Positions 1-64,000 of a DNA stretch of 64,000 nucleotides are shown here, one piece after another. The position numbers and the translations under genes are program-made. Positions within the stretch are counted from its first letter, which is position 1. The number at the start of each line of letters is the position of its first letter. The notes below the pieces were generated by a model. The model saw only the letters and a list, made by a program, of their open reading frames with translations. It was not told the DNA's origin and searched no databases. Origin of the DNA: Methanolobus tindarius DSM 2278 (GTDB taxonomy: Archaea; Halobacteriota; Methanosarcinia; Methanosarcinales; Methanosarcinaceae); NCBI RefSeq assembly GCF_000504205.1, contig NZ_AZAJ01000001.1, positions 372,001-436,000 of the forward strand, in the 5' to 3' direction.

Positions 1-993
1 AATGCGAACTCGTATTCTGTTTGGTTGTTCTGCAACTACAGTTTCGGAATCAAAAGATATTGGTACAAGATCTGAAGCATTACCATTATCATCTGAAACA
101 TAATTTTCAAATTTAGCCATTAAAGGATAATTATCTTCAACAATAGAATCTAAGAATGCATATGACGTATCACCAATACCATCCTGATTCAAATCGTCAC
201 CATCATATGTATCCCAATAATTTCCAAGAAAAGTGGTATAGTTAGAGTTGTTGATAAAGTATGAATAGAAATCAGTAGTATTCCAAATAACTGATGAAGG
301 TGTAATACTTGCTACAATATCAGCATCGTTTGAATAAAAATTATTTAAATATATTTTATTGCCACTACCAGACCCCCATAAATCAATAGCACAGGTGTTG
401 TTCTGGAAATTGTTCTTTGATACAGTATTAGACTTACTACCAATATAAAGACAAAGTGCAACACAATCGTTATCTGAAAAGACATTTCCCGTAAATGTAC
501 CTCCATTACCTAAACTATAAATGGCAAAATAATCTCCAGTGCATTTTTTAACGATGTTATTTTCAAAAACAAGATTATCACTGCCTTTACTAATGAAAAT
601 TCCATATTTATGGGTCAAACTATCAAATATACAATTGACGATGTTACAATCATCTGCTTCCACTTCAACACCATTAGAACTATTAATTACAGATACCCCT
701 TCAAGTGTACAACCGGAAGCCTGCATTTCAATATTATCTCCAGAAAGATCAAATATTACATTTTTAGGATCAGAACCAACTATATAAATATCATTTTTAG
801 TGAAGTCTATTTTTCCATAGGTCCCATCCTCAAGATATATTGTGTCACCTGATAATGCATTGGAAAGTGTGTCTGAAAGGGTGGAATCATTTGTAGCAGT
901 CCAGACTGTAGCAGAACATGATACTGTCATTAACAGAAATACTAAATTGATTAGTATAATTTTACAGAACCTTTTTCCTTTTCCAATTAACAT
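1..993 (-). CDS. Secreted NosD-like beta-helix protein, C-terminus beyond window
   Basis: The reading frame starts at an ATG at 993 and stays open to base 1, so about 331 codons are visible and the C-terminus is cut by the window edge. The N-terminus has a lysine-rich start and a hydrophobic segment (about residues 8-28) typical of a Sec signal peptide. The rest is a right-handed parallel beta-helix of the NosD/pectate-lyase kind: short repeats rich in N, G and V, ending in the NosD-type phrase GNYWDTYDGDDLNQDGIGD followed by YPLM. The gene at 6985-9378 has the same phrase, so the two are related. It is the most downstream member of the minus-strand surface cluster. Whether it carries the shared C-terminal tail of its neighbours cannot be seen. 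Family assignment is good; the substrate or ligand is unknown. Confidence 0.85.
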   Translation of the reverse strand, partial: MLIGKGKRFCKIILINLVFLLMTVSCSATVWTATNDSTLSDTLSNALSGDTIYLEDGTYGKIDFTKNDIYIVGSDPKNVIFDLSGDNIEMQASGCTLEGVSVINSSNGVEVEADDCNIVNCIFDSLTHKYGIFISKGSDNLVFENNIVKKCTGDYFAIYSLGNGGTFTGNVFSDNDCVALCLYIGSKSNTVSKNNFQNNTCAIDLWGSGSGNKIYLNNFYSNDADIVASITPSSVIWNTTDFYSYFINNSNYTTFLGNYWDTYDGDDLNQDGIGDTSYAFLDSIVEDNYPLMAKFENYVSDDNGNASDLVPISFDSETVVAEQPNRIRVRI

Positions 994-1087
994 TCTTCCC
1001 CCTACAACACCTATCGAACACAGAAATTATGACATTAATATTTGATAAGTGAATATAAGATGCATTTTGCTATTCAGCTTTTTAGAC

Positions 1088-2965
1088 TCATGATTTTGTA
1101 AGCCATTTATTGATTAATATCTGGATTCTGTCACCATCAATAGTAGCTCCCGTAGTTGGTGCACCCTCTCGAGTAATCCAGCAGTGAATAGCTTGCTGGA
1201 ACTCATCACTACTTAACTTTTCTTCAGAATCAGAATATGGATCATCCCATGGATTCCACTCGGCAAGAGCAAAAAGATAACCGGCATCATTTCCATAATA
1301 GATGACACCATCTTTTATTACAACACCATGAAGAGTGTAATCATTCTTTTCTTCAGATGGTTGGTAATACCATTGAAGATCAGGTTCGATATTTTCAGTT
1401 GAATCTTTAAAACAATAAACTCTGCTATCTTCTGTGTTGGTTGTAAAATAAATGTATATGTCTCCATATGCATCTTCATATGCAGTAGAAATTACCGGTG
1501 ATGCCTGAATACCACCATTTGCTGTATAGTTCCAGATTACTGACAGATCTGATTCATTCAGACAATAAAAATCATGATTACCTGTAAATTTGCCTGTTCC
1601 AACGTATATTCTTCCATTATAAACTGCTGGAGTAGAAGTACTTGAACCAATATAGACTTTATTTGCATCAGAGGTATCAAATTTACCTGAATATTCTACT
1701 CCAATATAGAAACAGTAACCAGCTTCTGAAACTGAATAAATACGCCCGGTTTTGGGAGAATATGTGATTGAGGCTCTTATTTCTTCCCGTTCACCATTGT
1801 AGCCAAATCCTAATAATTCTGAGACATTAACCTCATCAATTAATGTGCCATCGTCTTTATCTATCGATGTTATGTGGAGTGCATCATCCCCATATATAAC
1901 GGAATTTTCAATTATTGTAGCTCCGGCATAATAGTATCCTTTTTCATCTGATGAGGAAACTCTTGACCAGACTTCGTTACCTGATTCGTCATAGCAGTAA
2001 TATTTTCTATCCCCTTCCCCTTCACTTATCCATTCTCCAAAATAGATCTTACCATCATTATACAACACTGGGGTGTTTAACTGTGTTTTGTTTAGACTAT
2101 CACTGCTTATGGTCTGGTTCCAGAGTTCTTCTCCCGTTAAAGCATCAAATGAATATACCCGCCCAAAAGAAACAACAAATAATTTACCATTACCATATGC
2201 GGGGGTACCAAGAACAGCAGTATCTCCAACATAGATATTCTTTGACCATTCCATATCCCCGTTATATGCATTGACAGCATAGACCGTATCATTAGCGACT
2301 ACATACACCAGATCATCAACCACAATAGGTTGCACATCTATTCCTAACGCTTCATCAATGTTGTAAGTATACGTAGACCATGATTCCGTTTCATCAGGTT
2401 CCTGTATGGCTGCCCTGTCAGAAGTTACTCCATTGTTATAAATGCCAGACTGAAACTGGGGCCAATCAGTATTAGTAAAGAGCAAGTCACCATCTACAGT
2501 CACTTCGCTATCTCCGGCAACTTCAGAACTAGACACAACAAAATCAGTATCTTCGAAAAATTGTCCATAAACTTCCCCGGTAATAGAATAAGTACCACCG
2601 CTGATTGTTTCCGGAACCTGTACTTCATATACAATAGTCCTTCCTGAATCAGGAGATAAAATACCATACATCATGAGCCACCCACAAGGGTCATCCTCAT
2701 CTTTTTCCTGATATATCATTTCATCATTATCTATTGGAGTTACTGTCCAACTATCCGGCAGATACTCCTGCAGGCCTGCAGCCGTAAATTCTTCTGATGA
2801 TGAATTTATAACAACTGTGACCTGAAAACTATCACCTGGCTCTACAGTTGATGGTTCAATTGTCCGTATTGCAGTTATTTCTTCTGCAGCCATTGATATT
2901 GAAGTGAAAGAGAGTATAAAGTAAATAGAAATGAATAAAATTGAAATACATCTTCCTTTTTCCAT
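1088..2965 (-). CDS. Secreted PQQ-like beta-propeller protein with shared C-terminal tail
   Basis: The start is placed at the ATG at 2965 because GGTGGT precedes it by 6-7 bases and a signal peptide follows directly; an upstream ATG at 3055 lacks both. Of 625 residues, about 1-25 are a signal peptide and 28-155 form a beta-sandwich-like module with the phrases RTIEPSTVEPGDSF and GGTYSITGEVYG. Residues 160-570 are PQQ-like propeller repeats (TVYAVNAYNGDMEW, YSFDALTGEELW), and about 570-625 is a two-repeat tail beginning NPWDDP. The propeller opens with WPQFQSGIYNNGVT, a phrase shared by the neighbouring propeller proteins. PQQ-like propellers in archaeal surface proteins usually bind no PQQ and act as scaffolds; an enzymatic role is not supported here. 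No membrane anchor is visible, so the tail may do the attaching (inference). Confidence 0.88.
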   Translation of the reverse strand: MEKGRCISILFISIYFILSFTSISMAAEEITAIRTIEPSTVEPGDSFQVTVVINSSSEEFTAAGLQEYLPDSWTVTPIDNDEMIYQEKDEDDPCGWLMMYGILSPDSGRTIVYEVQVPETISGGTYSITGEVYGQFFEDTDFVVSSSEVAGDSEVTVDGDLLFTNTDWPQFQSGIYNNGVTSDRAAIQEPDETESWSTYTYNIDEALGIDVQPIVVDDLVYVVANDTVYAVNAYNGDMEWSKNIYVGDTAVLGTPAYGNGKLFVVSFGRVYSFDALTGEELWNQTISSDSLNKTQLNTPVLYNDGKIYFGEWISEGEGDRKYYCYDESGNEVWSRVSSSDEKGYYYAGATIIENSVIYGDDALHITSIDKDDGTLIDEVNVSELLGFGYNGEREEIRASITYSPKTGRIYSVSEAGYCFYIGVEYSGKFDTSDANKVYIGSSTSTPAVYNGRIYVGTGKFTGNHDFYCLNESDLSVIWNYTANGGIQASPVISTAYEDAYGDIYIYFTTNTEDSRVYCFKDSTENIEPDLQWYYQPSEEKNDYTLHGVVIKDGVIYYGNDAGYLFALAEWNPWDDPYSDSEEKLSSDEFQQAIHCWITREGAPTTGATIDGDRIQILINKWLTKS

Positions 2966-3397
2966 ATTAGTACCACCATAATCAGCAAAAACCAAGTATA
3001 TTGAAACTTTATTTTCATCTGTATTTTTGATACTATATGAACATTGAATAATCAATAAGATCTGTTAGTTTATAAGATAAATAATATGATTTTCTTTATT
3101 GATAAAATCTTATTCTCCTGTCAACTGTACAATACTGATTGTTAATTCGTCCACAACATATACCTGTGCCATAAATAGTATTAAAAAAGTATAATCATTG
3201 ATTTTCACTCAATTGTATTCGCCTTTTCTAACCAAGAAAAGAATACATGGAAAACGGAAATTTATTAGTTGTAAATTCAATAAAAATTCGAACACATGTG
3301 TTGTATCGAAAATAATGAAGAGATACAAGGTAAATTAGATAAAGATTTACTAAAAATTAAGTTAAAAAGAAAACTGAATTAAATTAATAATTCAGTC
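2966..3397. other. Intergenic region upstream of the first propeller gene
   Basis: 432 bases without a convincing gene. It holds a hairpin terminator at its right end (3373-3396) for the upstream 1078-residue protein gene, and presumably the promoter of the 2965-1088 gene. It also contains the 14-mer CTTTTCTAACCAAG at 3223-3236, which recurs at 9500-9513 upstream of another surface gene. The rest is AT-rich with no ORF that has a ribosome binding site. Confidence 0.6.
3373..3396 (-). terminator. Hairpin terminator after the 1078-residue gene
   Basis: Perfect 8-bp arms ACTGAATT (3373-3380) and AATTCAGT (3389-3396) lie directly after the stop codon. On the minus strand they are followed by a T-rich run (TTTTCTTTTT). 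This fits a transcript end for the 6634-3398 gene. Confidence 0.6.
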
Positions 3398-6300
3398 TTA
3401 CCAGAACAATGGCAATGAGTATCTGGATTTCCAGTAAGAAACTATATACATTAACTCATTTTGCGATACCTTTTCATTTGTCTGTGGAATCAAATAATTG
3501 CTTTTCCAATAAGAAATAGCAGTCATAGCCTCCACCATTGACACCTGCTGTTCTGACGTAGAAGCTGGATCATTCCATGGGAACTGGTCACCTCCCACAC
3601 AGTAAAGATAGCCGCCATCTGTTCCGAAATATGCTTTACCCTGAGAAACAGCGACACCCTGCAGAATATAGCCAGTGTCCGGCGGATTGTACTCCCATAC
3701 AAGATTACCATCACCATCAAGACAGTATAACGTACCATTATTATTTGCTGATGTGAAGTAGATATATGGTGTATCATAATATGTTGAAACTACAGGAGAA
3801 GATTTCACACCACCTGATACGCTATATGACCATATTTCATCGCCCGTGCTGTCATCCAGACAGATCAATTCTCCCGGGTTATAATGTTCTCCCTGTCCGA
3901 CATACACTTTTCCATCATATACTGCAGGTGTAGAAGTACTGAAGATTTGCTCAGAACACCACCCCTGATCTGAAAAAGTTCCATCTGTTGAATCAAACAT
4001 TATTTTCCATACATAACCTGTGGGTTGTCCACTTTCGGATGTTGTGTATACATATCCATCGTTATACATCACAGAAGAACGAAATACCCCCGGATCAGCT
4101 TTTGCAAAAGATATTTCAGAGCTAACAGTACTATTAAGGGAAATTTCATCTGCAAGTTCTCCGGTTTTTCTGTCAAGACTTATGAGCCCACCTTCATGTG
4201 TGGAGAAAACAACATAATCACCAATAACAGAGGCCCCATTCCATATGAATCCCACTGTATCGGTAATTGGATATTTCCATAGAAGTGTGCCCAGATCATC
4301 ATAGCAATAATAATATTTCGTATCAGAGTCCAGTGAAATACCTTCTCCAAGGTAAATTCTGTGATCATAATATGTTATCGGGCACTCAAAACTGTCATCT
4401 GTAACGTTTACAGTCCACAGGAGATCACCTTCACTGGAGTTATAAGCATATAGATTACCTCCATATGTTGCAACAAAAATATTACCATCGCCATATGCAG
4501 GAGTTGCAGAATGCAAATCTGCACTTTCCCAGGTAAACTTGGACCATCCTGTATTATCTTCATATTCCCCGGTAGTCTTGTCATAGGCAAATACTGCACC
4601 ACTGGAAGATATTACATAGACCATATTCCCCTTAATTATAGGAGGAATATCAATACAACCATCAAAGTCATCTGCACTCCATTTAACTTTAACTGAATTA
4701 TCACATGGTGCATAAGCAGTTGTTATTCCATTATTGGAACTGTCACGCTGGAACTGTGACCAATCATTATCAGATAAAACCTCTACAGAAGTTTCAGGTT
4801 TTACTTCAATAGACTGTATCAGTTCATTGTTACTCTCATCTTCTTCTTCAACCACACTGTTAACATCGACAGTTATTGTCAGGTCAGAGTTTCCGGTGAC
4901 TGAAGGAAGCCAATTAAACACAACATCTGTGCTCTGGGCCGGACCGAGAGAAGAAATTGTTTCACTTGCGAGTACTGTTGTGCCTTCCTTTACTTCAACA
5001 GTGAATGGACCTGCAATCATATAACCCATATTTGACACAGTTGCAGTCAGTTCATATGGCTGGTTAATATAAACTGTAGAAATACTAAGTTCTGATGGAA
5101 CCAGATCAGGATTACCACTCTGAACCTCTACATCAATAGACATTTCATTGTTTGTAGTACTGATTTCAGTTATGCCATCGGAAGACGTGACTAAAGTGAT
5201 TTCATAGTTGCCTGATTCAGTAGGAGTCCAGTCAAAACTTACGGATTGGCTGCATGCTCCTCCAAGCACTGAAATAGTCTGACTGTCAATTTCATTACCA
5301 TTAACCTGTAAGGATACAGAAACATCGTCTACATATTTATTTCCAGCATTGCTTATAGTAGCTGTAATTTCATTGGAATAATAAGGATAGGCAATTCCTG
5401 TAGGTAATTCCAGATCACTTGCTACTATATCAATAATCGGTGTTGCTTCCGAATAAGCATACACTTTTCCACCTCTGAGTATAGTATAGATATTACCATC
5501 TGATATTGCAGTAGAGCCACCGGCTGCCTTCCATAATACATCACCTGTATATGCATTGAGTTCAACCAAACCTGTGAATCCACCAGTTGTTGTTGAACTG
5601 AATTGTGTACCAGCAAATACTTTTCCATCTGCTACAGAAACCGAATCAGTCCAGCCACCAGCGCCTTTGGTGTTCCATATGATCGAACCATTGCTAGCAT
5701 TTATACAATATACATTGTTAGGAGCTGAGACGTATATATTCCCATATGCTATTGCAGGGGTGGAATCAGTACTGCCAATATTAGTAGTCCAGATTACAGA
5801 ACCATCTTCCATACTAAGAGCACTTACTGAAGCTGACCCATAGAAATTAAATGCTGTAGCATACAACCGGCCATCGTCCCCAAGAGCAGCAGAGCCACAG
5901 GCACTATCAAAAGGCTGATCCCATATTTCCTCACCTGTTGTTGCGTCTACACAATAGATGTGACCACCAGGGGTTGCCAGATAATCCCAGCAGGTAAGGT
6001 AAATCTTTCCATCCTTATATGCCGGTGTACCCTGTGCATATGAGTAAGAATACGATTCATGATCTACGGTAAAATTCCATAATTCTCTTCCTGTTTCCTC
6101 GTCCAGACAATAATAATGCATATCATTCCAATCATTGCAGAATACTTTACCGTCAGCAATCAATGGACCACCATTACAGGACGCCATGTTCCCCGGAAGT
6201 TTGAAAATCCACTTTATAGTTCCGTTTTCAGCATAAACACATGTAGTGTTCAGACCTGTGGATGTAAAGACCATGCCATCGTGATAGGCAGGAGATGACC

Positions 6301-6634
6301 AGGAACCATACTGTATAGGATCTACAGGTGTACTCCACTGCACTTCACCGGTAATCTCATCAATTGCTTTAAGCTTATTATCAGCACAGTTTACGAATAC
6401 CATTCCTTCAGCGACAACCGGTGCGGAATCGCCAACTGCATTCACACTTACGTTCCACAACTCATCATATGCTTCTGGTAGTGATTCAGGATAAAATCCA
6501 GTATGTGCCATGTCTTTTTGGAATTGATGCCATGTGGTTGATCCACTTTCTTCAGCCAGTCCCACTGGTATAAAGAAAAGTGTCAGCATAACCACAGCCA
6601 TAATAGGAATTATGTTCTGTATTTTCTTTTTCAT
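3398..6634 (-). CDS. Secreted double PQQ-propeller protein with two CARDB domains and shared tail
   Basis: 1078 residues, ATG at 6634 with GGAGGT six bases upstream. In order: signal peptide (1-27), first PQQ-like propeller (35-395), two CARDB-type beta-sandwich domains (about 398-505 and 508-620; both show the VSLQVNG/EVKEGTTV and STTNNEM/DESNNEL type ends expected of CARDB), second propeller (621-1015), then the tail (about 1018-1078). The tail reads FPWNDP followed by two EAMTAISYWKS-like repeats. Each propeller starts with the same W-x-x-F-Q motif. CARDB domains are cell-adhesion-like beta-sandwiches; in archaea they are common in secreted proteins. The protein is probably an extracellular scaffold or adhesin. 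It is single-gene spaced, with its own terminator and a 350-base upstream region, so it need not be in an operon with its neighbours. Confidence 0.9.
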   Translation of the reverse strand: MKKKIQNIIPIMAVVMLTLFFIPVGLAEESGSTTWHQFQKDMAHTGFYPESLPEAYDELWNVSVNAVGDSAPVVAEGMVFVNCADNKLKAIDEITGEVQWSTPVDPIQYGSWSSPAYHDGMVFTSTGLNTTCVYAENGTIKWIFKLPGNMASCNGGPLIADGKVFCNDWNDMHYYCLDEETGRELWNFTVDHESYSYSYAQGTPAYKDGKIYLTCWDYLATPGGHIYCVDATTGEEIWDQPFDSACGSAALGDDGRLYATAFNFYGSASVSALSMEDGSVIWTTNIGSTDSTPAIAYGNIYVSAPNNVYCINASNGSIIWNTKGAGGWTDSVSVADGKVFAGTQFSSTTTGGFTGLVELNAYTGDVLWKAAGGSTAISDGNIYTILRGGKVYAYSEATPIIDIVASDLELPTGIAYPYYSNEITATISNAGNKYVDDVSVSLQVNGNEIDSQTISVLGGACSQSVSFDWTPTESGNYEITLVTSSDGITEISTTNNEMSIDVEVQSGNPDLVPSELSISTVYINQPYELTATVSNMGYMIAGPFTVEVKEGTTVLASETISSLGPAQSTDVVFNWLPSVTGNSDLTITVDVNSVVEEEDESNNELIQSIEVKPETSVEVLSDNDWSQFQRDSSNNGITTAYAPCDNSVKVKWSADDFDGCIDIPPIIKGNMVYVISSSGAVFAYDKTTGEYEDNTGWSKFTWESADLHSATPAYGDGNIFVATYGGNLYAYNSSEGDLLWTVNVTDDSFECPITYYDHRIYLGEGISLDSDTKYYYCYDDLGTLLWKYPITDTVGFIWNGASVIGDYVVFSTHEGGLISLDRKTGELADEISLNSTVSSEISFAKADPGVFRSSVMYNDGYVYTTSESGQPTGYVWKIMFDSTDGTFSDQGWCSEQIFSTSTPAVYDGKVYVGQGEHYNPGELICLDDSTGDEIWSYSVSGGVKSSPVVSTYYDTPYIYFTSANNNGTLYCLDGDGNLVWEYNPPDTGYILQGVAVSQGKAYFGTDGGYLYCVGGDQFPWNDPASTSEQQVSMVEAMTAISYWKSNYLIPQTNEKVSQNELMYIVSYWKSRYSLPLFW

Positions 6635-6984
6635 GTTTATACCTCCAGGGCAGAGAAGTTTTTACAGATAACTAAATACCGAGATTGTTTGTTGGAATCC
6701 AAATGTGAAAACTGCATCCAACCATTCACAGAACCCTGAATTTAATTAGTGTCTTCCCCACCAACCAACACAATTTGTATATTATTAGTATGTGAGCTTG
6801 CTTTTGAAGCTTTCAACTTTTAAAATTTGTTGGAAATCAGAATTGATAAAAGGTAATTTCTATACCTATATTAATTTGTAAAAACAGGAAAGAAATGTTA
6901 TACTAATAACTAACAAAGATTGTTGTTCAAAAAAGAAAACATCACCCGGGTTTCCCCGGATGTTTTAGAAATTCTAACTTTATT
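6635..6984. other. Intergenic region upstream of the double-propeller gene
   Basis: 350 bases. The right end carries the terminator hairpin of the next gene (6936-6966); the left end must hold the promoter and ribosome binding site of the 6634-3398 gene. No ORF with a plausible start was found. Confidence 0.55.
6936..6966 (-). terminator. Hairpin terminator after the DUF4430/beta-helix gene
   Basis: Inverted repeat with outer arms AAAACAT/ATGTTTT and an inner GC-rich stem (CCGGG/CCCGG, small bulge). It lies 18 bases past the stop codon of the gene ending at 6985, and on the minus strand is followed by TTTTCTTTTTTG. A good minus-strand terminator. Confidence 0.75.
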
Positions 6985-9378
6985 TTACTGGATCAACCAG
7001 AGGTGGATGACTTCCTGCATTCTGTCAGATGTCATTTCTGCACCAGTCTCTGGAATGTCTATCTTGTTTATCCAGCATTTGATTGCTTCCTGAAGTTCTG
7101 AGCCGGTTACAACTTCATCTTCTTCTGAACCGATATCATCCCATGGGTTCCAGTCCTCGGTAAGTTCGATGCTTGAATCACCAAGTACGTTGATATCATC
7201 GACATCCACGTTATTGACATAAGCAGATACAACACCGTCAAACTCGTAGTCATCGAGTGACTCACCGGCAGGGTACTGGATAACATATTTGATTGTCTTT
7301 GAGTCGCCTGCATTCATTGAACCTGCCCACATCCATTCATAAGTGTCAGGATCGTCAGATTCCCTGAACAGGGCACCATCTTCGTCTGCACTTGTAAGTA
7401 TCCAGTCGGAAGGTACTGTTTCGATAAGATAGAGTGCTTCCAGATACTCGTTGGCTGTGATTGTGACTGTGACAAGTGTTGAATTATACTGATCAGAGTC
7501 AACGTTGAAGGTCTGGTACTTAATTGTCCTCTGGGCATCGATTGGCGTCTCATCATTCACTGTGATGCTGACGGAATAGAATACCTTGTCAAGATCCTGG
7601 GCAAAGGTTTCTGTGTCCCATGGTGCGTAGTAGAAGCTGACAACGTCACCGTCTGAGACGGAGTTAAGACCAAGACCGTAGTCAGTAGCTTCACCGTTGA
7701 CATAGATTCCCCAGCTTGCTCCTGGCCAGGACTGTGCTTCGATTCCTCCGATGCTTTCAAGGTAGAAACTGCCATAATCAGCATATGAGTCATCGTTGAT
7801 GTAATATTCAACTCCTGATTCAAGAAGTGCACCAAGACATGTGCGCTGGCTGACAGGATAGGTCTCACTTGAATCTGATGCTGTAAAGTCAATGTCTGTC
7901 TCCATAACGGTTACGTTACCACTGTAGAGTTCGTTGAAAAGCTCAGATTCTATTTCACCATCAGTAAATGCAGCCATGAGAGGATATTCATCAGTACCTG
8001 ACGCACCAGGACTGTAAGATGAATCACCTATACCATCACCGTCAGCATCTGAACCTGTGTAGGTGTCGTAGTAGTTACCAAGGATACTGCTGTAGCTGTT
8101 GCCCTGATAAGTATAGTCGATAGCTTCAGGAGAGTGCCAGGTCAGGGACACTGTGGCACCGTTTGCCATATCTGTATTTACATACGGAGTAGAACAGTTG
8201 AAGAAGTTATTTTGATACACTGTGAAATCAGTTGCACCTGCAGCTGCAATGGGACTAGAACCAGTATATGTAGATGAAACAGTGTCAATTGTATTTCCTC
8301 TTATGACTACATCACCACCAACAGATATTGGTGCCACCATTCCAGCGTAATTTTCAATTACATTGTTTTCAATGACAGTAGTGGAGGTATCAGTAGCCAT
8401 TGTAATTAATCCCATATTAGAAGCCGAATCATAATTTAGGAAAGTATTACCGATAATTTCTGCATTATCAAAATCACCAAATACTATGCTTCCCATACCA
8501 TAGGCGCTCCCATCGAAAGTATTGTATTTTATGATGAGATTTCCATAGTTCAATCCATATACTTGTAAATTTATGTTACCATTATTAGAGGTAGAGGTAC
8601 AGTTTTCAACGTATATATTACCTTCAGCATAAAGACTTGTAATACCACAATCTGCCACAGTTAAATTTGTAACTTTATAATTAGTACTGCCAAAAACATG
8701 TACAGTCAATCCTTCTGCTTCGATGTTTTCTCCATCAAGCAATTTCTCTTGAAAAATAACAACATCCTTTCCATCACCTATTATGTGGACATTATCAGGT
8801 AATGAAACGTCATCTCCTGAATATGTACCTTCATGCCAGTAGATTGTTGCACCAGCAGCAGCATTCTCGATCTTGCTTTTATAATCGTCTCCGTCGTTAA
8901 TGTGAACAACACTTGCTGCTGCAATTGTAACGGAATTGTCACCTTTTGTGGTGTTACTGCACATATCAAAAGAACCACCAACGTCTTCCATTGCCTTTAC
9001 CAGACCAGTTATTGAATATGTGCCTGCGGTGGCGTTTTCAGGTACTGTAACATCATATACAATAGTTACAGGGACAGCAGGGTCCAGAGTTGAACCGGAT
9101 TCATCCACCCACGTATGATTTCCATCTTCTATGACATGAGAGAGTCCGTCATTGTCAATTGTCGTAAGGGTCCAGTAGTCCGGAAGGTCTTCCAGTATAC
9201 CTGCCGTTCTCATACTGGTGCCTGTTGCAGTCAGGCTGACTGTTACCTCAAAGGTTTCCCCCGGATTAACAGTACTTGTATTTATTGTTCGTTCACCCAC
9301 AACACCTGCCATTGCGGGAGATGCAAGAACCGCAACGCAGGCCAGCGTCATTAATAACATTAAAGAGAGTTTTCTCAT
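6985..9378 (-). CDS. Secreted beta-helix protein with DUF4430-like domain and shared tail
   Basis: The ATG at 9378 is chosen over 9417 because GGAGTG lies upstream and the signal peptide MRKLSLMLLMTLACVAVLA begins there. Of 797 residues: signal peptide (1-24), N-terminal module like that of the gene at 1088 (25-155; RTINTSTVNPGETFEV), NosD-type beta-helix (160-475, ending GNYYDTYTGSDADGDGIGD and YPLM), DUF4430-like domain (490-593; WGIYVNGEATDYG, SDGDVVSFYYAPW), a second copy of the N-terminal type module (600-740; RTIKYQTFNVDSDQ) and the tail (740-797; NPWDD, then LQEAIKCWI and MQEVIHLWL repeats). DUF4430 is the fold of the transcobalamin beta-domain, so ligand binding is conceivable but unproven. 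Probable secreted scaffold. Confidence 0.88.
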   Translation of the reverse strand: MRKLSLMLLMTLACVAVLASPAMAGVVGERTINTSTVNPGETFEVTVSLTATGTSMRTAGILEDLPDYWTLTTIDNDGLSHVIEDGNHTWVDESGSTLDPAVPVTIVYDVTVPENATAGTYSITGLVKAMEDVGGSFDMCSNTTKGDNSVTIAAASVVHINDGDDYKSKIENAAAGATIYWHEGTYSGDDVSLPDNVHIIGDGKDVVIFQEKLLDGENIEAEGLTVHVFGSTNYKVTNLTVADCGITSLYAEGNIYVENCTSTSNNGNINLQVYGLNYGNLIIKYNTFDGSAYGMGSIVFGDFDNAEIIGNTFLNYDSASNMGLITMATDTSTTVIENNVIENYAGMVAPISVGGDVVIRGNTIDTVSSTYTGSSPIAAAGATDFTVYQNNFFNCSTPYVNTDMANGATVSLTWHSPEAIDYTYQGNSYSSILGNYYDTYTGSDADGDGIGDSSYSPGASGTDEYPLMAAFTDGEIESELFNELYSGNVTVMETDIDFTASDSSETYPVSQRTCLGALLESGVEYYINDDSYADYGSFYLESIGGIEAQSWPGASWGIYVNGEATDYGLGLNSVSDGDVVSFYYAPWDTETFAQDLDKVFYSVSITVNDETPIDAQRTIKYQTFNVDSDQYNSTLVTVTITANEYLEALYLIETVPSDWILTSADEDGALFRESDDPDTYEWMWAGSMNAGDSKTIKYVIQYPAGESLDDYEFDGVVSAYVNNVDVDDINVLGDSSIELTEDWNPWDDIGSEEDEVVTGSELQEAIKCWINKIDIPETGAEMTSDRMQEVIHLWLIQ

Positions 9379-9635
9379 AGATTTTTTCACTCCGTTTATT
9401 TGTACTCCAACTTCCACCGGACTTTGATAGAAAAAGATTCTCAGAGTATGATTTGCACTGAGAAAGGAATTCGATTGATATCTTATTCGATGATGTCTGC
9501 TTTTCTAACCAAGGCCGGAATATGAATAATATGTGAGAAATCAATGCTATATAATACACCCAATAATGGAAACATATGTTATTCTTTATAGTAATAACAA
9601 ATGAATAATTAATAGAAGAAGAAAAGAAAAAAATG

Positions 9636-9660
9636 CAAGGTAATCCTACGGATTACCTTG
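9636..9660 (-). terminator. Strong hairpin terminator after the 460-residue propeller gene
   Basis: Perfect 11-bp stem CAAGGTAATCC / GGATTACCTTG with a TAC loop, eight bases after the stop codon. On the minus strand it is followed by a TTTTTTTCTTTTC run. This is the clearest terminator in the surface cluster. Confidence 0.85.
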
Positions 9661-9667
9661 AATATAC

Positions 9668-11050
9668 TTAAGCTGATGCTACAAACACTTTCTTATTGTC
9701 ATTACCGAAAGTGATATATCCATCAGCAGCAGCTATTCCCTGAAGTGTATAGCCTGAACCAGCTGGTATCCAAGAACCGCTGTCACTAAAAGAGTTGGTA
9801 TACCTATCAAATTCGTACCAGTAGAGGCCTCCAGTACCACTATTATGTGTGACATATACACGCTCTGTGAATAATATATCATACAAGCTATTGCCGGTAT
9901 TTGTAGTCACGACAGGTGATGCCTTGATAGAAGATCCTAATGCAGTAGTTGTAGCTACTGGTTCATATTGGGTGAAGAAACCATCCTCCTCGTCTGCTCT
10001 ATCGATTTCATATACCCTTACACTACCATCATCACTTGCAACATAAAGTTCTGATACACTTACAGCTATCGATGTTGTGGTCCTTGAACTAATCATGGAA
10101 GTATTGTCATAATCTCCAAAATCACCTGTGCTTGCGTTGAATTCAACACCAACAACATATGATTCACTTCCAGTGGGTGATGCTGTTACCGGGAAGAATA
10201 TCATATTATCATCGGTAAATAACCCAGTCCATGTTCCTGGATCAATAACTGCAGCACCACGAGACATCAATGAAATGCCCATTTCGGTTGAAGCATCAAA
10301 GCTGTCTTCCAGTGTACCGTCATTCTTATCGTATGAGCGTACAACTCCTGCGTCATCGGATATTATTACGTAATCATCTGTAATAGCCGGAGCTGTGTAG
10401 TAGTGACCGTATCCTGTTGTGTCTGACCAGATTTCTGCACCGGTAGCTGCATTCATACAGTAGAAACCACCCTGCTGTGCAACGTAGGTCCAGCTGGCTA
10501 CTTCTGTCATGTTTGCGGCAGCGACGTAGATTTTACCGTCATCGTATTTGATTGGGCTGTTAAGCTGGTATTCATCAGGAATCAATGCATCATTGTACCA
10601 GATTACTGCACCGGTAGCTGCGTTAAGAGCGTATACAGTTGTGTCTGTGGTTGTGTTTCCGTATGAAAGGCCAACGTACAGTCTGTTGTTGTCACCATCA
10701 TATGCAGGTGTACCGATCTCAAAGGAACTTACATCTCCACCGATTGCTGTGTTAACCCATTCAACCTCTTCGTTTACAAGGTCAAAAGCAAACACGGTAC
10801 CGTTAGAATATACATAGTAAGCAATTCCGTTTCCGATAACCGGTGCGGAATCAAATCCTGTCCATCCCGTAGCAGTATCAGTGAAAGTCCAGTTGTCACT
10901 GAAATCAGTAGGAAGATCATCGTCTGTAACACCATTATTGTTGTTGTTTCCCTGGAATGAAGCCCAGTCATCGGCAGAAGCTGCTGATGTTAACATTACA
11001 AAAACTACCCCTATGCTCAATAAGAGCATCCAGATATTTCTATTTCTCAT
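9668..11050 (-). CDS. Secreted PQQ-like beta-propeller protein without the shared tail
   Basis: 460 residues, ATG at 11050 with GGGAGA upstream. A signal peptide (about 1-26) is followed by a single propeller made of repeats such as VFAFDLVNEEVEW and VYALNAATGAVIW. It opens with WASFQGNNNNNGVT, as in its neighbours, and ends in the conserved last blade (YTLQGIAAADGYITFGND). Unlike the other propeller proteins here it stops right after that blade and lacks the W-N-P-W tail, so it is either freely secreted or held by a partner. It is flanked by its own terminator and a 316-base upstream region. PQQ-type fold is clear; function is unknown. Confidence 0.88.
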   Translation of the reverse strand: MRNRNIWMLLLSIGVVFVMLTSAASADDWASFQGNNNNNGVTDDDLPTDFSDNWTFTDTATGWTGFDSAPVIGNGIAYYVYSNGTVFAFDLVNEEVEWVNTAIGGDVSSFEIGTPAYDGDNNRLYVGLSYGNTTTDTTVYALNAATGAVIWYNDALIPDEYQLNSPIKYDDGKIYVAAANMTEVASWTYVAQQGGFYCMNAATGAEIWSDTTGYGHYYTAPAITDDYVIISDDAGVVRSYDKNDGTLEDSFDASTEMGISLMSRGAAVIDPGTWTGLFTDDNMIFFPVTASPTGSESYVVGVEFNASTGDFGDYDNTSMISSRTTTSIAVSVSELYVASDDGSVRVYEIDRADEEDGFFTQYEPVATTTALGSSIKASPVVTTNTGNSLYDILFTERVYVTHNSGTGGLYWYEFDRYTNSFSDSGSWIPAGSGYTLQGIAAADGYITFGNDNKKVFVASA

Positions 11051-11366
11051 ATTTCTATTTCTCCCAAAATTTGGTATTTAATACATCTTGAGGAACATGG
11101 CCATTGAAAGTACCTAATTCCCCAAACTCTATATTTGTCCACCATCAATGAAAACACAACATGTATTTTCATTTGGCATAATAAAAATTAATATTAAAAC
11201 ATATAAACATACTTATTTTGTTCATATATGTTATCTATAAAGGAGATATCTAATTTAATAAAATTATACAGATAAAACAAAAACGAGATTCTCCTTAAAT
11301 GAAATACAAATCAAAAAGAAAGAAAGGAAGGAAGAAAGTATGATAAATAATAATTTAATGCCAGTA
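11051..11366. other. Intergenic region with pyrimidine-rich transcript end
   Basis: 316 bases, AT-rich, holding the promoter of the 11050-9668 gene. At 11311-11340 the minus strand is almost purely pyrimidine (TTTCTTCCTTCC type), about 30-55 bases after the stop at 11367; this fits a hairpin-free, U-rich archaeal terminator. No coding sequence seen. Confidence 0.5.
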
Positions 11367-13052
11367 TCACATTGGGTATTTAGACTTCCAGTATGAAACA
11401 ATAAGCATTATCTCATCCTGAGATATCCTGTGATCAGTATCAGGAATAACATAACCGGATTTCCAGTAAGAAATCGCAGTCATCACCTCATTCTGAGAAA
11501 TAAGATTTCCTGACTCAGAATCAGGATCATTCCATGGATTCCAGTCAACACTAATACAATCCTCAACTGTTCTTGTATGTATGAAAACAGAATTTCCTGC
11601 CGTTAATGAAACATTGTAACTTCCGGATTTATTATAGGTATGCACCGGGTCTTTAATACCATAATCTTCAATTCCGTCACCATCCACATCCCATGACCAT
11701 GAAGTAGCATCTGAAGAAGTATCCGTGAACTGCACAGTTAAAGGAAAATCTCCGTAAGTAACATTTACTTCAAAATCCGCAAACACATGTTGCTCTTTAA
11801 CACTTTGACTATTGGCAAGCCCAAACAGGTAGCCACCATCATTTCCAAAGAAAAGCCATCCGTCAGAAATAACGACTCCCTGCAGGATATAATTATTCAT
11901 CCCATTTGATGGCAGATAGTTCCATTGTTCCATAGCTTCAGTATTACCCGGATAGTCTTTTAGACAATAGACAGTTCCATCTGCACAATTAGTTGTAAAA
12001 TAAATATATACCTCACCGTCACCGTCATCATACGCCCTTGAAATTGCAGGAGATGCCTTAACCCCGGCATTTGTTTCAAAATTCCATATCTCACTCAGGT
12101 CAGATTCATCCAGACAATAAAGTTTTCCCTCTGTCCAGCCGCCACAACCAACATAGACCCTGCCATTAAAAAACGAAGGAGTTGAAGTACATGCACCATC
12201 CAATTGAGCATAATTACTATCATACACATTGAAAGAACCAGTCTGATCAAAACCTATAGAATAACAATAACCACCTTTCGAAGTTAAAAAAAGCTTTTCT
12301 GAATCAGAATCATAGCTCACAGAAGATTTGAACTCTCCTGCATCATCTATAGAGAACATCTCACTGACATTAACCTCATCTATTAAAGAACCGTCATCCT
12401 TGTCCAAGGAAGTAAGATAACCTTTGGAATCCACAAATATTACAAAGTCCTCTACAACAGCAGGACCTGCCCAGTAATATCCACCTCCTGATGCTGCATC
12501 CTTTGACCAGCATTCATCTCCTGTATCCGTATAACAATAGAAAGTTCCATCATTACCATATTTATCCAAACAGTCCCCAAAATATATACGATGAGAATCA
12601 TAAACTATTGGAGTATACAACCAGTTGCCAATTTGATCAGTTTCCCATATAAGCTCTCCATTCAAAGAATCAAGAGCATACACTTTACCGTTCTCTCTTG
12701 GAATGAACAAAGTACCATTACCATATGCAGGTGAACCCAACTGATAGCTAATTTGCTCAATAGTAGTGCTCCACACCACACTTCCACTGTTTTTTTGAAT
12801 TGCAGATACATTACCACCTGGAAACACCATGTATAATATGTCATCAACGACAACAGAAGGGCAATCAACAGCTTCACCTGAAAAAAGCCTGTTCCACGAC
12901 ATACTTGAGGGAGTTGTAATAGGTGCCCTATCACAAGTTAAACCACTATTACAACTATCTTTCTGGAACTCTGTCCAGTCAGAAGCAAATGAAATATCTG
13001 CCATTGTCAGAGATGCGATCAACAGACATGACAGAAATACAACTAACTTCAT
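11367..13052 (-). CDS. Secreted PQQ-like propeller with PKD domain and shared tail
   Basis: The ATG at 13052 is preferred (GGTGGC six bases upstream, then MKLVVFLSCLLIASLTMA); the ATG at 13064 overlaps that ribosome binding site. Of 561 residues: signal peptide (1-24), PQQ-like propeller (25-395, opening WTEFQKDSCNSGLT, last blade YILQGVVISDGWLFFGNDGG), PKD domain (about 410-495; SWSWDVDGDGIEDYG and VHTYNKSGSYNVSLT), then the tail (505-561): NPWNDPDSESG, EVMTAISYWKSGY, EIMLIVSYWKSKY. The tail DNA is very similar to that of the next gene upstream. PKD domains are common in archaeal surface-layer proteins. Only 48 bases separate its start from the stop of the upstream gene, so the two may be co-transcribed. 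Confidence 0.9.
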   Translation of the reverse strand: MKLVVFLSCLLIASLTMADISFASDWTEFQKDSCNSGLTCDRAPITTPSSMSWNRLFSGEAVDCPSVVVDDILYMVFPGGNVSAIQKNSGSVVWSTTIEQISYQLGSPAYGNGTLFIPRENGKVYALDSLNGELIWETDQIGNWLYTPIVYDSHRIYFGDCLDKYGNDGTFYCYTDTGDECWSKDAASGGGYYWAGPAVVEDFVIFVDSKGYLTSLDKDDGSLIDEVNVSEMFSIDDAGEFKSSVSYDSDSEKLFLTSKGGYCYSIGFDQTGSFNVYDSNYAQLDGACTSTPSFFNGRVYVGCGGWTEGKLYCLDESDLSEIWNFETNAGVKASPAISRAYDDGDGEVYIYFTTNCADGTVYCLKDYPGNTEAMEQWNYLPSNGMNNYILQGVVISDGWLFFGNDGGYLFGLANSQSVKEQHVFADFEVNVTYGDFPLTVQFTDTSSDATSWSWDVDGDGIEDYGIKDPVHTYNKSGSYNVSLTAGNSVFIHTRTVEDCISVDWNPWNDPDSESGNLISQNEVMTAISYWKSGYVIPDTDHRISQDEIMLIVSYWKSKYPM

Positions 13053-13099
13053 ACAAGCCACCATTTTTCACAATATTTTTCATTACGCTCTGCTTAAAA

Positions 13100-15979
13100 T
13101 TACATTGAATAATTACACTTCCAGTTGGAAATGATAAGCATGATCTCATCCTGTGATATACTATGACCAGTCTCAGGAATGACATAATTAGATTTCCAGT
13201 AGGAAACAGCAATCATAACCTCATCCTGAGAAATATAACTTCCCCGATCTGAATCAGGATCATTCCACGGATTCCAGTCAGCTACTGTAATAAAACCTAC
13301 TTTTGACTCCATATCATATCCACCATGATTGCTTACATTAAGACTTACAGTATAATTTTCCTCTTCTGAATAAACATGGACAGGATTCTGTTCTGTAGAC
13401 AATGAAGTACCATCACCAAAGTCCCATTCCCATGAATCCGGGTTGTTGGTTGAAATATCAGAGAACTGTACAGTCAGACTTATGTTACCTGAAGTTACGT
13501 TTGCAGTAAAATCACATTCCGGCACAGGGATAACAGTTGCAACCCATGGAATATAGTCTACATTATCATTTACTGCATTTCCAACACCAGATGGATTGGT
13601 AGTTTCATGGTAAGGACCTGAATCATCACCCCACCAGTTGTAGGTAGCATTAATCTCTTCCAGTGCATGGTTCACAACACCACCGTATGCTGAACCATCT
13701 GTACCACTATATGTCTGGACGTTATCGGTTATGTTCGCTCCGGTGATCACTACGTTTATAGGCCCTGCATTGTTCTTATCAGGTTCACCAATACGTATAC
13801 CTCGTTCGTTGAATGAATAGTTACCACCATTGATCTGCACACCATCAAGAACTGCATCATTAGGTGAAATATAACTGCCATCATCTCTTGCCTTGATCAT
13901 AATTCCTGCACCTTCATTATATCCAAGACCATTGTTAGTAACAGTCAGGTTATTGAACACAAGGTTGGCATAGTTACCTGCCTTCAGATTGATATCAAAA
14001 CCACCATTCCATATCTGGTTCCAGAAATCGCTCTTACCGTTATTATCAACAAGAACATTATTGAAAGTTGAATCTGACAGCTTTTCAACATAGATACCTT
14101 TATAATCATTTTCACTGAAACTGCTATCATCTACAGTGACAAACTGCACATTACTGGTTTCGTTTATGTCAACGGTTTTAGCAAAGTACCATCCATAATC
14201 ACAGTTATCAAATGTGGAATCCTTCACTACAAAATAACTAAGGCTTGCATCAGTTGCAACCTTAAGGCCTATCTCATTCTCAACTGTGTGAGTGGTTGCA
14301 CCAACCACATTAACATTGTCAAACTCAATATAAGAAACACTGTCATTATTGTGTACCTCAAAACCGTAAACACCGTCAGGTACTACCCTTATGTTTTTTA
14401 TTAAGACAGTATCTTCTTCAGATGCTCCTGAAGCTGATAATTTGACAATTCTTTCATCCACATTCTTTTGCAATATGGAATCCACAAGCGGGTCATCTCC
14501 GCTTCCGCTACCAACTAAAGATACCTTCCTATTGACATCAATATTCTCGCTGTAAGTACCAGGCAACAGATAAATGGTGTCAACAGGGTCTGCAACTTCT
14601 ATGGCATCCTGAATGCTTCCGTAAGGAGTAACATAGTATGTCATTGGTGTTGTATCAAATTCAGCTCCAAGCCATGGAGAATACACTGCATTGTCAGTGA
14701 CATTATCCCCGGTTCCGACTGAATTGGTAGTTTCATGATAAGGGCCGGTAGCATCTCCCCACCAGTTAAGTGCTGCATTAACTTCCGTAATATTAACATC
14801 GACATACAGACCGGAATCACCATTTCCAGCGATGTTATTATTGTGAATCCCTACATTGACCGGATCAGGAATATCATATTCAGGATACCATACCTCATAA
14901 TCATATACACTTATTCCATCGTAGAGATTATTCAGAATATCATTGTTTTCAATATCAATAGTGTCCACACCATTGGCAATATCAATACCATATTCATTGT
15001 TCTCTACAAGATTGTTAGTAACCTTAATGTCTGAACATGTGTTTTCCCATGGAGAGCCGTATAATGCTACAGGAAAATCAGTCACACTGATAGCAACTTC
15101 ATTATCATGGACATAATTGGCATCAACTGTCACATTGCTTGTATCAACAACCATAATAGCAGTTCCTGACCAGTCTGTTCCCGGCCATCCGCAATGTGAT
15201 ACATTGTTACCCTGAATAAGTCCACTTGCAGCGTAACCAAATTGTATACCATTTGGTGCCCATGTAATATTGTCACCATTATACGGGCCGATAACAGTGT
15301 TGCCTATTACTTCATTATCACCGGAGTAAAGTCCGATACCTCCACGGGCAAACTGATCTATCAGATTATCCTGGATAGTAATGTTCATGGAACCATACCC
15401 AAGAATACCAAAAGTTTCCTTTCCATCTACCAGAATATTGACAAAATTGTTATCGTGGATAGAAGAAAGTATTTCACTATTATCCCGATTAACGTTCCTG
15501 CATATTACACTGCTCCACCTCTGTGATGGTGCAAAATTATTTGCATCAATAGTAAAACCGGACATTTCAACAGTAATGCACTCTGAACCATATACCGTAT
15601 CATTAGAACTTGAATATGTTCCACCCAAAAGTCCTACTACATATTCAAATGTCTTCGAAGACTCAGCAATAGTTATTATTTCAGGAGACTGCGGACATTT
15701 TATCGTAGCACCTTCAGGTGCTTGCAGTTTGACGCTTTTATTAACAGTAATACTTTCTTCATATATGCCTGGCATCACAGAAATTGTATCACCCGGCAAT
15801 GCATCATCTATTGCATCCTGTATCGTAGGATATACAACAATAGTACTTGCTACAGAAACACCACCTGAATTCTCTGCATAATTACAATCTACTACTAAAG
15901 TAGATGCTTCAGCAAATCCAATACACATAAAAATGATAGATAGAGTAAATACTACCCAAATAACTTTCCCAATTTTCAT
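13100..15979 (-). CDS. Secreted double beta-helix protein with PKD domain and shared tail
   Basis: Start at the ATG at 15979, with GGTGG upstream and a signal peptide following; an ATG at 16027 lacks these. Of 959 residues: signal peptide (1-27), first NosD-type beta-helix (about 40-440, introduced by PTIQDAIDDALPGDTI and closed by LNWWGDATGPYH), second beta-helix (445-805, introduced by GSIQDAIEVADPVDTIYLLP and closed by YNWWGDDSGPYH), PKD domain (820-898; WEWDFGDGTS), tail (900-959; NPWNDPDSDRG then EVMIAVSYWKSNY and EIMLIISNWKCNY). The two helices look like an internal duplication. Likely a fibrous extracellular protein; carbohydrate processing is possible for this fold but not shown. Confidence 0.9.
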   Translation of the reverse strand: MKIGKVIWVVFTLSIIFMCIGFAEASTLVVDCNYAENSGGVSVASTIVVYPTIQDAIDDALPGDTISVMPGIYEESITVNKSVKLQAPEGATIKCPQSPEIITIAESSKTFEYVVGLLGGTYSSSNDTVYGSECITVEMSGFTIDANNFAPSQRWSSVICRNVNRDNSEILSSIHDNNFVNILVDGKETFGILGYGSMNITIQDNLIDQFARGGIGLYSGDNEVIGNTVIGPYNGDNITWAPNGIQFGYAASGLIQGNNVSHCGWPGTDWSGTAIMVVDTSNVTVDANYVHDNEVAISVTDFPVALYGSPWENTCSDIKVTNNLVENNEYGIDIANGVDTIDIENNDILNNLYDGISVYDYEVWYPEYDIPDPVNVGIHNNNIAGNGDSGLYVDVNITEVNAALNWWGDATGPYHETTNSVGTGDNVTDNAVYSPWLGAEFDTTPMTYYVTPYGSIQDAIEVADPVDTIYLLPGTYSENIDVNRKVSLVGSGSGDDPLVDSILQKNVDERIVKLSASGASEEDTVLIKNIRVVPDGVYGFEVHNNDSVSYIEFDNVNVVGATTHTVENEIGLKVATDASLSYFVVKDSTFDNCDYGWYFAKTVDINETSNVQFVTVDDSSFSENDYKGIYVEKLSDSTFNNVLVDNNGKSDFWNQIWNGGFDINLKAGNYANLVFNNLTVTNNGLGYNEGAGIMIKARDDGSYISPNDAVLDGVQINGGNYSFNERGIRIGEPDKNNAGPINVVITGANITDNVQTYSGTDGSAYGGVVNHALEEINATYNWWGDDSGPYHETTNPSGVGNAVNDNVDYIPWVATVIPVPECDFTANVTSGNISLTVQFSDISTNNPDSWEWDFGDGTSLSTEQNPVHVYSEEENYTVSLNVSNHGGYDMESKVGFITVADWNPWNDPDSDRGSYISQDEVMIAVSYWKSNYVIPETGHSISQDEIMLIISNWKCNYSM

Positions 15980-16139
15980 AAAACCACCATCTAAAATTAA
16001 GTTTGTAAAATAAATTTCATTTTTCAAGTGGGTTTAACAGAACATCTTATTTAAACATGGAAAAGTCAATAAGATATGTTATATGTAGAGCTTATAAAAT
16101 GAGATTCAACACTTCTAAATCTGAATCCAAAATAAAACT

Positions 16140-18608
16140 CTAGACACTGCATATCGCAAATGAGGAAAAACCAGGTGTATCAGATTCAAAGATAAAATGT
16201 TCATCAGTTTCTTCAACCATTTCAGTAGGCAGATTTTGCCACATGTCATCTGCAAATCTGAAAAGATTTATAGAAGAAATTTCTATTTCATTTTCTTCTA
16301 TCCATGGACGTTTTACCTTAAAACCTATCAAAGGAGCATCTAATGTCAGCGGATCAACTCCTTCTGCAACAATCCAGATATTCAGATGCTTATATACGAT
16401 TCCAGGCGGATCACTTTTCACAAGAAGTGAACGGTTCCTCAGTATTTCTACCTTAACTTCTACAATATCAGAACAATCTTTTGTTTTTAAGCGAATATAT
16501 TCTACAGGATTTTCTTCAGCATCAAAATAATAAGAAGTAAAGCCATCCGGAGAGATTTCACATGAAAGTGTATCCTTAAAAATAACATTTTCATATTTAT
16601 TCTTCCTGAAAGAAAGGAAGCCTTTTCTTTCCCCTATATAAATTCCAGTACCTGCTAATATTAAAAACAGACAAAATACTAATATCCAAATGCTAATACT
16701 TGATGATGAAGCATTGGTTGGAACTAAATCAATAGTATCAGAATCATTGGATGAAGGAATTTCATCTTCTGCTGTTGAACGTAATGGAACCACTGCAGTG
16801 CCAGATGATGATTCTTTTTTGATACCTGTAATAACAAATGGTGAAAATCCAGGTGTTTCCGATTCAAAATAAAGATACCTTTCGTCCTCTTTCACTTTTT
16901 GTGTTTCGAGCTCTTTCCACTTATTATCATTGTAACGGTAAAGGGAAATTAATGATGACTGGATATCATTATCTGATACCCAGGATTTTTCAACCTTAAA
17001 GGAAATTACTGCATTTTCAATGTTATCTGCTGTTGCGAATCCTGTGTCACCAACCCAGATATTCATATACTTATACACCTCGCCAGGAGGTGCTTCTGAT
17101 ACCAGGGTGGAAATTCCTTTAAGGATTTCAATTGTAGTGCTTACAACCCCGGAATTTTTCAAAGCAATGAAACTAATAGATTTTATAGGATTATCATCTG
17201 AGTTAAAAGAAAAAGTCGTAACTTTTTTAGCCAGTACATTCTGGCTTTTGGATACTTTATCCAGGATGTTATCGTAATCTTCTCCAAAATAACCTCCTCC
17301 GCTGACATATCTTCCACTTGAAGAACTGCTACTGGCACTATCTGAGGATGACACCGAAGTAACATTCCATATCCATTCTTTTTGTGCAGTTCCATTCTCG
17401 TTTTCAGCAAAGATTGTAAGATTGTATAATCCGTTTGCTGCTGAAGAACAATAGTAGGATGCATTCATAGAACTATAGTTTGTCTGCACAATCACATCAT
17501 CAAGAATCCATGTGATATTTGCGATCTCATCAGTAGTAATTTCAAATAACCTTGAAGCACCAGTTTGATCTGTAATATAAGAACTTGATGGAGATATCAA
17601 AGAAATTATGATTCGGGGATAAGCAATGATATAATCTATTTTCTTCTCAGTATCATTTCCATAATTGTTTCCGGCCTCAAGAGAAACAGTATAACATCCA
17701 GCTTCAGTGTATGTGTGTACAACATTCCTGTCTGTTGAGCTGGTTCCATCACCAAAATTCCATTTCCATGATGTGGCATTCAAAGACTGGTCTGTGAACA
17801 TTACTGTTAAAGGAATTTTTCCATTTGTCACATTAGTTGTGAAATTCACAACCGGAAAAACATCGTTAGCTTCTTTCTTAATTGTAATCATTATGGTTTC
17901 AGAATCCGTAGAATAACCATCTGAAACTAAAAATGAAATTTCATATTTGCCAGCTTCAATTCCGGTTGTGTTCCATTCAAAGACATTCCCATAAAGTGTT
18001 CCAAATTCGGCAGTTGTTGAATATGTTAATTTGTCATTGTCTGCATCAGAAGCATGAAGAATAATCTTTACTATATCAGAACTATTTACACTTATATCTT
18101 CTATATTTTCAAGAACCGGGGCATTATTTTCTTTCATTTCTGCCCAGAATATTAGTTTTCCTTCCATTGAACCAATGCCAATGAATTCTTCTGGTACGTT
18201 TAATTGCACGCCGGATTCAACATAATCATCCTTTGATATTTCTTTTCCATAACTAACCCAGGAAGCATTATTAATTTCCAATCCTTCCACATAAAGGTCT
18301 TTTGCAACGTCAATAACTTCAGAAGTAACATAAGTCTTTGAACTTCCTTTATTGAATATTGTAAGCTTATGCACCTCACTGGACATGCCAGCAGATAATT
18401 TTCCAAAATCAATTGTATCCGGTGTAATTATTATGGATATTGAAGGACTGATTTTTGTAGAAAGAGATACAGCCGTTGCTTCTGAATAGGTTTCTATTTT
18501 AGTAACAACAGTTGAATTCTGAACTTGTTCTGAAGCATTTACAGGAAATGTAAATAAGAATACCAGGGAAAACAAAAAAACTAAAAGTAATAATTTGCTT
18601 TCCTGCAT
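16140..18608 (-). CDS. Membrane protein with PKD and two PGF-pre-PGF domains flanking a transmembrane helix
   Basis: 822 residues, ATG at 18608, GGTGA ten bases upstream. Order: signal peptide (1-25), beta-sandwich regions (30-240, the second cadherin-like: DADNDKLTYSTTAEFGTLYG), PKD (243-330; WKWNFGDGTSS), Ig-like domain (335-415), Ser-rich linker, PGF-pre-PGF domain (441-594, ending ESETPGFSPFVITG), transmembrane helix (about 636-658), a basic stretch (ERKGFLSFRKNKYE), then a second, degenerate PGF-pre-PGF-like domain (660-822, ending ESDTPGFSSFAICSV). PGF-pre-PGF is a known archaeal domain usually found just before a PGF-CTERM tail. The positive-inside rule would place the second copy in the cytoplasm, which is odd. 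The stop codon is TAG. It lies 41 bases downstream of the 404-residue gene and may be co-transcribed with it. Confidence 0.85.
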   Translation of the reverse strand: MQESKLLLLVFLFSLVFLFTFPVNASEQVQNSTVVTKIETYSEATAVSLSTKISPSISIIITPDTIDFGKLSAGMSSEVHKLTIFNKGSSKTYVTSEVIDVAKDLYVEGLEINNASWVSYGKEISKDDYVESGVQLNVPEEFIGIGSMEGKLIFWAEMKENNAPVLENIEDISVNSSDIVKIILHASDADNDKLTYSTTAEFGTLYGNVFEWNTTGIEAGKYEISFLVSDGYSTDSETIMITIKKEANDVFPVVNFTTNVTNGKIPLTVMFTDQSLNATSWKWNFGDGTSSTDRNVVHTYTEAGCYTVSLEAGNNYGNDTEKKIDYIIAYPRIIISLISPSSSYITDQTGASRLFEITTDEIANITWILDDVIVQTNYSSMNASYYCSSAANGLYNLTIFAENENGTAQKEWIWNVTSVSSSDSASSSSSSGRYVSGGGYFGEDYDNILDKVSKSQNVLAKKVTTFSFNSDDNPIKSISFIALKNSGVVSTTIEILKGISTLVSEAPPGEVYKYMNIWVGDTGFATADNIENAVISFKVEKSWVSDNDIQSSLISLYRYNDNKWKELETQKVKEDERYLYFESETPGFSPFVITGIKKESSSGTAVVPLRSTAEDEIPSSNDSDTIDLVPTNASSSSISIWILVFCLFLILAGTGIYIGERKGFLSFRKNKYENVIFKDTLSCEISPDGFTSYYFDAEENPVEYIRLKTKDCSDIVEVKVEILRNRSLLVKSDPPGIVYKHLNIWIVAEGVDPLTLDAPLIGFKVKRPWIEENEIEISSINLFRFADDMWQNLPTEMVEETDEHFIFESDTPGFSSFAICSV

Positions 18609-18640
18609 CCCTTATTCACCTATTAGTTTTTCCTACAAAG

Positions 18641-18664
18641 AAAGGTAGATTATTTTCTACCTTT
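18641..18664 (-). terminator. Hairpin overlapping the stop codon of the PGF-CTERM gene
   Basis: Perfect 9-bp arms AAAGGTAGA / TCTACCTTT with a six-base loop. The stop codon of the gene ending at 18650 sits in the loop and only a short T run follows on the minus strand, so this may attenuate rather than end transcription into the gene starting at 18608. Confidence 0.45.
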
Positions 18665-19864
18665 CATTGTAGCAAATATACCAGCAATAATTACTCCGGC
18701 AATACTTGCTAAAACTCCAAATCCAGGGGAACTTTGTGTTGATTCCACAGGAATTGTTGATTCTTCTTCAATATCTTCAACTGTGGATTCAAGTTCCTCT
18801 ACATCTTCTGCTGCAGATGAAGAAACAGACATCTTTTCAGCACTAAAAGGAGCAGCAATGGTAAATGGTGAGAAACCCGGTGTGTTAGATTCAAAGTGAA
18901 CACTTGTATCATCTTCACTCAGAACACTTGTGTCAAGTTCATTCCATGCATCATCTGAATATCTATAAAGAATAATATCGTCAGATGAGACTCCATTCTC
19001 TTCCATCCATTCTTTCTTAACACTGAATCCTATGACAGGATCCTCAATGTTATCAGATGTTGCAAAACCAACTTTGCCTACCCAGATATTCATATTCTGA
19101 TAAACAATTCCTGGTGCGTCAGAATCTGCAAATGTTGACCGATCATTAAGAACTTCAATTGTAGTGGAAATCTTGCCGGAGTTTTTAAGGCCGGTAAACT
19201 GTACATAGTTTATTGCATTTTCATCAGCTGAGAATTCATATTTAATGAGGCTTCCTTTGTTGATGAATACACTTTCTACTTCCTTTTTCAGAATATTTTC
19301 ATACTCTTCACCGGAGGTTCCACCACCGCCACCTCCTCCACCACTGGAGGATGAGGAAGTACTTGAAGAAGACGAGGATGAAGAATCATCAGTAGATGTC
19401 GAAGATGATAAAACTTCTATTTTTTGATCTCCTATTGTAGTTGATGTAATTCTGTCGCCATTATTGCTATTGAGTCCGGAAATAATTCCATAGACAGAAT
19501 AGGAACCGGCTGATGCTGTATCGGGAACCTCAACATAATATGTAATACTCATTTGTTCGCCTTCATCTACTTTTTTGGTCCAGAGCCATGTGGCTAACGA
19601 ATCATCTTTACTATAGGTACTGTTACCATAATTTCCGCTACTTATTGCCCATCCCTCAGGTAGGTTTTCTTCAATTTTAGGTGCATCAATCTCTTCTTGG
19701 AAATATACATAAATTGTTACCGTGAAAGTATCACCTGCATCGACAGACAATTCAGATATGCTTCTTGTGGCTGTAATTTCATCAGAACCTAAAGCATTGG
19801 TTCCAAATAAAATTAAAATCAGCAATGAAAACGCAAAACCATATGTTATCTTTTTAGTTATCAT
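18650..19864 (-). CDS. PGF-CTERM surface protein with PGF-pre-PGF domain
   Basis: 404 residues, ATG at 19864. Signal peptide (1-26); N-terminal module (27-140; ATRSISELSVDAGDTFTV, SAGSYSVYGIISG) related to the modules in the genes at 1088 and 6985; a low-complexity Ser then Gly linker (about 155-190); PGF-pre-PGF domain (190-345, ending NTPGFSPFTIAA); and a C-terminal PGF-CTERM signal (SPGFGVLASIAGVIIAG then MKGRK). By family knowledge, PGF-CTERM tails are processed and lipid-anchored by archaeosortase A, so this should be a surface-anchored protein. It is the first gene of the minus-strand cluster, divergent from the secretion ATPase at 20052. Strong assignment for anchoring, unknown for the rest. 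Confidence 0.9.
   Translation of the reverse strand: MITKKITYGFAFSLLILILFGTNALGSDEITATRSISELSVDAGDTFTVTIYVYFQEEIDAPKIEENLPEGWAISSGNYGNSTYSKDDSLATWLWTKKVDEGEQMSITYYVEVPDTASAGSYSVYGIISGLNSNNGDRITSTTIGDQKIEVLSSSTSTDDSSSSSSSSTSSSSSGGGGGGGGTSGEEYENILKKEVESVFINKGSLIKYEFSADENAINYVQFTGLKNSGKISTTIEVLNDRSTFADSDAPGIVYQNMNIWVGKVGFATSDNIEDPVIGFSVKKEWMEENGVSSDDIILYRYSDDAWNELDTSVLSEDDTSVHFESNTPGFSPFTIAAPFSAEKMSVSSSAAEDVEELESTVEDIEEESTIPVESTQSSPGFGVLASIAGVIIAGIFATMKGRK
19319..19400. repeat. Low-complexity Ser/Gly linker coding repeat
   Basis: Trinucleotide-like purine/pyrimidine-biased DNA that encodes consecutive serines followed by eight glycines, in the linker before the PGF-pre-PGF domain. The 1397-frame giant gene has a similar Ser/Thr/Gly linker at about 42226-42296. 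Such tracts change length easily by replication slippage. Confidence 0.6.
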
Positions 19865-20051
19865 AAGTACTCCTTATTGTAACGAAACTTAGTATTTTTA
19901 AAAGAAACATATTTCTTATATATAAACATAATGAAATTGTACAAGAGGTAATAATCATCATTATGATTATAAACAATAGTTATTACAATATTTATATAGA
20001 TGTTAAACTAATATGTAAAATCTTAAATACAAAGGAACAATAGCAATAAAA
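19865..20051. promoter_or_regulatory. Divergent promoter region with dyad
   Basis: 187 bases between the divergent PGF-CTERM gene and the secretion ATPase. It contains the dyad ATAATCAT (19951-19958), four-base spacer, ATGATTAT (19963-19970), and AT-rich TATA-like stretches on both sides (for example TATTTATATAGA near 19990-20001 for the plus gene). The dyad may be an operator shared by both genes; this is inference. Confidence 0.45.
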
Positions 20052-21635
20052 ATGCAAAAGATATCTGATAAGATCAGAAAACTATCAAGCATCAGAAATA
20101 AGCATAAAAAACCTTCAGATACAGTTGCCCAAGAAACAGATGAATTAGAGCCAATTGTATCATTTGAACCTGATATCGATACTGAAGAGATAGAACGTTA
20201 TTGGGTTGATGAGCCTTATGTATTTATTTCTATCTTAAAATATGATAATGATCTGTTTTATCATGTTGTTGAACCGGAACTTAATGAAATAGAAAGATCA
20301 GTACTTGATGAAGTTCTGTTCACAATAGGTGACGTACTCACCCTAAAACAAGTAAAAGATCTGGATAAAATTGATAAGGACAACAAATACAAGCTCCTTA
20401 AAGAAAAAATAAAAGAATTACTTTCTGACTATTCACAGAGATCAGGAAATTCTTTTGAGAAAATATTCTACTATATAAAGAGAGATTTCATTGATTTTGG
20501 AAAGATAGGTTCCATCATGAAGGATCCTACTATCGAAGATGCATGGTGCAATGGAGTGGGGATTCCTGTTTATATTTTTCATTCAACCTATGGGAATCTT
20601 ATAACTAACATTACATTCGAGAGTGATGAAGATATAGCTGCCTTTGTTATGAGAGTCGCACACCAGAGCTCCAGACATATTTCTAAATCCTCTCCGATAC
20701 TTGACACAGTAATGCAGGACGGATCCAGGATTAATATCACATATGGACATGAAATCAGTCCAAAAGGAAGCTCTTTCAGTATAAGAAAGCAAAAAAAAGT
20801 CCCTTTAACTCCTCTTGACCTGATTGCCTGGAATACTTTTTCCTCAGATATTATGGCTTATTTCTGGCTTTGTATGGAAAATGGGAAAAATATACTGATA
20901 TGCGGTGGTACGGCAAGTGGAAAAACATCCACCATGAATGCAGTCTGCATGTTTATTCCTTTAAACGTCAGAGTTGTAACTTTAGAGGATACGCGGGAAA
21001 TACAGTTGCCACATGAGAACTGGATACCAATGGTTACCCGTGGAGGAATCTCACAGGATAATGTTGGAAACATTGATCTGGAAGATCTTCTGCGGGCCTC
21101 CCTGAGACAAAGACCTGACTATTTACTGGTTGGGGAAGTCAGGGGTAGCGAGTCACAAATATTATTCCAGGCGATGAATGCAGGCCATGCTACATGTTCA
21201 ACTTTCCATGCAGGTTCTCCTACAGAAGTAATAAACCGATTTACAAATCCACCAATTAATGTTCCTGCAGCCATGTTTACAGCATTAGATATAATATGTA
21301 TGCAGTCTACGACGTTTGAAAGTGGTACTGAAATAAGGAAAGTATCCAAAATAGCTGAAGTTACAGGTGTTTCAGAATCAATTGACATTCAGGATGTATT
21401 CATATGGAGCAAACTAAATGATCATTTTGAATATCACCAGTCCAAAGTTCTTGATGAAATAAAATCAAGAAGAGGATGGAATGAAGTAGATTTAGAAAAT
21501 AATCTCAATAAAAGAAAATATTTTCTGGAAACTTTAATAGCAAAAAATATCCGGGGTTACAATGAAATCATATTTTGGATAAATTATTTCAATAGTTCTC
21601 CTGAAAAAAGCATACAGGAATTAAATCACCAGTAA
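20052..21635 (+). CDS. Type II/IV secretion system ATPase (TadA/FlaI-like), stand-alone
   Basis: 527 residues. Family: archaeal VirB11/GspE-like hexameric ATPases that power pilus, archaellum or secretion machines at the inner face of the membrane. Visible motifs: Walker A ICGGTASGKTS (about 282-292), the Asp/Glu box EDTREIQLPHENW after it, RASLRQRPDYLLVGEVRG as the Walker B/arginine region, and a His-box-like GHATCSTFHAG. The N-terminal phrase IERYWVDEPYVFISIL matches the ATPase at 29960 (VERYWVNEPYSFISIL), so the two are paralogues. No membrane partner (TadC/FlaJ) lies next to it; its neighbours are surface-protein genes and an ArsR regulator. The start has only a distant AAGGA, so it is the least certain part. 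Confidence 0.9.
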   Translation: MQKISDKIRKLSSIRNKHKKPSDTVAQETDELEPIVSFEPDIDTEEIERYWVDEPYVFISILKYDNDLFYHVVEPELNEIERSVLDEVLFTIGDVLTLKQVKDLDKIDKDNKYKLLKEKIKELLSDYSQRSGNSFEKIFYYIKRDFIDFGKIGSIMKDPTIEDAWCNGVGIPVYIFHSTYGNLITNITFESDEDIAAFVMRVAHQSSRHISKSSPILDTVMQDGSRINITYGHEISPKGSSFSIRKQKKVPLTPLDLIAWNTFSSDIMAYFWLCMENGKNILICGGTASGKTSTMNAVCMFIPLNVRVVTLEDTREIQLPHENWIPMVTRGGISQDNVGNIDLEDLLRASLRQRPDYLLVGEVRGSESQILFQAMNAGHATCSTFHAGSPTEVINRFTNPPINVPAAMFTALDIICMQSTTFESGTEIRKVSKIAEVTGVSESIDIQDVFIWSKLNDHFEYHQSKVLDEIKSRRGWNEVDLENNLNKRKYFLETLIAKNIRGYNEIIFWINYFNSSPEKSIQELNHQ

Positions 21636-21677
21636 TCATACTTAAGTCATAGTTGAGCAAGAACAATAAGCAAAACA

Positions 21678-21683
21678 TATATA
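21678..21683 (+). promoter_or_regulatory. TATA box of the ArsR-type regulator
   Basis: TATATA centred about 28 bases upstream of the ATG at 21708, with no ribosome binding site between. This spacing fits a leaderless transcript and so a promoter independent of the ATPase gene. Confidence 0.55.
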
Positions 21684-21707
21684 GACATTCATCTTTAGTA
21701 AAGAAAT

Positions 21708-22265
21708 ATGACAGATAATACTAACGAAGAATTGAAAGAAGATGAGAAATCTAATTTTTTAAAATTATTCTATGCACTTGATAGCAAAACAAGATTAGCT
21801 ATTATTCAAAGTTTATTTGAAAATGAGAAACATATTTCAGAAATTGCCCGTGAGCAAAAAATCTCCGTGCCTGTTGCAGCAAAGCATGTTAACATCCTGG
21901 AAGATGCAAATCTTGTTAAAAGAAATATTTATGGAAAAACTCATGTTCTGGAATTAAACAATAAGGATGTGGCCAAATCACTTGATATTCTGGCACCAAC
22001 TAAGACTGTAGAGGTCAAAAAAGGAACAAATCTTCTGGATGCTCTGAAGGAAGTTGCCATTATCGAAACAAAAAAATTACGAGGAAAAGACCATGTAATC
22101 TCAACTAATGGAGATGAGGGGTTTTTTATCTATGAACTGGATGGACAGTTTTGTGATCAAACAGTTCAGAATTGCATATTCAGAAAAGATGTAACTGTTG
22201 TCTGGAAAAAACTGGAACCTGTGGCAAAATTATGCTTAAATATCAAAGTGAGAGATGATGACTAA
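21708..22265 (+). CDS. ArsR-type regulator with DUF4430-like C-terminal domain
   Basis: 185 residues, probably leaderless. Residues 15-95 are a winged helix-turn-helix: KLFYALDSKTRLAIIQSLF, then HISEIAREQKISVPVAAKHV as the DNA-reading helices, then NLVKRNIYGKTHVLEL as the wing. Residues 105-180 (GTNLLDALKEVAII, GDEGFFIYELDGQF, KDVTVVWKKLEPV) resemble DUF4430, the small beta-grasp-like domain that occurs in secreted proteins and in transcobalamin's beta-domain; this second call is my pattern reading, not a search result. If right, the domain would be a ligand sensor. It follows the secretion ATPase by 72 bases and probably regulates the surface or ATPase genes nearby (inference). Confidence 0.8.
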   Translation: MTDNTNEELKEDEKSNFLKLFYALDSKTRLAIIQSLFENEKHISEIAREQKISVPVAAKHVNILEDANLVKRNIYGKTHVLELNNKDVAKSLDILAPTKTVEVKKGTNLLDALKEVAIIETKKLRGKDHVISTNGDEGFFIYELDGQFCDQTVQNCIFRKDVTVVWKKLEPVAKLCLNIKVRDDD

Positions 22266-22357
22266 GACAGATTTATGCAAAAAAGATAATTATCTAAATC
22301 GTGGAAGAAACACTTATTCTTACTAACTAAAATAAAATTATTAAAACAAAATTGTTT

Positions 22358-23395
22358 TCAAACATACTCATTCCTTGCCTCCACCATGGCAAGAAGATTT
22401 CTCAAAGGTGTCTCCGGAGCCAGCCCACATCCCGGAGCAAGGATGTCGATATCAGTATCAAGACATTCAAAAGCCTCTTTTCTAACATCATTTGGTGTTT
22501 TTATATATAGAGTATGTGCAGTTGAAATGTTCCCTATTACAGCTATATTATTACTGTGTGCGCTATTTACCACATATTCCAGATCCTTCACATTTTCTTC
22601 CACGCTTATAGCACTGAAACCGCATTCAAGGATATCCGGAACTATACTATCAATTTCACCACAAATATGTAGAATACTATGACCTTGTATGTTTTCATTG
22701 AATCTGACTAATTCAGGTTTTATAATTTCTCTAAATGCAGCAGGCCCTATCATCTCCGGAGAAGACGTGGCATCTGCAAGCACCACTGCATCCGCACCTG
22801 AAAGAAAATAGGCGTTGGCACAGGCAATACAGGCATCAACACATTTTTCTACAATTTTCCTTGCAATTTCAGGTTTCTTTACAGTTAATTTTAAAAATGG
22901 TTTTATTCCACAAAGATAAGAAGAAAGATCAGCAGGCCCTTCAATGCCTGCAACAATAGGAACTGACAATCCTTTATCATTTTTAAGAAGTGAAATTGCT
23001 TCCATTACAACATGTATTCTTCCTTTTTCCAGCAGATCAACTGGTACATCAAACTCTGAAGGGTCTTTTTCAAAAGGATGAGTTATTATCGATGGTGTCC
23101 TTGCTTTTGTGCCGATATCAATTTGACATCCAAGTGCCTCACCGACAACTGTCACATCAAATGGAATACGTATGACCTCGAGTTTTGCAACAGTATGTAA
23201 AGAAGAAGCAAGTTTTGCCATTTTTTCCGGATTGCTGTCTGCTTCAGGCCTGCTGGATCCGGAAATTTCCATCAAATCAAGTATTGGTGATGTGGTGACC
23301 GTGCCTGTAAGGGGAGGGGTAACTTTTTTTCCATCAAGTATATCCTGAAATTTTTTTGAAATATGAGGGTCTGTTTCGCTAATATAATACCATCC
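22358..23395 (-). CDS. MtaA/MtbA-like methylcobamide:CoM methyltransferase homologue, start codon unclear
   Basis: A uroporphyrinogen-decarboxylase-fold protein. Members move a methyl group from a methylated corrinoid protein to coenzyme M through a zinc site. The zinc ligands are visible: HIC in SILHICGEID and the distal Cys in LAPGCGLAPETP. A TTG at 23275 is the first usable start codon, but the frame continues upstream with clear family sequence (KKFQDILDGKKV, then PPLTGTVTTSPILDLMEI) up to 23395, where a stop ends it. Between 23276 and 23395 there is no in-frame ATG, GTG or TTG; an ATG at 23393 is one base out of frame. So the gene has a frameshift near its start (or sequencing error in an A-run), uses a rare start such as ATT, or is expressed truncated from TTG. 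It is isolated, convergent with the ArsR gene and without a corrinoid protein partner. Full length would be about 340 residues, normal for the family. Confidence 0.75.
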   Translation of the reverse strand, partial: GWYYISETDPHISKKFQDILDGKKVTPPLTGTVTTSPILDLMEISGSSRPEADSNPEKMAKLASSLHTVAKLEVIRIPFDVTVVGEALGCQIDIGTKARTPSIITHPFEKDPSEFDVPVDLLEKGRIHVVMEAISLLKNDKGLSVPIVAGIEGPADLSSYLCGIKPFLKLTVKKPEIARKIVEKCVDACIACANAYFLSGADAVVLADATSSPEMIGPAAFREIIKPELVRFNENIQGHSILHICGEIDSIVPDILECGFSAISVEENVKDLEYVVNSAHSNNIAVIGNISTAHTLYIKTPNDVRKEAFECLDTDIDILAPGCGLAPETPLRNLLAMVEARNEYV

Positions 23396-23514
23396 TTAAA
23401 ATTACATCTGTTTCGGATATATTTAGATGGAAATCTGATAAAAAGGATCCTATATTCAGTTTAAAATGATATAACCCTTAATTTTTATTAGAGGAAAGAC
23501 TAAATGTTTTTAAG

Positions 23515-23589
23515 TGGGCCTAACCGGATTCGAACCGGTGACCGCTCGGTTATGAGCCGAGCGCTCTAACCTGGCTAAGCTACAGGCCC
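23515..23589 (-). tRNA. tRNA with CAU anticodon, probably tRNA-Ile2
   Basis: Folds as a cloverleaf: acceptor GGGCCTG/TAGGCCC (one G-U), D arm GCTT/GAGC, anticodon stem CTCGG/CCGAG with loop CTCATAA (anticodon CAT), T arm ACCGG-TTCGAAT-CCGGT, discriminator A, no encoded CCA. A CAU anticodon can be elongator Met or Ile2 (AUA, read after agmatidine modification). The GGGCC acceptor and the body resemble archaeal tRNA-Ile2 as I recall them, so Ile2 is favoured; not proven. It follows tRNA-Asn by 20 bases and is probably co-transcribed. Confidence 0.85.
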
Positions 23590-23609
23590 AATACGAGAAA
23601 AGTTTGAAG

Positions 23610-23682
23610 CGCCGCAAACAGGGCTCGAACCTGTGACATTCTGGTTAACAGCCAGACACTCTACCAACTGAGTTATTGCGGC
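23610..23682 (-). tRNA. tRNA-Asn(GTT)
   Basis: Cloverleaf with acceptor GCCGCAA/TTGCGGC, anticodon stem TCTGG/CCAGA with loop CTGTTAA (anticodon GTT, Asn), T arm CACAG-GTTCGAG-CCCTG region, discriminator G, and no encoded CCA. Upstream on the minus strand is a TATA-like box at 23727-23737. Confidence 0.92.
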
Positions 23683-23726
23683 TCTCAGCATGGCGCTCAC
23701 GCGCGAATCCTTCTAATGCACTTATT

Positions 23727-23737
23727 GCTTTTAAACC
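23727..23737 (-). promoter_or_regulatory. TATA box of the tRNA-Asn/tRNA-Ile2 unit
   Basis: GGTTTAAAAGC on the minus strand, 45-55 bases before the mature 5' end of tRNA-Asn. With initiation about 25 bases downstream this gives a short leader and a two-tRNA precursor. No gene lies between here and 23975. Confidence 0.45.
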
Positions 23738-23975
23738 TTTTGATTGCACGGCTTTGTTGGTCCAATTTTGGCCTGGTTTTAACCCCATATTTACACAATA
23801 TTTACCCTGAAAAACCAGGTCATCATTATGATGATGATTATATATCATAAAACATATATGTTCCAGTAGAAACGAAGGGGTAGAGAACAGTATTAGCTTA
23901 ATATACAGTAACACCATAAAGTTACAAATCCAATATTTTTCATAAGAGTATACTCAATAGAATGCCCTGACATAC

Positions 23976-24992
23976 CTAATCATCTGACACAATATTAACA
24001 TAAGCGCCGCAACGCGGGCAAGCACCCTTGTCTGTCAGTTCATAAGACTCTAATCCAAACATACCTCTTTTTATAAGCAATTCTCCACATTCAGGACAAA
24101 AAGTATGTTCGTGACCATTTCCCGGAACATTGCCTATATACACATATTTAATACCTTCTTCCCTTGCAATGAAATAAGCCTTTTCCAGTGTTTCTACAGG
24201 AGTTGAGCTAATATCCTGCAACTTGTAGTAAGGATGAAAACGTGTAAAATGAACTGGAGTGTCTGCACCCAGGTTCTCGTTAATCCACTTAGACATTTCA
24301 CGTATCTCATTTTCAGAATCATTGAGAGTAGGGATAACCAGATTAATAACTTCCACATGCATTCCAAGCTCCTTTGCAAGTTTTGCAGACTCAAGAACAG
24401 GAGCAAGTTTAGCACTTGTAATATTCCTGTAGAACTCCTCAGTAAAAGCCTTGATATCAACCCTGAAAGCGTCAAGATATGGAGCTATTGTTTCCAGAGC
24501 TTCCCTAGTTATATATCCATTTGTAACGTAAACCGTACCAAGTCCCTTTTCCTTTGCAAGCCTGGCGCAATCATAAGTGTACTCAAACCATATTGTCGGC
24601 TCATTATAAGTCCATGCAATTGACCTTGCGCCGGAAGACACAGCTCTTTGCACAGCCTTTTCAGGGCTTATTTCAATGGCATTAGCCTCATCAATACTTA
24701 TCTGTGAAATTGTCCAGTTCTGACAATGCTTACACCTGAAATTACATCCTATGGTCCCAAGAGAATAAACAAGTGAGCCGGGATAAAAATGATACAACGG
24801 TTTTTTCTCAATCGGATCAAGAGCTTCACTTGAAACAACATTATAATTCAGCGTGTAAAGAGTCCCGTCCCGGTTCTCCCTCACAGCACAAAAACCACGC
24901 TTACCAGGTGATATCCTGCACCTGTGGGCACATAAATTACATCGGACCTTACCGTCATCAAGTTTCTCATAGAGCATAGCTTCCTTTATCAT
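23976..24992 (-). CDS. amrS: AmmeMemoRadiSam-type radical SAM enzyme
   Basis: 338 residues, ATG at 24992 with GGGGAT upstream. The radical SAM 4Fe-4S motif is CNFRCKHC (about 83-90). An N-terminal CNLCAHRCRISPGKRGFC cluster and a C-terminal zinc-ribbon-like pair (CPECGELL, CPRCGAYV) match the AmrS family, once annotated as PflX-like activating enzyme. Genomes usually encode AmrS with Memo and AMMECR1 proteins; those partners are not in this window. The reaction is not established; family membership is strong. It stands alone between the tRNA genes and the pilus operon. Confidence 0.9.
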   Translation of the reverse strand: MIKEAMLYEKLDDGKVRCNLCAHRCRISPGKRGFCAVRENRDGTLYTLNYNVVSSEALDPIEKKPLYHFYPGSLVYSLGTIGCNFRCKHCQNWTISQISIDEANAIEISPEKAVQRAVSSGARSIAWTYNEPTIWFEYTYDCARLAKEKGLGTVYVTNGYITREALETIAPYLDAFRVDIKAFTEEFYRNITSAKLAPVLESAKLAKELGMHVEVINLVIPTLNDSENEIREMSKWINENLGADTPVHFTRFHPYYKLQDISSTPVETLEKAYFIAREEGIKYVYIGNVPGNGHEHTFCPECGELLIKRGMFGLESYELTDKGACPRCGAYVNIVSDD

Positions 24993-25103
24993 CAGAAATC
25001 CCCTTTTAAAGATTTGATTTCATTATTGATGAAACTAAGCATTGATAAAAAATAAGCACACAATTAACTCTAAAATAATAAACTAAGTATTATCTTAAAT
25101 ATG

Positions 25104-26033
25104 TCAGGACAAAAGATTCAGCCTCGCATCAAAAAATGTCTTTGTAACATTTATCATGATATCTTCACCGGAACTTCCTTCAAGGAAAAATACAACTGCA
25201 GTGTCGTTGGAATTTACAGAATATTCTGCCGAATCAATTCCTGCATCATCTGCTAATGTTTCAAAATAACTTTCCCAGGAAGTGGGATATGATGTCTGAA
25301 TAGTCATTGTCATGTCCGTAAACAGTACACCATCCCAGTAAAGAGAATCAGAACCATTGGTTCTGAAGTTAACCTCTTCGATAGAATTACTGCTGATAGC
25401 TTTTCTGGGACCGTTTAGATCAATTACATTAAATTCCACAGTTATATTACTGGAATTATGTGTTTTTCTTATATCCATCTGAGGACCAAGACGCATTAAT
25501 GAAAAGCTATCCTGGGCCAGAATGAGAGCTCCGCTCTCATAGACATATTTCTGGTTTATAAAATAATGATTATCAGAGATGTAACTTACAGTTCCAAGAT
25601 CAAGTAGTAAAGGATCACTATTGTAATCTATTCCCGGAGTGGTTCCCACAATATTAATTCCAAAATCATCATCGTTTATAGTAAGTCTTCCACTGGACTT
25701 TTCAGGGCTGAACATGGGCAGTGAAGCTCCACCCATCTTTATGGGAACACTTACAGAAAGGCTTGTGGAAGGTTCGGTTCTTGCATAACCTGAAAGGATA
25801 TCAAGTTCATTTTTCATCCCTGCCATATCATAAAAGACATCGTCCATATGTGACTGTTCCGCAGAGGTTTTCCATTCAGGAATATACTGCACATAAACAA
25901 GAGTTATCACAGATACCACTATACCAAAAAGAAGGACAGCAGAGATTGCAGCAGAAATAGCTCTTTCATTGCCAAGGAAATCTCTTAAATCCTTATGCTT
26001 CCTCTGGCAGCAACCGCTTTTTATTTTTATCAT
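25104..26033 (-). CDS. Type IV pilin-like protein, second pilin of the operon
   Basis: 309 residues. After a basic N-terminus, the stretch NERAISAAISAVLLFGIVV followed by a hydrophobic run (to about residue 50) is a class III (pilin) signal of the archaeal type, expected to be cut by the prepilin peptidase before assembly. The remainder is beta-rich with no recognised domain. The start ATG overlaps the stop codon of the upstream pilin gene (ATGA), so translation is coupled. It is the last gene of the ATPase-TadC-pilin-pilin operon. Role: probably a minor pilin or pseudopilin of the pilus built by this operon. Confidence 0.8.
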   Translation of the reverse strand: MIKIKSGCCQRKHKDLRDFLGNERAISAAISAVLLFGIVVSVITLVYVQYIPEWKTSAEQSHMDDVFYDMAGMKNELDILSGYARTEPSTSLSVSVPIKMGGASLPMFSPEKSSGRLTINDDDFGINIVGTTPGIDYNSDPLLLDLGTVSYISDNHYFINQKYVYESGALILAQDSFSLMRLGPQMDIRKTHNSSNITVEFNVIDLNGPRKAISSNSIEEVNFRTNGSDSLYWDGVLFTDMTMTIQTSYPTSWESYFETLADDAGIDSAEYSVNSNDTAVVFFLEGSSGEDIMINVTKTFFDARLNLLS

Positions 26034-27991
26034 GGATTTGTCCTCGCATAGTAATCTGCCATATCTGACTCATCCAGTGTTACATTGTATATCTCCACCT
26101 CATCGAGATAACCACGGAAATAATAGTCATTGCTGCCATAGTTCTGCCTGCCTATCCACAAATCATAATTATTTGGCACAAGTGAATAACCATTCATAGA
26201 AAGTGACTCTACAAATGTAGCATCTTTGTAGAAGCTCACATCATTTCCATCAGCAACAACACCTATCTGATACCAGGTATTTTTCTGAAGATTCATTCCT
26301 GTAGTTTCAACATAATGATAACCTGAACTTGTCCATTCAAACCAGAGTTCTCCACTACTGACAAAAACGTCAAAGTTGTCCTGATCATTTGCTCCTTTAC
26401 CGATAATACAATAGTCATTATTATTATTTGCAAGTCTTAACCAGAATATCAGACTCACATTCTGGTCAAAATCAAGGGAATTGTCATCTGAAACGACAAG
26501 ATAATCACCATTACCGTCAAAATACATCGCTGAATTATTTATTGCTGTGCCGACAGACCATTTTGCATCTTGGATAGAAGCATCATTGCCATTAACACTG
26601 TCATAAGCAACTGAACCTGAACCTTCATCGAATTTCCATCTTGAAACAGGAATCACAGATGATGTTCCTGGTTCTTCTGTCTCTTCCGGAGGGAAAAGCT
26701 CGTAATAACCACTACAGGTAATATAGGTGTTAGAAGGATTGAAATTGATCTCAGTGCTTCCTGAACCATAGAAACCGATGTTTGAAATATTGATACCGGA
26801 ATTATTGGTTTGCCAGTTAATGATTGTGTCACTATCCACTTTAAGATAGGTCTGGCTGCTATAAGATGGAAGTTCATATTTTAGAGTTGAATAATAATTC
26901 GAGATTGGATAAACATAGATATTTGTGACCAGACCTGTGTCCTGCAAGACATCGTTTATGTACAGATTAACGTTCAGGTTGAAATTTGATATGGAATCAC
27001 TACCACCCATGGAAATATGTCCTGAAGTCTGGTCATTTACAACTTCAAGTTTGACTTCATCAGATAGAGCCAGGTTGTACCTGGTACCGTCTATATCTAC
27101 ATACCGGTAATTACCATCATTTGTAAAGCTGATATAGCCGCCGTCCTTAATTACGCCGCCTATTGAGTTTTTATTCAGGATTATACTGTTTGCAAATATA
27201 CCCGATGGAGCCACAACAGTTACTCCCTGGGAAACACTGTCTGTATTTCCATCATCATCGGTAACAGTAAGGCTTATTGTATAGGTTCCTGCGGAAGAGT
27301 ACTGGTGTGAAGGATCCTGAACTGTAGAAGTTCCTCCGTCACCGAAATTCCATGACCATGCAACAACTGTTCCATCTGAATCTGTAGACTGATCTGTAAA
27401 GGTAACCGTTTGAAGCACCCCGGGACTTGCAGGTGAATATATGAAATCAGCAACCGGATCATATTGTGATGGTGTTACATTGCCACCTGATCCAGACCCT
27501 GAACCCATTTCGAGTTCTTCTCCTAGAAGAGAACCACTTTCAATAACAAGATTGGAATCCGTTTGCAGTAAAATCATGCCAACGTAATCATCCTCATTGA
27601 TGGTCGTGTTCCAGAGAAGATCCGTATCAATTACAATGGTTTGTCCAAGGTGCCAGCTATTGCTCCCTATTAGCTGCTTCAGTTGTGACGAGGATATATC
27701 CCTGCGTGTGCCATTCAGATTAAGGACTAATTCCACTTTATCAAGGTCAATATTCTCACCGCCTGAATGCCTCAGATAGACAGTATCTGAACTGACATCC
27801 ACCCAGCCATCTACATCTGCATGCACAGCATCTTCTGATTCAAGATAGGAGAATACAAACACAGCTATTACAGAAAATGCAAGCACAGCTATAGCTGTCA
27901 AAAGTATCTCACCGATTATTTCGGAAACTGCATTTTCATCATGGAATATTTCCATGATTCCAGATTTTTCATTTTTAAGCTGTGTTCCCAT
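26030..27991 (-). CDS. Type IV pilin with PKD and LamG-like domains
   Basis: Start set at the ATG at 27991, which has a strong GAGGTGA five bases upstream; an ATG at 28033 lies inside the previous gene. Of 653 residues, 14-50 hold the archaeal pilin signature (NAVSEIIGEILLTAIAVLAF, as in the DUF1628/Pilin_N family); about 50-160 is the pilin head; a PKD domain follows (180-265; WSWNFGDGGTS), then a region of beta-sandwich character, and residues 445-653 form a LamG/concanavalin-like domain (VSRWKFDEGSGSVAYDSVNG start, WYQIGVVADGNDVSFY, RGYLDEVEIYNVTL end). LamG domains often bind glycans. A pilin of this size is unusual and suggests an adhesive tip or decorated fibre (inference). Confidence 0.87.
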   Translation of the reverse strand: MGTQLKNEKSGIMEIFHDENAVSEIIGEILLTAIAVLAFSVIAVFVFSYLESEDAVHADVDGWVDVSSDTVYLRHSGGENIDLDKVELVLNLNGTRRDISSSQLKQLIGSNSWHLGQTIVIDTDLLWNTTINEDDYVGMILLQTDSNLVIESGSLLGEELEMGSGSGSGGNVTPSQYDPVADFIYSPASPGVLQTVTFTDQSTDSDGTVVAWSWNFGDGGTSTVQDPSHQYSSAGTYTISLTVTDDDGNTDSVSQGVTVVAPSGIFANSIILNKNSIGGVIKDGGYISFTNDGNYRYVDIDGTRYNLALSDEVKLEVVNDQTSGHISMGGSDSISNFNLNVNLYINDVLQDTGLVTNIYVYPISNYYSTLKYELPSYSSQTYLKVDSDTIINWQTNNSGINISNIGFYGSGSTEINFNPSNTYITCSGYYELFPPEETEEPGTSSVIPVSRWKFDEGSGSVAYDSVNGNDASIQDAKWSVGTAINNSAMYFDGNGDYLVVSDDNSLDFDQNVSLIFWLRLANNNNDYCIIGKGANDQDNFDVFVSSGELWFEWTSSGYHYVETTGMNLQKNTWYQIGVVADGNDVSFYKDATFVESLSMNGYSLVPNNYDLWIGRQNYGSNDYYFRGYLDEVEIYNVTLDESDMADYYARTNP

Positions 27992-28001
27992 GTATTTCAC
28001 C

Positions 28002-29948
28002 TCAGATGAAGAATGCAAAGAGTATGTAAGCAATTGACATCATCATGATGGAATGCTTATATCCTGAATGAATGGTTCCGCCTCCCATTTTCCCTGCTAC
28101 CAGACCTGAACAGAAACCCTGTATCATAGCTGCATGGAAAAATATCAGGGTATATTTGTCAAGGTCAAAAGCAGTCGACAAGCTTAGACCTGAAATTGCA
28201 CCTTCTGTGGATGCAGGCATTGCCGGCAGGAAATAAGCTGCCAGTATGTAAACTATGAACAGAAAAACCATGAAAGCTATGTAAATAATAAAGATGTAAA
28301 CAAACATCTCTGCATTACGTTCTTTTTTAAGCTGCCTCTGGATGTCAGCATCATGAGCTGCAATTGCCAGCACGCTTTTTACGTCACCTGTAGCCTCATT
28401 GGCTTTAATTATGAGATTAATGATACGTCTGGTCATTTCCGTACGTATCCTGAACTCAAATTTTTTCAGTGCATCATCAAGCTTTGCTCCCCATGAAATA
28501 TCATTTACAAGACGTTTTACTTCTGAATGAAGGATACCTATCTTAAGCTGCATACTCATGACAATAGCATCGACTAGAAGAATTCCAGCCTCATTTATGC
28601 TTGCCAGATTATTGAGAAAATCAGGAATGTGATTTTCAATCTGATTTACGCGATAGGTTCGTAGTTCATCAAAAATTATGAAAGGAACAAGCAGAATAAT
28701 AAGTGCTATGAATATCTGATCGTCGATTATGCTTACAGTCAGAACATTGAAGCTATTTATATAGAGAATGTTTGCAACATTTATGTACTCATTAACGGTA
28801 TAGAATAGGTACACTAGTGAAACAGGTACAGTAATAAATAAAACATGAGATGGATTATTTGTGAAAAGAGCCAGTGGATGTGTAACCTTATCAATGAACT
28901 TTACAATTCTGGCATAATTGCGCATATTTTTCCTTTTGACTTCTTCATCTGATTCTCCGGCTTTTAATGGAATATGGGAAAAAATATCCAGTTTTTTTTC
29001 CACAACATAGAAATCAGGAATCTTCGGATTATCATTTGTCAGTGAATTAAGCAGAAGAAGGAAAATAACGGTTCCTATCGGGATAATCAGGTAAACTATC
29101 AGATTTAGAATACTAGCTGAGCTTGAACTTACAAGTCCCAGTACTACAAGAATAGTTATCAAAAACAGCGGGCCTGCAACAAACGCTGAGATATATACTT
29201 CTGCAAGCACACTAAGAGTTTCAAAGAATATTTTCTGCTCTTTTGTAGCGGTGAGTCGGTACTGGTCATTCTTTGCCTTGAGATATGAGCTTACATCACC
29301 ACCGCTGGTCACAATGGAAGTCATTCCATCCAGAAAATCCTTAAATTTCTTGGAAGGGGTTCTCTGTCCAGCACGGTCAAAAGCCTGAAGAAGATCGGTA
29401 CCATAGTATTCCATGTCCTTTACGATATAACCCACTTCTTCTGCCGCAGCACCATAAATGTAATAGTTCTGTGCCAGTGACTTCATGATATCAATAAGAT
29501 TCATTCCACCACCATGGCTCATTGCATAGAGATATGCAGTAGTGTGTGGAAGAGACTGGTTAATGAGTGTTCCCCTTACATTTGCTTGTACTTCAGGTAT
29601 TGACATGAAAATGTAATATGTCAATGAGGAGGCTATTACAGCAAAAAGAACAGCCAGCCCGATACTTAGCAATAAATGAAAATTCGACCAGATCCAGGGA
29701 ATTTCAGTACCAACACCTAACATATAGGGCCTGACGTTTCCAAGAAGGTAATATCCGGCAAGCAGTCCGACAAAACCTGCAAACAATGCCATTATAAACG
29801 AAAAGAAATAAGTCTGGGCAATGTATTGTTCTATCAGCATACCCAGCCCTGCTTTACGAATTAAAAGGCGCTGGTCCTCATATCGATGGATGTGTCTCCT
29901 CACATATTTTCCGAATATAAGGTGAGCTGCTGAGTCGATGATATCCAT
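28002..29948 (-). CDS. TadC/FlaJ-like type II secretion F-domain membrane protein
   Basis: 648 residues with two repeats of the T2SSF layout, each a soluble helical bundle followed by several membrane helices (hydrophobic runs near 50-75, 90-115, 250-300, 370-440, 550-600 and 620-648). Family role: inner-membrane platform of type IV pili, archaella and Tad machines, turned by the partner ATPase. The phrase NQSLPHTTAYLYAMSHGG is typical of the archaeal double-F-domain version. It lies 11 bases after the ATPase gene and ends 10 bases before the pilin start, so operon membership is firm. Confidence 0.9.
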   Translation of the reverse strand: MDIIDSAAHLIFGKYVRRHIHRYEDQRLLIRKAGLGMLIEQYIAQTYFFSFIMALFAGFVGLLAGYYLLGNVRPYMLGVGTEIPWIWSNFHLLLSIGLAVLFAVIASSLTYYIFMSIPEVQANVRGTLINQSLPHTTAYLYAMSHGGGMNLIDIMKSLAQNYYIYGAAAEEVGYIVKDMEYYGTDLLQAFDRAGQRTPSKKFKDFLDGMTSIVTSGGDVSSYLKAKNDQYRLTATKEQKIFFETLSVLAEVYISAFVAGPLFLITILVVLGLVSSSSASILNLIVYLIIPIGTVIFLLLLNSLTNDNPKIPDFYVVEKKLDIFSHIPLKAGESDEEVKRKNMRNYARIVKFIDKVTHPLALFTNNPSHVLFITVPVSLVYLFYTVNEYINVANILYINSFNVLTVSIIDDQIFIALIILLVPFIIFDELRTYRVNQIENHIPDFLNNLASINEAGILLVDAIVMSMQLKIGILHSEVKRLVNDISWGAKLDDALKKFEFRIRTEMTRRIINLIIKANEATGDVKSVLAIAAHDADIQRQLKKERNAEMFVYIFIIYIAFMVFLFIVYILAAYFLPAMPASTEGAISGLSLSTAFDLDKYTLIFFHAAMIQGFCSGLVAGKMGGGTIHSGYKHSIMMMSIAYILFAFFI

Positions 29949-29959
29949 ACCAGATTCCC

Positions 29960-31651
29960 CTACATGTTCTGTTCTATCATTGTCTGAAATGTATCGGCTT
30001 CTATGGCTTCAATAACAGATTCAGGATTTGCATCATAAGCCTGTACTACCAGTGAAATCCTTACATAATCTCTCATGTTCTTCTCTCGGAGATAAGTAAG
30101 AATGCGGACTCTGTTATCCAGTTCAGTTGCAAGTTTATTCCTGTCCCAGCCTCTTGCAACCATAACCTTGTTCAGGGTGTACGAATCCCCAGTCTTAATG
30201 AAAGTGTCACTAATAGGGTCCCATCGGTAGAGTTCGTTTATGCGGATGTAACCGGTTTTGGCATCTATACCTGTAAATTCCACAAGACTCTGTGTTCTGC
30301 GAACCCTTTTATTATTCACAAATGTCTGCATCTGGATACTCAGGATATCAAGTGACTGAAGCATTACATGTGGAACATTAAGTGGTGGACTGTCAAGCCT
30401 GTTGACAACAGTCTGAACGTCACCTGCGTGCATTGTGGAATATGTTGCATGTCCCGTGGATATGGCCTGGAACAGTGTGAGAGCTTCCTCACCCCTGATT
30501 TCTCCTACAAGTATGTATTCCGGTCTCTGCCTGAGAGCTGAGCGCAGCAGGTCATACATGGATATTTCACCCAAACTGTTCACATTAAGTGGCTTGCGTG
30601 TAACTCCTGCTATCCAGTTATCATGATGGAGTGTAAGTTCCCTGGTATCTTCAATCGAGACTACCTTTGACAATGGAGGGATGAAGAGTGAAACTGCGTT
30701 AAGCAGGGATGTTTTTCCTGATGCGGTACCGCCTGCAAATATGGCGCAATCTCCATTTTCCATTGCAAGCCAGAAATAGGCCATCATTTCAATGTTACAG
30801 GTGTTATAATTCACAAGATCAATAGGAGTAATTGGATCCCCACGGAACTTCCTTATGGTAAAAGAACTTCCCCTTGTTGTGATTTCTTTTCCAAGGGTTG
30901 CCTGAAGACGTGAACCATCAGGAAGAGTTGCATCAACCATCGGTTCGCCAACAGAGATGTGCTTACCGCTTTTCTGGCAGAGCTTTATTACAAGCGAATT
31001 GAGTTCCTCTTCACTGAAAGCAATATTTGTCTTTATGTTGCGGTATTTATTATGATACATGAAAACCGGGACTTCTATCCCATCACATGAAATATCCTCT
31101 ATGCCCGGATCCAGCATCAGTGAGTTTATACGGTCGTGGCCAAGGAAATTACGTTTAAGATAGTAGAATATCTTGTAGGTTGAAGATATTTCCAGGCTCG
31201 CATGATACCTGTTAAAAAGGGCGAGTGCATTTTCCATCAGCACAGTTTCTTTATTTCTGTCTGTGCTGACACCACCAAGACTCAGAATATCCTGAAGATC
31301 GTCATACACCCTTTCAAGAATATCTTTTTCATATAAGGTCAGCGTTGGCTCGACCACGTGATAATAGTAGATGTTGCCCTTTTCCAGTATGCTGATGAAT
31401 GAATAAGGTTCGTTTACCCAGTAACGTTCAACCTCCTGGTATCCGTCAGGAATTTCAAATTCCACCAGCAGACCGTGTATTTCAGGATCATAATCAGGAA
31501 GTCTTGTACGTGGATGAATTATTGAATTAATTCCTGATTTGATATCAGTAACCAGAGTAGATAATCTGGAAGACTTTTTATCATCTATGGGGACTTCTTC
31601 GTTTTCAGTAAGAAGTTTTTCATCAATAATTAGATCCTGAGGTTCCATCAT
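29960..31651 (-). CDS. Type IV pilus/secretion ATPase (TadA/FlaI-like)
   Basis: 563 residues; the start is ATG at 31651 or the adjacent ATG at 31648. Walker A FAGGTASGKTS (about 300-310), EDTRELTLHHDNW, then SALRQRPEYILVGEIRGEEA and GHATYSTMHAG give a complete ATPase core. Same N-terminal layout as the stand-alone paralogue at 20052. First gene of the pilus operon; powers fibre assembly with the membrane protein that follows. No prepilin peptidase gene is present in the window, so maturation must rely on one elsewhere. Confidence 0.92.
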   Translation of the reverse strand: MMEPQDLIIDEKLLTENEEVPIDDKKSSRLSTLVTDIKSGINSIIHPRTRLPDYDPEIHGLLVEFEIPDGYQEVERYWVNEPYSFISILEKGNIYYYHVVEPTLTLYEKDILERVYDDLQDILSLGGVSTDRNKETVLMENALALFNRYHASLEISSTYKIFYYLKRNFLGHDRINSLMLDPGIEDISCDGIEVPVFMYHNKYRNIKTNIAFSEEELNSLVIKLCQKSGKHISVGEPMVDATLPDGSRLQATLGKEITTRGSSFTIRKFRGDPITPIDLVNYNTCNIEMMAYFWLAMENGDCAIFAGGTASGKTSLLNAVSLFIPPLSKVVSIEDTRELTLHHDNWIAGVTRKPLNVNSLGEISMYDLLRSALRQRPEYILVGEIRGEEALTLFQAISTGHATYSTMHAGDVQTVVNRLDSPPLNVPHVMLQSLDILSIQMQTFVNNKRVRRTQSLVEFTGIDAKTGYIRINELYRWDPISDTFIKTGDSYTLNKVMVARGWDRNKLATELDNRVRILTYLREKNMRDYVRISLVVQAYDANPESVIEAIEADTFQTMIEQNM

Positions 31652-31736
31652 CGATTATTATATAATCGCTAGTATATAAAAAGTCTTTGATTTTTATTAT
31701 TATAAATATGTTGAAACAGATTTGCTTATCAAATAT

Positions 31737-32576
31737 TCAAGCTACTTCAATTCCCACTTCCATAGGATATTCAGAATTGTTAATGAAATTAAAGTATAAT
31801 TTCTCAGATGAACCAAGTCCCGTAGAACGTGCCACAGTTGCAGATTCCTCAAATTCATAATCCCCATCAAGTACTACAACATACCGGTGTTTTCCCAGAA
31901 ATTCACTGATATCTGGAGATACTATTACCTCACCCGGGGATATTGAATATTCCTCACTGAATATCAATGAGCTTGAAGGATTGAATACCTCAATTGAAAT
32001 ATTGTGTTTCAGATTGTCCTCATTGCTTATCTCAAAAGTCAGTGGGTCGATAGGATACTCTTCATGCCGTTGTTCCTCTTTCTTATAATCGGTCATGTAA
32101 ACAGCGTAAATCATTTTGTTGTCTACTATATCCCATGAAGGTGCTATTTGATAAGAGTGCGTACCAAGATCAACATAGCATGAAAAAGCATTTTCACCAA
32201 AGGAGAATTCAGCCTGATTGGCTGCTACACCATTGGCATATCCACGGTAGTAACCATCCGCTTTGTCAGATTCAAAAATTATAATACTTACATCCTCATC
32301 CAATAGCTTGAGACTAAGATTACCATTATCAAGCGCTTGCCTTAGATTGTCGACATTAACTGTTACAGCTTTATACTCATCCCAGTGTGCTTGTGCATCT
32401 TCTTCAGCTATAGTATAATCTACATCGTTGATGATTCCATCTTCTCCCAGGAAACTAGCATAGAAAAGCCCCTCAATTGTAAATATGACAAATACAATTG
32501 CAATTAAGGAAAGTGCTGTCTTATCAGATGTTATTTTACTCCACTCCACATAAATTTGAAGAAATGTAGTATTCAA
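31737..32576 (-). CDS. Unknown membrane-anchored protein upstream of the pilus operon
   Basis: 279 residues, family not recognised. The N-terminus (about 20-45, ALSLIAIVFVIFTIEGLFYA) is a single transmembrane or signal-anchor helix, and the rest appears extracellular and beta-rich (DPLTFEISNEDNLKHNISIEV). The frame opens at a TTG (32576); a GTG at 32549 is an alternative and neither has a clear ribosome binding site. It ends 85 bases before the pilus ATPase start and has the same direction, so it may share the pilus operon's role, but co-transcription is unproven. Confidence 0.6.
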   Translation of the reverse strand: MNTTFLQIYVEWSKITSDKTALSLIAIVFVIFTIEGLFYASFLGEDGIINDVDYTIAEEDAQAHWDEYKAVTVNVDNLRQALDNGNLSLKLLDEDVSIIIFESDKADGYYRGYANGVAANQAEFSFGENAFSCYVDLGTHSYQIAPSWDIVDNKMIYAVYMTDYKKEEQRHEEYPIDPLTFEISNEDNLKHNISIEVFNPSSSLIFSEEYSISPGEVIVSPDISEFLGKHRYVVVLDGDYEFEESATVARSTGLGSSEKLYFNFINNSEYPMEVGIEVA

Positions 32577-32675
32577 AAATATTTAAAACTTTATAGAATA
32601 AATTAACTATGTATTATTAATGTTGAAACTATAGACTACTTAAAAAGTAAGAAAAGAAAATGAACTATCCCGCAA

Positions 32676-33575
32676 TTAAGCCGGAAGTTCAAGTTTACCG
32701 AAATTCTCTTCGTAACGTGCCTTCATGACATCCCATGTTGGAAGGTCGGTCTGGCATCCGATACTCTGAACAGCAAAAGAAGCAACTGTGGAACCAATCT
32801 TACCACAAACTTCCAGTGGGTATCCACGTGTGTAAGCAAGAAGGAAACCGGCTCTGTAAGCGTCACCTGCACCTGTCGGGTCAAGTGCTTTCACGGTAAC
32901 TACAGGAATTGTTACCTCAGTTCCATTGTTATAAATTTTACTGCCGCTTGCATCGTAAGTTACAATAACTGTTTCGATCATGCTGAGAATATCGTCCATT
33001 GATTTCCCGGTCATCTCACAGACACGCTGTATCTCATGCTTGTTTGTAAAGAGAATGTTGGTGTTTTCAAGGATGCTTTCAAGATTTTCCCTAGAATAAG
33101 TCACAAGGTCCTGTCCCGGATCAAATGAAACGAACTTTGCCTTTTTAGCAATCCTTGCGTTGTATGTTGAATCTGATGTTGCAAGGTGTACAAAATCAAC
33201 TTCCGGTGGCTCCAGTTCTTTAAGCTCTATGGATGCTCCCCAGTGGAAATATGTACTCTGGTTGTGCTCCCTGTCAGTGAACACGAAGGCTCTTGTGCTT
33301 TTATGCTCAGGGAACCTGTAGAGAAGTGAGAGGTCAACACCGAATTTTTCAAATTCAGCTTCATATCCAGATGAAGCAAAATCTCCTCCCACTGCGGATA
33401 TAAGCTGAGCATTTCCTCCAAGTATTGCTATTGCAACTGCAATATTGGCAGCTCCACCTCCATAATACTGGTTGTAATCTATTATAGGATGGGATTCATT
33501 GTGGACTGCAATATTTTCTACATCAAAAAGGAGATCAATAGCTGCATGCCCTACAACAGTTATTACCCGGTCCAT
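32676..33575 (-). CDS. PfkB-family carbohydrate/nucleoside kinase
   Basis: 299 residues, ATG at 33575 with AAGGTG upstream. PfkB signatures are both present: GGGAANIAVAIAILGG near residues 38-54 and DPTGAGDAYRAGFLLAY near 228-245, where the GAGD anion hole and catalytic Asp sit. It resembles the archaeal ribokinase/nucleoside-kinase group, so it should phosphorylate a sugar or nucleoside with ATP; the exact substrate is not readable. It lies nine bases downstream of the UPF0212 gene and is probably in one operon with it. Confidence 0.88.
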   Translation of the reverse strand: MDRVITVVGHAAIDLLFDVENIAVHNESHPIIDYNQYYGGGAANIAVAIAILGGNAQLISAVGGDFASSGYEAEFEKFGVDLSLLYRFPEHKSTRAFVFTDREHNQSTYFHWGASIELKELEPPEVDFVHLATSDSTYNARIAKKAKFVSFDPGQDLVTYSRENLESILENTNILFTNKHEIQRVCEMTGKSMDDILSMIETVIVTYDASGSKIYNNGTEVTIPVVTVKALDPTGAGDAYRAGFLLAYTRGYPLEVCGKIGSTVASFAVQSIGCQTDLPTWDVMKARYEENFGKLELPA

Positions 33576-33584
33576 GTTAACACC

Positions 33585-33926
33585 TTACTCGAATTCCTCT
33601 ACATCCACAACAGCGAGAGGAACATCTCTTAATGCACGACCAATAACTGATTTTGCAATTCTGGCTGCGTGCTCCGGACTTTCAGCATCAAATACTTTCA
33701 TTTCAAGAACAAGACCAACAATTGCGGTGTTAGCAGCAATGAAAACACTGGTAATTGGTTCTTCACATGCAGGACAGAAAGTTGTTCCGATGTCTACTTC
33801 CACATAATCCAGTTTAGGATTCAGGCGTTTTCCTGCTTCAGAAATTGCAACACCAATTGCATCATCTGCGGATTTTACGTCTCTAACCAACCAGGCGGCT
33901 TCAAGTGTAACATGATAATTTGACAT
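33585..33926 (-). CDS. UPF0212 (DUF555) family protein
   Basis: 113 residues, ATG at 33926 with GGAGAG upstream. The compact conserved archaeal family UPF0212 is recognised from [20 protein letters not shown] and [19 protein letters not shown], where the CPAC pair may bind metal. Function unknown. Sits between the DUF357 gene and the PfkB kinase on the same strand. Confidence 0.85.
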
Positions 33927-33990
33927 TATATCTCTCCAATTTAAACTTCATTTCTTCTTCAATTAAATATAACTTAATAGAACTTATATT

Positions 33991-34272
33991 TCATATTGTA
34001 AACAACACGTCATCGTCGACATCAAACAGGCCAAGTCTTGCTCCTGCGTCAAGCCATGCATGTCCGTAACTGAAACAGACAAGGGCATTGACAGGGTCAT
34101 CAATTTCAACAAAATGAAGACCATCATTATAGTATGAACTTGCCATATTACGATAATCTCCGGCTACCGTATACATATGAGATTGTGGAATCGGGGCAAC
34201 TTTGGCCTTTTCCAGAGCTTCCCTTAATAGTCGCTCATATCTCTTAACTTTTTCATTCAGGTCAGCAGCCAT
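33991..34272 (-). CDS. DUF357 family protein
   Basis: 93 residues, ATG at 34272 with GGTGAT upstream. DUF357 is a small helical archaeal family; the pattern KVKRYERLLREALEKA followed by ASSYYNDGLHFVEIDDPVNA and CFSYGHAWLDAGARLGLF is typical. Function unknown. It follows the HerA-like gene by 34 bases in the same direction. Confidence 0.87.
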   Translation of the reverse strand: MAADLNEKVKRYERLLREALEKAKVAPIPQSHMYTVAGDYRNMASSYYNDGLHFVEIDDPVNALVCFSYGHAWLDAGARLGLFDVDDDVLFTI

Positions 34273-34306
34273 ATAAGATCACCCTGTTCAACGTAATTCA
34301 TAGTTA

Positions 34307-36073
34307 TTATCTGTTCGCCCTGAAAAGCTTTTTAAAGAGCTTTCCTCCGCCCTCAGACTCCTCACCGTTTGTGGCTTCAACGCGTGGTGGTCTTGATGGC
34401 TGTCTTTTTGGAGGAGGTGTGAAATTTGTGTCCTGAGTCGGAGAATCAACTACCGGAATATCCAGAACATCGTGTTCATGTGATTCCACTGTAGTTGCAG
34501 CGGGCACAGGCCTGCGTACCGAAGTTGGAACTACCGGTTCATGACTTTGACCTGCTACTAACTCAGGTGGTGGTGGTGGAGTTGGAGTCCGTGCAGCCTT
34601 GAGAACATTGACAGATTCACCACCGTGCTTGGATTTTCTTATTCTGATATCAACAAGCACAGGCCTTTCAATTTCATTGCTAACAAGCATGGCAACACCC
34701 GGAGGCAAACGCATGAGTTCTTCCTCAACATAGGAAGTTACACCCTCCAGACCCTTGCTTATAGCCTTAAGGTCGTTGGGGTTTGTGACTTTCATTATAA
34801 CCTGAGTTCCACACTGAGAGAGAACATTCTTGTCAACTCTTGCAGGTCTCTGGGAAACAACCATCATACCAAGACCGAACTTACGACCTTCTGATGCGAT
34901 TGTCCTGAGAATGTCAGTACTGGTGGTTTTACTGAAACCTTTTTCAGGAGCATAATTATGTGCTTCCTCAACAACGAGCATACCAGGCGGGATCTGGTTG
35001 AGCTTACGTGCCTCAAAAAGACCGGAACAAAGACTGGCAACAATCATGCTCTGAAGTTCGGGAGCAACTCCCTTGAAGTCAATTACTGCAGCTTTTCCTT
35101 TCTGGAAAAGTTCGCTTATGGAAGTTGGATTAGGGGATAGGATATTTGTATCCCTTATCTGTTCAAGGGCATTGATAACAATCCACTTTGCCTTGCTTTT
35201 ATCGTTACCAACCTCAAATATAATATCATCAATCGTGTATGTCTCCATCTCAGCACGTAGTTTCTGAATTGCTTCATATAATATACCAGTGTGTGTGGTT
35301 GAGAAATTATCAGGGAAGACCGACGTCAGATCCTTGACAGTAAGATTCATACCATTGAGCCTGAACAACTCATCTGCATCGGGATTGATTGCCTTGCTTG
35401 CAGGAGTATATACTGTTACATTTTTCCCGTAACCCTTGGGTTTTACACCAAACCGCTTGAAATCTTCAGGACTGCCTTCACCTTCAACCTTCAAAGATGA
35501 ATATTCGCTGTGCGGATCTATTATAAGCATTGGAATATTGTGATCAAGCAGCTCTTCCAGCAGCACGGATGCAGTATATGATTTTCCACTTCCGGTTTTT
35601 GCCAGGATACTACAGTGTTTCTGAACAAGACTATTGACGCTCAACTGCACTTTAATATTAGTGCCTTCAAGCATACCGATACTCATTTCGTTCCCCGTAA
35701 GTCCGAGCACTGATCTTGTAAGTCCCTCGTCTGCTGCAAAAATGGGGCTTCCAGGACTGAAAGGTATCACCGGTGCACGCAGCATTCCGATCTCATCTCT
35801 GGAACCGATTATCATTACCTCAGCAACGATCTTGTCATCACTTTTATCTGCACGCTGTCCCTTCATTGCCTCTTCGATAGAAAATGAATCACTGTATCGT
35901 TTTATGGCCATTACCTGACCAAGTACCCATGTGTGATCTTTCTCTTCCGACGACGCATCATGCCATACTTTGACGTATGCGCCCCTGTATACTTTGGAAC
36001 TGTCAAAAACCATTACTTTGAACTCAAAGGTTCCTGTTTCTCCAAAAATAACGCCTACTGAACCTCTTACCAT
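34307..36073 (-). CDS. HerA-type DNA translocase/ATPase
   Basis: 588 residues, ATG at 36073 with GAGGGA upstream. An N-terminal barrel-like HAS region (1-110) is followed by a RecA-like core with Walker A LAKTGSGKSYTA (about 157-168), IDPHSEYSSL, Walker B GMLVVEEAHNYAP, and the sensor region VVSQRPARVDKN. HerA hexamers pump DNA for NurA nuclease in archaeal end resection; nurA is not adjacent here. The C-terminal ~90 residues are a proline-rich, low-complexity extension not needed for the core. This could equally be a related DUF87 ATPase of other function. Confidence 0.87.
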   Translation of the reverse strand: MVRGSVGVIFGETGTFEFKVMVFDSSKVYRGAYVKVWHDASSEEKDHTWVLGQVMAIKRYSDSFSIEEAMKGQRADKSDDKIVAEVMIIGSRDEIGMLRAPVIPFSPGSPIFAADEGLTRSVLGLTGNEMSIGMLEGTNIKVQLSVNSLVQKHCSILAKTGSGKSYTASVLLEELLDHNIPMLIIDPHSEYSSLKVEGEGSPEDFKRFGVKPKGYGKNVTVYTPASKAINPDADELFRLNGMNLTVKDLTSVFPDNFSTTHTGILYEAIQKLRAEMETYTIDDIIFEVGNDKSKAKWIVINALEQIRDTNILSPNPTSISELFQKGKAAVIDFKGVAPELQSMIVASLCSGLFEARKLNQIPPGMLVVEEAHNYAPEKGFSKTTSTDILRTIASEGRKFGLGMMVVSQRPARVDKNVLSQCGTQVIMKVTNPNDLKAISKGLEGVTSYVEEELMRLPPGVAMLVSNEIERPVLVDIRIRKSKHGGESVNVLKAARTPTPPPPPELVAGQSHEPVVPTSVRRPVPAATTVESHEHDVLDIPVVDSPTQDTNFTPPPKRQPSRPPRVEATNGEESEGGGKLFKKLFRANR

Positions 36074-36135
36074 TTTTCATCCCTCAAATTCATGGTCTTC
36101 GCTATTATGTTTATTATGTATTATTATATCTTCCC

Positions 36136-36939
36136 TCAGTCATCAAGCCCTTCAAGGATCTCAGCAGGTGCACCAAGTAGTTCAACAAGGGCTTCTGCTT
36201 CGATAAAATGAAGTGATGCGGGAATGACAAGTATATGTAAAGGCTCTCCGAAATCCTCGTCCTTCAATGCATGGGCATATCCTGCCTTTACAACAGGCGC
36301 TTCTGAGCCTGCCCTTGCAATACCCACAGCAATGGCATTCTCCATGATACTCTCACCCCTTTTTTCCTCTACCTGAAGAAGCAGGGAAAGAGCCTGGTTC
36401 ACTGTCATGTAACCTTTATCCTTATCGATGTCGAGGAAAACAAGAGTATGCATATTGTGCTTTTTGTTAAGCTTGATAGTATCATAAGGAGTCTCTGATA
36501 TTACTGTAACACCGCGACTGCTGGTAAAGGGATGAGGAATTGTCGATGCTTTTCCGAAACGATAGTTCTGAAGGCATGAAAGACCACAGATTGCTGAGGC
36601 AATAGATGAGCCGTGTATAAGTTTAGTCTCAATACCCAGGTTCTTTGCACGAAGTCGCAGATCAACGTGGGTTGTGGAAACCATTGTGTCGCCTCCTGTG
36701 AGGAAAGCCACGTTCTTATCTTTAGCTTCAGCAAGCCAATCAGGAGATATTTCCACATCTTCCCTTGAAAGAAGGTTTACCTTTTTTCCATAGAGTGATT
36801 CAAGTTCTTCCAGTGAACTACCCATCAGTCTTGATGTGTAGAATTCAGCAAATACCATATCAGCATTTTTTATAGCTTCAAGTCCTTTCAGGGAGATATC
36901 TTTCTCATCAAAAAGGCCCAGTCCTATGAAAGTAAGCAT
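36136..36939 (-). CDS. dphB: Diphthine synthase
   Basis: The start is the ATG at 36939 giving 267 residues, the usual DphB length; the long frame to 37092 would run into the thermosome promoter. Family motifs include MLTFIGLGLFDEKDISLKGL, GSSLEELESLYGK, FLTGGDTMVSTTHVDLR and HGSSIASAICGLSCLQNYR. The enzyme methylates the modified histidine of elongation factor 2 with S-adenosylmethionine in diphthamide synthesis. It is divergent from the thermosome gene. Confidence 0.92.
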   Translation of the reverse strand: MLTFIGLGLFDEKDISLKGLEAIKNADMVFAEFYTSRLMGSSLEELESLYGKKVNLLSREDVEISPDWLAEAKDKNVAFLTGGDTMVSTTHVDLRLRAKNLGIETKLIHGSSIASAICGLSCLQNYRFGKASTIPHPFTSSRGVTVISETPYDTIKLNKKHNMHTLVFLDIDKDKGYMTVNQALSLLLQVEEKRGESIMENAIAVGIARAGSEAPVVKAGYAHALKDEDFGEPLHILVIPASLHFIEAEALVELLGAPAEILEGLDD

Positions 36940-37155
36940 AGTCCGCAGATATGTCCTAATGGAATAAATGCTTTGAGAATGACATAGAATAATTAAAGAA
37001 GCATTAATGTATGTCCAGAGGGACAGCAGAGTGGTTAGTAATGGAAATAAGAGTCGCAATGTTTTTATAGAACCACATACAGTTAGTTTCACTCATACAT
37101 GGAAATGTAGAATTATACTGATTGAATTTATTTATACTATTGGAGGTCCGAAGTC
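36940..37155. promoter_or_regulatory. Divergent promoter region of dphB and the thermosome gene
   Basis: 216 bases. For the thermosome a TATA-like TTTTTATAG lies at about 37061-37069, which with a start ~25 bases downstream leaves a leader of about 60 bases holding GGAGGT (37142-37147) before the ATG at 37156. No Phr-type or other known heat-shock operator was recognised. Confidence 0.5.
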
Positions 37156-38790
37156 ATGGCAGGATATGGTAATCAACAACAACCAATAATCATCGTTGAT
37201 CCTAGTAAAGAGCGCACAACAGGAAAAGACGCATTATCAATGAATATCGCTTCTGCAAAAGCAGTTGCAGGTATTGTGAAAACAACCCTTGGTCCAAAAG
37301 GCATGGACAAGATGATGGTAAACATCATGGGTGATATCACCCTTACAAACGACGGTGCAACAATTCTTGAGGAAATGGAAATTGAACACCCAACCGCAAG
37401 AATGATTGTCGAGGTTGCAAAGACACAGGAAAAGATGGCAGGTGACGGTACCACCAGTGCTGTTGTAATGGCAGGCGCACTGCTTGATAAAGCACAGAAG
37501 CTTATTGAGACCGGTGTTCACCCAACGGTCCTTGTAAAAGGTTACGCAATGGCAACCGAGAAAGCTCTTGAGACACTCAAGAATTACGCAGTCACCGTTG
37601 AGAAAACTGACAGGGAAATGCTTGAGAAAATTGCAAACACATCCATCACAGGCAAAGCATCTGAAATGGCAAGGGGTCACCTTGCACAGATCTGTGTTGA
37701 TGCTATCTATGCAATAGAGCATGAAGGAAAGGTCGATGTTGACAAGGACATTGTACTGGCAAAGGAAGTTGGCGGAACTCTTGATGATACCGAGCTTATC
37801 AACGGTATTTCAATCAGGAAAGAAGCACTTCACAATGAAATGCCACGCCGCATTGAGAATGCAAAAATAGCTCTTATTGATACTGAACTTGTTTTCGCAA
37901 AGACAAACACAACATCCAAGCTCCATGTTGACAGTGCTGAGCAGTTGTTTGACTTCAAGGAACAGGAAAAAGCAAACTTCAGGAAAACCATCCAGAAAAT
38001 AATTGACACCGGAGCAAATGTTGTATTCTGTTCAAAGAAGATAGAAGATTATGCACTCCACTTCTTCAAGGAAGCTAACATGTATGCAACAAGACGTGTC
38101 AAGGATGAGGACATGGAAGTACTTTCATACTCAACCGGTGCAGCTCTTGTAAGGAACGTCAATGAAATCACAGCTGACGACCTTGGATATGCAGAACTCG
38201 TTGAGCAGGAAGATGAGCATGAGGAGAAGACCTATATCAAGGGATTCAAAGATGCAAAAACCATGACAATCGTCATAAAAGGCGGTACAGAGCATGTTAC
38301 TGATAACATTGAGCGTGTATTTGATGATGCCCTCCACGTAGTAAAGTCAGTCTATGAGGACGGTACCATCGTTCCTGGTGGCGGAGCTTCTGAAATAGAG
38401 GTTGCACAGGCACTCAGGAAGTATGCAGCTAGTGTTGAAGGCCGTGAACAGCTTGCAATCGGGGCATTCGCTGATGCAATAGAAGAGCTTCCAAAAGCAA
38501 TTGCTGATAACTGTGGTTTCGACACAATTGATACAATCATTAACCTCCGTGCAAAACACGGAACTGTGAAGAACGCAGGCCTTGATGTGGAGACAGGAGA
38601 TGTTATTGACATGCTGGAAAAAGGCATTGTTGACCCTCTCAGAGTCAAGACACAGGCGATCAAATCCGCATCAGAAGCAGCACTTATTGTACTTCGTGTT
38701 GATGATATGCTTCGTGCAAAGGAACAGGCCATGATGGATGTCAAGCCTGAGCACAACGTACACAACTACGATGCAACAGGTATGCTGTAA
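37156..38790 (+). CDS. thsA: Thermosome (group II chaperonin) subunit
   Basis: 544 residues, ATG at 37156 preceded by GGAGGT. All group II chaperonin landmarks are present: [33 protein letters not shown] (about 95-106, catalytic Asp), and the C-terminal [14 protein letters not shown] with DDMLRAKEQ. Folds proteins in an ATP-driven double ring. The tail ends NYDATGML, without the Gly-Gly-Met repeat that many archaeal thermosomes have. Monocistronic with a clear terminator. Confidence 0.97.
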
Positions 38791-38822
38791 AGAGGTTTAA
38801 CCTCTTTTAATTCTTTTTTGTT
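38790..38822 (+). terminator. Hairpin terminator of the thermosome gene
   Basis: Stem AAGAGG / CCTCTT with a five-base loop immediately after the stop codon, followed by repeated T runs (to about 38850). Confidence 0.8.
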
Positions 38823-38955
38823 TTTTATTCTTTTTTGATTTTAGCTTTATTATCCAGGCATTATTATGCTCTTTTCTGATTAGACCAAATGTCATTTGTA
38901 ATAAATCGATATGTTGCGGCTAAATTACATATCATCTAAAAAATAGAAATGATTA

Positions 38956-39013
38956 ATCATGATAAATAGCGAAACGTATATATACTATCGATATGTAGTA
39001 TATCATGATAAAT
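38956..39013 (+). promoter_or_regulatory. Promoter with flanking direct repeats, upstream of a 34-residue ORF
   Basis: The 12-mer ATCATGATAAAT occurs at 38956-38967 and again at 39002-39013. Between them is a TATA-like TATATATA (38977-38983 region). A start about 25-30 bases after the TATA falls at the second repeat and just before the ATG at 39015. The arrangement looks like a regulated promoter with operators on both sides; inference. Confidence 0.5.
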
Positions 39014-39014
39014 C

Positions 39015-39119
39015 ATGACAGAACACTACTACAACAACAACATAAATCTTAGTAAATTTGCCGGAATGTTGACCGCCTTTGCAGCTGCAATGATGGTATA
39101 CTATTCACTCATGGCATGA
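39015..39119 (+). CDS. Small 34-residue hydrophobic protein, possible leaderless gene
   Basis: Short ORF not otherwise annotated: MTEHYYNNNINLSKFAGM, then a hydrophobic helix of about 15 residues (LTAFAAAMMVYYSLMA). ATG at 39015 follows a TATA box by about 32-38 bases without a ribosome binding site, which fits a leaderless start. No family recognised. Plausible single-span membrane peptide; could also be a chance ORF, so translation needs proof. Confidence 0.45.
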   Translation: MTEHYYNNNINLSKFAGMLTAFAAAMMVYYSLMA

Positions 39120-39237
39120 TTTATATCCTGCCATGAGAAACTTTTAATTACAATAATTTCTTTCCTCCAAACCCATTTTGGCCAAACTGGGAACTTAAAA
39201 AAAACTAATATGTTTTTGTAACTATGTTAATTCATAA

Positions 39238-39834
39238 TCATATCTGATCATCTGAAAGACCATAGAACTTCTTATAATCATCAATTGCTTTTCTAGCTTG
39301 CTTCGGATACCTTTCAAGCATACAAGTAAGGAATTCATCCCGTGAAGTGAACTCCTTCATCTGATTGATTATCTTTCTTGCATATTCCTTTGAGATAGGG
39401 TTCTGTTTCTGAATCTCAAAAGTTAGACAAAGTGCATCCTGTGGGAAATATTTCCTGCGGATGTATGGTGCTACGGATCCCAGCAGTACATCATGGTCAA
39501 GTCTGCTAAAAGCCGGAACACCTATGCTTTTAAGCCGATTGACACCGGTTAAAGCCTCAAGATTTTCTGCAGAGTAGGAATGAATCTCAATGTAGACCTC
39601 CGGTTTAAGCTCTTCTACAGCTTCAATGATAGGAATGCCAATTTCTGAAAAATACCTGTCATCCAGTGTTGAGATATAAGTACCATTATTTACAAGCGGA
39701 ATTACTGCAAGTGTACCTTTTTGCGGAGCTTCTATATTCTCAAGAATATCGGAGGTATCTCTCCATTCCTCACCATGCAGGCCTGCGACAAATAACCTGA
39801 CAGGTTTTCCTTCTCCAAGTATCCTGTATGACAT
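39238..39834 (-). CDS. DUF2119 protein, zinc-carboxypeptidase-like fold
   Basis: 198 residues, ATG at 39834. The motifs GLHGEEWRD (near 18-26) and VYIEIHSYSAENLEA (near 78-92) look like the H-x-x-E and distal His zinc ligands of the M14/succinylglutamate desuccinylase-like fold, as in the archaeal DUF2119 family. Substrate unknown. It lies 28 bases downstream of the TlyA-like gene on the same strand. Confidence 0.75.
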   Translation of the reverse strand: MSYRILGEGKPVRLFVAGLHGEEWRDTSDILENIEAPQKGTLAVIPLVNNGTYISTLDDRYFSEIGIPIIEAVEELKPEVYIEIHSYSAENLEALTGVNRLKSIGVPAFSRLDHDVLLGSVAPYIRRKYFPQDALCLTFEIQKQNPISKEYARKIINQMKEFTSRDEFLTCMLERYPKQARKAIDDYKKFYGLSDDQI

Positions 39835-39862
39835 ATTCTCAACTCATTTTTGGCATTTTGGA

Positions 39863-40537
39863 TTATTTTCTAACATTATGTGCGGTTTTCTGTGCGATTA
39901 TGTATATCTCCTGCCTCTCCGATTCCAGGACATCAAGTATCTTTACGCCAAGAGATTCAACCTTAGCAAGTATGGGTTTACTGTTCTTCTCTTTTCCCAT
40001 TTTGATGACCTGAAGCAACTTACCGTTGTCCCTGAGCAGCGGTAACACTCTTTCAAGGGCTGCCAGAGAATCCATTGGCTCAAGCGTCATATCACTGAGA
40101 ATCACATCAACATGCTCAGGTGACATTTCATTAAGAGGAATCTGGAACACATCACCAAACATCACGGTGACATTTTCCTTTTCATTTACAACTTTGCCAA
40201 GTTCATAGTCAAAGTCCCTGCTGAACTCCACTCCTTTTACTGATAAGGCTATCTCAGATGCCATCATCAGGAATCCCCCTGCACTGGACCCCAGATCTAG
40301 TACACGATCTCCCGGAGATATCACACCTGTTGCATCCTGAATTCTCTTTAGCTTGAAGTAGCCCCGGGGCATATCCAGACCTTCATCGACATCAATCTCA
40401 GAATCTGCACTGATGTCCTTTGAGGGTTTTTTGATGACTGTGCCATCAACCCTGACACTCCCGTTGAGTATGGCAGTCTTGGCTCGTCCTCGCGACTTAA
40501 AGAGTCCTGTTTCCACAAGATATGTATCCAGTCTCAT
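39863..40537 (-). CDS. TlyA-like rRNA 2'-O-methyltransferase (S4 + FtsJ)
   Basis: 224 residues, ATG at 40537. Residues 1-60 are an S4 RNA-binding domain (RLDTYLVETGLFKSRGRAKTAI, RVDGTVIKKPSKDI); residues 70-220 are an FtsJ/RrmJ-type Rossmann methyltransferase with the SAM motif VLDLGSSAGGF and ILSDMTLEP in motif IV. TlyA proteins methylate ribosomal RNA cytidines at the 2'-O position in bacteria; this archaeal protein is somewhat shorter, so rRNA as substrate is probable but the exact site is not. Divergent from the BASS transporter. Confidence 0.85.
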   Translation of the reverse strand: MRLDTYLVETGLFKSRGRAKTAILNGSVRVDGTVIKKPSKDISADSEIDVDEGLDMPRGYFKLKRIQDATGVISPGDRVLDLGSSAGGFLMMASEIALSVKGVEFSRDFDYELGKVVNEKENVTVMFGDVFQIPLNEMSPEHVDVILSDMTLEPMDSLAALERVLPLLRDNGKLLQVIKMGKEKNSKPILAKVESLGVKILDVLESERQEIYIIAQKTAHNVRK

Positions 40538-40628
40538 GGTTCAATTAATAAGGAAACGTACTATTTATATTATAGTTCCACATTGAACGAAAAGTTTCAC
40601 AAAAGATGCGTTTCTCAGGAACGATACA

Positions 40629-41528
40629 ATGATAAAGAAATTCACCTCCCTCTTCCCGGTATGGGCTATTCTGCTTTCAGTTGTGGCTTTCATCTATCCT
40701 TCCATTTTTTCACCATACAAAAGTGCCATAACCCCGCTTCTGGGAGTTGTGATGTTTGGCATGGGCATCACCCTTTCTGCAAATGATTTCCTGCTGGTGC
40801 TCAAAAGACCAAAAGTCATTGTGCTCGGAACCGCATTGCAATATATTCTGATGCCACTTCTCGCATTCATAATTTCATACTTACTAAATCTCCCTCTTGA
40901 GATTATGGCAGGAATGGTGCTACTTGGAGCCTGCCCCGGTGGAACTGCATCAAATGTGATATGCTATCTTGCAAAAGGAGACGTAGCTCTGTCAATCACA
41001 CTTACATCGGTTTCCACACTACTTGCATTCATCCTGACACCTGCACTCACATGGCTTTACATCGGACAGGCAGTGCCTGTTGCAGTTGGTAGTATGATGC
41101 TGAGTATCGTTAAAATAGTACTTGTGCCCGTGGCACTTGGAATTATCCTGAACACATTCTTTGATAAACATATCGAGCGTTTCAGGCATGCATTCCCTGC
41201 ATTATCTGTAGCCACAATCGTGTTCATCATTGCAATAATAATCGCCCTGAACAAAGACAGCATCCTCGTTGCCGGAAAACTGGTGATAGTTGCTGTCATC
41301 CTTCACAATGGATTCGGGCTTGCCAGTGGTTATGTGCTTTCAAAGAAACTGGGACTTGATGAAAAAGATGCAAGAACAATTGCAATTGAGGTCGGAATGC
41401 AGAATTCCGGGCTGAGCGTTGCACTTGCAGTGAAATATTTTTCTGCGCTGGCGGGTCTTCCGGGTGCTCTGTTTAGTATATGGCATAATATATCGGGATC
41501 GTTTTTGGCATATAGGTTTAGTAAGTGA
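40629..41528 (+). CDS. Bile acid:sodium symporter (BASS) family transporter
   Basis: 299 residues, ATG at 40629 with AGGAAC upstream. About ten hydrophobic helices. The BASS signature GACPGGTASNVICYLAKGDVA sits near residues 96-118 and the second crossover EVGMQNSGLSVALAVKYF near 257-275. Family members move organic anions (bile acids, pyruvate, pantoate and others) with sodium; the archaeal substrate is unknown. Its 3' end converges on the giant surface gene. Confidence 0.9.
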   Translation: MIKKFTSLFPVWAILLSVVAFIYPSIFSPYKSAITPLLGVVMFGMGITLSANDFLLVLKRPKVIVLGTALQYILMPLLAFIISYLLNLPLEIMAGMVLLGACPGGTASNVICYLAKGDVALSITLTSVSTLLAFILTPALTWLYIGQAVPVAVGSMMLSIVKIVLVPVALGIILNTFFDKHIERFRHAFPALSVATIVFIIAIIIALNKDSILVAGKLVIVAVILHNGFGLASGYVLSKKLGLDEKDARTIAIEVGMQNSGLSVALAVKYFSALAGLPGALFSIWHNISGSFLAYRFSK

Positions 41529-41560
41529 GTTTAATTTTTTAAAAACAGGAATTTAAGGAT

Positions 41561-41588
41561 AGGAAACGAACAGTTAAATTCGTTTCCT
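41561..41588. terminator. Shared hairpin at the convergent gene ends
   Basis: 10-bp arms AGGAAACGAA (41561-41570) and TTCGTTTCCT (41579-41588) between the BASS gene and the giant surface gene, overlapping the last codons of the latter. Works as a terminator in either direction; the T-rich flank favours the minus transcript's end less clearly. Confidence 0.55.
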
Positions 41589-44500
41589 GAAAATTGAATA
41601 TCCTACAATTCCACCTATCAGCAAAATAGACAATGATCCAATTGCTATCCAGTTTTTGATAGTACTAGTCTGTTCTGCAGGTACTTCATTTACATCAGAA
41701 GTATCATCTATTGTAGATTTTGTTGCTTTTAGTTCATCTTCAACTGTAACTTTCTCAGCAGAAGTACCTACGATTGCAAATGGTGAAAATCCAGGAGTAC
41801 TTGCCTCAAAATGAACGTATTTATCATCTTCACCTATTTTCTGGGTGTCAAGATAACTCCATTCATCATCAGAATACCTACACAATCTGATAGTAGTCTC
41901 AGCAATATCATAATCTTTAATCCACTCTTTCTCAACTTTGAATCCAACAACCGAATTGGCAATATTATCTGAACTTGAAAATCCAGATTTTCCAACCCAT
42001 ATATTGACATTGCAGTAAACTGTATCCGGTGCATTCTCATTCACAAGTGCAGACTTTCCGTTCAGCATCTCAATTGTAGAGAATATCTTGCCCCAGTTCC
42101 TTGAAGCCTCGAAATTGATGTATTCGATGGCATTTAACTCATTATTAAATTCATAAGAGGTTACACCACCTTTTGATACAAATTCAGAGAGAACATCCTT
42201 GTAAGCAATGTTCTCAAATTCTTCACCGGTGGTTCCACCGCCTCCACCACTGCCGCCGCCTGAAGAACTAGTAGTAGTTGTAGATGAGCCTGCATCTGAT
42301 TCTTCATCTTCTTCCGGAATGATTACTTCATTGTCTATAGACGAATTTCCCTGTACTATAAAAGGATAATATCTTACAGTACTACTATTAGCTACTCTTA
42401 ACTTTATATTGTCAGTTATGTTAACTACAGCACCCTTTGATAGGAAAATTGAATCTTCATTTTTCATAACAATTGAATGAGCCGAGTAGCTGGTAATTTC
42501 CATATTATTGAAACTACCCCCATCTCTAAATGTTACGAACTGATCCGATATTTGGAACGAACCTTCAACGAAGACACCTTTCTTTTCTCCAGAAACAATG
42601 ATGTCTTTGAAATGAACTGCTATTAGTGGCACATTTGTATTGTTGCCAATATCGAGTGAATATGTGTAATCGCTAGAGGAGGAAACTATGCCATTATCAA
42701 GTTCCTCTCCATCTTTTGTAAGACTTAAAAATATTTCATTGGTGCTTGTATTAATTTCAGTAATATCAAGCACATAGTTTTCCTCAAGAATTAGGGATGA
42801 ATCAGAATAAATCAAAAAACTATCATCATCGTCTATGAGTAGCTTAGAAAGACAACCGTGTGACAACAAACTTACTTCATCAAGACCATCAATATCTGTG
42901 TCATCTGTATAACCTGCAAAGTATTTCTCTGCCATAAAGCCTATTATCTGGAATTCTCCCCAGTCTGAATGTTCGAACTCTATAGATGCGGGTGTACTTG
43001 TATAAATGAGGTCACCATCATCGATGTTTCTGCCAGATATATCTGTTAATTCAAGAGTTTCTGTCTGAATACCTTCATCGATATCATAGTAGAAACCTTC
43101 GAAGTTAAGAGGAGTCCATGTAAGAAGAGTATCATCCTCAGAAACTGTACCACGGAGTTCGTATGTCTCATTTTCAGATATATTCAATGATGGAGCAAAC
43201 CTAAGGTCATAATCATCAGCAACTATGAGATATATATTATTCATCAGGTTTATTATACCTCCTCTATATAGAGAGATACTATCCTCATTTTCCATTTCAA
43301 TCAAGTCAGAACTTATGGAGGTTAATTCCATGTTACCATATGTATTTCCGTCGTAAAGTTCCAAGTAATCTTCAGATATTTGGAATACACCTTCTATAAT
43401 AACACCGGATAATCCATTATCAGTAAATATTCCATTAAGATGGACAGCAATTGTTGCAACATCGTCAACATCACCAAGGTCAACCTTATAGACATAATCA
43501 TCATTGCTTGAAACTATGGCACTATCAAGGTTGATATTGCCTTTGGAAAGAACGACATATACACTATTCCCTTTCTCATCGACCTCAACTATATTAAGTG
43601 AGTAACCATTTTCAAGTTTAAGAGAAGAAGATTCATTAACAGTTTTCTGTCCATCATTATCAATTAGAATCCTCGATAACTGACCTGATGACAGCATACT
43701 TACTTTTTCAACATCATCAATTTCAGTTTCATCGGTGTATCCTGCAAAGTACGTTTCCGCCATGAAAGAGATTAATTGACATGATCCCCAGTCATTATGT
43801 TCAAAATCAGTTTCTATAGGTCTAGTCTGGTAAACAATATCCCCCTCTCCAAGAGAACGGTTTATATTGTGAATAGTCATGGTTTCGGAACTGAGTCCTG
43901 AGTCAAGATCATAGAAAAAGCCAGAAAAACTTCTTGCATCCCAAGTGTAGATTGTAGATTGTCCAGCGTTTTCATCCCAAATTCTGTTACCAGTGTAATG
44001 GGTCTGTGGATAAACTGCGATGGTTGTGACATCAGAATTACCTTCTCCATCACTGTTTGTCACTTTAAGAGTTACATCATAGGAACCGATTGAAGCAAAT
44101 GTGTATACTGGGTTTTGATCAGTTGAATCAATGATACCGTCATTGTCAAAATCCCAGCACCATGCTGTAGGACTATTTGCTGAAGTATCAGTAAATTCAA
44201 CAGTGAGAGGAACAGTGCCTTCTACAACATCCGTAGTGAATGAAGCAACAGGAAGATTTGATACTGGTTCATTAACTGTTATGGTCTGAATGGCAATATC
44301 GGATTTACTTCCATTAAATACTGTTAAGGAAACACTGTAAGTACCCACATTGGTAAAAACATGAATTGGGTTCTTGTCAGTTGAAATGGATCCATCTCCA
44401 AAATCCCATTCATATGCATCAGCATTGATAGAGATGTCAGTGAAAGCTACAGACAAAGGAGTGTAACCGGAAGTTACATTTGAACTGAATGAAGCAACAG

Positions 44501-45719
44501 GCATCACATCTCCAGTACTCCATGATGCAAGTGGGAGATAATCGATATTATACATGGACCCATATAAAGAATACCTTATATCACAGATACCATCACCGTC
44601 CGCATCAGTGCATCTCTGACTGAATCCCTTACCATCAGGCCTTGCCCAGTAGTTGCCTCCAAGATAGGGGCCACCAACGATATTAGTGCCTGCGGTTTTA
44701 TTAACATTCCATTCATTGATGGTGGGACAATAGGATAAGGGTTCATAAATTCTGTAGTTTGCGGTGTTTTTAAAGAAATTGTTATAGATTATGTTGTCTA
44801 GGGAAGAATACACATAGATGCCGTACTCACCGTTGTTTGATACTGAGTTGTCCACTATCTTATTATAAAAGGAACTATACAACTTTATTCCATTGTTTGC
44901 ATTGTTGGAAGCGATATTTCCTTTCAGCATGTTGTTATTACTGGTATAAAACAGGTATATACCGTCTTCTGAATTGTCTACTGCTCTGTTATTCACAAGT
45001 ATGTTGTCACTGGAAGAACTTAGCTCGATACCATCAGAATTGTCTTTTGCCGTATTGTTCACAAGTGTGTTATCGTTGGAGTCAACTAGAATTATACCCC
45101 AATAACTATTGCTTGTTGCAATGTTGTCTGTTAGTGTGTTGTTAGTAGAATGATAGATACGTATGCCGAACTTGTTGTTTGCTGCTATGTTGTTTGTGAG
45201 CGTGATGTTGGTGGAATAGTACGGAATTATACCGTCGTAACTATTGTTCGCTACATTGTTATGTGTCACTATGTTGTTTCTGCAAGAATCCAGATAGATG
45301 CCCCATGTATTGTTTACTGCATTGACATTTGTCACCGTGTTGTTGGAGGAATCCAAATATATCCCTGCTTTGGAATGCCCTGTAAACCCACTTACATAAA
45401 AACCATCTATTGTCACTCCATCAGCAGTGACATTAAAAACATGATTATCTGCAGATGCAGCAATAACATGCGTAAGCTCGGCTCCGTCTGTTGACATGAT
45501 ATTCAGTTGTTTTGCCACATCAACGTTCTCATGATATGTACCAGGATAAACGAGGATAGTATCACCTGAATTTGCATTGTTAATTGCATCCTGTATTAAA
45601 GAATAATTTCCATTTTCAGCACTTACAGTCAAAACAGCTGCATCAACGGGATTTTGCATTAAAATAAAGAAAGTCAAAATAAGAATAGTAACAATTGAGA
45701 CGTTTTTTAAAAATTTCAT
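41574..45719 (-). CDS. Giant surface protein: beta-helix, PKD x2, S-layer duplication x2, PGF-pre-PGF, membrane anchor
   Basis: The ATG at 45719 is used (GGTGGT seven bases upstream, signal peptide KNVSIVTILILTFFILM follows); an ATG at 45767 is further up. About 1381 residues: signal peptide; NosD beta-helix (35-390) with many short N-rich repeats and GNYWARPDGKGF; two PKD domains (about 405-490, YEWDFGDGS; 495-580, WCWDFDNDG); two copies of the Methanosarcina S-layer duplication domain, DUF1608/TIGR01567 type (about 590-860 and 865-1130), both with AE[TK]YFAGYTD; a Ser/Thr/Gly linker; PGF-pre-PGF domain (1170-1330, STPGFSPFAIVG); a final transmembrane helix (about 1355-1377) with FRKRI after it, but no PGF-CTERM motif. 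S-layer duplication domains build the lattice of the Methanosarcina cell wall, so this is probably a wall-embedded protein displaying the beta-helix outward (inference). Confidence 0.9.
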   Translation of the reverse strand: MKFLKNVSIVTILILTFFILMQNPVDAAVLTVSAENGNYSLIQDAINNANSGDTILVYPGTYHENVDVAKQLNIMSTDGAELTHVIAASADNHVFNVTADGVTIDGFYVSGFTGHSKAGIYLDSSNNTVTNVNAVNNTWGIYLDSCRNNIVTHNNVANNSYDGIIPYYSTNITLTNNIAANNKFGIRIYHSTNNTLTDNIATSNSYWGIILVDSNDNTLVNNTAKDNSDGIELSSSSDNILVNNRAVDNSEDGIYLFYTSNNNMLKGNIASNNANNGIKLYSSFYNKIVDNSVSNNGEYGIYVYSSLDNIIYNNFFKNTANYRIYEPLSYCPTINEWNVNKTAGTNIVGGPYLGGNYWARPDGKGFSQRCTDADGDGICDIRYSLYGSMYNIDYLPLASWSTGDVMPVASFSSNVTSGYTPLSVAFTDISINADAYEWDFGDGSISTDKNPIHVFTNVGTYSVSLTVFNGSKSDIAIQTITVNEPVSNLPVASFTTDVVEGTVPLTVEFTDTSANSPTAWCWDFDNDGIIDSTDQNPVYTFASIGSYDVTLKVTNSDGEGNSDVTTIAVYPQTHYTGNRIWDENAGQSTIYTWDARSFSGFFYDLDSGLSSETMTIHNINRSLGEGDIVYQTRPIETDFEHNDWGSCQLISFMAETYFAGYTDETEIDDVEKVSMLSSGQLSRILIDNDGQKTVNESSSLKLENGYSLNIVEVDEKGNSVYVVLSKGNINLDSAIVSSNDDYVYKVDLGDVDDVATIAVHLNGIFTDNGLSGVIIEGVFQISEDYLELYDGNTYGNMELTSISSDLIEMENEDSISLYRGGIINLMNNIYLIVADDYDLRFAPSLNISENETYELRGTVSEDDTLLTWTPLNFEGFYYDIDEGIQTETLELTDISGRNIDDGDLIYTSTPASIEFEHSDWGEFQIIGFMAEKYFAGYTDDTDIDGLDEVSLLSHGCLSKLLIDDDDSFLIYSDSSLILEENYVLDITEINTSTNEIFLSLTKDGEELDNGIVSSSSDYTYSLDIGNNTNVPLIAVHFKDIIVSGEKKGVFVEGSFQISDQFVTFRDGGSFNNMEITSYSAHSIVMKNEDSIFLSKGAVVNITDNIKLRVANSSTVRYYPFIVQGNSSIDNEVIIPEEDEESDAGSSTTTTSSSGGGSGGGGGTTGEEFENIAYKDVLSEFVSKGGVTSYEFNNELNAIEYINFEASRNWGKIFSTIEMLNGKSALVNENAPDTVYCNVNIWVGKSGFSSSDNIANSVVGFKVEKEWIKDYDIAETTIRLCRYSDDEWSYLDTQKIGEDDKYVHFEASTPGFSPFAIVGTSAEKVTVEDELKATKSTIDDTSDVNEVPAEQTSTIKNWIAIGSLSILLIGGIVGYSIFRKRI

Positions 45720-45911
45720 TAACTGTACCACCATTACGAAATAGTTTTGCAAAATATAAAAGTACATCGGAATAGATTTTATGCGGTTTGAAATGTTATC
45801 CTCAAAATACCCAAAATATATTCATATAACAGATTGTGTGAAATGACAATTGATCGATGACAAAACAAGTTTATACAATGCAAACCGATGCTTCTCCCAC
45901 ATGGTGATGAT

Positions 45912-46592
45912 TTGTTAAAGGCTGTAATATTCGATATGGATGGCGTGCTTGTTGATTCTATGTCAGATCATGCGGAAGCTGTCCAGCATATTTTTGATGA
46001 AATTGGCGTTGAAATGGATAAGCAGGATATCTTCGAGAGAGAAGGAGAGAGAACCGTTGACATAGTGAGATTCCTTCTTCAGAAAGGAAGCGCAGACGCA
46101 TCACAATTTGACATATCGGATATCGTAGAGAGATATATTGAAGAATTTAACAGGATAGCAGAATTCAAGGTTTTTGATGGGATGCCAGAGTGTCTCAGTG
46201 GTCTTAAAGATAAATTCAAGCTTGCTGTTGTTTCAGGCTCAGACAGACCAATTGTTCAGGATATTATTCAATCCGAATATCCGGGAATATTCAGGGAACT
46301 TGTTACAGCCGATGATGTACAGCGCGGAAAACCAGAACCAGATCCATATCTTAAAGCAATAGAAATGCTCGGGATTTCAAGCCATGAAGCGATCGTAATA
46401 GAAAATGCACCAATGGGAGTTGAATCTGCCAAAAAAGCAGGATTATGTTGTATGGCAGTACCCACATACCTTGATGCTGAAAAATTCCATCAGGCAGACA
46501 TGGTTATTGAAAACCACACCCGCCTTGTAGAGTTCCTGAATGAACTGGAACCGTCTTATGACTGTTCACGGTCGGATTTATCAAAATCGTAA
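45912..46592 (+). CDS. HAD-family phosphatase, beta-phosphoglucomutase-like
   Basis: 226 residues from a TTG at 45912, chosen because GGTGA lies four bases upstream and family proteins begin at LKAVIFDMDGVLVDS; an ATG at 45888 without ribosome binding site is the alternative. HAD motif I DMDGVLVDS, motif II VVSGSDRP and motif III/IV KPEPDPYLKAIEMLG with IENAPMGVESAKKAGL are all present. Hydrolyses a phosphorylated sugar or related small molecule; substrate not readable. Its end overlaps the convergent OYE-family gene by 37 bases. Confidence 0.87.
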   Translation: MLKAVIFDMDGVLVDSMSDHAEAVQHIFDEIGVEMDKQDIFEREGERTVDIVRFLLQKGSADASQFDISDIVERYIEEFNRIAEFKVFDGMPECLSGLKDKFKLAVVSGSDRPIVQDIIQSEYPGIFRELVTADDVQRGKPEPDPYLKAIEMLGISSHEAIVIENAPMGVESAKKAGLCCMAVPTYLDAEKFHQADMVIENHTRLVEFLNELEPSYDCSRSDLSKS

Positions 46593-47665
46593 TTGCACTT
46601 AATTCCACTCTCATCGGAACACAGGTTACATGAAACACATTTTGCGACCTCAATATCACCATTTTTGAACTTTGACACAAGGTCAGGTTCACAAATGAGA
46701 GGTCTGCAAAGTGACACCATATCGGCATATCCGTCAGTTAATAGCTGTTCTATGACATACTTTGAGCGTATACCGCCTACAACCATTACAGGAACATCAA
46801 CCGCTTCCTTTATCATTTTAGAATAGCCCCTGTAATATGCTTCTGCATCAGCAGTGTTTATTTTGGTTCTGAACATCTGCTGCCCGGCTTCTACAATTCC
46901 ACCGCTGACCTCTATTGCACAGACACCATTTGAGGCAAGGATCTTTGCTATCTCTACACATTCCGGTGCATCAAGAACATTTTTTGTACCCTCAGGGAAA
47001 CCATCGGTTGCATTAAGCTTGACAAGTATCGGGAACTCATCACCTATCATCTCATGTATCCTGTCAATGATATCAAGGATAACCTGAGTTCTTTTCTCAG
47101 TTGAACCTCCCCACCTGTCCTTTCGCCTGTTTGTGTACGGAGAAATAAAATTACTGAGCAGGAAACCATGAGCTGCATGCAACTGAACTCCGTCAAAACC
47201 TGCTTCCTTTGCTCTTCTTGCTGCGTTGGCAAAGTCCTCTATGGTCTGAAGCACTTCTTCCTCGGTCATTTCCTCAGGAGTAGTACCATTCCTCTTGTTT
47301 GTAACAGCAGATGGTGCCAGTATCACAGGATTGTCGGCGGTCATCATTGTCTGCCTGCCACCGTGAACTATCTGGACAACTATCTTGCTTTCATACTCAT
47401 GAACTCTTGAGACTATCTTCCTGTAAGGTTCTATGAATTTGTCATCATAGATTCCCTGCTGAAGGTTGTCACTTTTCCCATTAGGATTCACATATGCATA
47501 TCCGGTTATTATAAGCCCGACTTCTCCACGTGCAAGCTCTTCATACATATCACCAATCCTGTCGGTCGGTGTGCCATCTGACTCTGCCATCCACTCATGG
47601 GTAGCGGAACGTACAAAACGATTAGGAACTTCCATATTCCCCAGCATAATAGGTTCGAACAACAT
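46556..47665 (-). CDS. Old yellow enzyme family NADH:flavin oxidoreductase
   Basis: 369 residues. TIM-barrel FMN enzyme: N-terminus FEPIMLGNMEVPNRFVRSATH, the active-site region VQIVHGGRQT, GFDGVQLHAAHGFLLSNF and NRRKDRWGGS, and the phosphate-binding VGGIRSKYVIEQLLTDG. A C-terminal Cys group (CVSCNLC and a further CNYDF) may ligate an iron-sulphur cluster, as in 2,4-dienoyl-CoA-reductase-like members, but the second flavin domain of those is absent. A TATA box (CATATAAGC) about 24 bases before the ATG and no ribosome binding site suggest a leaderless start. Substrate unknown. Confidence 0.88.
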   Translation of the reverse strand: MLFEPIMLGNMEVPNRFVRSATHEWMAESDGTPTDRIGDMYEELARGEVGLIITGYAYVNPNGKSDNLQQGIYDDKFIEPYRKIVSRVHEYESKIVVQIVHGGRQTMMTADNPVILAPSAVTNKRNGTTPEEMTEEEVLQTIEDFANAARRAKEAGFDGVQLHAAHGFLLSNFISPYTNRRKDRWGGSTEKRTQVILDIIDRIHEMIGDEFPILVKLNATDGFPEGTKNVLDAPECVEIAKILASNGVCAIEVSGGIVEAGQQMFRTKINTADAEAYYRGYSKMIKEAVDVPVMVVGGIRSKYVIEQLLTDGYADMVSLCRPLICEPDLVSKFKNGDIEVAKCVSCNLCSDESGIKCNYDFDKSDREQS

Positions 47666-47707
47666 GCATTAATATTGATAGCAGGAGCTTATATGCTTTT
47701 TCTTAGC

Positions 47708-48418
47708 TCAGGAACGCTGGTATTTCATTTCTTCAAGCTCTTCCTTCAATGATTCATTGTTGATCCTGTAGATCAGCATTGAAGTAAATATCAAAGCAAA
47801 AGCAAGCATGTTAACAGCAAGTGTCAACTGAAGTGAAGTTCCTTCAAGTCCACCGCCACTGCTTCCGTATGAAGAACTTCCGAACATCAGTGGATGTGCT
47901 GAACGCCATAACCTGATGGATAAGAAACTCAGTGGAACTGACATAAATCCAATAATTCCAAATACAGCCGCAAGACGTGCTCTCTTTTCAGGTTCCTCAA
48001 GTGCCTGACGAAGCATCAGGTAGGCGAGATAGATAAGGAAAAGTGCAAGTGAGGTTGTAAGCCTTGGCTCCCATATCCAGTACCAGCCCCATGTTGCTTT
48101 GGCCCATATAGAACCTGTTACAAGTACAAGGAATGCAAAAACCACACCTACCTCGGCGGCAGAATGGGCAACGATGTCCCATTTGCTGCTGTTTCCTTTA
48201 AGGTGCATTATACTGGCAATAAAAACAACAGTGAACGCAAGATATGATACCATTGCAATTGGCAGGTGGAAATAGAATATCTTGAAACTGCTGTCAAGTA
48301 TCTCACCGGCATTCCCTTTCATCTGGGGCACATAGAAAAATATCATCCCGATGGCAATTAACATAACAGGAGCCGTGATAATTGCAAGTATCTTTTCTTT
48401 TTTCCCGTCAATGAGCAT
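47708..48418 (-). CDS. ccmC: Haem exporter membrane protein CcmC
   Basis: 236 residues, ATG at 48418 with AGAGGA upstream. Six membrane helices and the tryptophan-rich haem-handling motif WGWYWIWEPRLTTSLALFLIYL (WWD domain) plus flanking histidines (IFYFHLPIAM, WRSAHPLMF). CcmC moves haem to CcmE for c-type cytochrome assembly. It is separated from ccmBA (54036-55484) by the intervening, oppositely oriented Nik/Opp transporter operon. Confidence 0.92.
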   Translation of the reverse strand: MLIDGKKEKILAIITAPVMLIAIGMIFFYVPQMKGNAGEILDSSFKIFYFHLPIAMVSYLAFTVVFIASIMHLKGNSSKWDIVAHSAAEVGVVFAFLVLVTGSIWAKATWGWYWIWEPRLTTSLALFLIYLAYLMLRQALEEPEKRARLAAVFGIIGFMSVPLSFLSIRLWRSAHPLMFGSSSYGSSGGGLEGTSLQLTLAVNMLAFALIFTSMLIYRINNESLKEELEEMKYQRS

Positions 48419-48547
48419 GATTGTTCCTCTGCCTAATTAAAACTCCTTGTTTAAATGCTTTTCATCCACTTTAAACGATTGTTTGAAACTATTGAAGAGA
48501 TGAATAAATATAAAAAAATATAAAAAAATGCTATCAGTAAATGGAAG

Positions 48548-48581
48548 TAATACAAAACATAACAAAAGTATTAAATATAAA
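48548..48581 (+). promoter_or_regulatory. Inverted repeat overlapping a TATA box, upstream of the Nik-type operon
   Basis: TAATAC (48548-48553), 14 bases, GTATTA (48568-48573); the right arm adjoins a TATA box (TTAAATATAA, about 48571-48580). Symmetric half-sites with this spacing resemble nickel-responsive NikR operators in general layout, although the sequence is not the E. coli GTATGA-N16-TCATAC. A repressor bound here would block the promoter. No nikR gene is in the window. Confidence 0.5.
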
Positions 48582-48727
48582 GATAATTTATCACAAACAA
48601 GTTACTAGATAGAAATAAAATTAAAACTTGTGATACTGCATTTTCAAGAGTCGGGTGTTTAAAATCCAAAAATACGCCGGAGATGCAAATAAACAGGTTG
48701 GAGTTAGAAAATATATCAGGAGCATTT

Positions 48728-50356
48728 ATGATGAAAAAATCATTGGGCATTTTACTGGCAGGAATGCTATTAATCGGGGTAGTTGCAATTTCCGGGTGCA
48801 CAGACACCAATATGGAAGTCGCAGATACAGAAGAAACGACAGCAACAAATGATGAATTGATTGCAGCAGTAGGAACACATGGCGGAGAACCAGAATCTGG
48901 TTTTAATCCAATAACAGGCTGGGGTTACAACCATGAACCATTAATCCAGAGCACTCTTTTTAAGAAAGATAGCAATGGAGATCTTATCAACGACCTTGCT
49001 ACGGATTATACAGTTAGTGATGATGGAATCACATGGATTGTTACAATAAGAGATGATGTAAAATTCCATGATGGTGAAGCACTGACTGCTAAGGATGTTG
49101 CATTTACATTTAACACCGCAGCAGATGCCAGTGGAAGTGTGGATCTTTCCATGCTGGAAAAAGCCACAGCCACAGATGATGCTACTATTGAATTCACATT
49201 AAGCGACAATCAGGCTACATTTATCAATAAACTTGCAGTTATCGGAATTGTCCCGGAACATGCATACGATGAGAACTATGGTCAGAATCCAATCGGTTCC
49301 GGTCCTTACCAGTTCGTACAATGGGATAAAGGACAGCAGGTAATTCTGGAAGCAAATCCTTATTACTACGGAGATGAACCTTACTTCAAAAAACTCACCA
49401 TTGTGTTCATGGAAGCAGATACTGCTTTTGCAGCTGCTAAATCCGGTCAGATAGACCTGGCAGAAATCCCGGCATCCTATGCAAATCAGGAAGTTGACGG
49501 AATGAAAATAGTAGCTCTTGAGTCCATTGACGCTCGTGGAATTAGCTTCCCAACACAGCCAGATACAGGTGAAACATCTGAGGATGGATACGCAATTGGA
49601 AACGATGTGACATCTGATGTTGCGATCAGAAAAGCACTGAACATAGGAATTGACAGGCAGACACTGGTAGATGGTGCACTGAACGGACAGGGTGAAGAAG
49701 AATTCACAGGTGTTGACAAGCTACCATGGGGAAATGAAGAAGCTATTATTGAAGACGGAAACGTTGAGGAAGCAAAGAAAATATTAAGCGATGCCGGATG
49801 GGAAGATACTGACGGTGATGGCATTGTAGAAAAGGACGGCGTTAAGGCTGAATTTACTCTCCTGTACGCTGCCAGTGCACAGGAAAGGCAGGCTCTTGCT
49901 GTTGCTGTTTCTGAGGAAGCAAAGGAGCTTGGAATCAATATAATTCCTGAGGGTGCAAGCTGGGACAAAATCGATACCCTTGCTCTTTCAACCCCTGTTG
50001 TTTTCGGTTACGGTTCACTTGACCCAACCGACCTGTACCTGAAATACTACAGTGAAAGCTACGACCCTTCAAGTTACAACAACATAATAATGTACAGCAA
50101 CCCGACCGTAGATTCCTATTTAAGAAACGCAATTACCAGCTCAGACCAGAATATTGCAAATGAGAACTGGCAACTGGCAGCATGGGACGGTGAAACAGGA
50201 TTCTCTCCAAAAGGCGATGCTACCTGGATGTGGATGGCAACACTTGATTACCTCTATATCATGGATGAGGACCTTGACATAGGAACTCCTAAAATACAGC
50301 CACACGGCGCTGATATTTTTGGAAATATCCTGGAATGGAAACGCACGGAAAACTAA
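48728..50356 (+). CDS. ABC transporter substrate-binding lipoprotein, nickel/peptide (NikA/OppA) family
   Basis: Start at ATG 48728 (or the adjacent 48731) after AGGAG; the ORF extends upstream to 48683 without support. The N-terminus KKSLGILLAGMLLIGVVAIS-GC is a lipoprotein-type signal, so the mature protein is lipid-anchored outside. SBP_bac_5 features: GGEPESGFNPITGWG, FHDGEALTAKDVAFTF, NPIGSGPYQFVQWDKGQ and VAIRKALNIGIDRQTLVDG. The operon layout and NikA-like features suggest nickel (needed for F430, hydrogenase or CODH), but peptide remains possible. A hairpin after this gene probably gives extra SBP transcript. Confidence 0.87.
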   Translation: MMKKSLGILLAGMLLIGVVAISGCTDTNMEVADTEETTATNDELIAAVGTHGGEPESGFNPITGWGYNHEPLIQSTLFKKDSNGDLINDLATDYTVSDDGITWIVTIRDDVKFHDGEALTAKDVAFTFNTAADASGSVDLSMLEKATATDDATIEFTLSDNQATFINKLAVIGIVPEHAYDENYGQNPIGSGPYQFVQWDKGQQVILEANPYYYGDEPYFKKLTIVFMEADTAFAAAKSGQIDLAEIPASYANQEVDGMKIVALESIDARGISFPTQPDTGETSEDGYAIGNDVTSDVAIRKALNIGIDRQTLVDGALNGQGEEEFTGVDKLPWGNEEAIIEDGNVEEAKKILSDAGWEDTDGDGIVEKDGVKAEFTLLYAASAQERQALAVAVSEEAKELGINIIPEGASWDKIDTLALSTPVVFGYGSLDPTDLYLKYYSESYDPSSYNNIIMYSNPTVDSYLRNAITSSDQNIANENWQLAAWDGETGFSPKGDATWMWMATLDYLYIMDEDLDIGTPKIQPHGADIFGNILEWKRTEN

Positions 50357-50371
50357 ATTTGAGGTTTTATG

Positions 50372-50408
50372 AAACTGAGGATTAATTATCCTCAGTTTAA
50401 CCTTTTTT
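50372..50408 (+). terminator. Intra-operon hairpin after the substrate-binding protein
   Basis: 11-bp arms AAACTGAGGAT (50372-50382) and ATCCTCAGTTT (50388-50398), five-base loop, followed by CCTTTTTT. Probably a partial terminator that raises binding-protein expression over the permeases. Confidence 0.7.
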
Positions 50409-50498
50409 AATGATTTAATTGGCTTTTCAAAAATCAAATCCACAATAAATCACACAAAATCACAAACTTGCTGGAATGGATATTGGAGGTTAAAAATT

Positions 50499-51488
50499 GT
50501 GAATTACAAAAAATTAAGTATTTTTATGGGGAAAAAAACCCTCAAATTAGTTTTTCTTTTAATTGTTGTTTGTATGGCCAGTTTCTGGATCGTAGAGCAA
50601 TCACCCATCGATCCGGTCAGGGCCTATATAGGAGAAATGAGCATTCAGCCGGAACAAAAAGCAAAGCTGGAAGAATATTGGGGTGTAAACACTCCTGCTC
50701 ATGAAAAGTTCCTTAACTGGGCTGAAAATTTACTAAAAGGAGATCTAGGCACTTCACTGATATACAGGATGCCTGTGACTGAGGTTGTTAAAGAACGGTT
50801 TGCTGCTTCTCTTATACTTATGGCTTCTTCATGGCTGCTATCAGGAGTTCTGGGTTTTGCTTTAGGAATACTAGCAGGAATGAAAAACGGAACCCTGATT
50901 GACAAAGCAATAAAAGTTTACTGTTATATTCTGCTTGCCGCTCCGACATTCTGGCTGGCATTGATATTCTTACTGATATTTGCTGTGAATTTAGGATGGT
51001 TCCCTGTAGGGCTCAGTGTGCCCATAGGTGTTGCAAGTGAAGATGTGACCTTTTTTGACCGCATTCATCATTTGATCCTTCCGACTGTAACCCTGAGCTT
51101 ACTTGGAGTTGCCTCTATCGCGATGTTCACTCGTGAAAAATTGATAGAGGTCATGGAAAGCGATTATGTGCTATTTGCAAAGGCAAGAGGAGAAACAGGA
51201 TTTGACCTGATAAAAAGACATGGGATAAGAAATGTTGCACTTCCTGCCATTACATTACAGTTCTTAGGATTCAGCGAATTATTTGGTGGAGCCGTTCTTG
51301 TTGAGCAGGTATTCTCATATCCCGGTATCGGTCAGGCTGCTGTTGCAGCAGGTTTAAGATCAGATGTACCTCTACTTTTGGCAATTGTCATCATCAGCGC
51401 ATTGTTCGTCTATTCAGGAAACCTGATAGCAGATATAATCTATGAATTTGTAGACCCCAGAATAAGACAGCAGGAGAGGAGAACATGA
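50499..51488 (+). CDS. nikB: ABC transporter permease, NikB/DppB type
   Basis: 329 residues, GTG or ATG start at 50499 with GGAGGT about 13 bases upstream. About six membrane helices and the permease EAA loop: FAKARGETGFDLIKRHGIRN. The C-terminal VEQVFSYPGIGQAAVAA and LVDPR-type end (YEFVDPRIR) match the DppB/NikB family. Forms the channel with the next protein. The next start overlaps the stop (ATGA). Confidence 0.9.
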   Translation: MNYKKLSIFMGKKTLKLVFLLIVVCMASFWIVEQSPIDPVRAYIGEMSIQPEQKAKLEEYWGVNTPAHEKFLNWAENLLKGDLGTSLIYRMPVTEVVKERFAASLILMASSWLLSGVLGFALGILAGMKNGTLIDKAIKVYCYILLAAPTFWLALIFLLIFAVNLGWFPVGLSVPIGVASEDVTFFDRIHHLILPTVTLSLLGVASIAMFTREKLIEVMESDYVLFAKARGETGFDLIKRHGIRNVALPAITLQFLGFSELFGGAVLVEQVFSYPGIGQAAVAAGLRSDVPLLLAIVIISALFVYSGNLIADIIYEFVDPRIRQQERRT

Positions 51489-52342
51489 GCACTGCTGTTG
51501 CAAATGTTAACAGGGGACTGTTTAAAGGGTTCAACCTGCGCCAGAAAACAATCATGCTGATAAGTTGTCTGTCTTTATTATTACTTTCAATTGTGATTTC
51601 CAGTTCATTCATAGACGATAATGCATTGTCAACTGATTTTCAATCAAAGAACCTTGCACCTTCTCTTGAACACCCATTTGGAACTGACTGGATGGGAAGG
51701 GATATGTTTGTGCGAACTCTTGGAGGACTGGGATTAAGTATAGTGATAGGAGCCCTGGCTTCATCTATCAGTACTGTTTTCAGTGTGATCTTAGGCTTAT
51801 TTTCAAGCATAGGTAAAATAGAAGATTCAATTGTATCCTGGCTGGTTGATTTATTCCTTTCAATACCACATCTTCTGTTGATTATTTTGATTTCCATAGG
51901 ACTTGGAGGAGGAGCAACAGGTGTTATCATAGCTGTTGCATTAACACACTGGACAAGTCTCACACGTGTTGTAAGGGCAGAAATCAAGCAGATAAAAACC
52001 CAGGAATACATCCATATATCAAGAAATTTTGGAAAATCCAGATGGTGGATAGCTAAGAAACATATTCTTCCTCACCTGATTCCACAGTTTGTTCTGGGTA
52101 CAATTGTAATGTTCCCACATGCTATTCTGCACGAGGCTTCAGTGACTTTCCTTGGTTTCGGGCTTTCACCACATCAGCCTGCAATTGGCATTATCCTGTC
52201 AGAATCAATGAAATACCTCTCAGCAGGATACTGGTGGCTTGCATTTTTCCCGGGATTATCACTCCTGATCGTCATTCTTGCATTTGACCTGATCGGAGAA
52301 AATATGGGAAAGATACTGGATCCTAAAAGAGCACATGAATAA
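51485..52342 (+). CDS. nikC: ABC transporter permease, NikC/DppC type
   Basis: 285 residues, ATG overlapping the nikB stop codon. N-terminal OppC-like helix, then SKNLAPSLEHPFGTDWMGRD (FGTDxxGRD motif), EAA loop RAEIKQIKTQEYIHISRNFGKS and the HEASVTFLGFGLSPHQPAIG ending. Second channel half of the importer. Confidence 0.9.
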   Translation: MSTAVANVNRGLFKGFNLRQKTIMLISCLSLLLLSIVISSSFIDDNALSTDFQSKNLAPSLEHPFGTDWMGRDMFVRTLGGLGLSIVIGALASSISTVFSVILGLFSSIGKIEDSIVSWLVDLFLSIPHLLLIILISIGLGGGATGVIIAVALTHWTSLTRVVRAEIKQIKTQEYIHISRNFGKSRWWIAKKHILPHLIPQFVLGTIVMFPHAILHEASVTFLGFGLSPHQPAIGIILSESMKYLSAGYWWLAFFPGLSLLIVILAFDLIGENMGKILDPKRAHE

Positions 52343-52393
52343 GTGAAAACAAATCGTGAAATGAATCTATCAAATTATTAAAAGAGGTGAAGT

Positions 52394-53371
52394 ATGACAA
52401 ATACATCTCAAATTCCCGCTGAAAAAAAGGAAAAGCCTGAAGCCCTGTTAAAGGTAAAAGACCTTTCCCTTTCTTTCATTCAATATGCTGCGGGACTAAG
52501 GCAAACTGAGCTTAAAGTAATATCCAATTTGAGCATGGAAGCTTACAGTGGTGAGATTCTAGCTGTTGTTGGCTCCAGCGGTTCCGGAAAAAGTCTCCTG
52601 GCACATTCTATTTTAGGTATTCTTCCATCAAACGCAAAGCTTAATGGCACTATGGAATATGGCGGCCATGATCTGACCCAAAAAAAGAAAGAGGAAGTCA
52701 GAGGTAAGGAAATTGTCCTAATTCCACAATCAACCACATATCTTGATCCTTTGATGAGAATTTCCAGTCAGGTCATTGGTAGTGTTGAAGATAAAAATTC
52801 AGATTCCAAAAAGAAGCTTCAGAAAGAGATATTCAAGAAATATGACCTGAAACCTGAAGTAGAAAAGATGTTCCCTCATGAACTTTCAGGAGGAATGATA
52901 AGAAGAGTCCTTGTTTCAACTGCTGTGATGAGTTCCTCAAAGATTGTGATAGCAGACGAACCAACACCTGGACTGGATGAAAAGAACCTGAATGAAACTC
53001 TGGGATATTTCAAGGATATGGCAAACAAAGGATATGCGGTTATTCTCATAACTCATGATATTGAAGCTGCACTAAAAATCTCAGATAAGATCGCTATTTT
53101 TTACGCTGGCACTATCCTGGAGGTTGCAAATGCAGAGGACTTTTCAGGTGAAGGGGAAAAGCTGAGACACCAATACACAAAAGCACTATGGAATGCCCTG
53201 CCACAAAACAAATTCCAGGCAATAAAAGGTCATCAGCCGATGCAGGATGAAGTGCTTGAAGGATGTTTCTTTTATGAAAGATGTACTACAAGAGGTGAAA
53301 TTTGCTCAAAATGTGTTCCTGAGCTAAAGTTGTTCAACGGTGGAATGGTGAGGTGCAATAATGTATCTTAA
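52394..53371 (+). CDS. nikD: ABC transporter ATPase, NikD/OppD type
   Basis: 325 residues, ATG at 52394 after AGAGGTG. Walker A GSSGSGKSL, signature LSGGMIRRV, Walker B VIADEPTPGLD and the H-loop ITHD. The C-terminal oligopeptide-type extension has the Cys group CFFYERC and CSKC. Overlaps the start of the next gene by 11 bases. Part of the nik-type importer. Confidence 0.9.
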   Translation: MTNTSQIPAEKKEKPEALLKVKDLSLSFIQYAAGLRQTELKVISNLSMEAYSGEILAVVGSSGSGKSLLAHSILGILPSNAKLNGTMEYGGHDLTQKKKEEVRGKEIVLIPQSTTYLDPLMRISSQVIGSVEDKNSDSKKKLQKEIFKKYDLKPEVEKMFPHELSGGMIRRVLVSTAVMSSSKIVIADEPTPGLDEKNLNETLGYFKDMANKGYAVILITHDIEAALKISDKIAIFYAGTILEVANAEDFSGEGEKLRHQYTKALWNALPQNKFQAIKGHQPMQDEVLEGCFFYERCTTRGEICSKCVPELKLFNGGMVRCNNVS

Positions 53372-53972
53372 AGGCAAAAACATCGGTTTTGGCTACAATG
53401 AAAACAATCTGATCCTAGAAGATGTGGACATTTCCCTTGGAAGCGGGGACGTTTTAGGACTTGTAGGAGACAGCGGATGTGGCAAATCAACCCTGTGCAG
53501 GATACTGGCCGGATATGAGAAGAACTACAAAGGAAAAGTAAGTTTAGACGGAAGCAAAATATCATCAAGCGGATACAATCCCGTACAATTGATCTTTCAG
53601 CACCCTGAAAAGGCTGTAAATCCAAAATGGAAAATGAAGGATATCCTGAAAGAAGGCCATGATGTTTCTCAGGATATTCTGGAAGCTTTTGGAATTAAGG
53701 AGAACTGGCTGAACAGGTGGCCTAATGAACTTTCAGGAGGAGAGCTTCAGAGATTTGCTCTTGCAAGGGCTCTTGGACCAAAAACAAAATTCCTGATCGC
53801 TGATGAGATCACAACCATGGTGGATGCAATCACCCAGGCTCAAATATGGGAGAGCATTTTAGGTATCGTTGAAGAACTGGATATCGGGGTTCTTGTTGTG
53901 AGCCACGATAAAAGTCTTATCAACAGATTATGTCATGATGTTTTGTACATGTCAGATCTGAATGGATGCTGA
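53361..53972 (+). CDS. nikE: ABC transporter ATPase, NikE/OppF type
   Basis: 203 residues, ATG at 53361 (overlaps the previous gene). Walker A GDSGCGKST, signature LSGGELQRFALARAL, Walker B FLIADEITTMVD, H-loop VVSHDK. Shorter than full OppF proteins (no C-terminal extension), as is usual for NikE. Last gene of the five-gene importer operon; ends at a T-rich repeat. Confidence 0.9.
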   Translation: MYLKGKNIGFGYNENNLILEDVDISLGSGDVLGLVGDSGCGKSTLCRILAGYEKNYKGKVSLDGSKISSSGYNPVQLIFQHPEKAVNPKWKMKDILKEGHDVSQDILEAFGIKENWLNRWPNELSGGELQRFALARALGPKTKFLIADEITTMVDAITQAQIWESILGIVEELDIGVLVVSHDKSLINRLCHDVLYMSDLNGC

Positions 53973-53973
53973 A

Positions 53974-54000
53974 TTTTATTTTATTTTATTTTATTTTATT
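53974..54000 (+). repeat. TTTTA pentanucleotide repeat
   Basis: Five TTTTA units plus TT directly after the nikE stop codon. Besides being a simple repeat it supplies the U-rich 3' end of the operon's transcript, so it probably acts as the terminator. Confidence 0.75.
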
Positions 54001-54008
54001 GTGTGATA

Positions 54009-54037
54009 GGAATCAATTCTGATAATTCAGAATTCCT
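54009..54037 (-). terminator. Hairpin after ccmB
   Basis: Perfect core arms ATTCTGA / TCAGAAT (54016-54022 and 54027-54033), outer AGGA/TCCT pairing, next to the stop of ccmB. The poly-TTTTA tract on the other side is A-rich in this direction, so this is a moderate terminator. Confidence 0.45.
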
Positions 54038-54710
54038 AATCCATCACAGTATATTCAAACACAAGTTGTCCAACAACAAAAAATACCAAGTCATACACAA
54101 CCAGCAACCTGAGCTCCGAAGAAATACTACCAATTCCACCGTCTGCGAGTATCGTCCCGGTTGCCATAACAGCAGGAATTATCACAGGAATAATTAACGG
54201 CAGTAGAAGCACCGGAAGCATGATCTCCCTAGCTCTTGTACTTGCTGAAAGTGCTGAAAGCAAGGTTCCAACACTGACAAAACCGAAAGTTCCCAGGAAG
54301 ATTACAAGTGCAAGTCCCGGAATACCACTGATGTTGTAGTTGAACAAAACGATGAAGATTGGTATCGTAAGCAATTCCACAATGAACATCAGGACAGCAT
54401 TTGATATTGTTTTCCCGATGTAGATTGAGCTTCTGTCGATAGGTGAGAGTTTCAGTCCTTCAAGACAACCGTTTTCCATCTCACCTGCAAAGGAACGTGA
54501 AAGTCCAAGGGTTCCTGCAAAGGTGAAAGCCACCCAGAGAACGCCGGGAGCAAGTTTTCCAACAAGTTCTGTCTGGCTTAGAACATCACCGAATGAGATG
54601 CTGAAAATAACGATAACGATAAGCGAGAAGATGAGCATGGAATTGAGCATCTGTTTTGTGCGAAACTCCGACCTGAGATCCTTTGCTGCAATGTAGAGGC
54701 TTTTCTTCAT
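54036..54710 (-). CDS. ccmB: Haem exporter membrane protein CcmB
   Basis: 224 residues, ATG at 54710 with GGTGAGATT upstream. Six membrane helices; CcmB phrases SRSFAGEMENGCLEGLKLSP and GTLLSALSASTRAREIMLPVLLLPL are present. Forms the CcmAB(C) complex that releases haem-loaded CcmE for cytochrome c assembly. Follows ccmA by 18 bases. Confidence 0.92.
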   Translation of the reverse strand: MKKSLYIAAKDLRSEFRTKQMLNSMLIFSLIVIVIFSISFGDVLSQTELVGKLAPGVLWVAFTFAGTLGLSRSFAGEMENGCLEGLKLSPIDRSSIYIGKTISNAVLMFIVELLTIPIFIVLFNYNISGIPGLALVIFLGTFGFVSVGTLLSALSASTRAREIMLPVLLLPLIIPVIIPAVMATGTILADGGIGSISSELRLLVVYDLVFFVVGQLVFEYTVMD

Positions 54711-54728
54711 AATCTCACCACAGGTACT

Positions 54729-55484
54729 TTAGACGTTACTAATGCCCTCTGCATCGGTATCCTTTTCCACTATGGAAAGGTATTGTTCTTTGAACTTTTC
54801 CAAGCTTTTAATTTCAGTTTTTAGTTTATCGAAGCAAATATCTCCCCTATCCATTATGAGCATGCGGTCGCATAGTTCAAAAGCACGCTCGATGTTGTGG
54901 GTTATCATAATCCTTGTAACATCAGAATCTCCGGTACCCATGAGCACACGCTCAAAATTAGCAGCAGCATGCTGGTCGAGTCCAGTATATGGCTCATCCA
55001 TGAGTAAAATTTCAGGCTGGTGCAAAAGTGCCCTTGCAATTGAAAGCCTCTGTTTCATTCCTCTTGAAAATGAACCGGCACGCTCATCTGAACGCTGAAG
55101 GAGATTTACACTTTTCAGAATGGAATCAACTCTTGCATCGATGTTATTATTCTCAATTCCGTACATCCGGGCAAAAAAAACAAGGTTCTCCCTTGCTGTC
55201 AGTTCATCATAAAGATAAGTCTCATGAGATATGGCACCTATCATTCCCCTTATCTTTTCAGGATGCTTTTTGGCATCAATTCCATTAACAAGAATACTTC
55301 CCCTGGAAGGATTGATGATAGTGGACATTATCTTCAGAAGAGTGGTCTTTCCGGCTCCGTTGGGACCGAATATTGTAACAAACTCACCTTTTTTGATCTC
55401 AAGGTTGATATTGCTCAATGCTTTCCTTCGCCCGAAGCTCTTTGAAAGACCGTTAATTGAGATGATACTGTCCATTGGAGCCAT
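54729..55484 (-). CDS. ccmA: Haem exporter ATPase CcmA
   Basis: 251 residues. Walker A GPNGAGKTTLLKI, CcmA-type signature SFSRGMKQRLSIARALLHQP, Walker B ILLMDEPYTGLD, H-loop ITHNIE. ATP hydrolysis drives CcmB/CcmC. The ATG at 55484 has no ribosome binding site but a TATA box about 24 bases upstream, so the message is probably leaderless. Confidence 0.92.
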   Translation of the reverse strand: MAPMDSIISINGLSKSFGRRKALSNINLEIKKGEFVTIFGPNGAGKTTLLKIMSTIINPSRGSILVNGIDAKKHPEKIRGMIGAISHETYLYDELTARENLVFFARMYGIENNNIDARVDSILKSVNLLQRSDERAGSFSRGMKQRLSIARALLHQPEILLMDEPYTGLDQHAAANFERVLMGTGDSDVTRIMITHNIERAFELCDRMLIMDRGDICFDKLKTEIKSLEKFKEQYLSIVEKDTDAEGISNV

Positions 55485-55507
55485 TTGAGCTATATTTACA
55501 GCTTCAG

Positions 55508-55517
55508 GTTATATAAA
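55508..55517 (-). promoter_or_regulatory. TATA box of ccmA
   Basis: TTTATATAA on the minus strand about 24 bases before the ccmA ATG, giving a leaderless ccmAB message that is separate from the molybdopterin gene behind it. Confidence 0.55.
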
Positions 55518-55537
55518 TTAACGTTCCGGCCTGCAAA

Positions 55538-56215
55538 TTATCTTTCAAATGCAGGTCCACCAACATCTGCGTTGTTGTTGTAGCCGGCAGTTTCCCAGTA
55601 TCCTTTGTAAGGCTCATCGGTAACCTCTATTGAAGTAATCCATTTTGCCCATTTGTAGCCGTATTTACTCTCAGCTACAAGCTGTAGTGGAAATCCCCTG
55701 TCTGCGGGCAGAGTGATATCATTAAGCTCATAGGCAAGCATTATGTCATTTTCAACAATGTAGTCATAATCAAGGCTCGTGGAATAGCCATCAGCTGAGT
55801 AGAATATGACCGTAGTTGCACTGTTGTTTACACCGGTCTCATTAAACAATGTGTCCATGGTTAAACCGGTCCATTTTGCATCAAATCCCCAGCCTTCGAC
55901 ACAGTCCATGCGCACAAATCTTGAAACCGAAGGATATGCAAGCAACTGTTCATAGGTAAAACTCATGGGCTTATCTACCATTCTTCCATAAATCCTGAGT
56001 TCGTATGTGTCCTTATCTATGTACTGGGTTCCTTTAATCCCATTATTTCGTTGTTCTGAAATGGGAGTCAGTTCCTTTCCGTCAAAAACAGTAGCTTCAT
56101 CTGATGTATTGGTTTCTTGCTGCTTCTGCTGTGAATCTTCAGTACATCCACTAACTGAAAGAACCAGAATCAATATACAACTGACTAAAAGTTTAAATTG
56201 TCTGAGTTGAACCAT
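55538..56215 (-). CDS. Molybdopterin-binding oxidoreductase, sulfite-oxidase/MsrP-like lipoprotein
   Basis: 225 residues, ATG at 56215 after GGGGGT. A lipoprotein signal (VSCILILVLSVSGC, cysteine near 24) puts it outside the membrane. Core motifs of the sulfite oxidase fold: LRIYGRMVDKPMSFTYEQLL, FVRMDCVEGWGFDAKWTGL (the Cys would ligate molybdenum), and the C-terminal GYKWAKWITSIEV. It lacks haem and dimerisation domains, like YedY/MsrP. Possible roles are reduction of sulfoxides or another small substrate. It follows the small HTH gene by 15 bases and is probably in one operon with it. Confidence 0.87.
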   Translation of the reverse strand: MVQLRQFKLLVSCILILVLSVSGCTEDSQQKQQETNTSDEATVFDGKELTPISEQRNNGIKGTQYIDKDTYELRIYGRMVDKPMSFTYEQLLAYPSVSRFVRMDCVEGWGFDAKWTGLTMDTLFNETGVNNSATTVIFYSADGYSTSLDYDYIVENDIMLAYELNDITLPADRGFPLQLVAESKYGYKWAKWITSIEVTDEPYKGYWETAGYNNNADVGGPAFER

Positions 56216-56230
56216 GATTTACCCCCTGGC

Positions 56231-56524
56231 TCAGATACATTCGAGAAGTTCTATTCCTTTGTCACTCAAGGAATATTTGTCCTCTATAAGATTCAGGAAT
56301 TCCCCATTAATAAGAAACTCTGTGTGATACTTGAACACCTTTTCATCAAGCTCCGTACTTTCCAGTATCTCACCCCTTGTAGCTCCGAACACACCAATTG
56401 CCCTGATAAGTTGACGCCTTATGGGATGTGAAGCTGCCTTGTGAGCAAGTTCATGTTCGGCTTTGACCCTTTCTCTTTCTGAAGGCTTTGTATCAAGAAG
56501 ACTATCGAGATCGTCATCCAGCAT
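56231..56524 (-). CDS. Small ArsR-like winged-helix regulator
   Basis: 97 residues, ATG at 56524 with GGAGGAG upstream. The HTH region is SHPIRRQLIRAIGVFGATRGEI then ESTELDEKVFKYHTEFLINGEFLNLIEDKYSLSDKG. No metal-binding Cys cluster. First gene of the operon with the molybdopterin enzyme, so probably its regulator (inference). Confidence 0.75.
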   Translation of the reverse strand: MLDDDLDSLLDTKPSERERVKAEHELAHKAASHPIRRQLIRAIGVFGATRGEILESTELDEKVFKYHTEFLINGEFLNLIEDKYSLSDKGIELLECI

Positions 56525-56717
56525 TTCCTACTCCTCCTATTTTCATTATGAAATTATAATGTAAAAAGTGTTGTGCAGGAAATACGTATACTCTTTGGTA
56601 AAAATCATAAAAGAAAATAAAAAACTTAGAAACTAAGACCCGGAATAGTTAAGAGAAAGAATAATTAAGAGAAAAGAACTCAGATGCTTGCTTTCGCACT
56701 TCATTTATATTTAGGAG

Positions 56718-56808
56718 AATATAAATGCTGGCGGTTGAAAGCAAACAATTTAGTTAATGCAAGAGGGTGCATTTATCTGAGGGGATCGTTGGTGCCAGCA
56801 TTTATATT
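56718..56808. other. 91-base element with 15-bp inverted ends
   Basis: AATATAAATGCTGGC (56718-56732) and its exact reverse complement GCCAGCATTTATATT (56794-56808) frame 61 bases. Inside is a further stem AATGCA/TGCATT with a six-base loop, and short possible stems AAC/GTT and ATC/GAT. The right arm overlaps the stop of the 175-residue ORF. It could be a structured RNA, a strong terminator, an operator array or a small miniature-transposon-like element; no obvious target-site duplication is seen. Confidence 0.5.
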
Positions 56809-57280
56809 AATGTGATATAGCCACTGCTTTTTCTGTTGTGCAGACATGTTTTATCTCCATTTCAGATGTTTTTTGTGACTTTTTTGCGACGATTCCCGGG
56901 TCAGCAGGCAGAAATGTAAGACTTCCATTTTTGTATCTCATGGGAGATCCGATTGCCTTGTAATATTCGTTCTTAAGGCTCTGTATTGCCGCTACCACGG
57001 TTTCGTTATCATACTTCGAATTGCCAAGGTTTGCAAATGCTACGCCAAGCAGCAGATTATTTGCATGCAAAGCAAGGTGCAATTGCCATGTGTCCTTGTC
57101 AACGAACTCATGAATTTTAATATCCATAACCAAATTGCTCTCATTTTCCCTCAATGTCACAATCTCCTTGTAATTGACTGCAATCACTACATTATATGAA
57201 CTCATATAAAAGTAGTTTGTTATTATATTTAGAATGATGTACATGAATAAAATTAGCATGTACTTAATACTGAACATCAT
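56807..57280 (-). CDS. Hypothetical protein with possible N-terminal membrane segment
   Basis: No family recognised. About 158 residues from ATG 57280, which is near a GAGTGA formed by the upstream gene's stop; ATG 57205 (no ribosome binding site) would omit the hydrophobic segment MLILFMYIILNIITNYF. The C-terminal part (KEIVTLRENESNLVMDIKI, LGNSKYDNETVVAAIQSLKN) looks soluble and alpha/beta. The stop region overlaps the inverted repeat at 56718-56808. It starts within ten bases of the preceding DUF457 gene, so it may be coupled to it. Confidence 0.5.
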   Translation of the reverse strand: MMFSIKYMLILFMYIILNIITNYFYMSSYNVVIAVNYKEIVTLRENESNLVMDIKIHEFVDKDTWQLHLALHANNLLLGVAFANLGNSKYDNETVVAAIQSLKNEYYKAIGSPMRYKNGSLTFLPADPGIVAKKSQKTSEMEIKHVCTTEKAVAISH

Positions 57281-57290
57281 GTTCACAGAA

Positions 57291-58400
57291 TCACTCAAAC
57301 ATGCCCACTGGCAGTGGTTTGTTATACTGAACATTCCTTTTCAGATAAACATCATAATTTTCGCTATCAGTATAGAATACAAAAATATATTCAGTCTTAA
57401 AATAAGCCCAGTACTGAGCAAAAGGATTACGTGCATCACTTAGAACTACAGTGACATTGGAATCATAAGTGGAAACATTATACACCGGGTAGTCTACATC
57501 TCCCGGAAGACTTGAATTATACAGTAACTGCGCTCTTGTTATGTACGTAGCAGAGGAATCCTGATCACAATAACACTTGTCCACAAATCTTTCTTTATCC
57601 ACACCAGACCAGTAATTTGAAATGAGTATTTTATATGTGGTCTCATTGAACTCATAAGCTGAAAGAAAGATTCCAGGAGAAATAGGATAAGAATCCTGAT
57701 AGCTGATTTCGTGACCTTCTGTCTTTTCAAGATCTGAAACCAAAACTGCTTTTGCAAGCGGATTGAAAACGCACCATATGACAAATATTGTCAGTAATTT
57801 CCTGTAAAGCGACCTGTGTTCACCTTTTGAACTACCATTAAACCAGCCACCATTTACCTGAAGAAGCGAGCGTATATGAGAATTTACTTTTGAAGATGAA
57901 TTATTTCTATTACCAAAAACACCATTGTTTTTGTTTGCACGGACACGACCCAGCATAATATAGAACAGCGGTATAAATGATATGACCGTGATCAGGGGAT
58001 CGAAGAAATCAATTGCACCTATTGTTGACGTTTCTTTTATGAAAGGAAAAAGTGGCCTCATTTTCCAGCTTGTAACATAATCCAGATATATATGGCTCAG
58101 TATGGCAGCACCTGAAGCGATAATAAGCATCCGGTCTTTTTCCCGATACCATATATAAATTGTTACAAACAAGGCAAAAATAAGGGAATGCATGAACTCC
58201 CTGTGACCCATCATATAGTAGAGAACGTTATACACCTGGTGATTAAGGTGTCCGTCTATTGCAAGGAATAATACATTCAATATGAAATCCAGATCAGGCA
58301 GTATTGACATGAAAGCAACTATTTTTATCTGCCTTTTATTTAGTCCTGCAACTGATGCTATCAGTAACCCGATTCCCAGATGTGACAGTGTATTTACCAT
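57291..58400 (-). CDS. YdjM-like membrane metal-dependent hydrolase (DUF457)
   Basis: The ATG at 58400 with GGTGA ten bases upstream is preferred to the TTG at 58418; about 369 residues. His/Asp motifs typical of the family: NTLSHLGIGLLIASV, ILPDLDFILNVLF, GHREFMHSLIFALF, ILSHIYLDYVTSW, together with four or five membrane helices. The C-terminal 180 residues are an extracytoplasmic extension of unknown fold (GHEISYQDSYPISPGIF). YdjM-type proteins are membrane hydrolases of unclear substrate. Confidence 0.85.
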   Translation of the reverse strand: MVNTLSHLGIGLLIASVAGLNKRQIKIVAFMSILPDLDFILNVLFLAIDGHLNHQVYNVLYYMMGHREFMHSLIFALFVTIYIWYREKDRMLIIASGAAILSHIYLDYVTSWKMRPLFPFIKETSTIGAIDFFDPLITVISFIPLFYIMLGRVRANKNNGVFGNRNNSSSKVNSHIRSLLQVNGGWFNGSSKGEHRSLYRKLLTIFVIWCVFNPLAKAVLVSDLEKTEGHEISYQDSYPISPGIFLSAYEFNETTYKILISNYWSGVDKERFVDKCYCDQDSSATYITRAQLLYNSSLPGDVDYPVYNVSTYDSNVTVVLSDARNPFAQYWAYFKTEYIFVFYTDSENYDVYLKRNVQYNKPLPVGMFE

Positions 58401-58535
58401 CCTGTCATCTTCACCCAATATAAAATATGTTACTATTTCTTTTTATATTTTTGGAGGATGCTGGATAATTAAATGTCCAAATGCCAGATTTAACCAATAT
58501 AAGATCTGACAAACTAGTATTTGCCTAATATTTAC

Positions 58536-58964
58536 CTAAAACTTGCCTAAGGTTTTAGCCATAAGTCTGTGAAACCCATGAATACTTGCTCCGCTTCCAA
58601 GATACATCATAGGACATCTTCCGGTGATTATCCTGAGATTTGGATCATATTCCAGGTGATTAACATCACAGGTATCAGTCTTCCAGTGAACCCAGAAATC
58701 AATAATTCCCTTTTCAGCCAGCTTCTCAATAACTCTTGCAGGTTCTCGTTTTGTAATGCCTATAACCACACTCCTGACACCATCAGGAACCTCTGGTATA
58801 TTCTGGATTGAACCTTCAACTGGCTTATCAGAGTAATCAAGCACTGTAACTGCTCTCCCTCTTTTTTTAAGTTCATCAATTGTCCATTTAATGGCAGGTT
58901 TTGTACCATCTGTAATAATCAGGAAATTATCCCTTTCCCAGAACTCTTCCTGCTTTGTAAGCAT
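58536..58964 (-). CDS. CoA-binding-domain (YccU-like) protein
   Basis: 142 residues from ATG 58964, chosen because GAGGAAGT lies five bases upstream (the frame runs back to 59036). A Rossmann-like CoA_binding_2 fold: FLIITDGTKPAIKWTIDELKKRG, IPEVPDGVRSVVIGITKREP, and the ending ITGRCPMMYLGSGASIHGFHR. Binds a nucleotide or CoA; function unknown. The ending GSGASIHGFHRLMAKTLGKF is less usual for the family. Confidence 0.75.
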   Translation of the reverse strand: MLTKQEEFWERDNFLIITDGTKPAIKWTIDELKKRGRAVTVLDYSDKPVEGSIQNIPEVPDGVRSVVIGITKREPARVIEKLAEKGIIDFWVHWKTDTCDVNHLEYDPNLRIITGRCPMMYLGSGASIHGFHRLMAKTLGKF

Positions 58965-59122
58965 GCTATACTTCCTCTTTTTACTTCCTTGAAAGAAGTT
59001 AGATGTCATGATATAAGAGTTCTTGCGAAAAAGCACTAAGGAGATGCTTCAGAATGATAAAAAGGAATAAAGAGCAAAAAATTGAAAAATATATGGCGAA
59101 GTTATTATTCGCCAATTAATGT

Positions 59123-59779
59123 TTACTCTCTTTTGAATACGAAAGCAAGTCCAATAATTGCAGCTATTGGCAGAGCAATTGTTGGGAATTCTGGTATTTC
59201 CTCTGTGTTTGGAACATCTGCTGTGACCTTGATGTCAAGGAAACTTGCTGTTCCGCGGTCTCTTCCCTTAATTGCGATAAGGTTTGTACCCTCCAACAGT
59301 ATGCTGTCATCTACTTCAAACACAAAACTGCCCAAACTTGGACATCCTTCATGTGTCTGCATACCATTTGATACATCCACACCGTTGACAAAAATCTGAA
59401 CATCGTTGTCAATGGCAACAGAAATCTTCATATTACTTGTGCCTGCAGGAAGATTGAGTTCCTTTCTTACAGCAATATATGTGTTAACTGGCCATTCCGT
59501 CTTTACATACTGTTCATCTGTGAGAACACAACCAGAATAGATTGAACCAAAACCTGCAATTCCTGAAGCAAATTCGGAATCATCAAAATTAAAGGTTGTA
59601 AAGTCATCTGATTCATCTTTGTCAATGATCTTGTATTTGTAACCAGAATCACCATAAGGGATGACAACTGTGTCTTCAGTAGCCATTGCTGTCATCGACA
59701 GTGTTGCTGTGAGAAGAAAAATACTTGCGAGTGAGAGAGCGAAGACTCTCTTTACATTGAAATTCGTTTTTGTTTTCAT
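59123..59779 (-). CDS. PEF-CTERM surface protein
   Basis: 218 residues from ATG 59779 (GGTGGT upstream), not the earlier 59815. Signal peptide (about 1-33), a beta-sandwich body with a carbohydrate-binding-like pattern (FVNGVDVSNGMQTHEGC, NLIAIKGRDRGTASFLDIKV), and a C-terminal PEF-CTERM tail: IPEFPTIALPIAAIIGLAFV then KRE. PEF-CTERM tails are cut by an archaeosortase of the Methanosarcina type. The product should be a cell-surface anchored protein. Confidence 0.88.
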   Translation of the reverse strand: MKTKTNFNVKRVFALSLASIFLLTATLSMTAMATEDTVVIPYGDSGYKYKIIDKDESDDFTTFNFDDSEFASGIAGFGSIYSGCVLTDEQYVKTEWPVNTYIAVRKELNLPAGTSNMKISVAIDNDVQIFVNGVDVSNGMQTHEGCPSLGSFVFEVDDSILLEGTNLIAIKGRDRGTASFLDIKVTADVPNTEEIPEFPTIALPIAAIIGLAFVFKRE

Positions 59780-60103
59780 GCGTACCACCATTCGGACCAG
59801 ACACCGAAAGAACATGACAGAACTCCATATTGCTTTATGTGCAGATATGCAATATGTCAGAAATTTCTTTCAGCATTGAACCGATCTTGTTGGCTTTAAA
59901 ATGCGTGAGAAGTATATAACAGTTGTGATATTGTGCACCATATAAAATTACTACAAGAGATATAATAAGAGAAGTTTATCCCAGCACGATTTTATAAATC
60001 ATACCAATGAGATATATTTAGTATGCAATAGCAGATTTCAACTAAAAATGAATTCAAAATAAAAAGATTGCTTTTTGTGCGAAAGCAGAAAATGGAAGAA
60101 AAA
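59780..60103. other. Leader and promoter region of the PEF-CTERM gene
   Basis: 324 bases. Holds CATATTGC (59826-59833) and GCAATATG (59849-59856), perfect 8-bp arms, and a TATA-like TTATATAC on the minus strand at about 59912-59919. The leader would be over 100 bases long. The left part also serves as the downstream flank of the ArsR-type regulator at 60104-60397. Confidence 0.45.
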
Positions 60104-60397
60104 TTAACTGAATATTTCATCCAGGTCTTTAAGGCAAATATCAACATCGAACTCTTTCAGTTTGTAGAATTTCTTGGCACGGTTATCATTATCCTCAAGT
60201 CTCAGGTCACTTTCAACAAAACCGGCTTTTTCCAGCCTTTTCAGGTGAAGCTGGATGACCTGACGTGACAGATCAAGATCCTTTGCCAGATCATATATGT
60301 ATCTCTCCCTTTCTGAGAGCAGATACAGGAGTTTTAACCTGACCGGATGAGAAATAGCTTCTCCGATAGTTATTATTTGCTGAAGTGTTTTTGTCAT
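60104..60397 (-). CDS. ArsR-family regulator
   Basis: 97 residues, ATG at 60397. HTH: SHPVRLKLLYLLSERERYIYDLAKDL, then SRQVIQLHLKRLEKAGFV and wing FYKLKEFDVDICL. No metal-site cysteines. Next in the same direction come a small membrane protein and a PepSY-like protein, which it may control. Confidence 0.85.
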   Translation of the reverse strand: MTKTLQQIITIGEAISHPVRLKLLYLLSERERYIYDLAKDLDLSRQVIQLHLKRLEKAGFVESDLRLEDNDNRAKKFYKLKEFDVDICLKDLDEIFS

Positions 60398-60453
60398 CTG
60401 AGAACCTGCCGTACTTAGTTCTGTAATCTTAAATAAGAGAACGGATAATTGAT

Positions 60454-60675
60454 CTAAATATCATCAAGTTTATCCTTTATATCCTGAACCATTTTTTTGA
60501 CGTCCTCTACATCCTTTTCAACCCTGGCAAGACGTTCATTGTTTTCTGAGCCGCCTGAACCGGACTTATTCAGAAGTGTAACTGTCACCCAGACAACTAA
60601 AAAGATAATTAATATGTTCAAAAGCAGACCCCATATTCCAAAACCATACATGCCAGTGCCCATCATATCATACAT
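60454..60675 (-). CDS. Small membrane protein with coiled coil
   Basis: 73 residues from ATG 60675, where GGTGA lies nine bases upstream (a GTG at 60687 overlaps it). One membrane helix (GFGIWGLLLNILIIFLVVWV) followed by a hydrophilic coiled-coil tail (RLARVEKDVEDVKKMVQDI). Function unknown. It sits just upstream of the ArsR regulator and has the same direction. Confidence 0.72.
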   Translation of the reverse strand: MYDMMGTGMYGFGIWGLLLNILIIFLVVWVTVTLLNKSGSGGSENNERLARVEKDVEDVKKMVQDIKDKLDDI

Positions 60676-60792
60676 AATTAGTTTCACCCTTAAAAATTTA
60701 AAAATTATATTTCTAATAAGGAATATATGGAAAGATGAGTATTACTACTTTTCTACCTTCCACACTTGTTTATTGAATCCTAAAGACACTTA

Positions 60793-61296
60793 TCAGTACC
60801 TATAGCCGCAGCCGCCGGAACCACCGTAGCTTCCACCACGCATGCCACGTCCACCCTGATAGTACTGGCCCTGATATGTGGCATCTGCATAGAAGTCTTC
60901 GATTACTTCGCCAGTGTAGGCATCTATACGACCCTGTTTTACAGTATCATCTTCTGTGTAAGTAAATACCCACCATCTTCCCATCTGATAGACATTTGAT
61001 TCTGATATATCCTGTCCGGTTACATCTTCTGCAATAGTAATAGCATCATCTATATTGTCTACTTCAATATCAGCTGCTGCTCCATCAGTTACATATGATC
61101 CATAAACCGGGCAGTCTGCATATCCATAACCGTTCATGTATCCATTTGCATATCCGACACATTGTCCAGCCCATCTGGACATCTGTGCGAAGAAAGTAGT
61201 GTCATCAGTATCATCTGTTGCTGCGCTTGCCATCCCAATCCCTGCAATTGCCATAATAAGCATTCCAGCAAGGAGGATTGTTGTAGTTTTTTTCAT
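60793..61296 (-). CDS. Secreted PepSY-like protein, Gly/Tyr-rich tail
   Basis: 167 residues, ATG at 61296 with AAGGTG upstream. Signal peptide (1-25), Tyr/Gly/Asn-rich stretch (40-65), a PepSY-like domain (about 75-140: DNIDDAITIAEDVTGQDI, VYQMGRWWVFTYTEDD, QGRIDAYTGEV), then a Gly/Tyr/Arg-rich tail. PepSY domains often inhibit or sense extracellular peptidases. Upstream is a 9-bp inverted repeat that may be an operator. Confidence 0.75.
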   Translation of the reverse strand: MKKTTTILLAGMLIMAIAGIGMASAATDDTDDTTFFAQMSRWAGQCVGYANGYMNGYGYADCPVYGSYVTDGAAADIEVDNIDDAITIAEDVTGQDISESNVYQMGRWWVFTYTEDDTVKQGRIDAYTGEVIEDFYADATYQGQYYQGGRGMRGGSYGGSGGCGYRY

Positions 61297-61306
61297 TTTT
61301 TACACC

Positions 61307-61361
61307 TTCCTGTATCGCAGGAATATATCATCCTGCATATGTAGCCTTAACACTACATATG
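61307..61361 (-). promoter_or_regulatory. Operator-like inverted repeats and promoter of the PepSY gene
   Basis: CATATGTAG (61336-61344), eight-base spacer, CTACATATG (61353-61361), perfect 9-bp arms. A TATA-like ATATATTC stretch on the minus strand lies between this and the gene at about 61322-61330. TTCCTG/CAGGAA arms (61307-61312, 61318-61323) form a second hairpin in the leader. The ArsR regulator at 60104 is a candidate binder. Confidence 0.5.
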
Positions 61362-61565
61362 TATGATATACCAGTATTTAAGGATTGTGTTTAACTGCGA
61401 ACATAAACAGCTTTTTAGCAGTTCTGAAAAGCTCTGGAAAAAACAGAGAAGAAATAAGAGTATACACATTAAATATTATCAAGAAATTAAGATATATGAT
61501 AAAATTTATTACGACCTATTGTCTATTAACTTGAAAATAATTTAACTTTTTCTAAAATAAAGAAA

Positions 61566-61898
61566 ATGAGCGTTTTAAGAATGGATGAAGAAGAAACCAT
61601 AGAAGCGTATGCAGTCACAGACTCAAACATTGTCAACAGACTTACTTCATTTTTAGGAATACCATTTATTATTGTATTCGGATGGCTGAATAACAAATAT
61701 GTAAGCGTTTTTTCAGTGGAACATAACGACCACAGGCTTGTTGTTCTATATTCAGGAATCTGCCCGGTTATAAAAAATGACAGACTTCGAATTACAGGCA
61801 AAATGAGTCATGGAGGGAAAATCGGAGTATATGGCATGATAATGACGGCCTATAATATCGAAAATCTGGACACCGGAGACATATACGAAAAAATATGA
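61566..61898 (+). CDS. Hypothetical protein, possible OB-like fold
   Basis: 110 residues, ATG at 61566, no ribosome binding site visible. A hydrophobic region (about 25-45) and beta-rich C-terminal part (HRLVVLYSGICPVIKNDRL, RITGKMSHGGKIGVYG) faintly resembles a small OB-type barrel. No family recognised; conserved start and in-frame codon use suggest it is real. Confidence 0.6.
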   Translation: MSVLRMDEEETIEAYAVTDSNIVNRLTSFLGIPFIIVFGWLNNKYVSVFSVEHNDHRLVVLYSGICPVIKNDRLRITGKMSHGGKIGVYGMIMTAYNIENLDTGDIYEKI

Positions 61899-61940
61899 AC
61901 CTTATAGGTAAATTAATGTAGAAAAATCCTGCTTTAAATT

Positions 61941-62921
61941 TCAGAACAACTTTACCTTCTTCCCAATTCCCAGCTCCAGAGCTTTTGTATATACCATATT
62001 AGCAGTCACAAGATCCTGTACTGCAAGCCCGGTGGAATCAAATATTGTAATATTATCGTCAGACAGGCGACCTTTTTTAACACCTGCGACAATTTCTCCA
62101 AGTTCTGCATGGATGTCTGATTCTGAGATTACTCCCTGCGACAGTGGCACATTCACCTCTCCGGAATGTGATGCCTGTACGATATCATCTACAATTATCC
62201 TTGCCTTTTTCATGATAGAGGACTCCAGTTCCTGTTTACCCACAGCATCAGCACCGATGGCATTAATATGTGTGCCTTCATGTATCCATTCAGCTTTTAC
62301 AACCGGCTCTCTTACAGGTGTTGTTGTAACAAGGACATCGCAGTCACATACATCCTTAATACTCTGCTTTCGCTTAAAGTCGCAGCTGACTACTTTTTTC
62401 ATATCCTTTTCAAAGGAATCACAATGACCAGTATTTCTGCATGTAATCTTAACTTCCTCGATATCCATTACTTCTGACAATGCAAGCAATTGAGTTCGTG
62501 CCTGACCTCCTGTGCCAACCATTCCAACCACATGGGAATCTTTACGTGCAAGATACTTTGCAGCAACTCCGCCTGCAGCACCTGTCCTCATGTCAGTTAC
62601 ATGCGTTCCATCCATTATAGCAAGAGGAGCACCGGTTTCTGTGGAATTGAGGACTATGACGGCCATCACAGTTGGAAGTCCTTTTTCACGGTTATCAGGG
62701 TGCACATTGACTATTTTTACACCTGCAATATCCTTTTCTTCCATAAACGATGGCATGGTACGCAGGTCTCCATTGTGATTTTCAAAATAGAGATAGGACT
62801 TTGGAGGCATCTGTACCTTTTTAAGTCCATGTTCCCTGAAACCATTTTCCACAGCAGACAGGGTAAGAGGCATATCTATTACATTTTTAACATCAGACTG
62901 ATCAAGCCACAGAACATCCAT
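61941..62921 (-). CDS. Alanine dehydrogenase / ornithine cyclodeaminase family protein
   Basis: 326 residues from ATG 62921, with AAGGAGTG upstream (the frame opens at 62945). Family motifs: LRTMPSFMEEKDIAGVKIVNVHP, MDGTHVTDMRTGAAGGVAAK (substrate-binding Arg/Thr), Rossmann VGMVGTGGQARTQLLAL, and VPLSQGVISESDIHAELGEI. Enzymes of this family (archaeal alanine dehydrogenase, ornithine cyclodeaminase, ketimine reductase) act on amino acids with NAD; alanine dehydrogenase is the most likely role in an archaeon. Confidence 0.87.
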   Translation of the reverse strand: MDVLWLDQSDVKNVIDMPLTLSAVENGFREHGLKKVQMPPKSYLYFENHNGDLRTMPSFMEEKDIAGVKIVNVHPDNREKGLPTVMAVIVLNSTETGAPLAIMDGTHVTDMRTGAAGGVAAKYLARKDSHVVGMVGTGGQARTQLLALSEVMDIEEVKITCRNTGHCDSFEKDMKKVVSCDFKRKQSIKDVCDCDVLVTTTPVREPVVKAEWIHEGTHINAIGADAVGKQELESSIMKKARIIVDDIVQASHSGEVNVPLSQGVISESDIHAELGEIVAGVKKGRLSDDNITIFDSTGLAVQDLVTANMVYTKALELGIGKKVKLF

Positions 62922-63043
62922 TTCTACAACACTCCTTCTATCCAAAATATATGAAATATGTTGGTACGATAGAATAAAATACTGTTCATCCTAATTTTAG
63001 TGAATATATATTATATATTATAAGAAATGTAATATAATACGTG

Positions 63044-63952
63044 ATGGAAAAGAATCCAAATGACATTTCAAGGAAAGACATTTCAGAACTTGTGAGTAAA
63101 GGAGAAAAACTACTGGAACTGCTGGAAGAAATGCCTGCGAATAACGAGCATGAATACCAGAAAAACCGGAATATTTTCACTTCTGAATATGTAAAATGGT
63201 ACGCAAAATGTCTTCCACTCATTCGGAGTATGGTACCTGACAAAGCTACCAGATTTGAAAGCCTGTATCACACTAACAAACGTACGGGAATGAACGAATA
63301 CACATACACTGTACAGGATTATATTCATGGCATCTATTTTAAGGACAGGCCAAAAAGCTATACCGATTCAATTATCACTAAAAGGTTGAAAGAACAGATG
63401 TCTATTTTGGAGACATCTGTGGCAAGAAGCAGCGATTTTACATTTGAAATGGAAAGTTTTGTCAAAATAAACCCTATAAATAGAGTGGATTCCTCTTCTA
63501 TTGTAAAACGAAATAAGTTAATAGACATCGATTTTTTCGATGAGCATTACAATTCCATACGCACGGAAATAAATAGCTGTTTTAAACAGGGTTTTTACAT
63601 GGCAAGTCTTGAACTATCAAAAAGACTCATAAACAGCCTCCTTGTAGATCTTATAAGAAGCAATTTTCCCCTTGCCGGAGAAGGACACAGATCCCTTTAT
63701 TATGATTATCTGAAAGAGGACTTCAGGGATACAAATGAATTGATAAAAGCACTTTCTGATAAAAAACAGGATTTCAATATAAACCCTGAAGCTATTGACT
63801 ATTTGATAGAACTTGTCGCTCCGATGGAACCAAAGAAAAAACCCGAATCTCATAGTTTCGGAGCTAGCCCTAAAAGAGAAAATATTCAGGCTCTTAAAAT
63901 TGAGGAAACTATGGAACTTATAATCGAAATTATTGATTTTATCAAGAAATAA
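63044..63952 (+). CDS. Hypothetical soluble helical protein
   Basis: 302 residues from ATG 63044 (an adjacent GTG at 63041 is possible). No recognised family. Predicted mostly alpha-helical; the phrase FKQGFYMASLELSKRLINSLLVDLI around residues 180-205 is faintly like HEPN or Abi-type helices, but this is a weak impression. A TATA-like ATATATTATATATTA at about 63004-63019 with no ribosome binding site fits a leaderless start. Confidence 0.6.
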   Translation: MEKNPNDISRKDISELVSKGEKLLELLEEMPANNEHEYQKNRNIFTSEYVKWYAKCLPLIRSMVPDKATRFESLYHTNKRTGMNEYTYTVQDYIHGIYFKDRPKSYTDSIITKRLKEQMSILETSVARSSDFTFEMESFVKINPINRVDSSSIVKRNKLIDIDFFDEHYNSIRTEINSCFKQGFYMASLELSKRLINSLLVDLIRSNFPLAGEGHRSLYYDYLKEDFRDTNELIKALSDKKQDFNINPEAIDYLIELVAPMEPKKKPESHSFGASPKRENIQALKIEETMELIIEIIDFIKK

Positions 63953-63979
63953 TTCATCCATTTTATTCCAGGAATAGTT

Positions 63980-64000
63980 ATGACAGAGGATAACTTATCG
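63980..64000 (+). CDS. Start of a further gene, cut by the window edge
   Basis: ATG at 63980 with AGGA eight bases upstream and an open frame (MTEDNLS) to the window end. Only seven codons are visible; calling it a gene rests on the ribosome binding site and on the close spacing to the preceding gene. Confidence 0.4.

Follow-up and report, generated by a model that had tools for sequence, protein, structure and literature searches.

A Methanolobus surface protein with PGF-pre-PGF domains predicted on both sides of the membrane, encoded beside a divergent pilus-type ATPase

Domains of the ZU5/GAIN/FIIND superfamily are found on both faces of membranes: the ZU5 domains of CARD8, NLRP1, and PIDD are intracellular, while GAIN domains sit just outside a membrane helix. 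The ZU5 domain of UNC5b has also been described as intracellular (PMC3210808), and ZU5, GPS, and Nup98 were united in the account of Zhang and others 2012 (PMC3482391). The cleavage sites at the ZU5 end are given as SF/S in CARD8, where the site stands before a long strand, and as HF/S in PIDD, and the S295A exchange in CARD8 is reported to reduce cleavage only slightly (PMC3210808). Rat NLRP1 is described as cut between F968 and S969 (PMC8081665). For the PGF-pre-PGF domains of archaea, no function was found in the literature searched, and no precedent for the findings below was met there under PGF-pre-PGF, TIGR04213/IPR026453, or prokaryotic GAIN/ZU5.

The window, i.e., the whole stretch of 64,000 nucleotides from Methanolobus tindarius DSM 2278 that was analysed, lies in a genome with 21 PGF-pre-PGF (TIGR04213) matches. 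It encodes an 822-aa protein that TIGR04213 matches in two stretches, with 323.6 bits in all (cut-off 28); as single hits in the genome, copy 1 scores 197.5 bits and copy 2 scores 145.4 bits against the same cut-off (Table 1). The ectodomain contains Ig/PKD-like domains ahead of PGF-pre-PGF domain 1, and domain 2 forms the end of the protein (TPGFSSFAICSV) without a sorting tail. The span on which the initial annotation had commented, 16140-17290, corresponds to residues 440-822, and the protein continues three residues beyond the TPGFSSFAI quoted there. Judged by its sequence, domain 2 is a PGF-pre-PGF member in an unusual setting. A promoter and terminator scan gave no more matches than were obtained in shuffles.

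Table 1. Features of the 822-aa protein and of the adjoining genes, in window positions.
Feature	Position	Strand	Basis or remark
822-aa double PGF-pre-PGF protein	16140..18608	(-)	ORF; TIGR04213 matched twice
Signal peptide, residues 1-26	18531..18608	(-)	Hydropathy 2.45 at 6-24; cleavage site inferred from VNA-SE
N-terminal ectodomain, residues 43-159	18132..18482	(-)	53-55% identity to C-terminus of secreted proteins of pilus loci L100 and L103
PKD domain, residues 252-327	17628..17855	(-)	Pfam PF18911, E 2.4e-17
PGF-pre-PGF domain 1, residues 443-595, predicted outside; GFS 587-589	16824..17282	(-)	TIGR04213
Predicted transmembrane helix, residues 636-658, N-out/C-in	16635..16703	(-)	Hydropathy 2.56, charge of flanks, helix in poor full-length model
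Basic juxtamembrane stretch GERKGFLSFRKN	16599..16634	(-)	Sequence
PGF-pre-PGF domain 2, residues 671-820, predicted cytoplasmic; GFS 813-815	16149..16598	(-)	TIGR04213, AF2, fold matches
404-aa partner gene	18650..19864	(-)	41 bp upstream of the 822-aa gene, same strand
FlaI/PilB3-type ATPase, divergent	20052..21635	(+)	Pfam T2SSE, E 4.3e-31; Walker A GGTASGKT, LLVGEVR
ArsR-type winged-helix (HTH) gene, downstream of the ATPase	21708..22265	(+)	Pfam HTH_5, E 5.4e-9

A census of 81 different PGF-pre-PGF ORFs, many of them cut at the N-terminus, contained five with a domain after the helix and no tail, all of them the orthologues treated here. Among the other 76, 72 have an above-threshold helix following the last domain, in keeping with the earlier statement that the family normally lies outside, beside a C-terminal membrane anchor. 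In L007, L018, L050, and L083, the helix after the last domain falls under the threshold, and all but one of them have a hydrophobic stretch of lower score close to the end. A hydrophobic segment ahead of the PGF-pre-PGF domain occurs in L055, L057, L060, and L095; in three of them it lies no more than about 110 residues from the start of the frame and is probably a signal. L060 (Methanosarcina sp. KYL-1, 6985 onwards) has a marginal segment (1.69 at 896-914) followed by two tandem PGF-pre-PGF domains and then a C-terminal helix. The two-sided layout was clearly present in none of the 76. Two other family members, L009 and L049, extend beyond their helix into a cytoplasmic tail, which is charged and probably helical in the former and which we take to be TPR-like in the latter.

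Full-length orthologues, with 61-79% identity over the alignment, were found in four further genomes and hence in five of the 27 Methanolobus genomes searched. The layout is kept in these four other genomes and is therefore not due to chance. A profile of the helix plus domain 2 was matched at full length by the same five genomes only among the matches listed from 237 genomes of the class, and again by these five only among those listed from 392 genomes of the phylum, although independently evolved cases outside the matches listed could escape such searches. In genome G082, the orthologue (L099, 8620-12669) is a fusion of about 1,350 residues in all, with an additional secreted part at its N-terminus that has a signal-like start of its own. 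Directly downstream of the orthologue in genome G039 stands an ORF (L096, 8253-9197) that is presumably an IS transposase.

With regard to topology, a 19-residue Kyte-Doolittle scan with a threshold of 1.6 gave just two segments in the 822-aa protein, at about residues 6-24 (the signal) and 638-656 (mean 2.56). The full-length AlphaFold model, which was built from three sequences, has a pLDDT of 37, and was used for its two helices only, contains helices longer than 13 residues at 3-17 and 636-662 alone. A further helix that would bring both domains outside, named in advance as a refutation, appears in neither analysis. Since the protein lacks any helix besides the signal and residues 636-658, domain 2 would most simply be cytoplasmic. 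The C-terminal flank of the helix, YIGERKGFLSFRKNKYENVI, carries five K/R and two D/E, as against no K/R and two D/E in the N-terminal flank, so that the description of two PGF-pre-PGF domains split by a helix and a basic stretch holds. The juxtamembrane GERKG is kept in four of the five orthologues and replaced by GVKRD in the fifth. In addition, a PGF-type cleavage motif ahead of the helix is absent from all five orthologues, so that, as far as the sequence goes, the other refutation named at the outset (a helix that is a cleaved signal) finds no support either, and TIGR04126 (PGF-CTERM) gave no match to the 822-aa protein at E up to 0.1. The genome encodes archaeosortase A, and a Ser/Gly-rich stretch precedes the helix.

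Further signs of sidedness come from the same five orthologues and are hence not independent of each other: in every one of them the outer flank of the helix is free of K/R and the inner flank has 4 to 6, and the inner copies contain 3, 3, 2, 3, and 0 Cys residues versus none in any of the five first copies (mean 0.42 in the 76 other domains). A composition score was trained on this 64-kb window, with overlapping ranges for cytosolic and other training proteins. The inner copies of the five orthologues reach 0.004 to 0.044 on it, the outer copies -0.049 to -0.027; even the highest inner value stays under that of the lowest-scoring cytosolic training protein (0.053), which places the inner copies between the two classes, and 1 to 14 of the 76 other domains score as high as the inner copies. 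N-X-S/T sequons number 12 to 31 per orthologue in the part of the ectodomain that precedes domain 1; they are absent from domain 1 itself in every orthologue, and domain 2 has one (NRS) in three of five, so sequons fail to separate the two sides, and the count was dropped as an uninformative marker. Taken from the sequence, a bitopic protein with domain 2 in the cytoplasm is very probable. The cytoplasmic placement suggested by the initial annotation is the best computational topology. The inverted arrangement it also offered found no support: the flanks are positive-inside in all five orthologues, and there is no extra helix. A cleaved tail is held unlikely, the PGF motif before the helix being missing in all five.

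AlphaFold (AF2) models domain 2 as a beta sandwich with a pLDDT of 85.6 and a pTM of 0.81. In a VIA-align search with this model, 12 of the top 13 rows are ankyrin ZU5, GAIN, or FIIND chains at Z 7.2-9.1, such as ankyrin ZU5 4d8o (9.1), FIIND 7jn7 (8.2) and 7crw (8.1), and GAIN 4dlo (8.2); the first rank is held by 9fqr_Hn (Z 9.4), a chain not assigned to a family here. Unrelated rows reach Z 7.1 (a dextranase), close under the top values of 8-9, so the support for the fold is moderate. The best Foldseek matches are GAIN domains (4dlo_B, E 5.5e-3), with none at or below 0.001. In sequence searches, Pfam ZU5, GPS, and FIIND gave no match in 20 PGF-pre-PGF members at E up to 10, and Pfam as a whole returned nothing meaningful on the family; a PDB sequence search with the family profile gave chance-level matches, none of the ZU5/GAIN/FIIND kind at E up to 10.

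A profile of 20 PGF-pre-PGF rows matched five archaeal ZU5 rows weakly (probability 4.6%, E 0.0087). With 86 rows the comparison reached a probability of 53% and a score of 32.0, with the FS motifs in register, whereas none of 50 shuffles scored higher than 17.0 and the reversed profile gave 9.7. The archaeal ZU5 alignment comprises five of seven loci, L105 (unrelated low-complexity) and L110 (where the cut missed the domain) being left out. These five (L106-L109 and L111) encode proteins of about 910 residues from another family of the same class, and their Pfam ZU5 domains end in HFSPYAL or HFSPYSL, which may be a site of autoproteolysis. On the strength of the model and its fold matches, the PGF-pre-PGF domains are probably kin, at a distance, of the ZU5/GAIN/FIIND superfamily; given the lack of any match to Pfam ZU5, GPS, or FIIND, they are proposed as remote relatives and not as members of Pfam ZU5. 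The fold of domain 1 is carried over from domain 2 by sequence homology and is likewise a prediction. A superfamily that occurs on both membrane faces makes an inner PGF-pre-PGF copy no paradox.

The motif GFS is present in 82 of 86 PGF-pre-PGF domains, and FS in 84 of 86. In domain 2 it lies between the last two model strands (145-151 and 157-162), where ZU5 and FIIND domains have HFS or SFS; the activating His of HFS is replaced by Gly in the same number of domains as carry GFS (82 of 86), and the 20-row alignment contains no invariant His that could correspond to the conserved nearby His of rat NLRP1. Model residue 163 and chain residue 976 are the last positions matched to 7crw_A; provided that this end of the alignment is ungapped, model Ser156 would stand opposite S969. 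The PGF-pre-PGF domains perhaps cleave themselves, the Ser and Phe being present in the sequence and the activating His missing. Such cleavage might still occur without the His of HFS, given that CARD8, as described, is cut at SF/S and loses little cleavage in S295A (PMC3210808).

The 404-aa protein encoded upstream has a signal peptide, a DUF11-like region (Pfam, below cut-off), a PGF-pre-PGF domain, and a PGF-CTERM-like tail (TIGR04126 16.4 bits, under the cut-off of 24.5). Its gene adjoins the 822-aa gene in all five genomes, and the order HTH gene, ATPase gene, and then the divergent 404-aa and 822-aa genes is likewise kept in all of them; the locus in G082 has a further, shorter HTH-like ORF in between. 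The NCBIfam archaellum FlaI model scores the ATPase at 393.5 bits, under its cut-off of 550. The ATPase occurs at 73-100% identity in exactly the five of 27 genomes with an 822-aa orthologue (next best 61%), but the five genomes perhaps go back to one inherited event, in which case the co-occurrence may amount to a single observation.

No FlaJ-type or pilin gene stands beside the ATPase within the block in the loci read from the five genomes. Its paralogues (53-61% identity) adjoin FlaJ-type genes in all four loci read, and three of these contain several ORFs that, from an N-terminal motif, we take to be pilin-like. The secreted protein of two pilus loci (L100 and L103) resembles at its N-terminus the 404-aa protein (29-33%) and, as listed in Table 1, at its C-terminus the 822-aa protein. 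It seems that the block arose from a pilus locus that lost FlaJ and the pilins, kept the ATPase, and gained a membrane protein one of whose domains is cytosolic. A FlaJ-type protein encoded elsewhere in the window (28002-29948) could serve the ATPase. About 3 kb past the HTH gene, the window contains a second pilus-type cluster (25104-31651) with an accessory protein, a TafC-like ORF, a FlaJ-like ORF, and an ATPase, and a third such cluster (L100) lies just beyond the window edge. The neighbouring secreted proteins at 11367-13064 and 13100-16027 carry the C-terminal motif DPDS..ISQDEVM..VSYWK repeated twice, presumably a dockerin-type calcium-binding pair.

Built on the computed architecture, conservation, selection, and co-inheritance of the locus, the preferred reading is that of a bitopic surface protein with an inner docking domain, to which we assign a probability of about 0.5. 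The Ig/PKD-like modules and domain 1 would stand outside the cell, and the helix at 636-658 would act as a stop-transfer segment that stays in the membrane and not as an archaeosortase tail. On the cytoplasmic side, domain 2 would form a beta sandwich of the ZU5/GAIN-like type and, having diverged from the outer copies, would dock a cytosolic partner and tie the surface structure to it. The likeliest partner would be the divergent FlaI/PilB3-type ATPase, conserved alongside and without the FlaJ platform gene of its paralogues. The topology is the best-supported step and the partner the least: a docking role for domain 2 falls a little short of an even chance, and the ATPase as its partner is doubtful.

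The chief rival, itself unlikely, takes domain 2 as a passive anchor: folded inside the cell, it would act as a plug against processing or pulling out and would have no partner. No partner is proven, the helix lacks a preceding cleavage motif, and in a genome with archaeosortase A an escape from this enzyme may matter. Selection on the inner copy and the conservation of the locus together with the ATPase gene speak against a mere plug. In a tree of 86 domains (bootstrap not settled), the copies of domain 1 group in one supported clade and those of domain 2 in another, with 1.1 changes per column on the stem of the domain 2 clade. The dN/dS of domain 2 is 0.10-0.21 in the seven of ten pairs that could be computed, which indicates purifying selection about as strict as in ectodomain residues 40-250 (0.10-0.18 in six of ten pairs); domain 1 gave no value in seven of ten pairs, and domain 2 in three of ten. 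Its own clade, long stem, and low dN/dS indicate that domain 2 predates the separation of the five, has diverged, and has been maintained.

Still less probable is a transmembrane sensor, in which an outer ligand or strain alters domain 2 and signals to the cytosol, e.g., via the ATPase or the HTH gene. Domains of the same type on both faces and the adjoining ATPase and HTH genes in all five genomes are in line with it, but the TIGR and Pfam profiles detected no output domain in the protein, be it a kinase, a cyclase, a receiver, or another, and there is no sign of a state change. Signalling between surface and cytoplasm had been suggested in the initial annotation; a role in docking or as an adaptor has the better basis, given the neighbouring ATPase and the likely fold of the ZU5/GAIN type. 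It is improbable that archaeosortase or another membrane protease cuts the helix, or that the topology is reversed, with domain 2 released or outside: the otherwise extracellular family, the encoded archaeosortase A, the Ser/Gly-rich stretch, and the one sequon of domain 2 in three of five are set against the missing PGF motif, the positive charges inside, the lack of a further helix, and a domain 2 with more Cys (four of five) and a composition closer to that of cytosolic proteins than domain 1 has (five of five). A bolder extension of the docking reading, which we regard as a long shot, would make the PGF-pre-PGF domains the archaeal branch of ZU5/GAIN/FIIND and the 822-aa protein a transmembrane receptor with a domain of this type on either face: outside, close to the membrane, a GAIN-like, perhaps self-cleaving switch (F588/S589), and inside, a ZU5-like dock for a pilus-type ATPase that has become independent of its usual platform.

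Methanogen surfaces carry many PGF-pre-PGF domains, and the likely ZU5/GAIN-type fold offers a structural hypothesis for the family and makes its self-cleavage concretely testable. The inner copy is a natural experiment on what these domains bind, and it may connect the archaeal surface layer directly with a motor-type ATPase in the cytosol.

Compared with known systems, both copies of the 822-aa protein score far over the cut-off of the PGF-pre-PGF family (TIGR04213/IPR026453), whose members normally stand ahead of a C-terminal helix; copy 1 fits this arrangement, whereas copy 2 follows the helix. The best fold matches are to the ZU5/GAIN/FIIND (Nup98) domains of animals and bacteria, and GFS is placed like their HFS/SFS; the PGF-pre-PGF domains differ in having Gly for the His of HFS and in falling outside the Pfam ZU5, GPS, and FIIND profiles. 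Like substrates of the PGF-CTERM/archaeosortase A system, the 822-aa protein is predicted to be secreted and has a C-terminal part with a helix and basic residues, but it lacks the PGF motif and has a whole domain after the helix. With the archaeal type IV pilus and archaellum, the locus shares an ATPase that has the T2SSE domain and the Walker A and B-like motifs of the FlaI/PilB3 kind, and a pilus-locus secreted protein has modules of both surface proteins; where those systems have FlaJ and pilin genes, the block encodes a predicted bitopic surface protein.

Follow-up and report, generated by a model that had tools for sequence, protein, structure and literature searches.

A stretch of 64,000 nucleotides of the Methanolobus tindarius DSM 2278 genome (the window) encodes a protein of 1381 residues in which a beta-helix, two PKD domains, a pair of S-layer domains, a PGF-pre-PGF domain and a C-terminal membrane helix follow one another. 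The pair has the fold of the Methanosarcina wall tile, the protein is a chimera, and its gene is under purifying selection. Our preferred reading, about which our confidence is evenly balanced, is that this large, putatively membrane-anchored surface protein is a fast-evolving accessory product of domain shuffling, a rod held by the membrane whose S-layer pair sits loosely in the wall or passes through it.

Architecture of the chimera

The frame at 41574-45719 on the minus strand is open across 1381 codons and, on inspection, begins with a signal-peptide-like N-terminus. The gene, its parts and its neighbours are as follows.

41574..45719, minus strand: whole gene, chimeric surface protein of 1381 aa with S-layer domains (open frame, domain matches, orthologs in synteny in three further Methanolobus genomes)
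45639..45719, minus strand: signal peptide, residues 1-27 (hydrophobic N-terminus, kept in orthologs)
44505..45638, minus strand: right-handed beta-helix of NosD/CASH type, residues 28-405 (PF05048, E=8e-54; PF13229; fold neighbours)
44265..44504, minus strand: PKD domain 1, residues 406-485 (PF18911/PF00801; alignment)
44007..44252, minus strand: PKD domain 2, residues 490-571 (Pfam match; part of the block common with the 1240-aa paralog)
43215..43973, minus strand: S-layer domain 1, residues 583-835 (PF07752, 2-259 of 259; TIGR01567, 211.9 bits; pLDDT >90)
42357..43163, minus strand: S-layer domain 2, residues 853-1121 (TIGR01567, 1-257 of 259; 3u2g match)
42225..42356, minus strand: hinge, acidic then Ser/Thr/Gly-rich, residues 1122-1165 (sequence; replaces the tile's acidic tether)
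41766..42224, minus strand: PGF-pre-PGF domain, residues 1166-1318 (TIGR04213, 1-153 of 153, 186 bits)
41577..41654, minus strand: C-terminal transmembrane helix, ending in RKRI, residues 1356-1381 (hydropathy scan; no TIGR04126 match)
40629..41528, plus strand: left flank, 299-aa symporter-type membrane protein, edge of the insertion site (synteny, empty sites)
45888..46592, plus strand: right flank, HAD-type phosphatase, edge of the insertion site (synteny, empty sites)

Over the whole protein, Pfam reports the S-layer family PF07752 in two stretches (E=2e-161), NosD/Beta_helix and two PKD domains, while NCBIfam reports TIGR01567 in two stretches (411.9 bits against a cut-off of 121.9) and PGF_pre_PGF, TIGR04213, which is present at 21 places in the genome, with 186.3 bits (cut-off 28). 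These matches above the cut-offs confirm the combination of domains described in the first-pass annotation, and neither S-layer region fails to match as a DUF1608/TIGR01567 domain, since each copy taken alone exceeds the TIGR01567 cut-off (216.1 and 211.9 bits). The protein ends in a plain membrane helix followed by FRKRI, and a search of this C-terminus for PGF-CTERM (TIGR04126) returned none even at E 0.1; ArtA is present in the genome, and the absence of the PGF-CTERM signal leads us to reject processing of the chimera by archaeosortase A. A Gly-rich hinge like that of the chimera recurs in L158 and L162. The order of the domains, with a signal peptide at one end and a membrane helix at the other, counts in favour of a membrane-anchored rod.

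The S-layer pair matches the MA0829 structure 3u2g in a phmmer search of the PDB (2e-28). The first-pass annotation had suggested structure prediction of the duplication domains, and the AlphaFold2 model of the pair, with pLDDT mostly >90, retrieves the same structure with Foldseek (E=1e-20, TM 0.86 over the target), so that on the model the pair is a true DUF1608 homologue with the tile fold and a chance match is excluded. The PGF-pre-PGF domain is modelled poorly (pLDDT about 30-70).

Origin and genomic site

The closest relatives of the pair form another paralog class, distinct from the tile. The genome has a separate MA0829-type tile gene (G000:C1:1809444-1811498), and the chimera, judged by its sequence, is not the wall tile: its pair is only 29% identical to its own tile, which has an acidic tether and PGF-CTERM where the chimera has a Ser/Thr/Gly hinge and PGF-pre-PGF. 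The tree nests the pair within the Methanolobus members of a minor S-layer paralog class of about 1240 aa (SH-aLRT 100/97/96), which occurs across Methanosarcinales, and this position rejects direct descent from the tile. The pair is a late duplicate from that class in which both ends were replaced; residues 460-1157 form a block common to the chimera and G000:C1:1009258-1011360 (58% identity), and the chimera lacks the C-terminal end of the 1240-aa class, with its Ig-like part, helix and GGWTVE..A tail. The nearest non-orthologous relatives differ from block to block, at 54-56% identity for the beta-helix, 58-60% for PKD domain 2 with the pair (1240-aa class) and 68% for the PGF-pre-PGF end, which supports a domain-shuffled chimera.

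The fusion occurs in 4 of 27 Methanolobus genomes (G000, G007, G022 and G025), with syntenic orthologs in the three others, of which that of M. psychrotolerans lacks PKD domain 1 in the alignment. It occupies the junction between the symporter and HAD genes, and the same junction is empty in the genomes of seven relatives, which counts for entry of the chimera at this site. We envisage that the segment holding PKD and the S-layer pair was copied from a minor but conserved S-layer protein of the MA0068 class, that the copy may have gained a beta-helix and PKD as its new N-terminus and the hinge, PGF-pre-PGF and membrane helix as its new C-terminus, and that the chimera would have entered the symporter-HAD junction. 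The suggestion that tail-bearing proteins dock to the chimera is not sustained, as the two distributions disagree: tails are found in G000, G004, G005, G007, G022 and G023, so that one genome has the fusion without tails and three have tails without the fusion. The test of their co-occurrence (Fisher p = 0.025) makes no correction for kinship, and a handful of closely related genomes accounts for most of the overlap.

Constraint on the pair and its possible position at the wall

The pair could in principle replace a tile in the hexagonal lattice and lock the ectodomain there, the wall rather than the membrane fixing the chimera. A true DUF1608 pair with the tile fold, the similar reading of the ANME S-layer-cytochrome fusions and the finding of the parent class in the envelope all speak for this possibility, which we nevertheless think rather unlikely. 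The dN/dS of the pair is 0.28-0.34, against 0.085 in the 1240-aa class, 0.066 in the 873-aa class and 0.16 in the tile, so that constraint on it is 2-5 times weaker than on the true paralogs of the wall, and the genes flanking the chimera give 0.03-0.12 at the same dS. About 15 of 100 near-invariant positions are lost in the pair, including G651, G728, G851 and G973; with whole clades left out of the invariant-column reference, the same count is 0.2-2.2 in clades of similar breadth and reaches 8 in Methanothrix and Methanoperedens, whose clades are much older. Invariant glycines are lost in common by all four orthologs, and four of these are kept also in the tile, whose identity to the pair is low. 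Tight lattice packing predicts the opposite of these losses and of the raised dN/dS. Codon adaptation (CAI 0.59 against 0.785 for the tile, a codon proxy only, with the tile itself in the reference set) points to a low predicted expression of the chimera. The earlier proposal of a fibrous ectodomain fixed in the lattice survives in that a true S-layer homologue does lie between such an ectodomain and a membrane-side domain, with a precedent in ANME, and from the sequence a protein 'locked into the wall' is plausible; but the C-terminal helix already gives fixing, which weakens the need for the lattice.

With so many near-invariant positions lost, the pair may have no contact with the lattice, and its whole role could be that of a rigid spacer within an ectodomain held by the membrane. 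Relaxed constraint with a retained fold, the sufficiency of the membrane helix as anchor and the four, six or eight S-layer copies of related PGF-pre-PGF proteins, which resemble the multiplication of a spacer, would agree with this. We consider it unlikely, however, since a large ectodomain has to cross the wall somehow, and in every such fusion found the S-layer domains are membrane-distal to PGF-pre-PGF, as fits a wall-level module.

For the accessory, membrane-anchored rod we infer a wall position, an outward display and a ligand. The C-terminal helix would anchor the chimera, PGF-pre-PGF and the hinge would bridge the space beneath the wall, and the S-layer pair would lie level with the wall, a rare guest or a passage segment, such that the PKD domains and the beta-helix could stick out beyond it, the latter binding, or modifying, a polysaccharide or a partner surface.

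The beta-helix model, built with the PKD domains on three sequences, is reliable only in the middle (residues about 95-300) and poor beyond. Its Foldseek neighbours include the AlgE4/AlgG epimerases, PL6, Pel9A, phage tailspikes and the PfbA adhesin, and thus on the model it resembles polysaccharide-acting or adhesive folds. That it is an epimerase- or lyase-type enzyme remodelling surface polysaccharide, with the rest of the protein only its holder, seems to us quite improbable: AlgE4, AlgG, PL6 and Pel9A are among the neighbours and the NosD repeat model PF05048 is matched, but the curated NosD and AlgG profiles give matches far below their cut-offs (TIGR04247, 120 of 300 bits; NF038177, 34 of 700), and non-enzymes such as PfbA share the fold.

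Finally, decay of a functionless duplicate, which the patchy occurrence and raised dN/dS might recall, is highly improbable, and pseudogene status is rejected, since the frames are full-length in all four species and dN/dS lies well below 1 (whole gene about 0.28-0.31, PGF-pre-PGF 0.12-0.22, beta-helix 0.20-0.27), values indicative of purifying selection and not of decay. Patches of very low synonymous divergence within residues 301-660 point to recombination and complicate the rate comparisons.

Wider implications

Fusions with S-layer domains have been described before in ANME (PMC9012536), and the shuffling of S-layer domains is repeated in methanogens and not confined to ANME cytochromes; a literature search on PKD/S-layer fusions in Methanolobus and PGF-pre-PGF returned nothing on the architecture of the chimera. 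The tile, the class of about 870 aa, the 1240-aa class and the fusions form a natural set for asking what a tile needs in lattice packing, and the residues that every wall class retains but the chimera has lost are direct candidates for mutagenesis.

Two kinds of cytoplasmic protein, KAP-NTPase and TIR-like, also carry S-layer domains, in one case within a casposon-like element. Tentatively, we can imagine the Methanolobus S-layer domain as a module that has come to stand for the 'own wall' in general. Outside it would be a swappable adapter seating different ectodomains at the wall, in the chimera and in several separately assembled relatives; within the cell it would serve KAP-NTPase and TIR-like proteins as a decoy or sensor for virus proteins aimed at the S-layer, with the effectors exchanged at one locus. 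If these cytoplasmic proteins act in defence, an immune protein would bear a copy of the site on which the virus presumably lands.

Comparison with known systems

With the MA0829 tile (MSTP family; 3u2g/3u2h) the chimera shares the tandem DUF1608 domains and their fold, the signal peptide and a C-terminal helix, whereas it lacks the direct acidic tether (about 60 residues in the tile) and the PGF-CTERM helix, has large extra domains and low codon adaptation, and is distant from its own tile. The direct parent by tree is the class of MA0068, Mbar_A1034, MM1364, Mbur_2129 and Mthe_0149 (1113-1304 aa, two DUF1608, signal peptide, TM; PMC3361143 Table 1), named proteins that are placed in the 1240-aa class by length and layout. 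It is known as a low-abundance surface protein; MA0068 itself, with 1167 aa and two DUF1608, has 1.8% of the tile transcript and was found by ConA proteomics (PMC3361143). An N-terminal ectodomain, PKD, the S-layer pair and a membrane helix are common to both, but the parent class has an FN3/PKD-like N-terminus, on the C-terminal side an Ig-like part, and an amphipathic tail in the cytoplasm, while the chimera is without such a tail and has instead the beta-helix, hinge and PGF-pre-PGF.

In the ANME MHC-A/MHC-B S-layer-cytochrome fusions, for which S-layer domains in proteins crossing the wall are an accepted idea (PMC9012536), the pair likewise lies within a large fusion with a C-terminal membrane helix and a proposed wall crossing; the chimera has no haem motifs, and its cargo is the beta-helix and PKD domains. 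Closest in module order are the Methanolobus proteins of ~2090 aa (L162, L225-L228), which run from beta-helix and PKD through four S-layer domains to PGF-pre-PGF and a membrane helix. Unlike those of the chimera, their S-layer domains are of tile type, in pairs that group with the tile, and their C-terminus is PGF-like; their chimera-like order arose by separate assembly.

Domain organisation and fold

The first-pass annotation had read the minus-strand open frame at 41574-45719 as S-layer (DUF1608) domains fused to a beta-helix, two PKD domains and a PGF-pre-PGF domain, a reading which is correct, coordinates included, with every named domain supported by a profile. The 1381 residues encoded are organised in the following order (residues of the window protein):

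ahead of 28: N-terminal signal peptide
28-405: beta-helix (Pfam/NCBIfam matches)
406-485: PKD domain 1 (Pfam/NCBIfam matches)
490-571: PKD domain 2 (Pfam/NCBIfam matches)
583-835: S-layer/DUF1608 domain 1 (Pfam/NCBIfam; passes the TIGR01567 cut-off singly)
853-1121: S-layer/DUF1608 domain 2 (Pfam/NCBIfam; passes the TIGR01567 cut-off singly)
1122-1165: hinge, becoming Ser/Thr/Gly-rich
1166-1318: PGF-pre-PGF (Pfam/NCBIfam matches)
after 1318: spacer, then a single C-terminal membrane helix with an FRKRI end

The S-layer pair is modelled with high confidence, and the modelled fold matches that of MA0829 (3u2g; TM 0.86 over the target). The fold neighbours of the beta-helix, namely alginate epimerases, phage tailspikes and the adhesin PfbA, suggest that it may bind polysaccharides or surfaces.

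In the single 3.15-Mb contig of the M. tindarius genome, S-layer-domain matches occur in 13 frames. The MA0829-type main S-layer protein, hereafter the tile, is encoded by a gene of its own (684 aa), carries a Glu-rich tether and ends in PGF-CTERM, and is only 29% identical to the fusion over the pair, the corresponding values being 63% for a 1269-aa paralog (L156) and 55% for an 873-aa paralog (L163). Among the genes compared, the tile has the strongest codon bias (CAI 0.785, scored against a reference set of the tile itself and the thermosome; ENC 36.5), while the window gene (CAI 0.589, ENC 47.3) resembles ordinary genes. Two short proteins of the same genome (L161:1336-1932 and L157:618-1907) match the S-layer profile only partially and have one membrane helix apiece.

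Constraint on the S-layer pair

When 100 near-invariant columns of the domain pair were counted, leaving out whole clades in turn, the fusion clade was found to depart from 14.8 of them per row, compared with 0.2-2.2 in most clades of like breadth and about 8 in the deep Methanothrix and Methanoperedens clades. Glycines make up half of the positions lost, and seven columns are altered in all four fusion orthologs, four of these being glycines which the tile also retains. The dN/dS of the fusion pair is 0.28-0.34, against 0.085, 0.066 and 0.16 for the homologous pairs of the ~1240-aa paralog class, the 873-aa class and the tile in the same two genomes, comparisons made at dS >1.3 and thus near saturation. 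Since the genes flanking the fusion combine equally low dS (0.37-0.64) with a dN/dS of 0.03-0.12, short divergence fails to explain this excess. Within the fusion, S-layer domain 1 (0.32-0.46) is less constrained than the beta-helix (0.20-0.27) or PGF-pre-PGF (0.12-0.22), an order reversed in the ~1240-aa parent class, where constraint is strongest on the pair and weakest on the N-terminal extension (0.70). The predicted model retains the fold despite the lost positions. Both tests, the column losses and the raised dN/dS, speak against strong lattice constraint on the fusion pair; the observation of the fusion itself holds, but the anchoring of its ectodomain in the wall lattice, as proposed at first pass, is less likely than claimed, yet plausible.

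We picture the window protein as probably a membrane-anchored rod whose beta-helix and PKD domains lie beyond the wall, while the S-layer pair would be level with the wall as a rare guest or a passage segment.

Distribution and recurrence

Full orthologs of the fusion occur in four of 27 Methanolobus genomes (G000, the source genome, G007, G022 and G025), always flanked by a symporter gene and a HAD-type phosphatase gene. In seven genomes devoid of the fusion these two adjoin, their matched coding regions being only ~36 bp apart, and the site is occupied by a different 1-kb gene in G023 and by other frames in G005 (cf. window 40629-46592, L202, L203); what the junction holds therefore varies between genomes. 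The dS of symporter, fusion and HAD genes is alike (0.37-0.64) and below that of some other genes in the same genome pairs. In addition, residues 301-660 of the fusion contain patches nearly identical to G025 (pS 0.02-0.16), which points to interspecies recombination.

Comparable proteins recur. Five Methanolobus genomes encode proteins of 2078-2463 aa with a beta-helix, PKD, four S-layer domains and PGF-pre-PGF; further fusions comprise four S-layer domains, PKD and PGF-pre-PGF, or six or eight S-layer copies with PGF-pre-PGF. The pairs tested (L158 and L162, the latter branching long) cluster with the tile, away from the window pair, and hence at least two separate assemblies gave rise to the order beta-helix, S-layer, PGF-pre-PGF, membrane helix. 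In every S-layer and PGF-pre-PGF fusion found, the S-layer part precedes PGF-pre-PGF and the chain closes with the membrane helix, which fits a putative layout of membrane, gap, wall and outside. Giant Methanolobus proteins (L229, L230, L236, L239) carry six to nine tandem S-layer domains, three of these proteins ending in PGF-pre-PGF, and a 1413-aa protein of G021 (L240:2183-6424) has the reversed order of S-layer domain, then beta-helix.

Five secreted window proteins of beta-propeller, beta-helix and PKD types (1088-3055, 3398-6634, 6985-9417, 11367-13064 and 13100-16027) share a C-terminal tail of 56-63 aa, with a duplicated helical motif of dockerin-like spacing, lacking calcium loops and a membrane helix. 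The tail model matches 61 places in six of the 27 genomes, three of which also have the fusion; tails alone occur in three and the fusion alone in one, such that docking of these proteins to the fusion, as suggested initially, is unsupported as a general rule.

S-layer domains on KAP and TIR-like proteins

Two M. tindarius proteins bear a single C-terminal S-layer domain without signal peptide or membrane helix:

G000:C1:3024320-3026506 (L164:821-3007; also L221:2568-11178): KAP P-loop NTPase with C-terminal S-layer domain, 728 aa
G000:C1:2481055-2482485 (L160:2556-3986): TIR-like protein with C-terminal S-layer domain, 476 aa

The former matches PF07693 (E=4e-38) and QatA- and PifA-like models in PADLOC and NCBIfam, the latter a PADLOC TIR effector (E=2e-8). 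Related proteins occur in G022 (KAP) and G024 (TIR-like), and G026 has a third form, a 906-aa frame with KAP NTPase, pentapeptide repeats and then the S-layer domain (L224, G026:C1:2645500-2664500). One chromosomal site (L160:2556-3986, L222:9131-11314, L223:9162-10661), adjoining a deoxyhypusine-synthase-like gene and with a schlafen-AlbA_2 gene nearby, holds the TIR form in G000 and G024 and the KAP form in G022, so that effectors have been swapped on a common S-layer domain. The second G000 copy (KAP) is flanked by 151-bp inverted repeats also enclosing Cas1 and a family-B DNA polymerase, and so lies within a casposon-like element. The S-layer parts of these proteins are under purifying selection (dN/dS 0.21-0.25), that of the KAP protein being ~52% identical to the tile. 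According to a review (PMC12369344), a Methanosarcina virus targets the S-layer; we hypothesise that the domain is a candidate decoy or sensor in defence.

Origin of the fusion

When 90 S-layer pairs were placed in one tree (short search, no bootstrap), the fusion pair and its three orthologs form a single clade (SH-aLRT 100), nested among Methanolobus members of the ~1240-aa class, the enclosing forks having SH-aLRT 97 and 96. The best non-orthologous relatives differ by block: 54-56% identity for the beta-helix, 58-60% for PKD2 and the pair, and 68% for the PGF-pre-PGF end. Proteins of the class (about 1070-1400 aa) consist of an N-terminal extension, the pair and a membrane helix, and occur in Methanolobus, Methanococcoides, Methanomethylovorans, Methanosarcina, Methanohalophilus, Methanosalsum, Methanothrix and Methanoperedens. 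By length and layout the class corresponds to MA0068, Mbar_A1034, MM1364, Mbur_2129 and Mthe_0149, of which MA0068 is a surface protein caught by ConA enrichment, its transcript at ~1.8% of that of the tile (PMC3361143). The joining of an N-terminal ectodomain to an S-layer pair is thus ancient, and the fusion is a late variant in which both ends have been exchanged.
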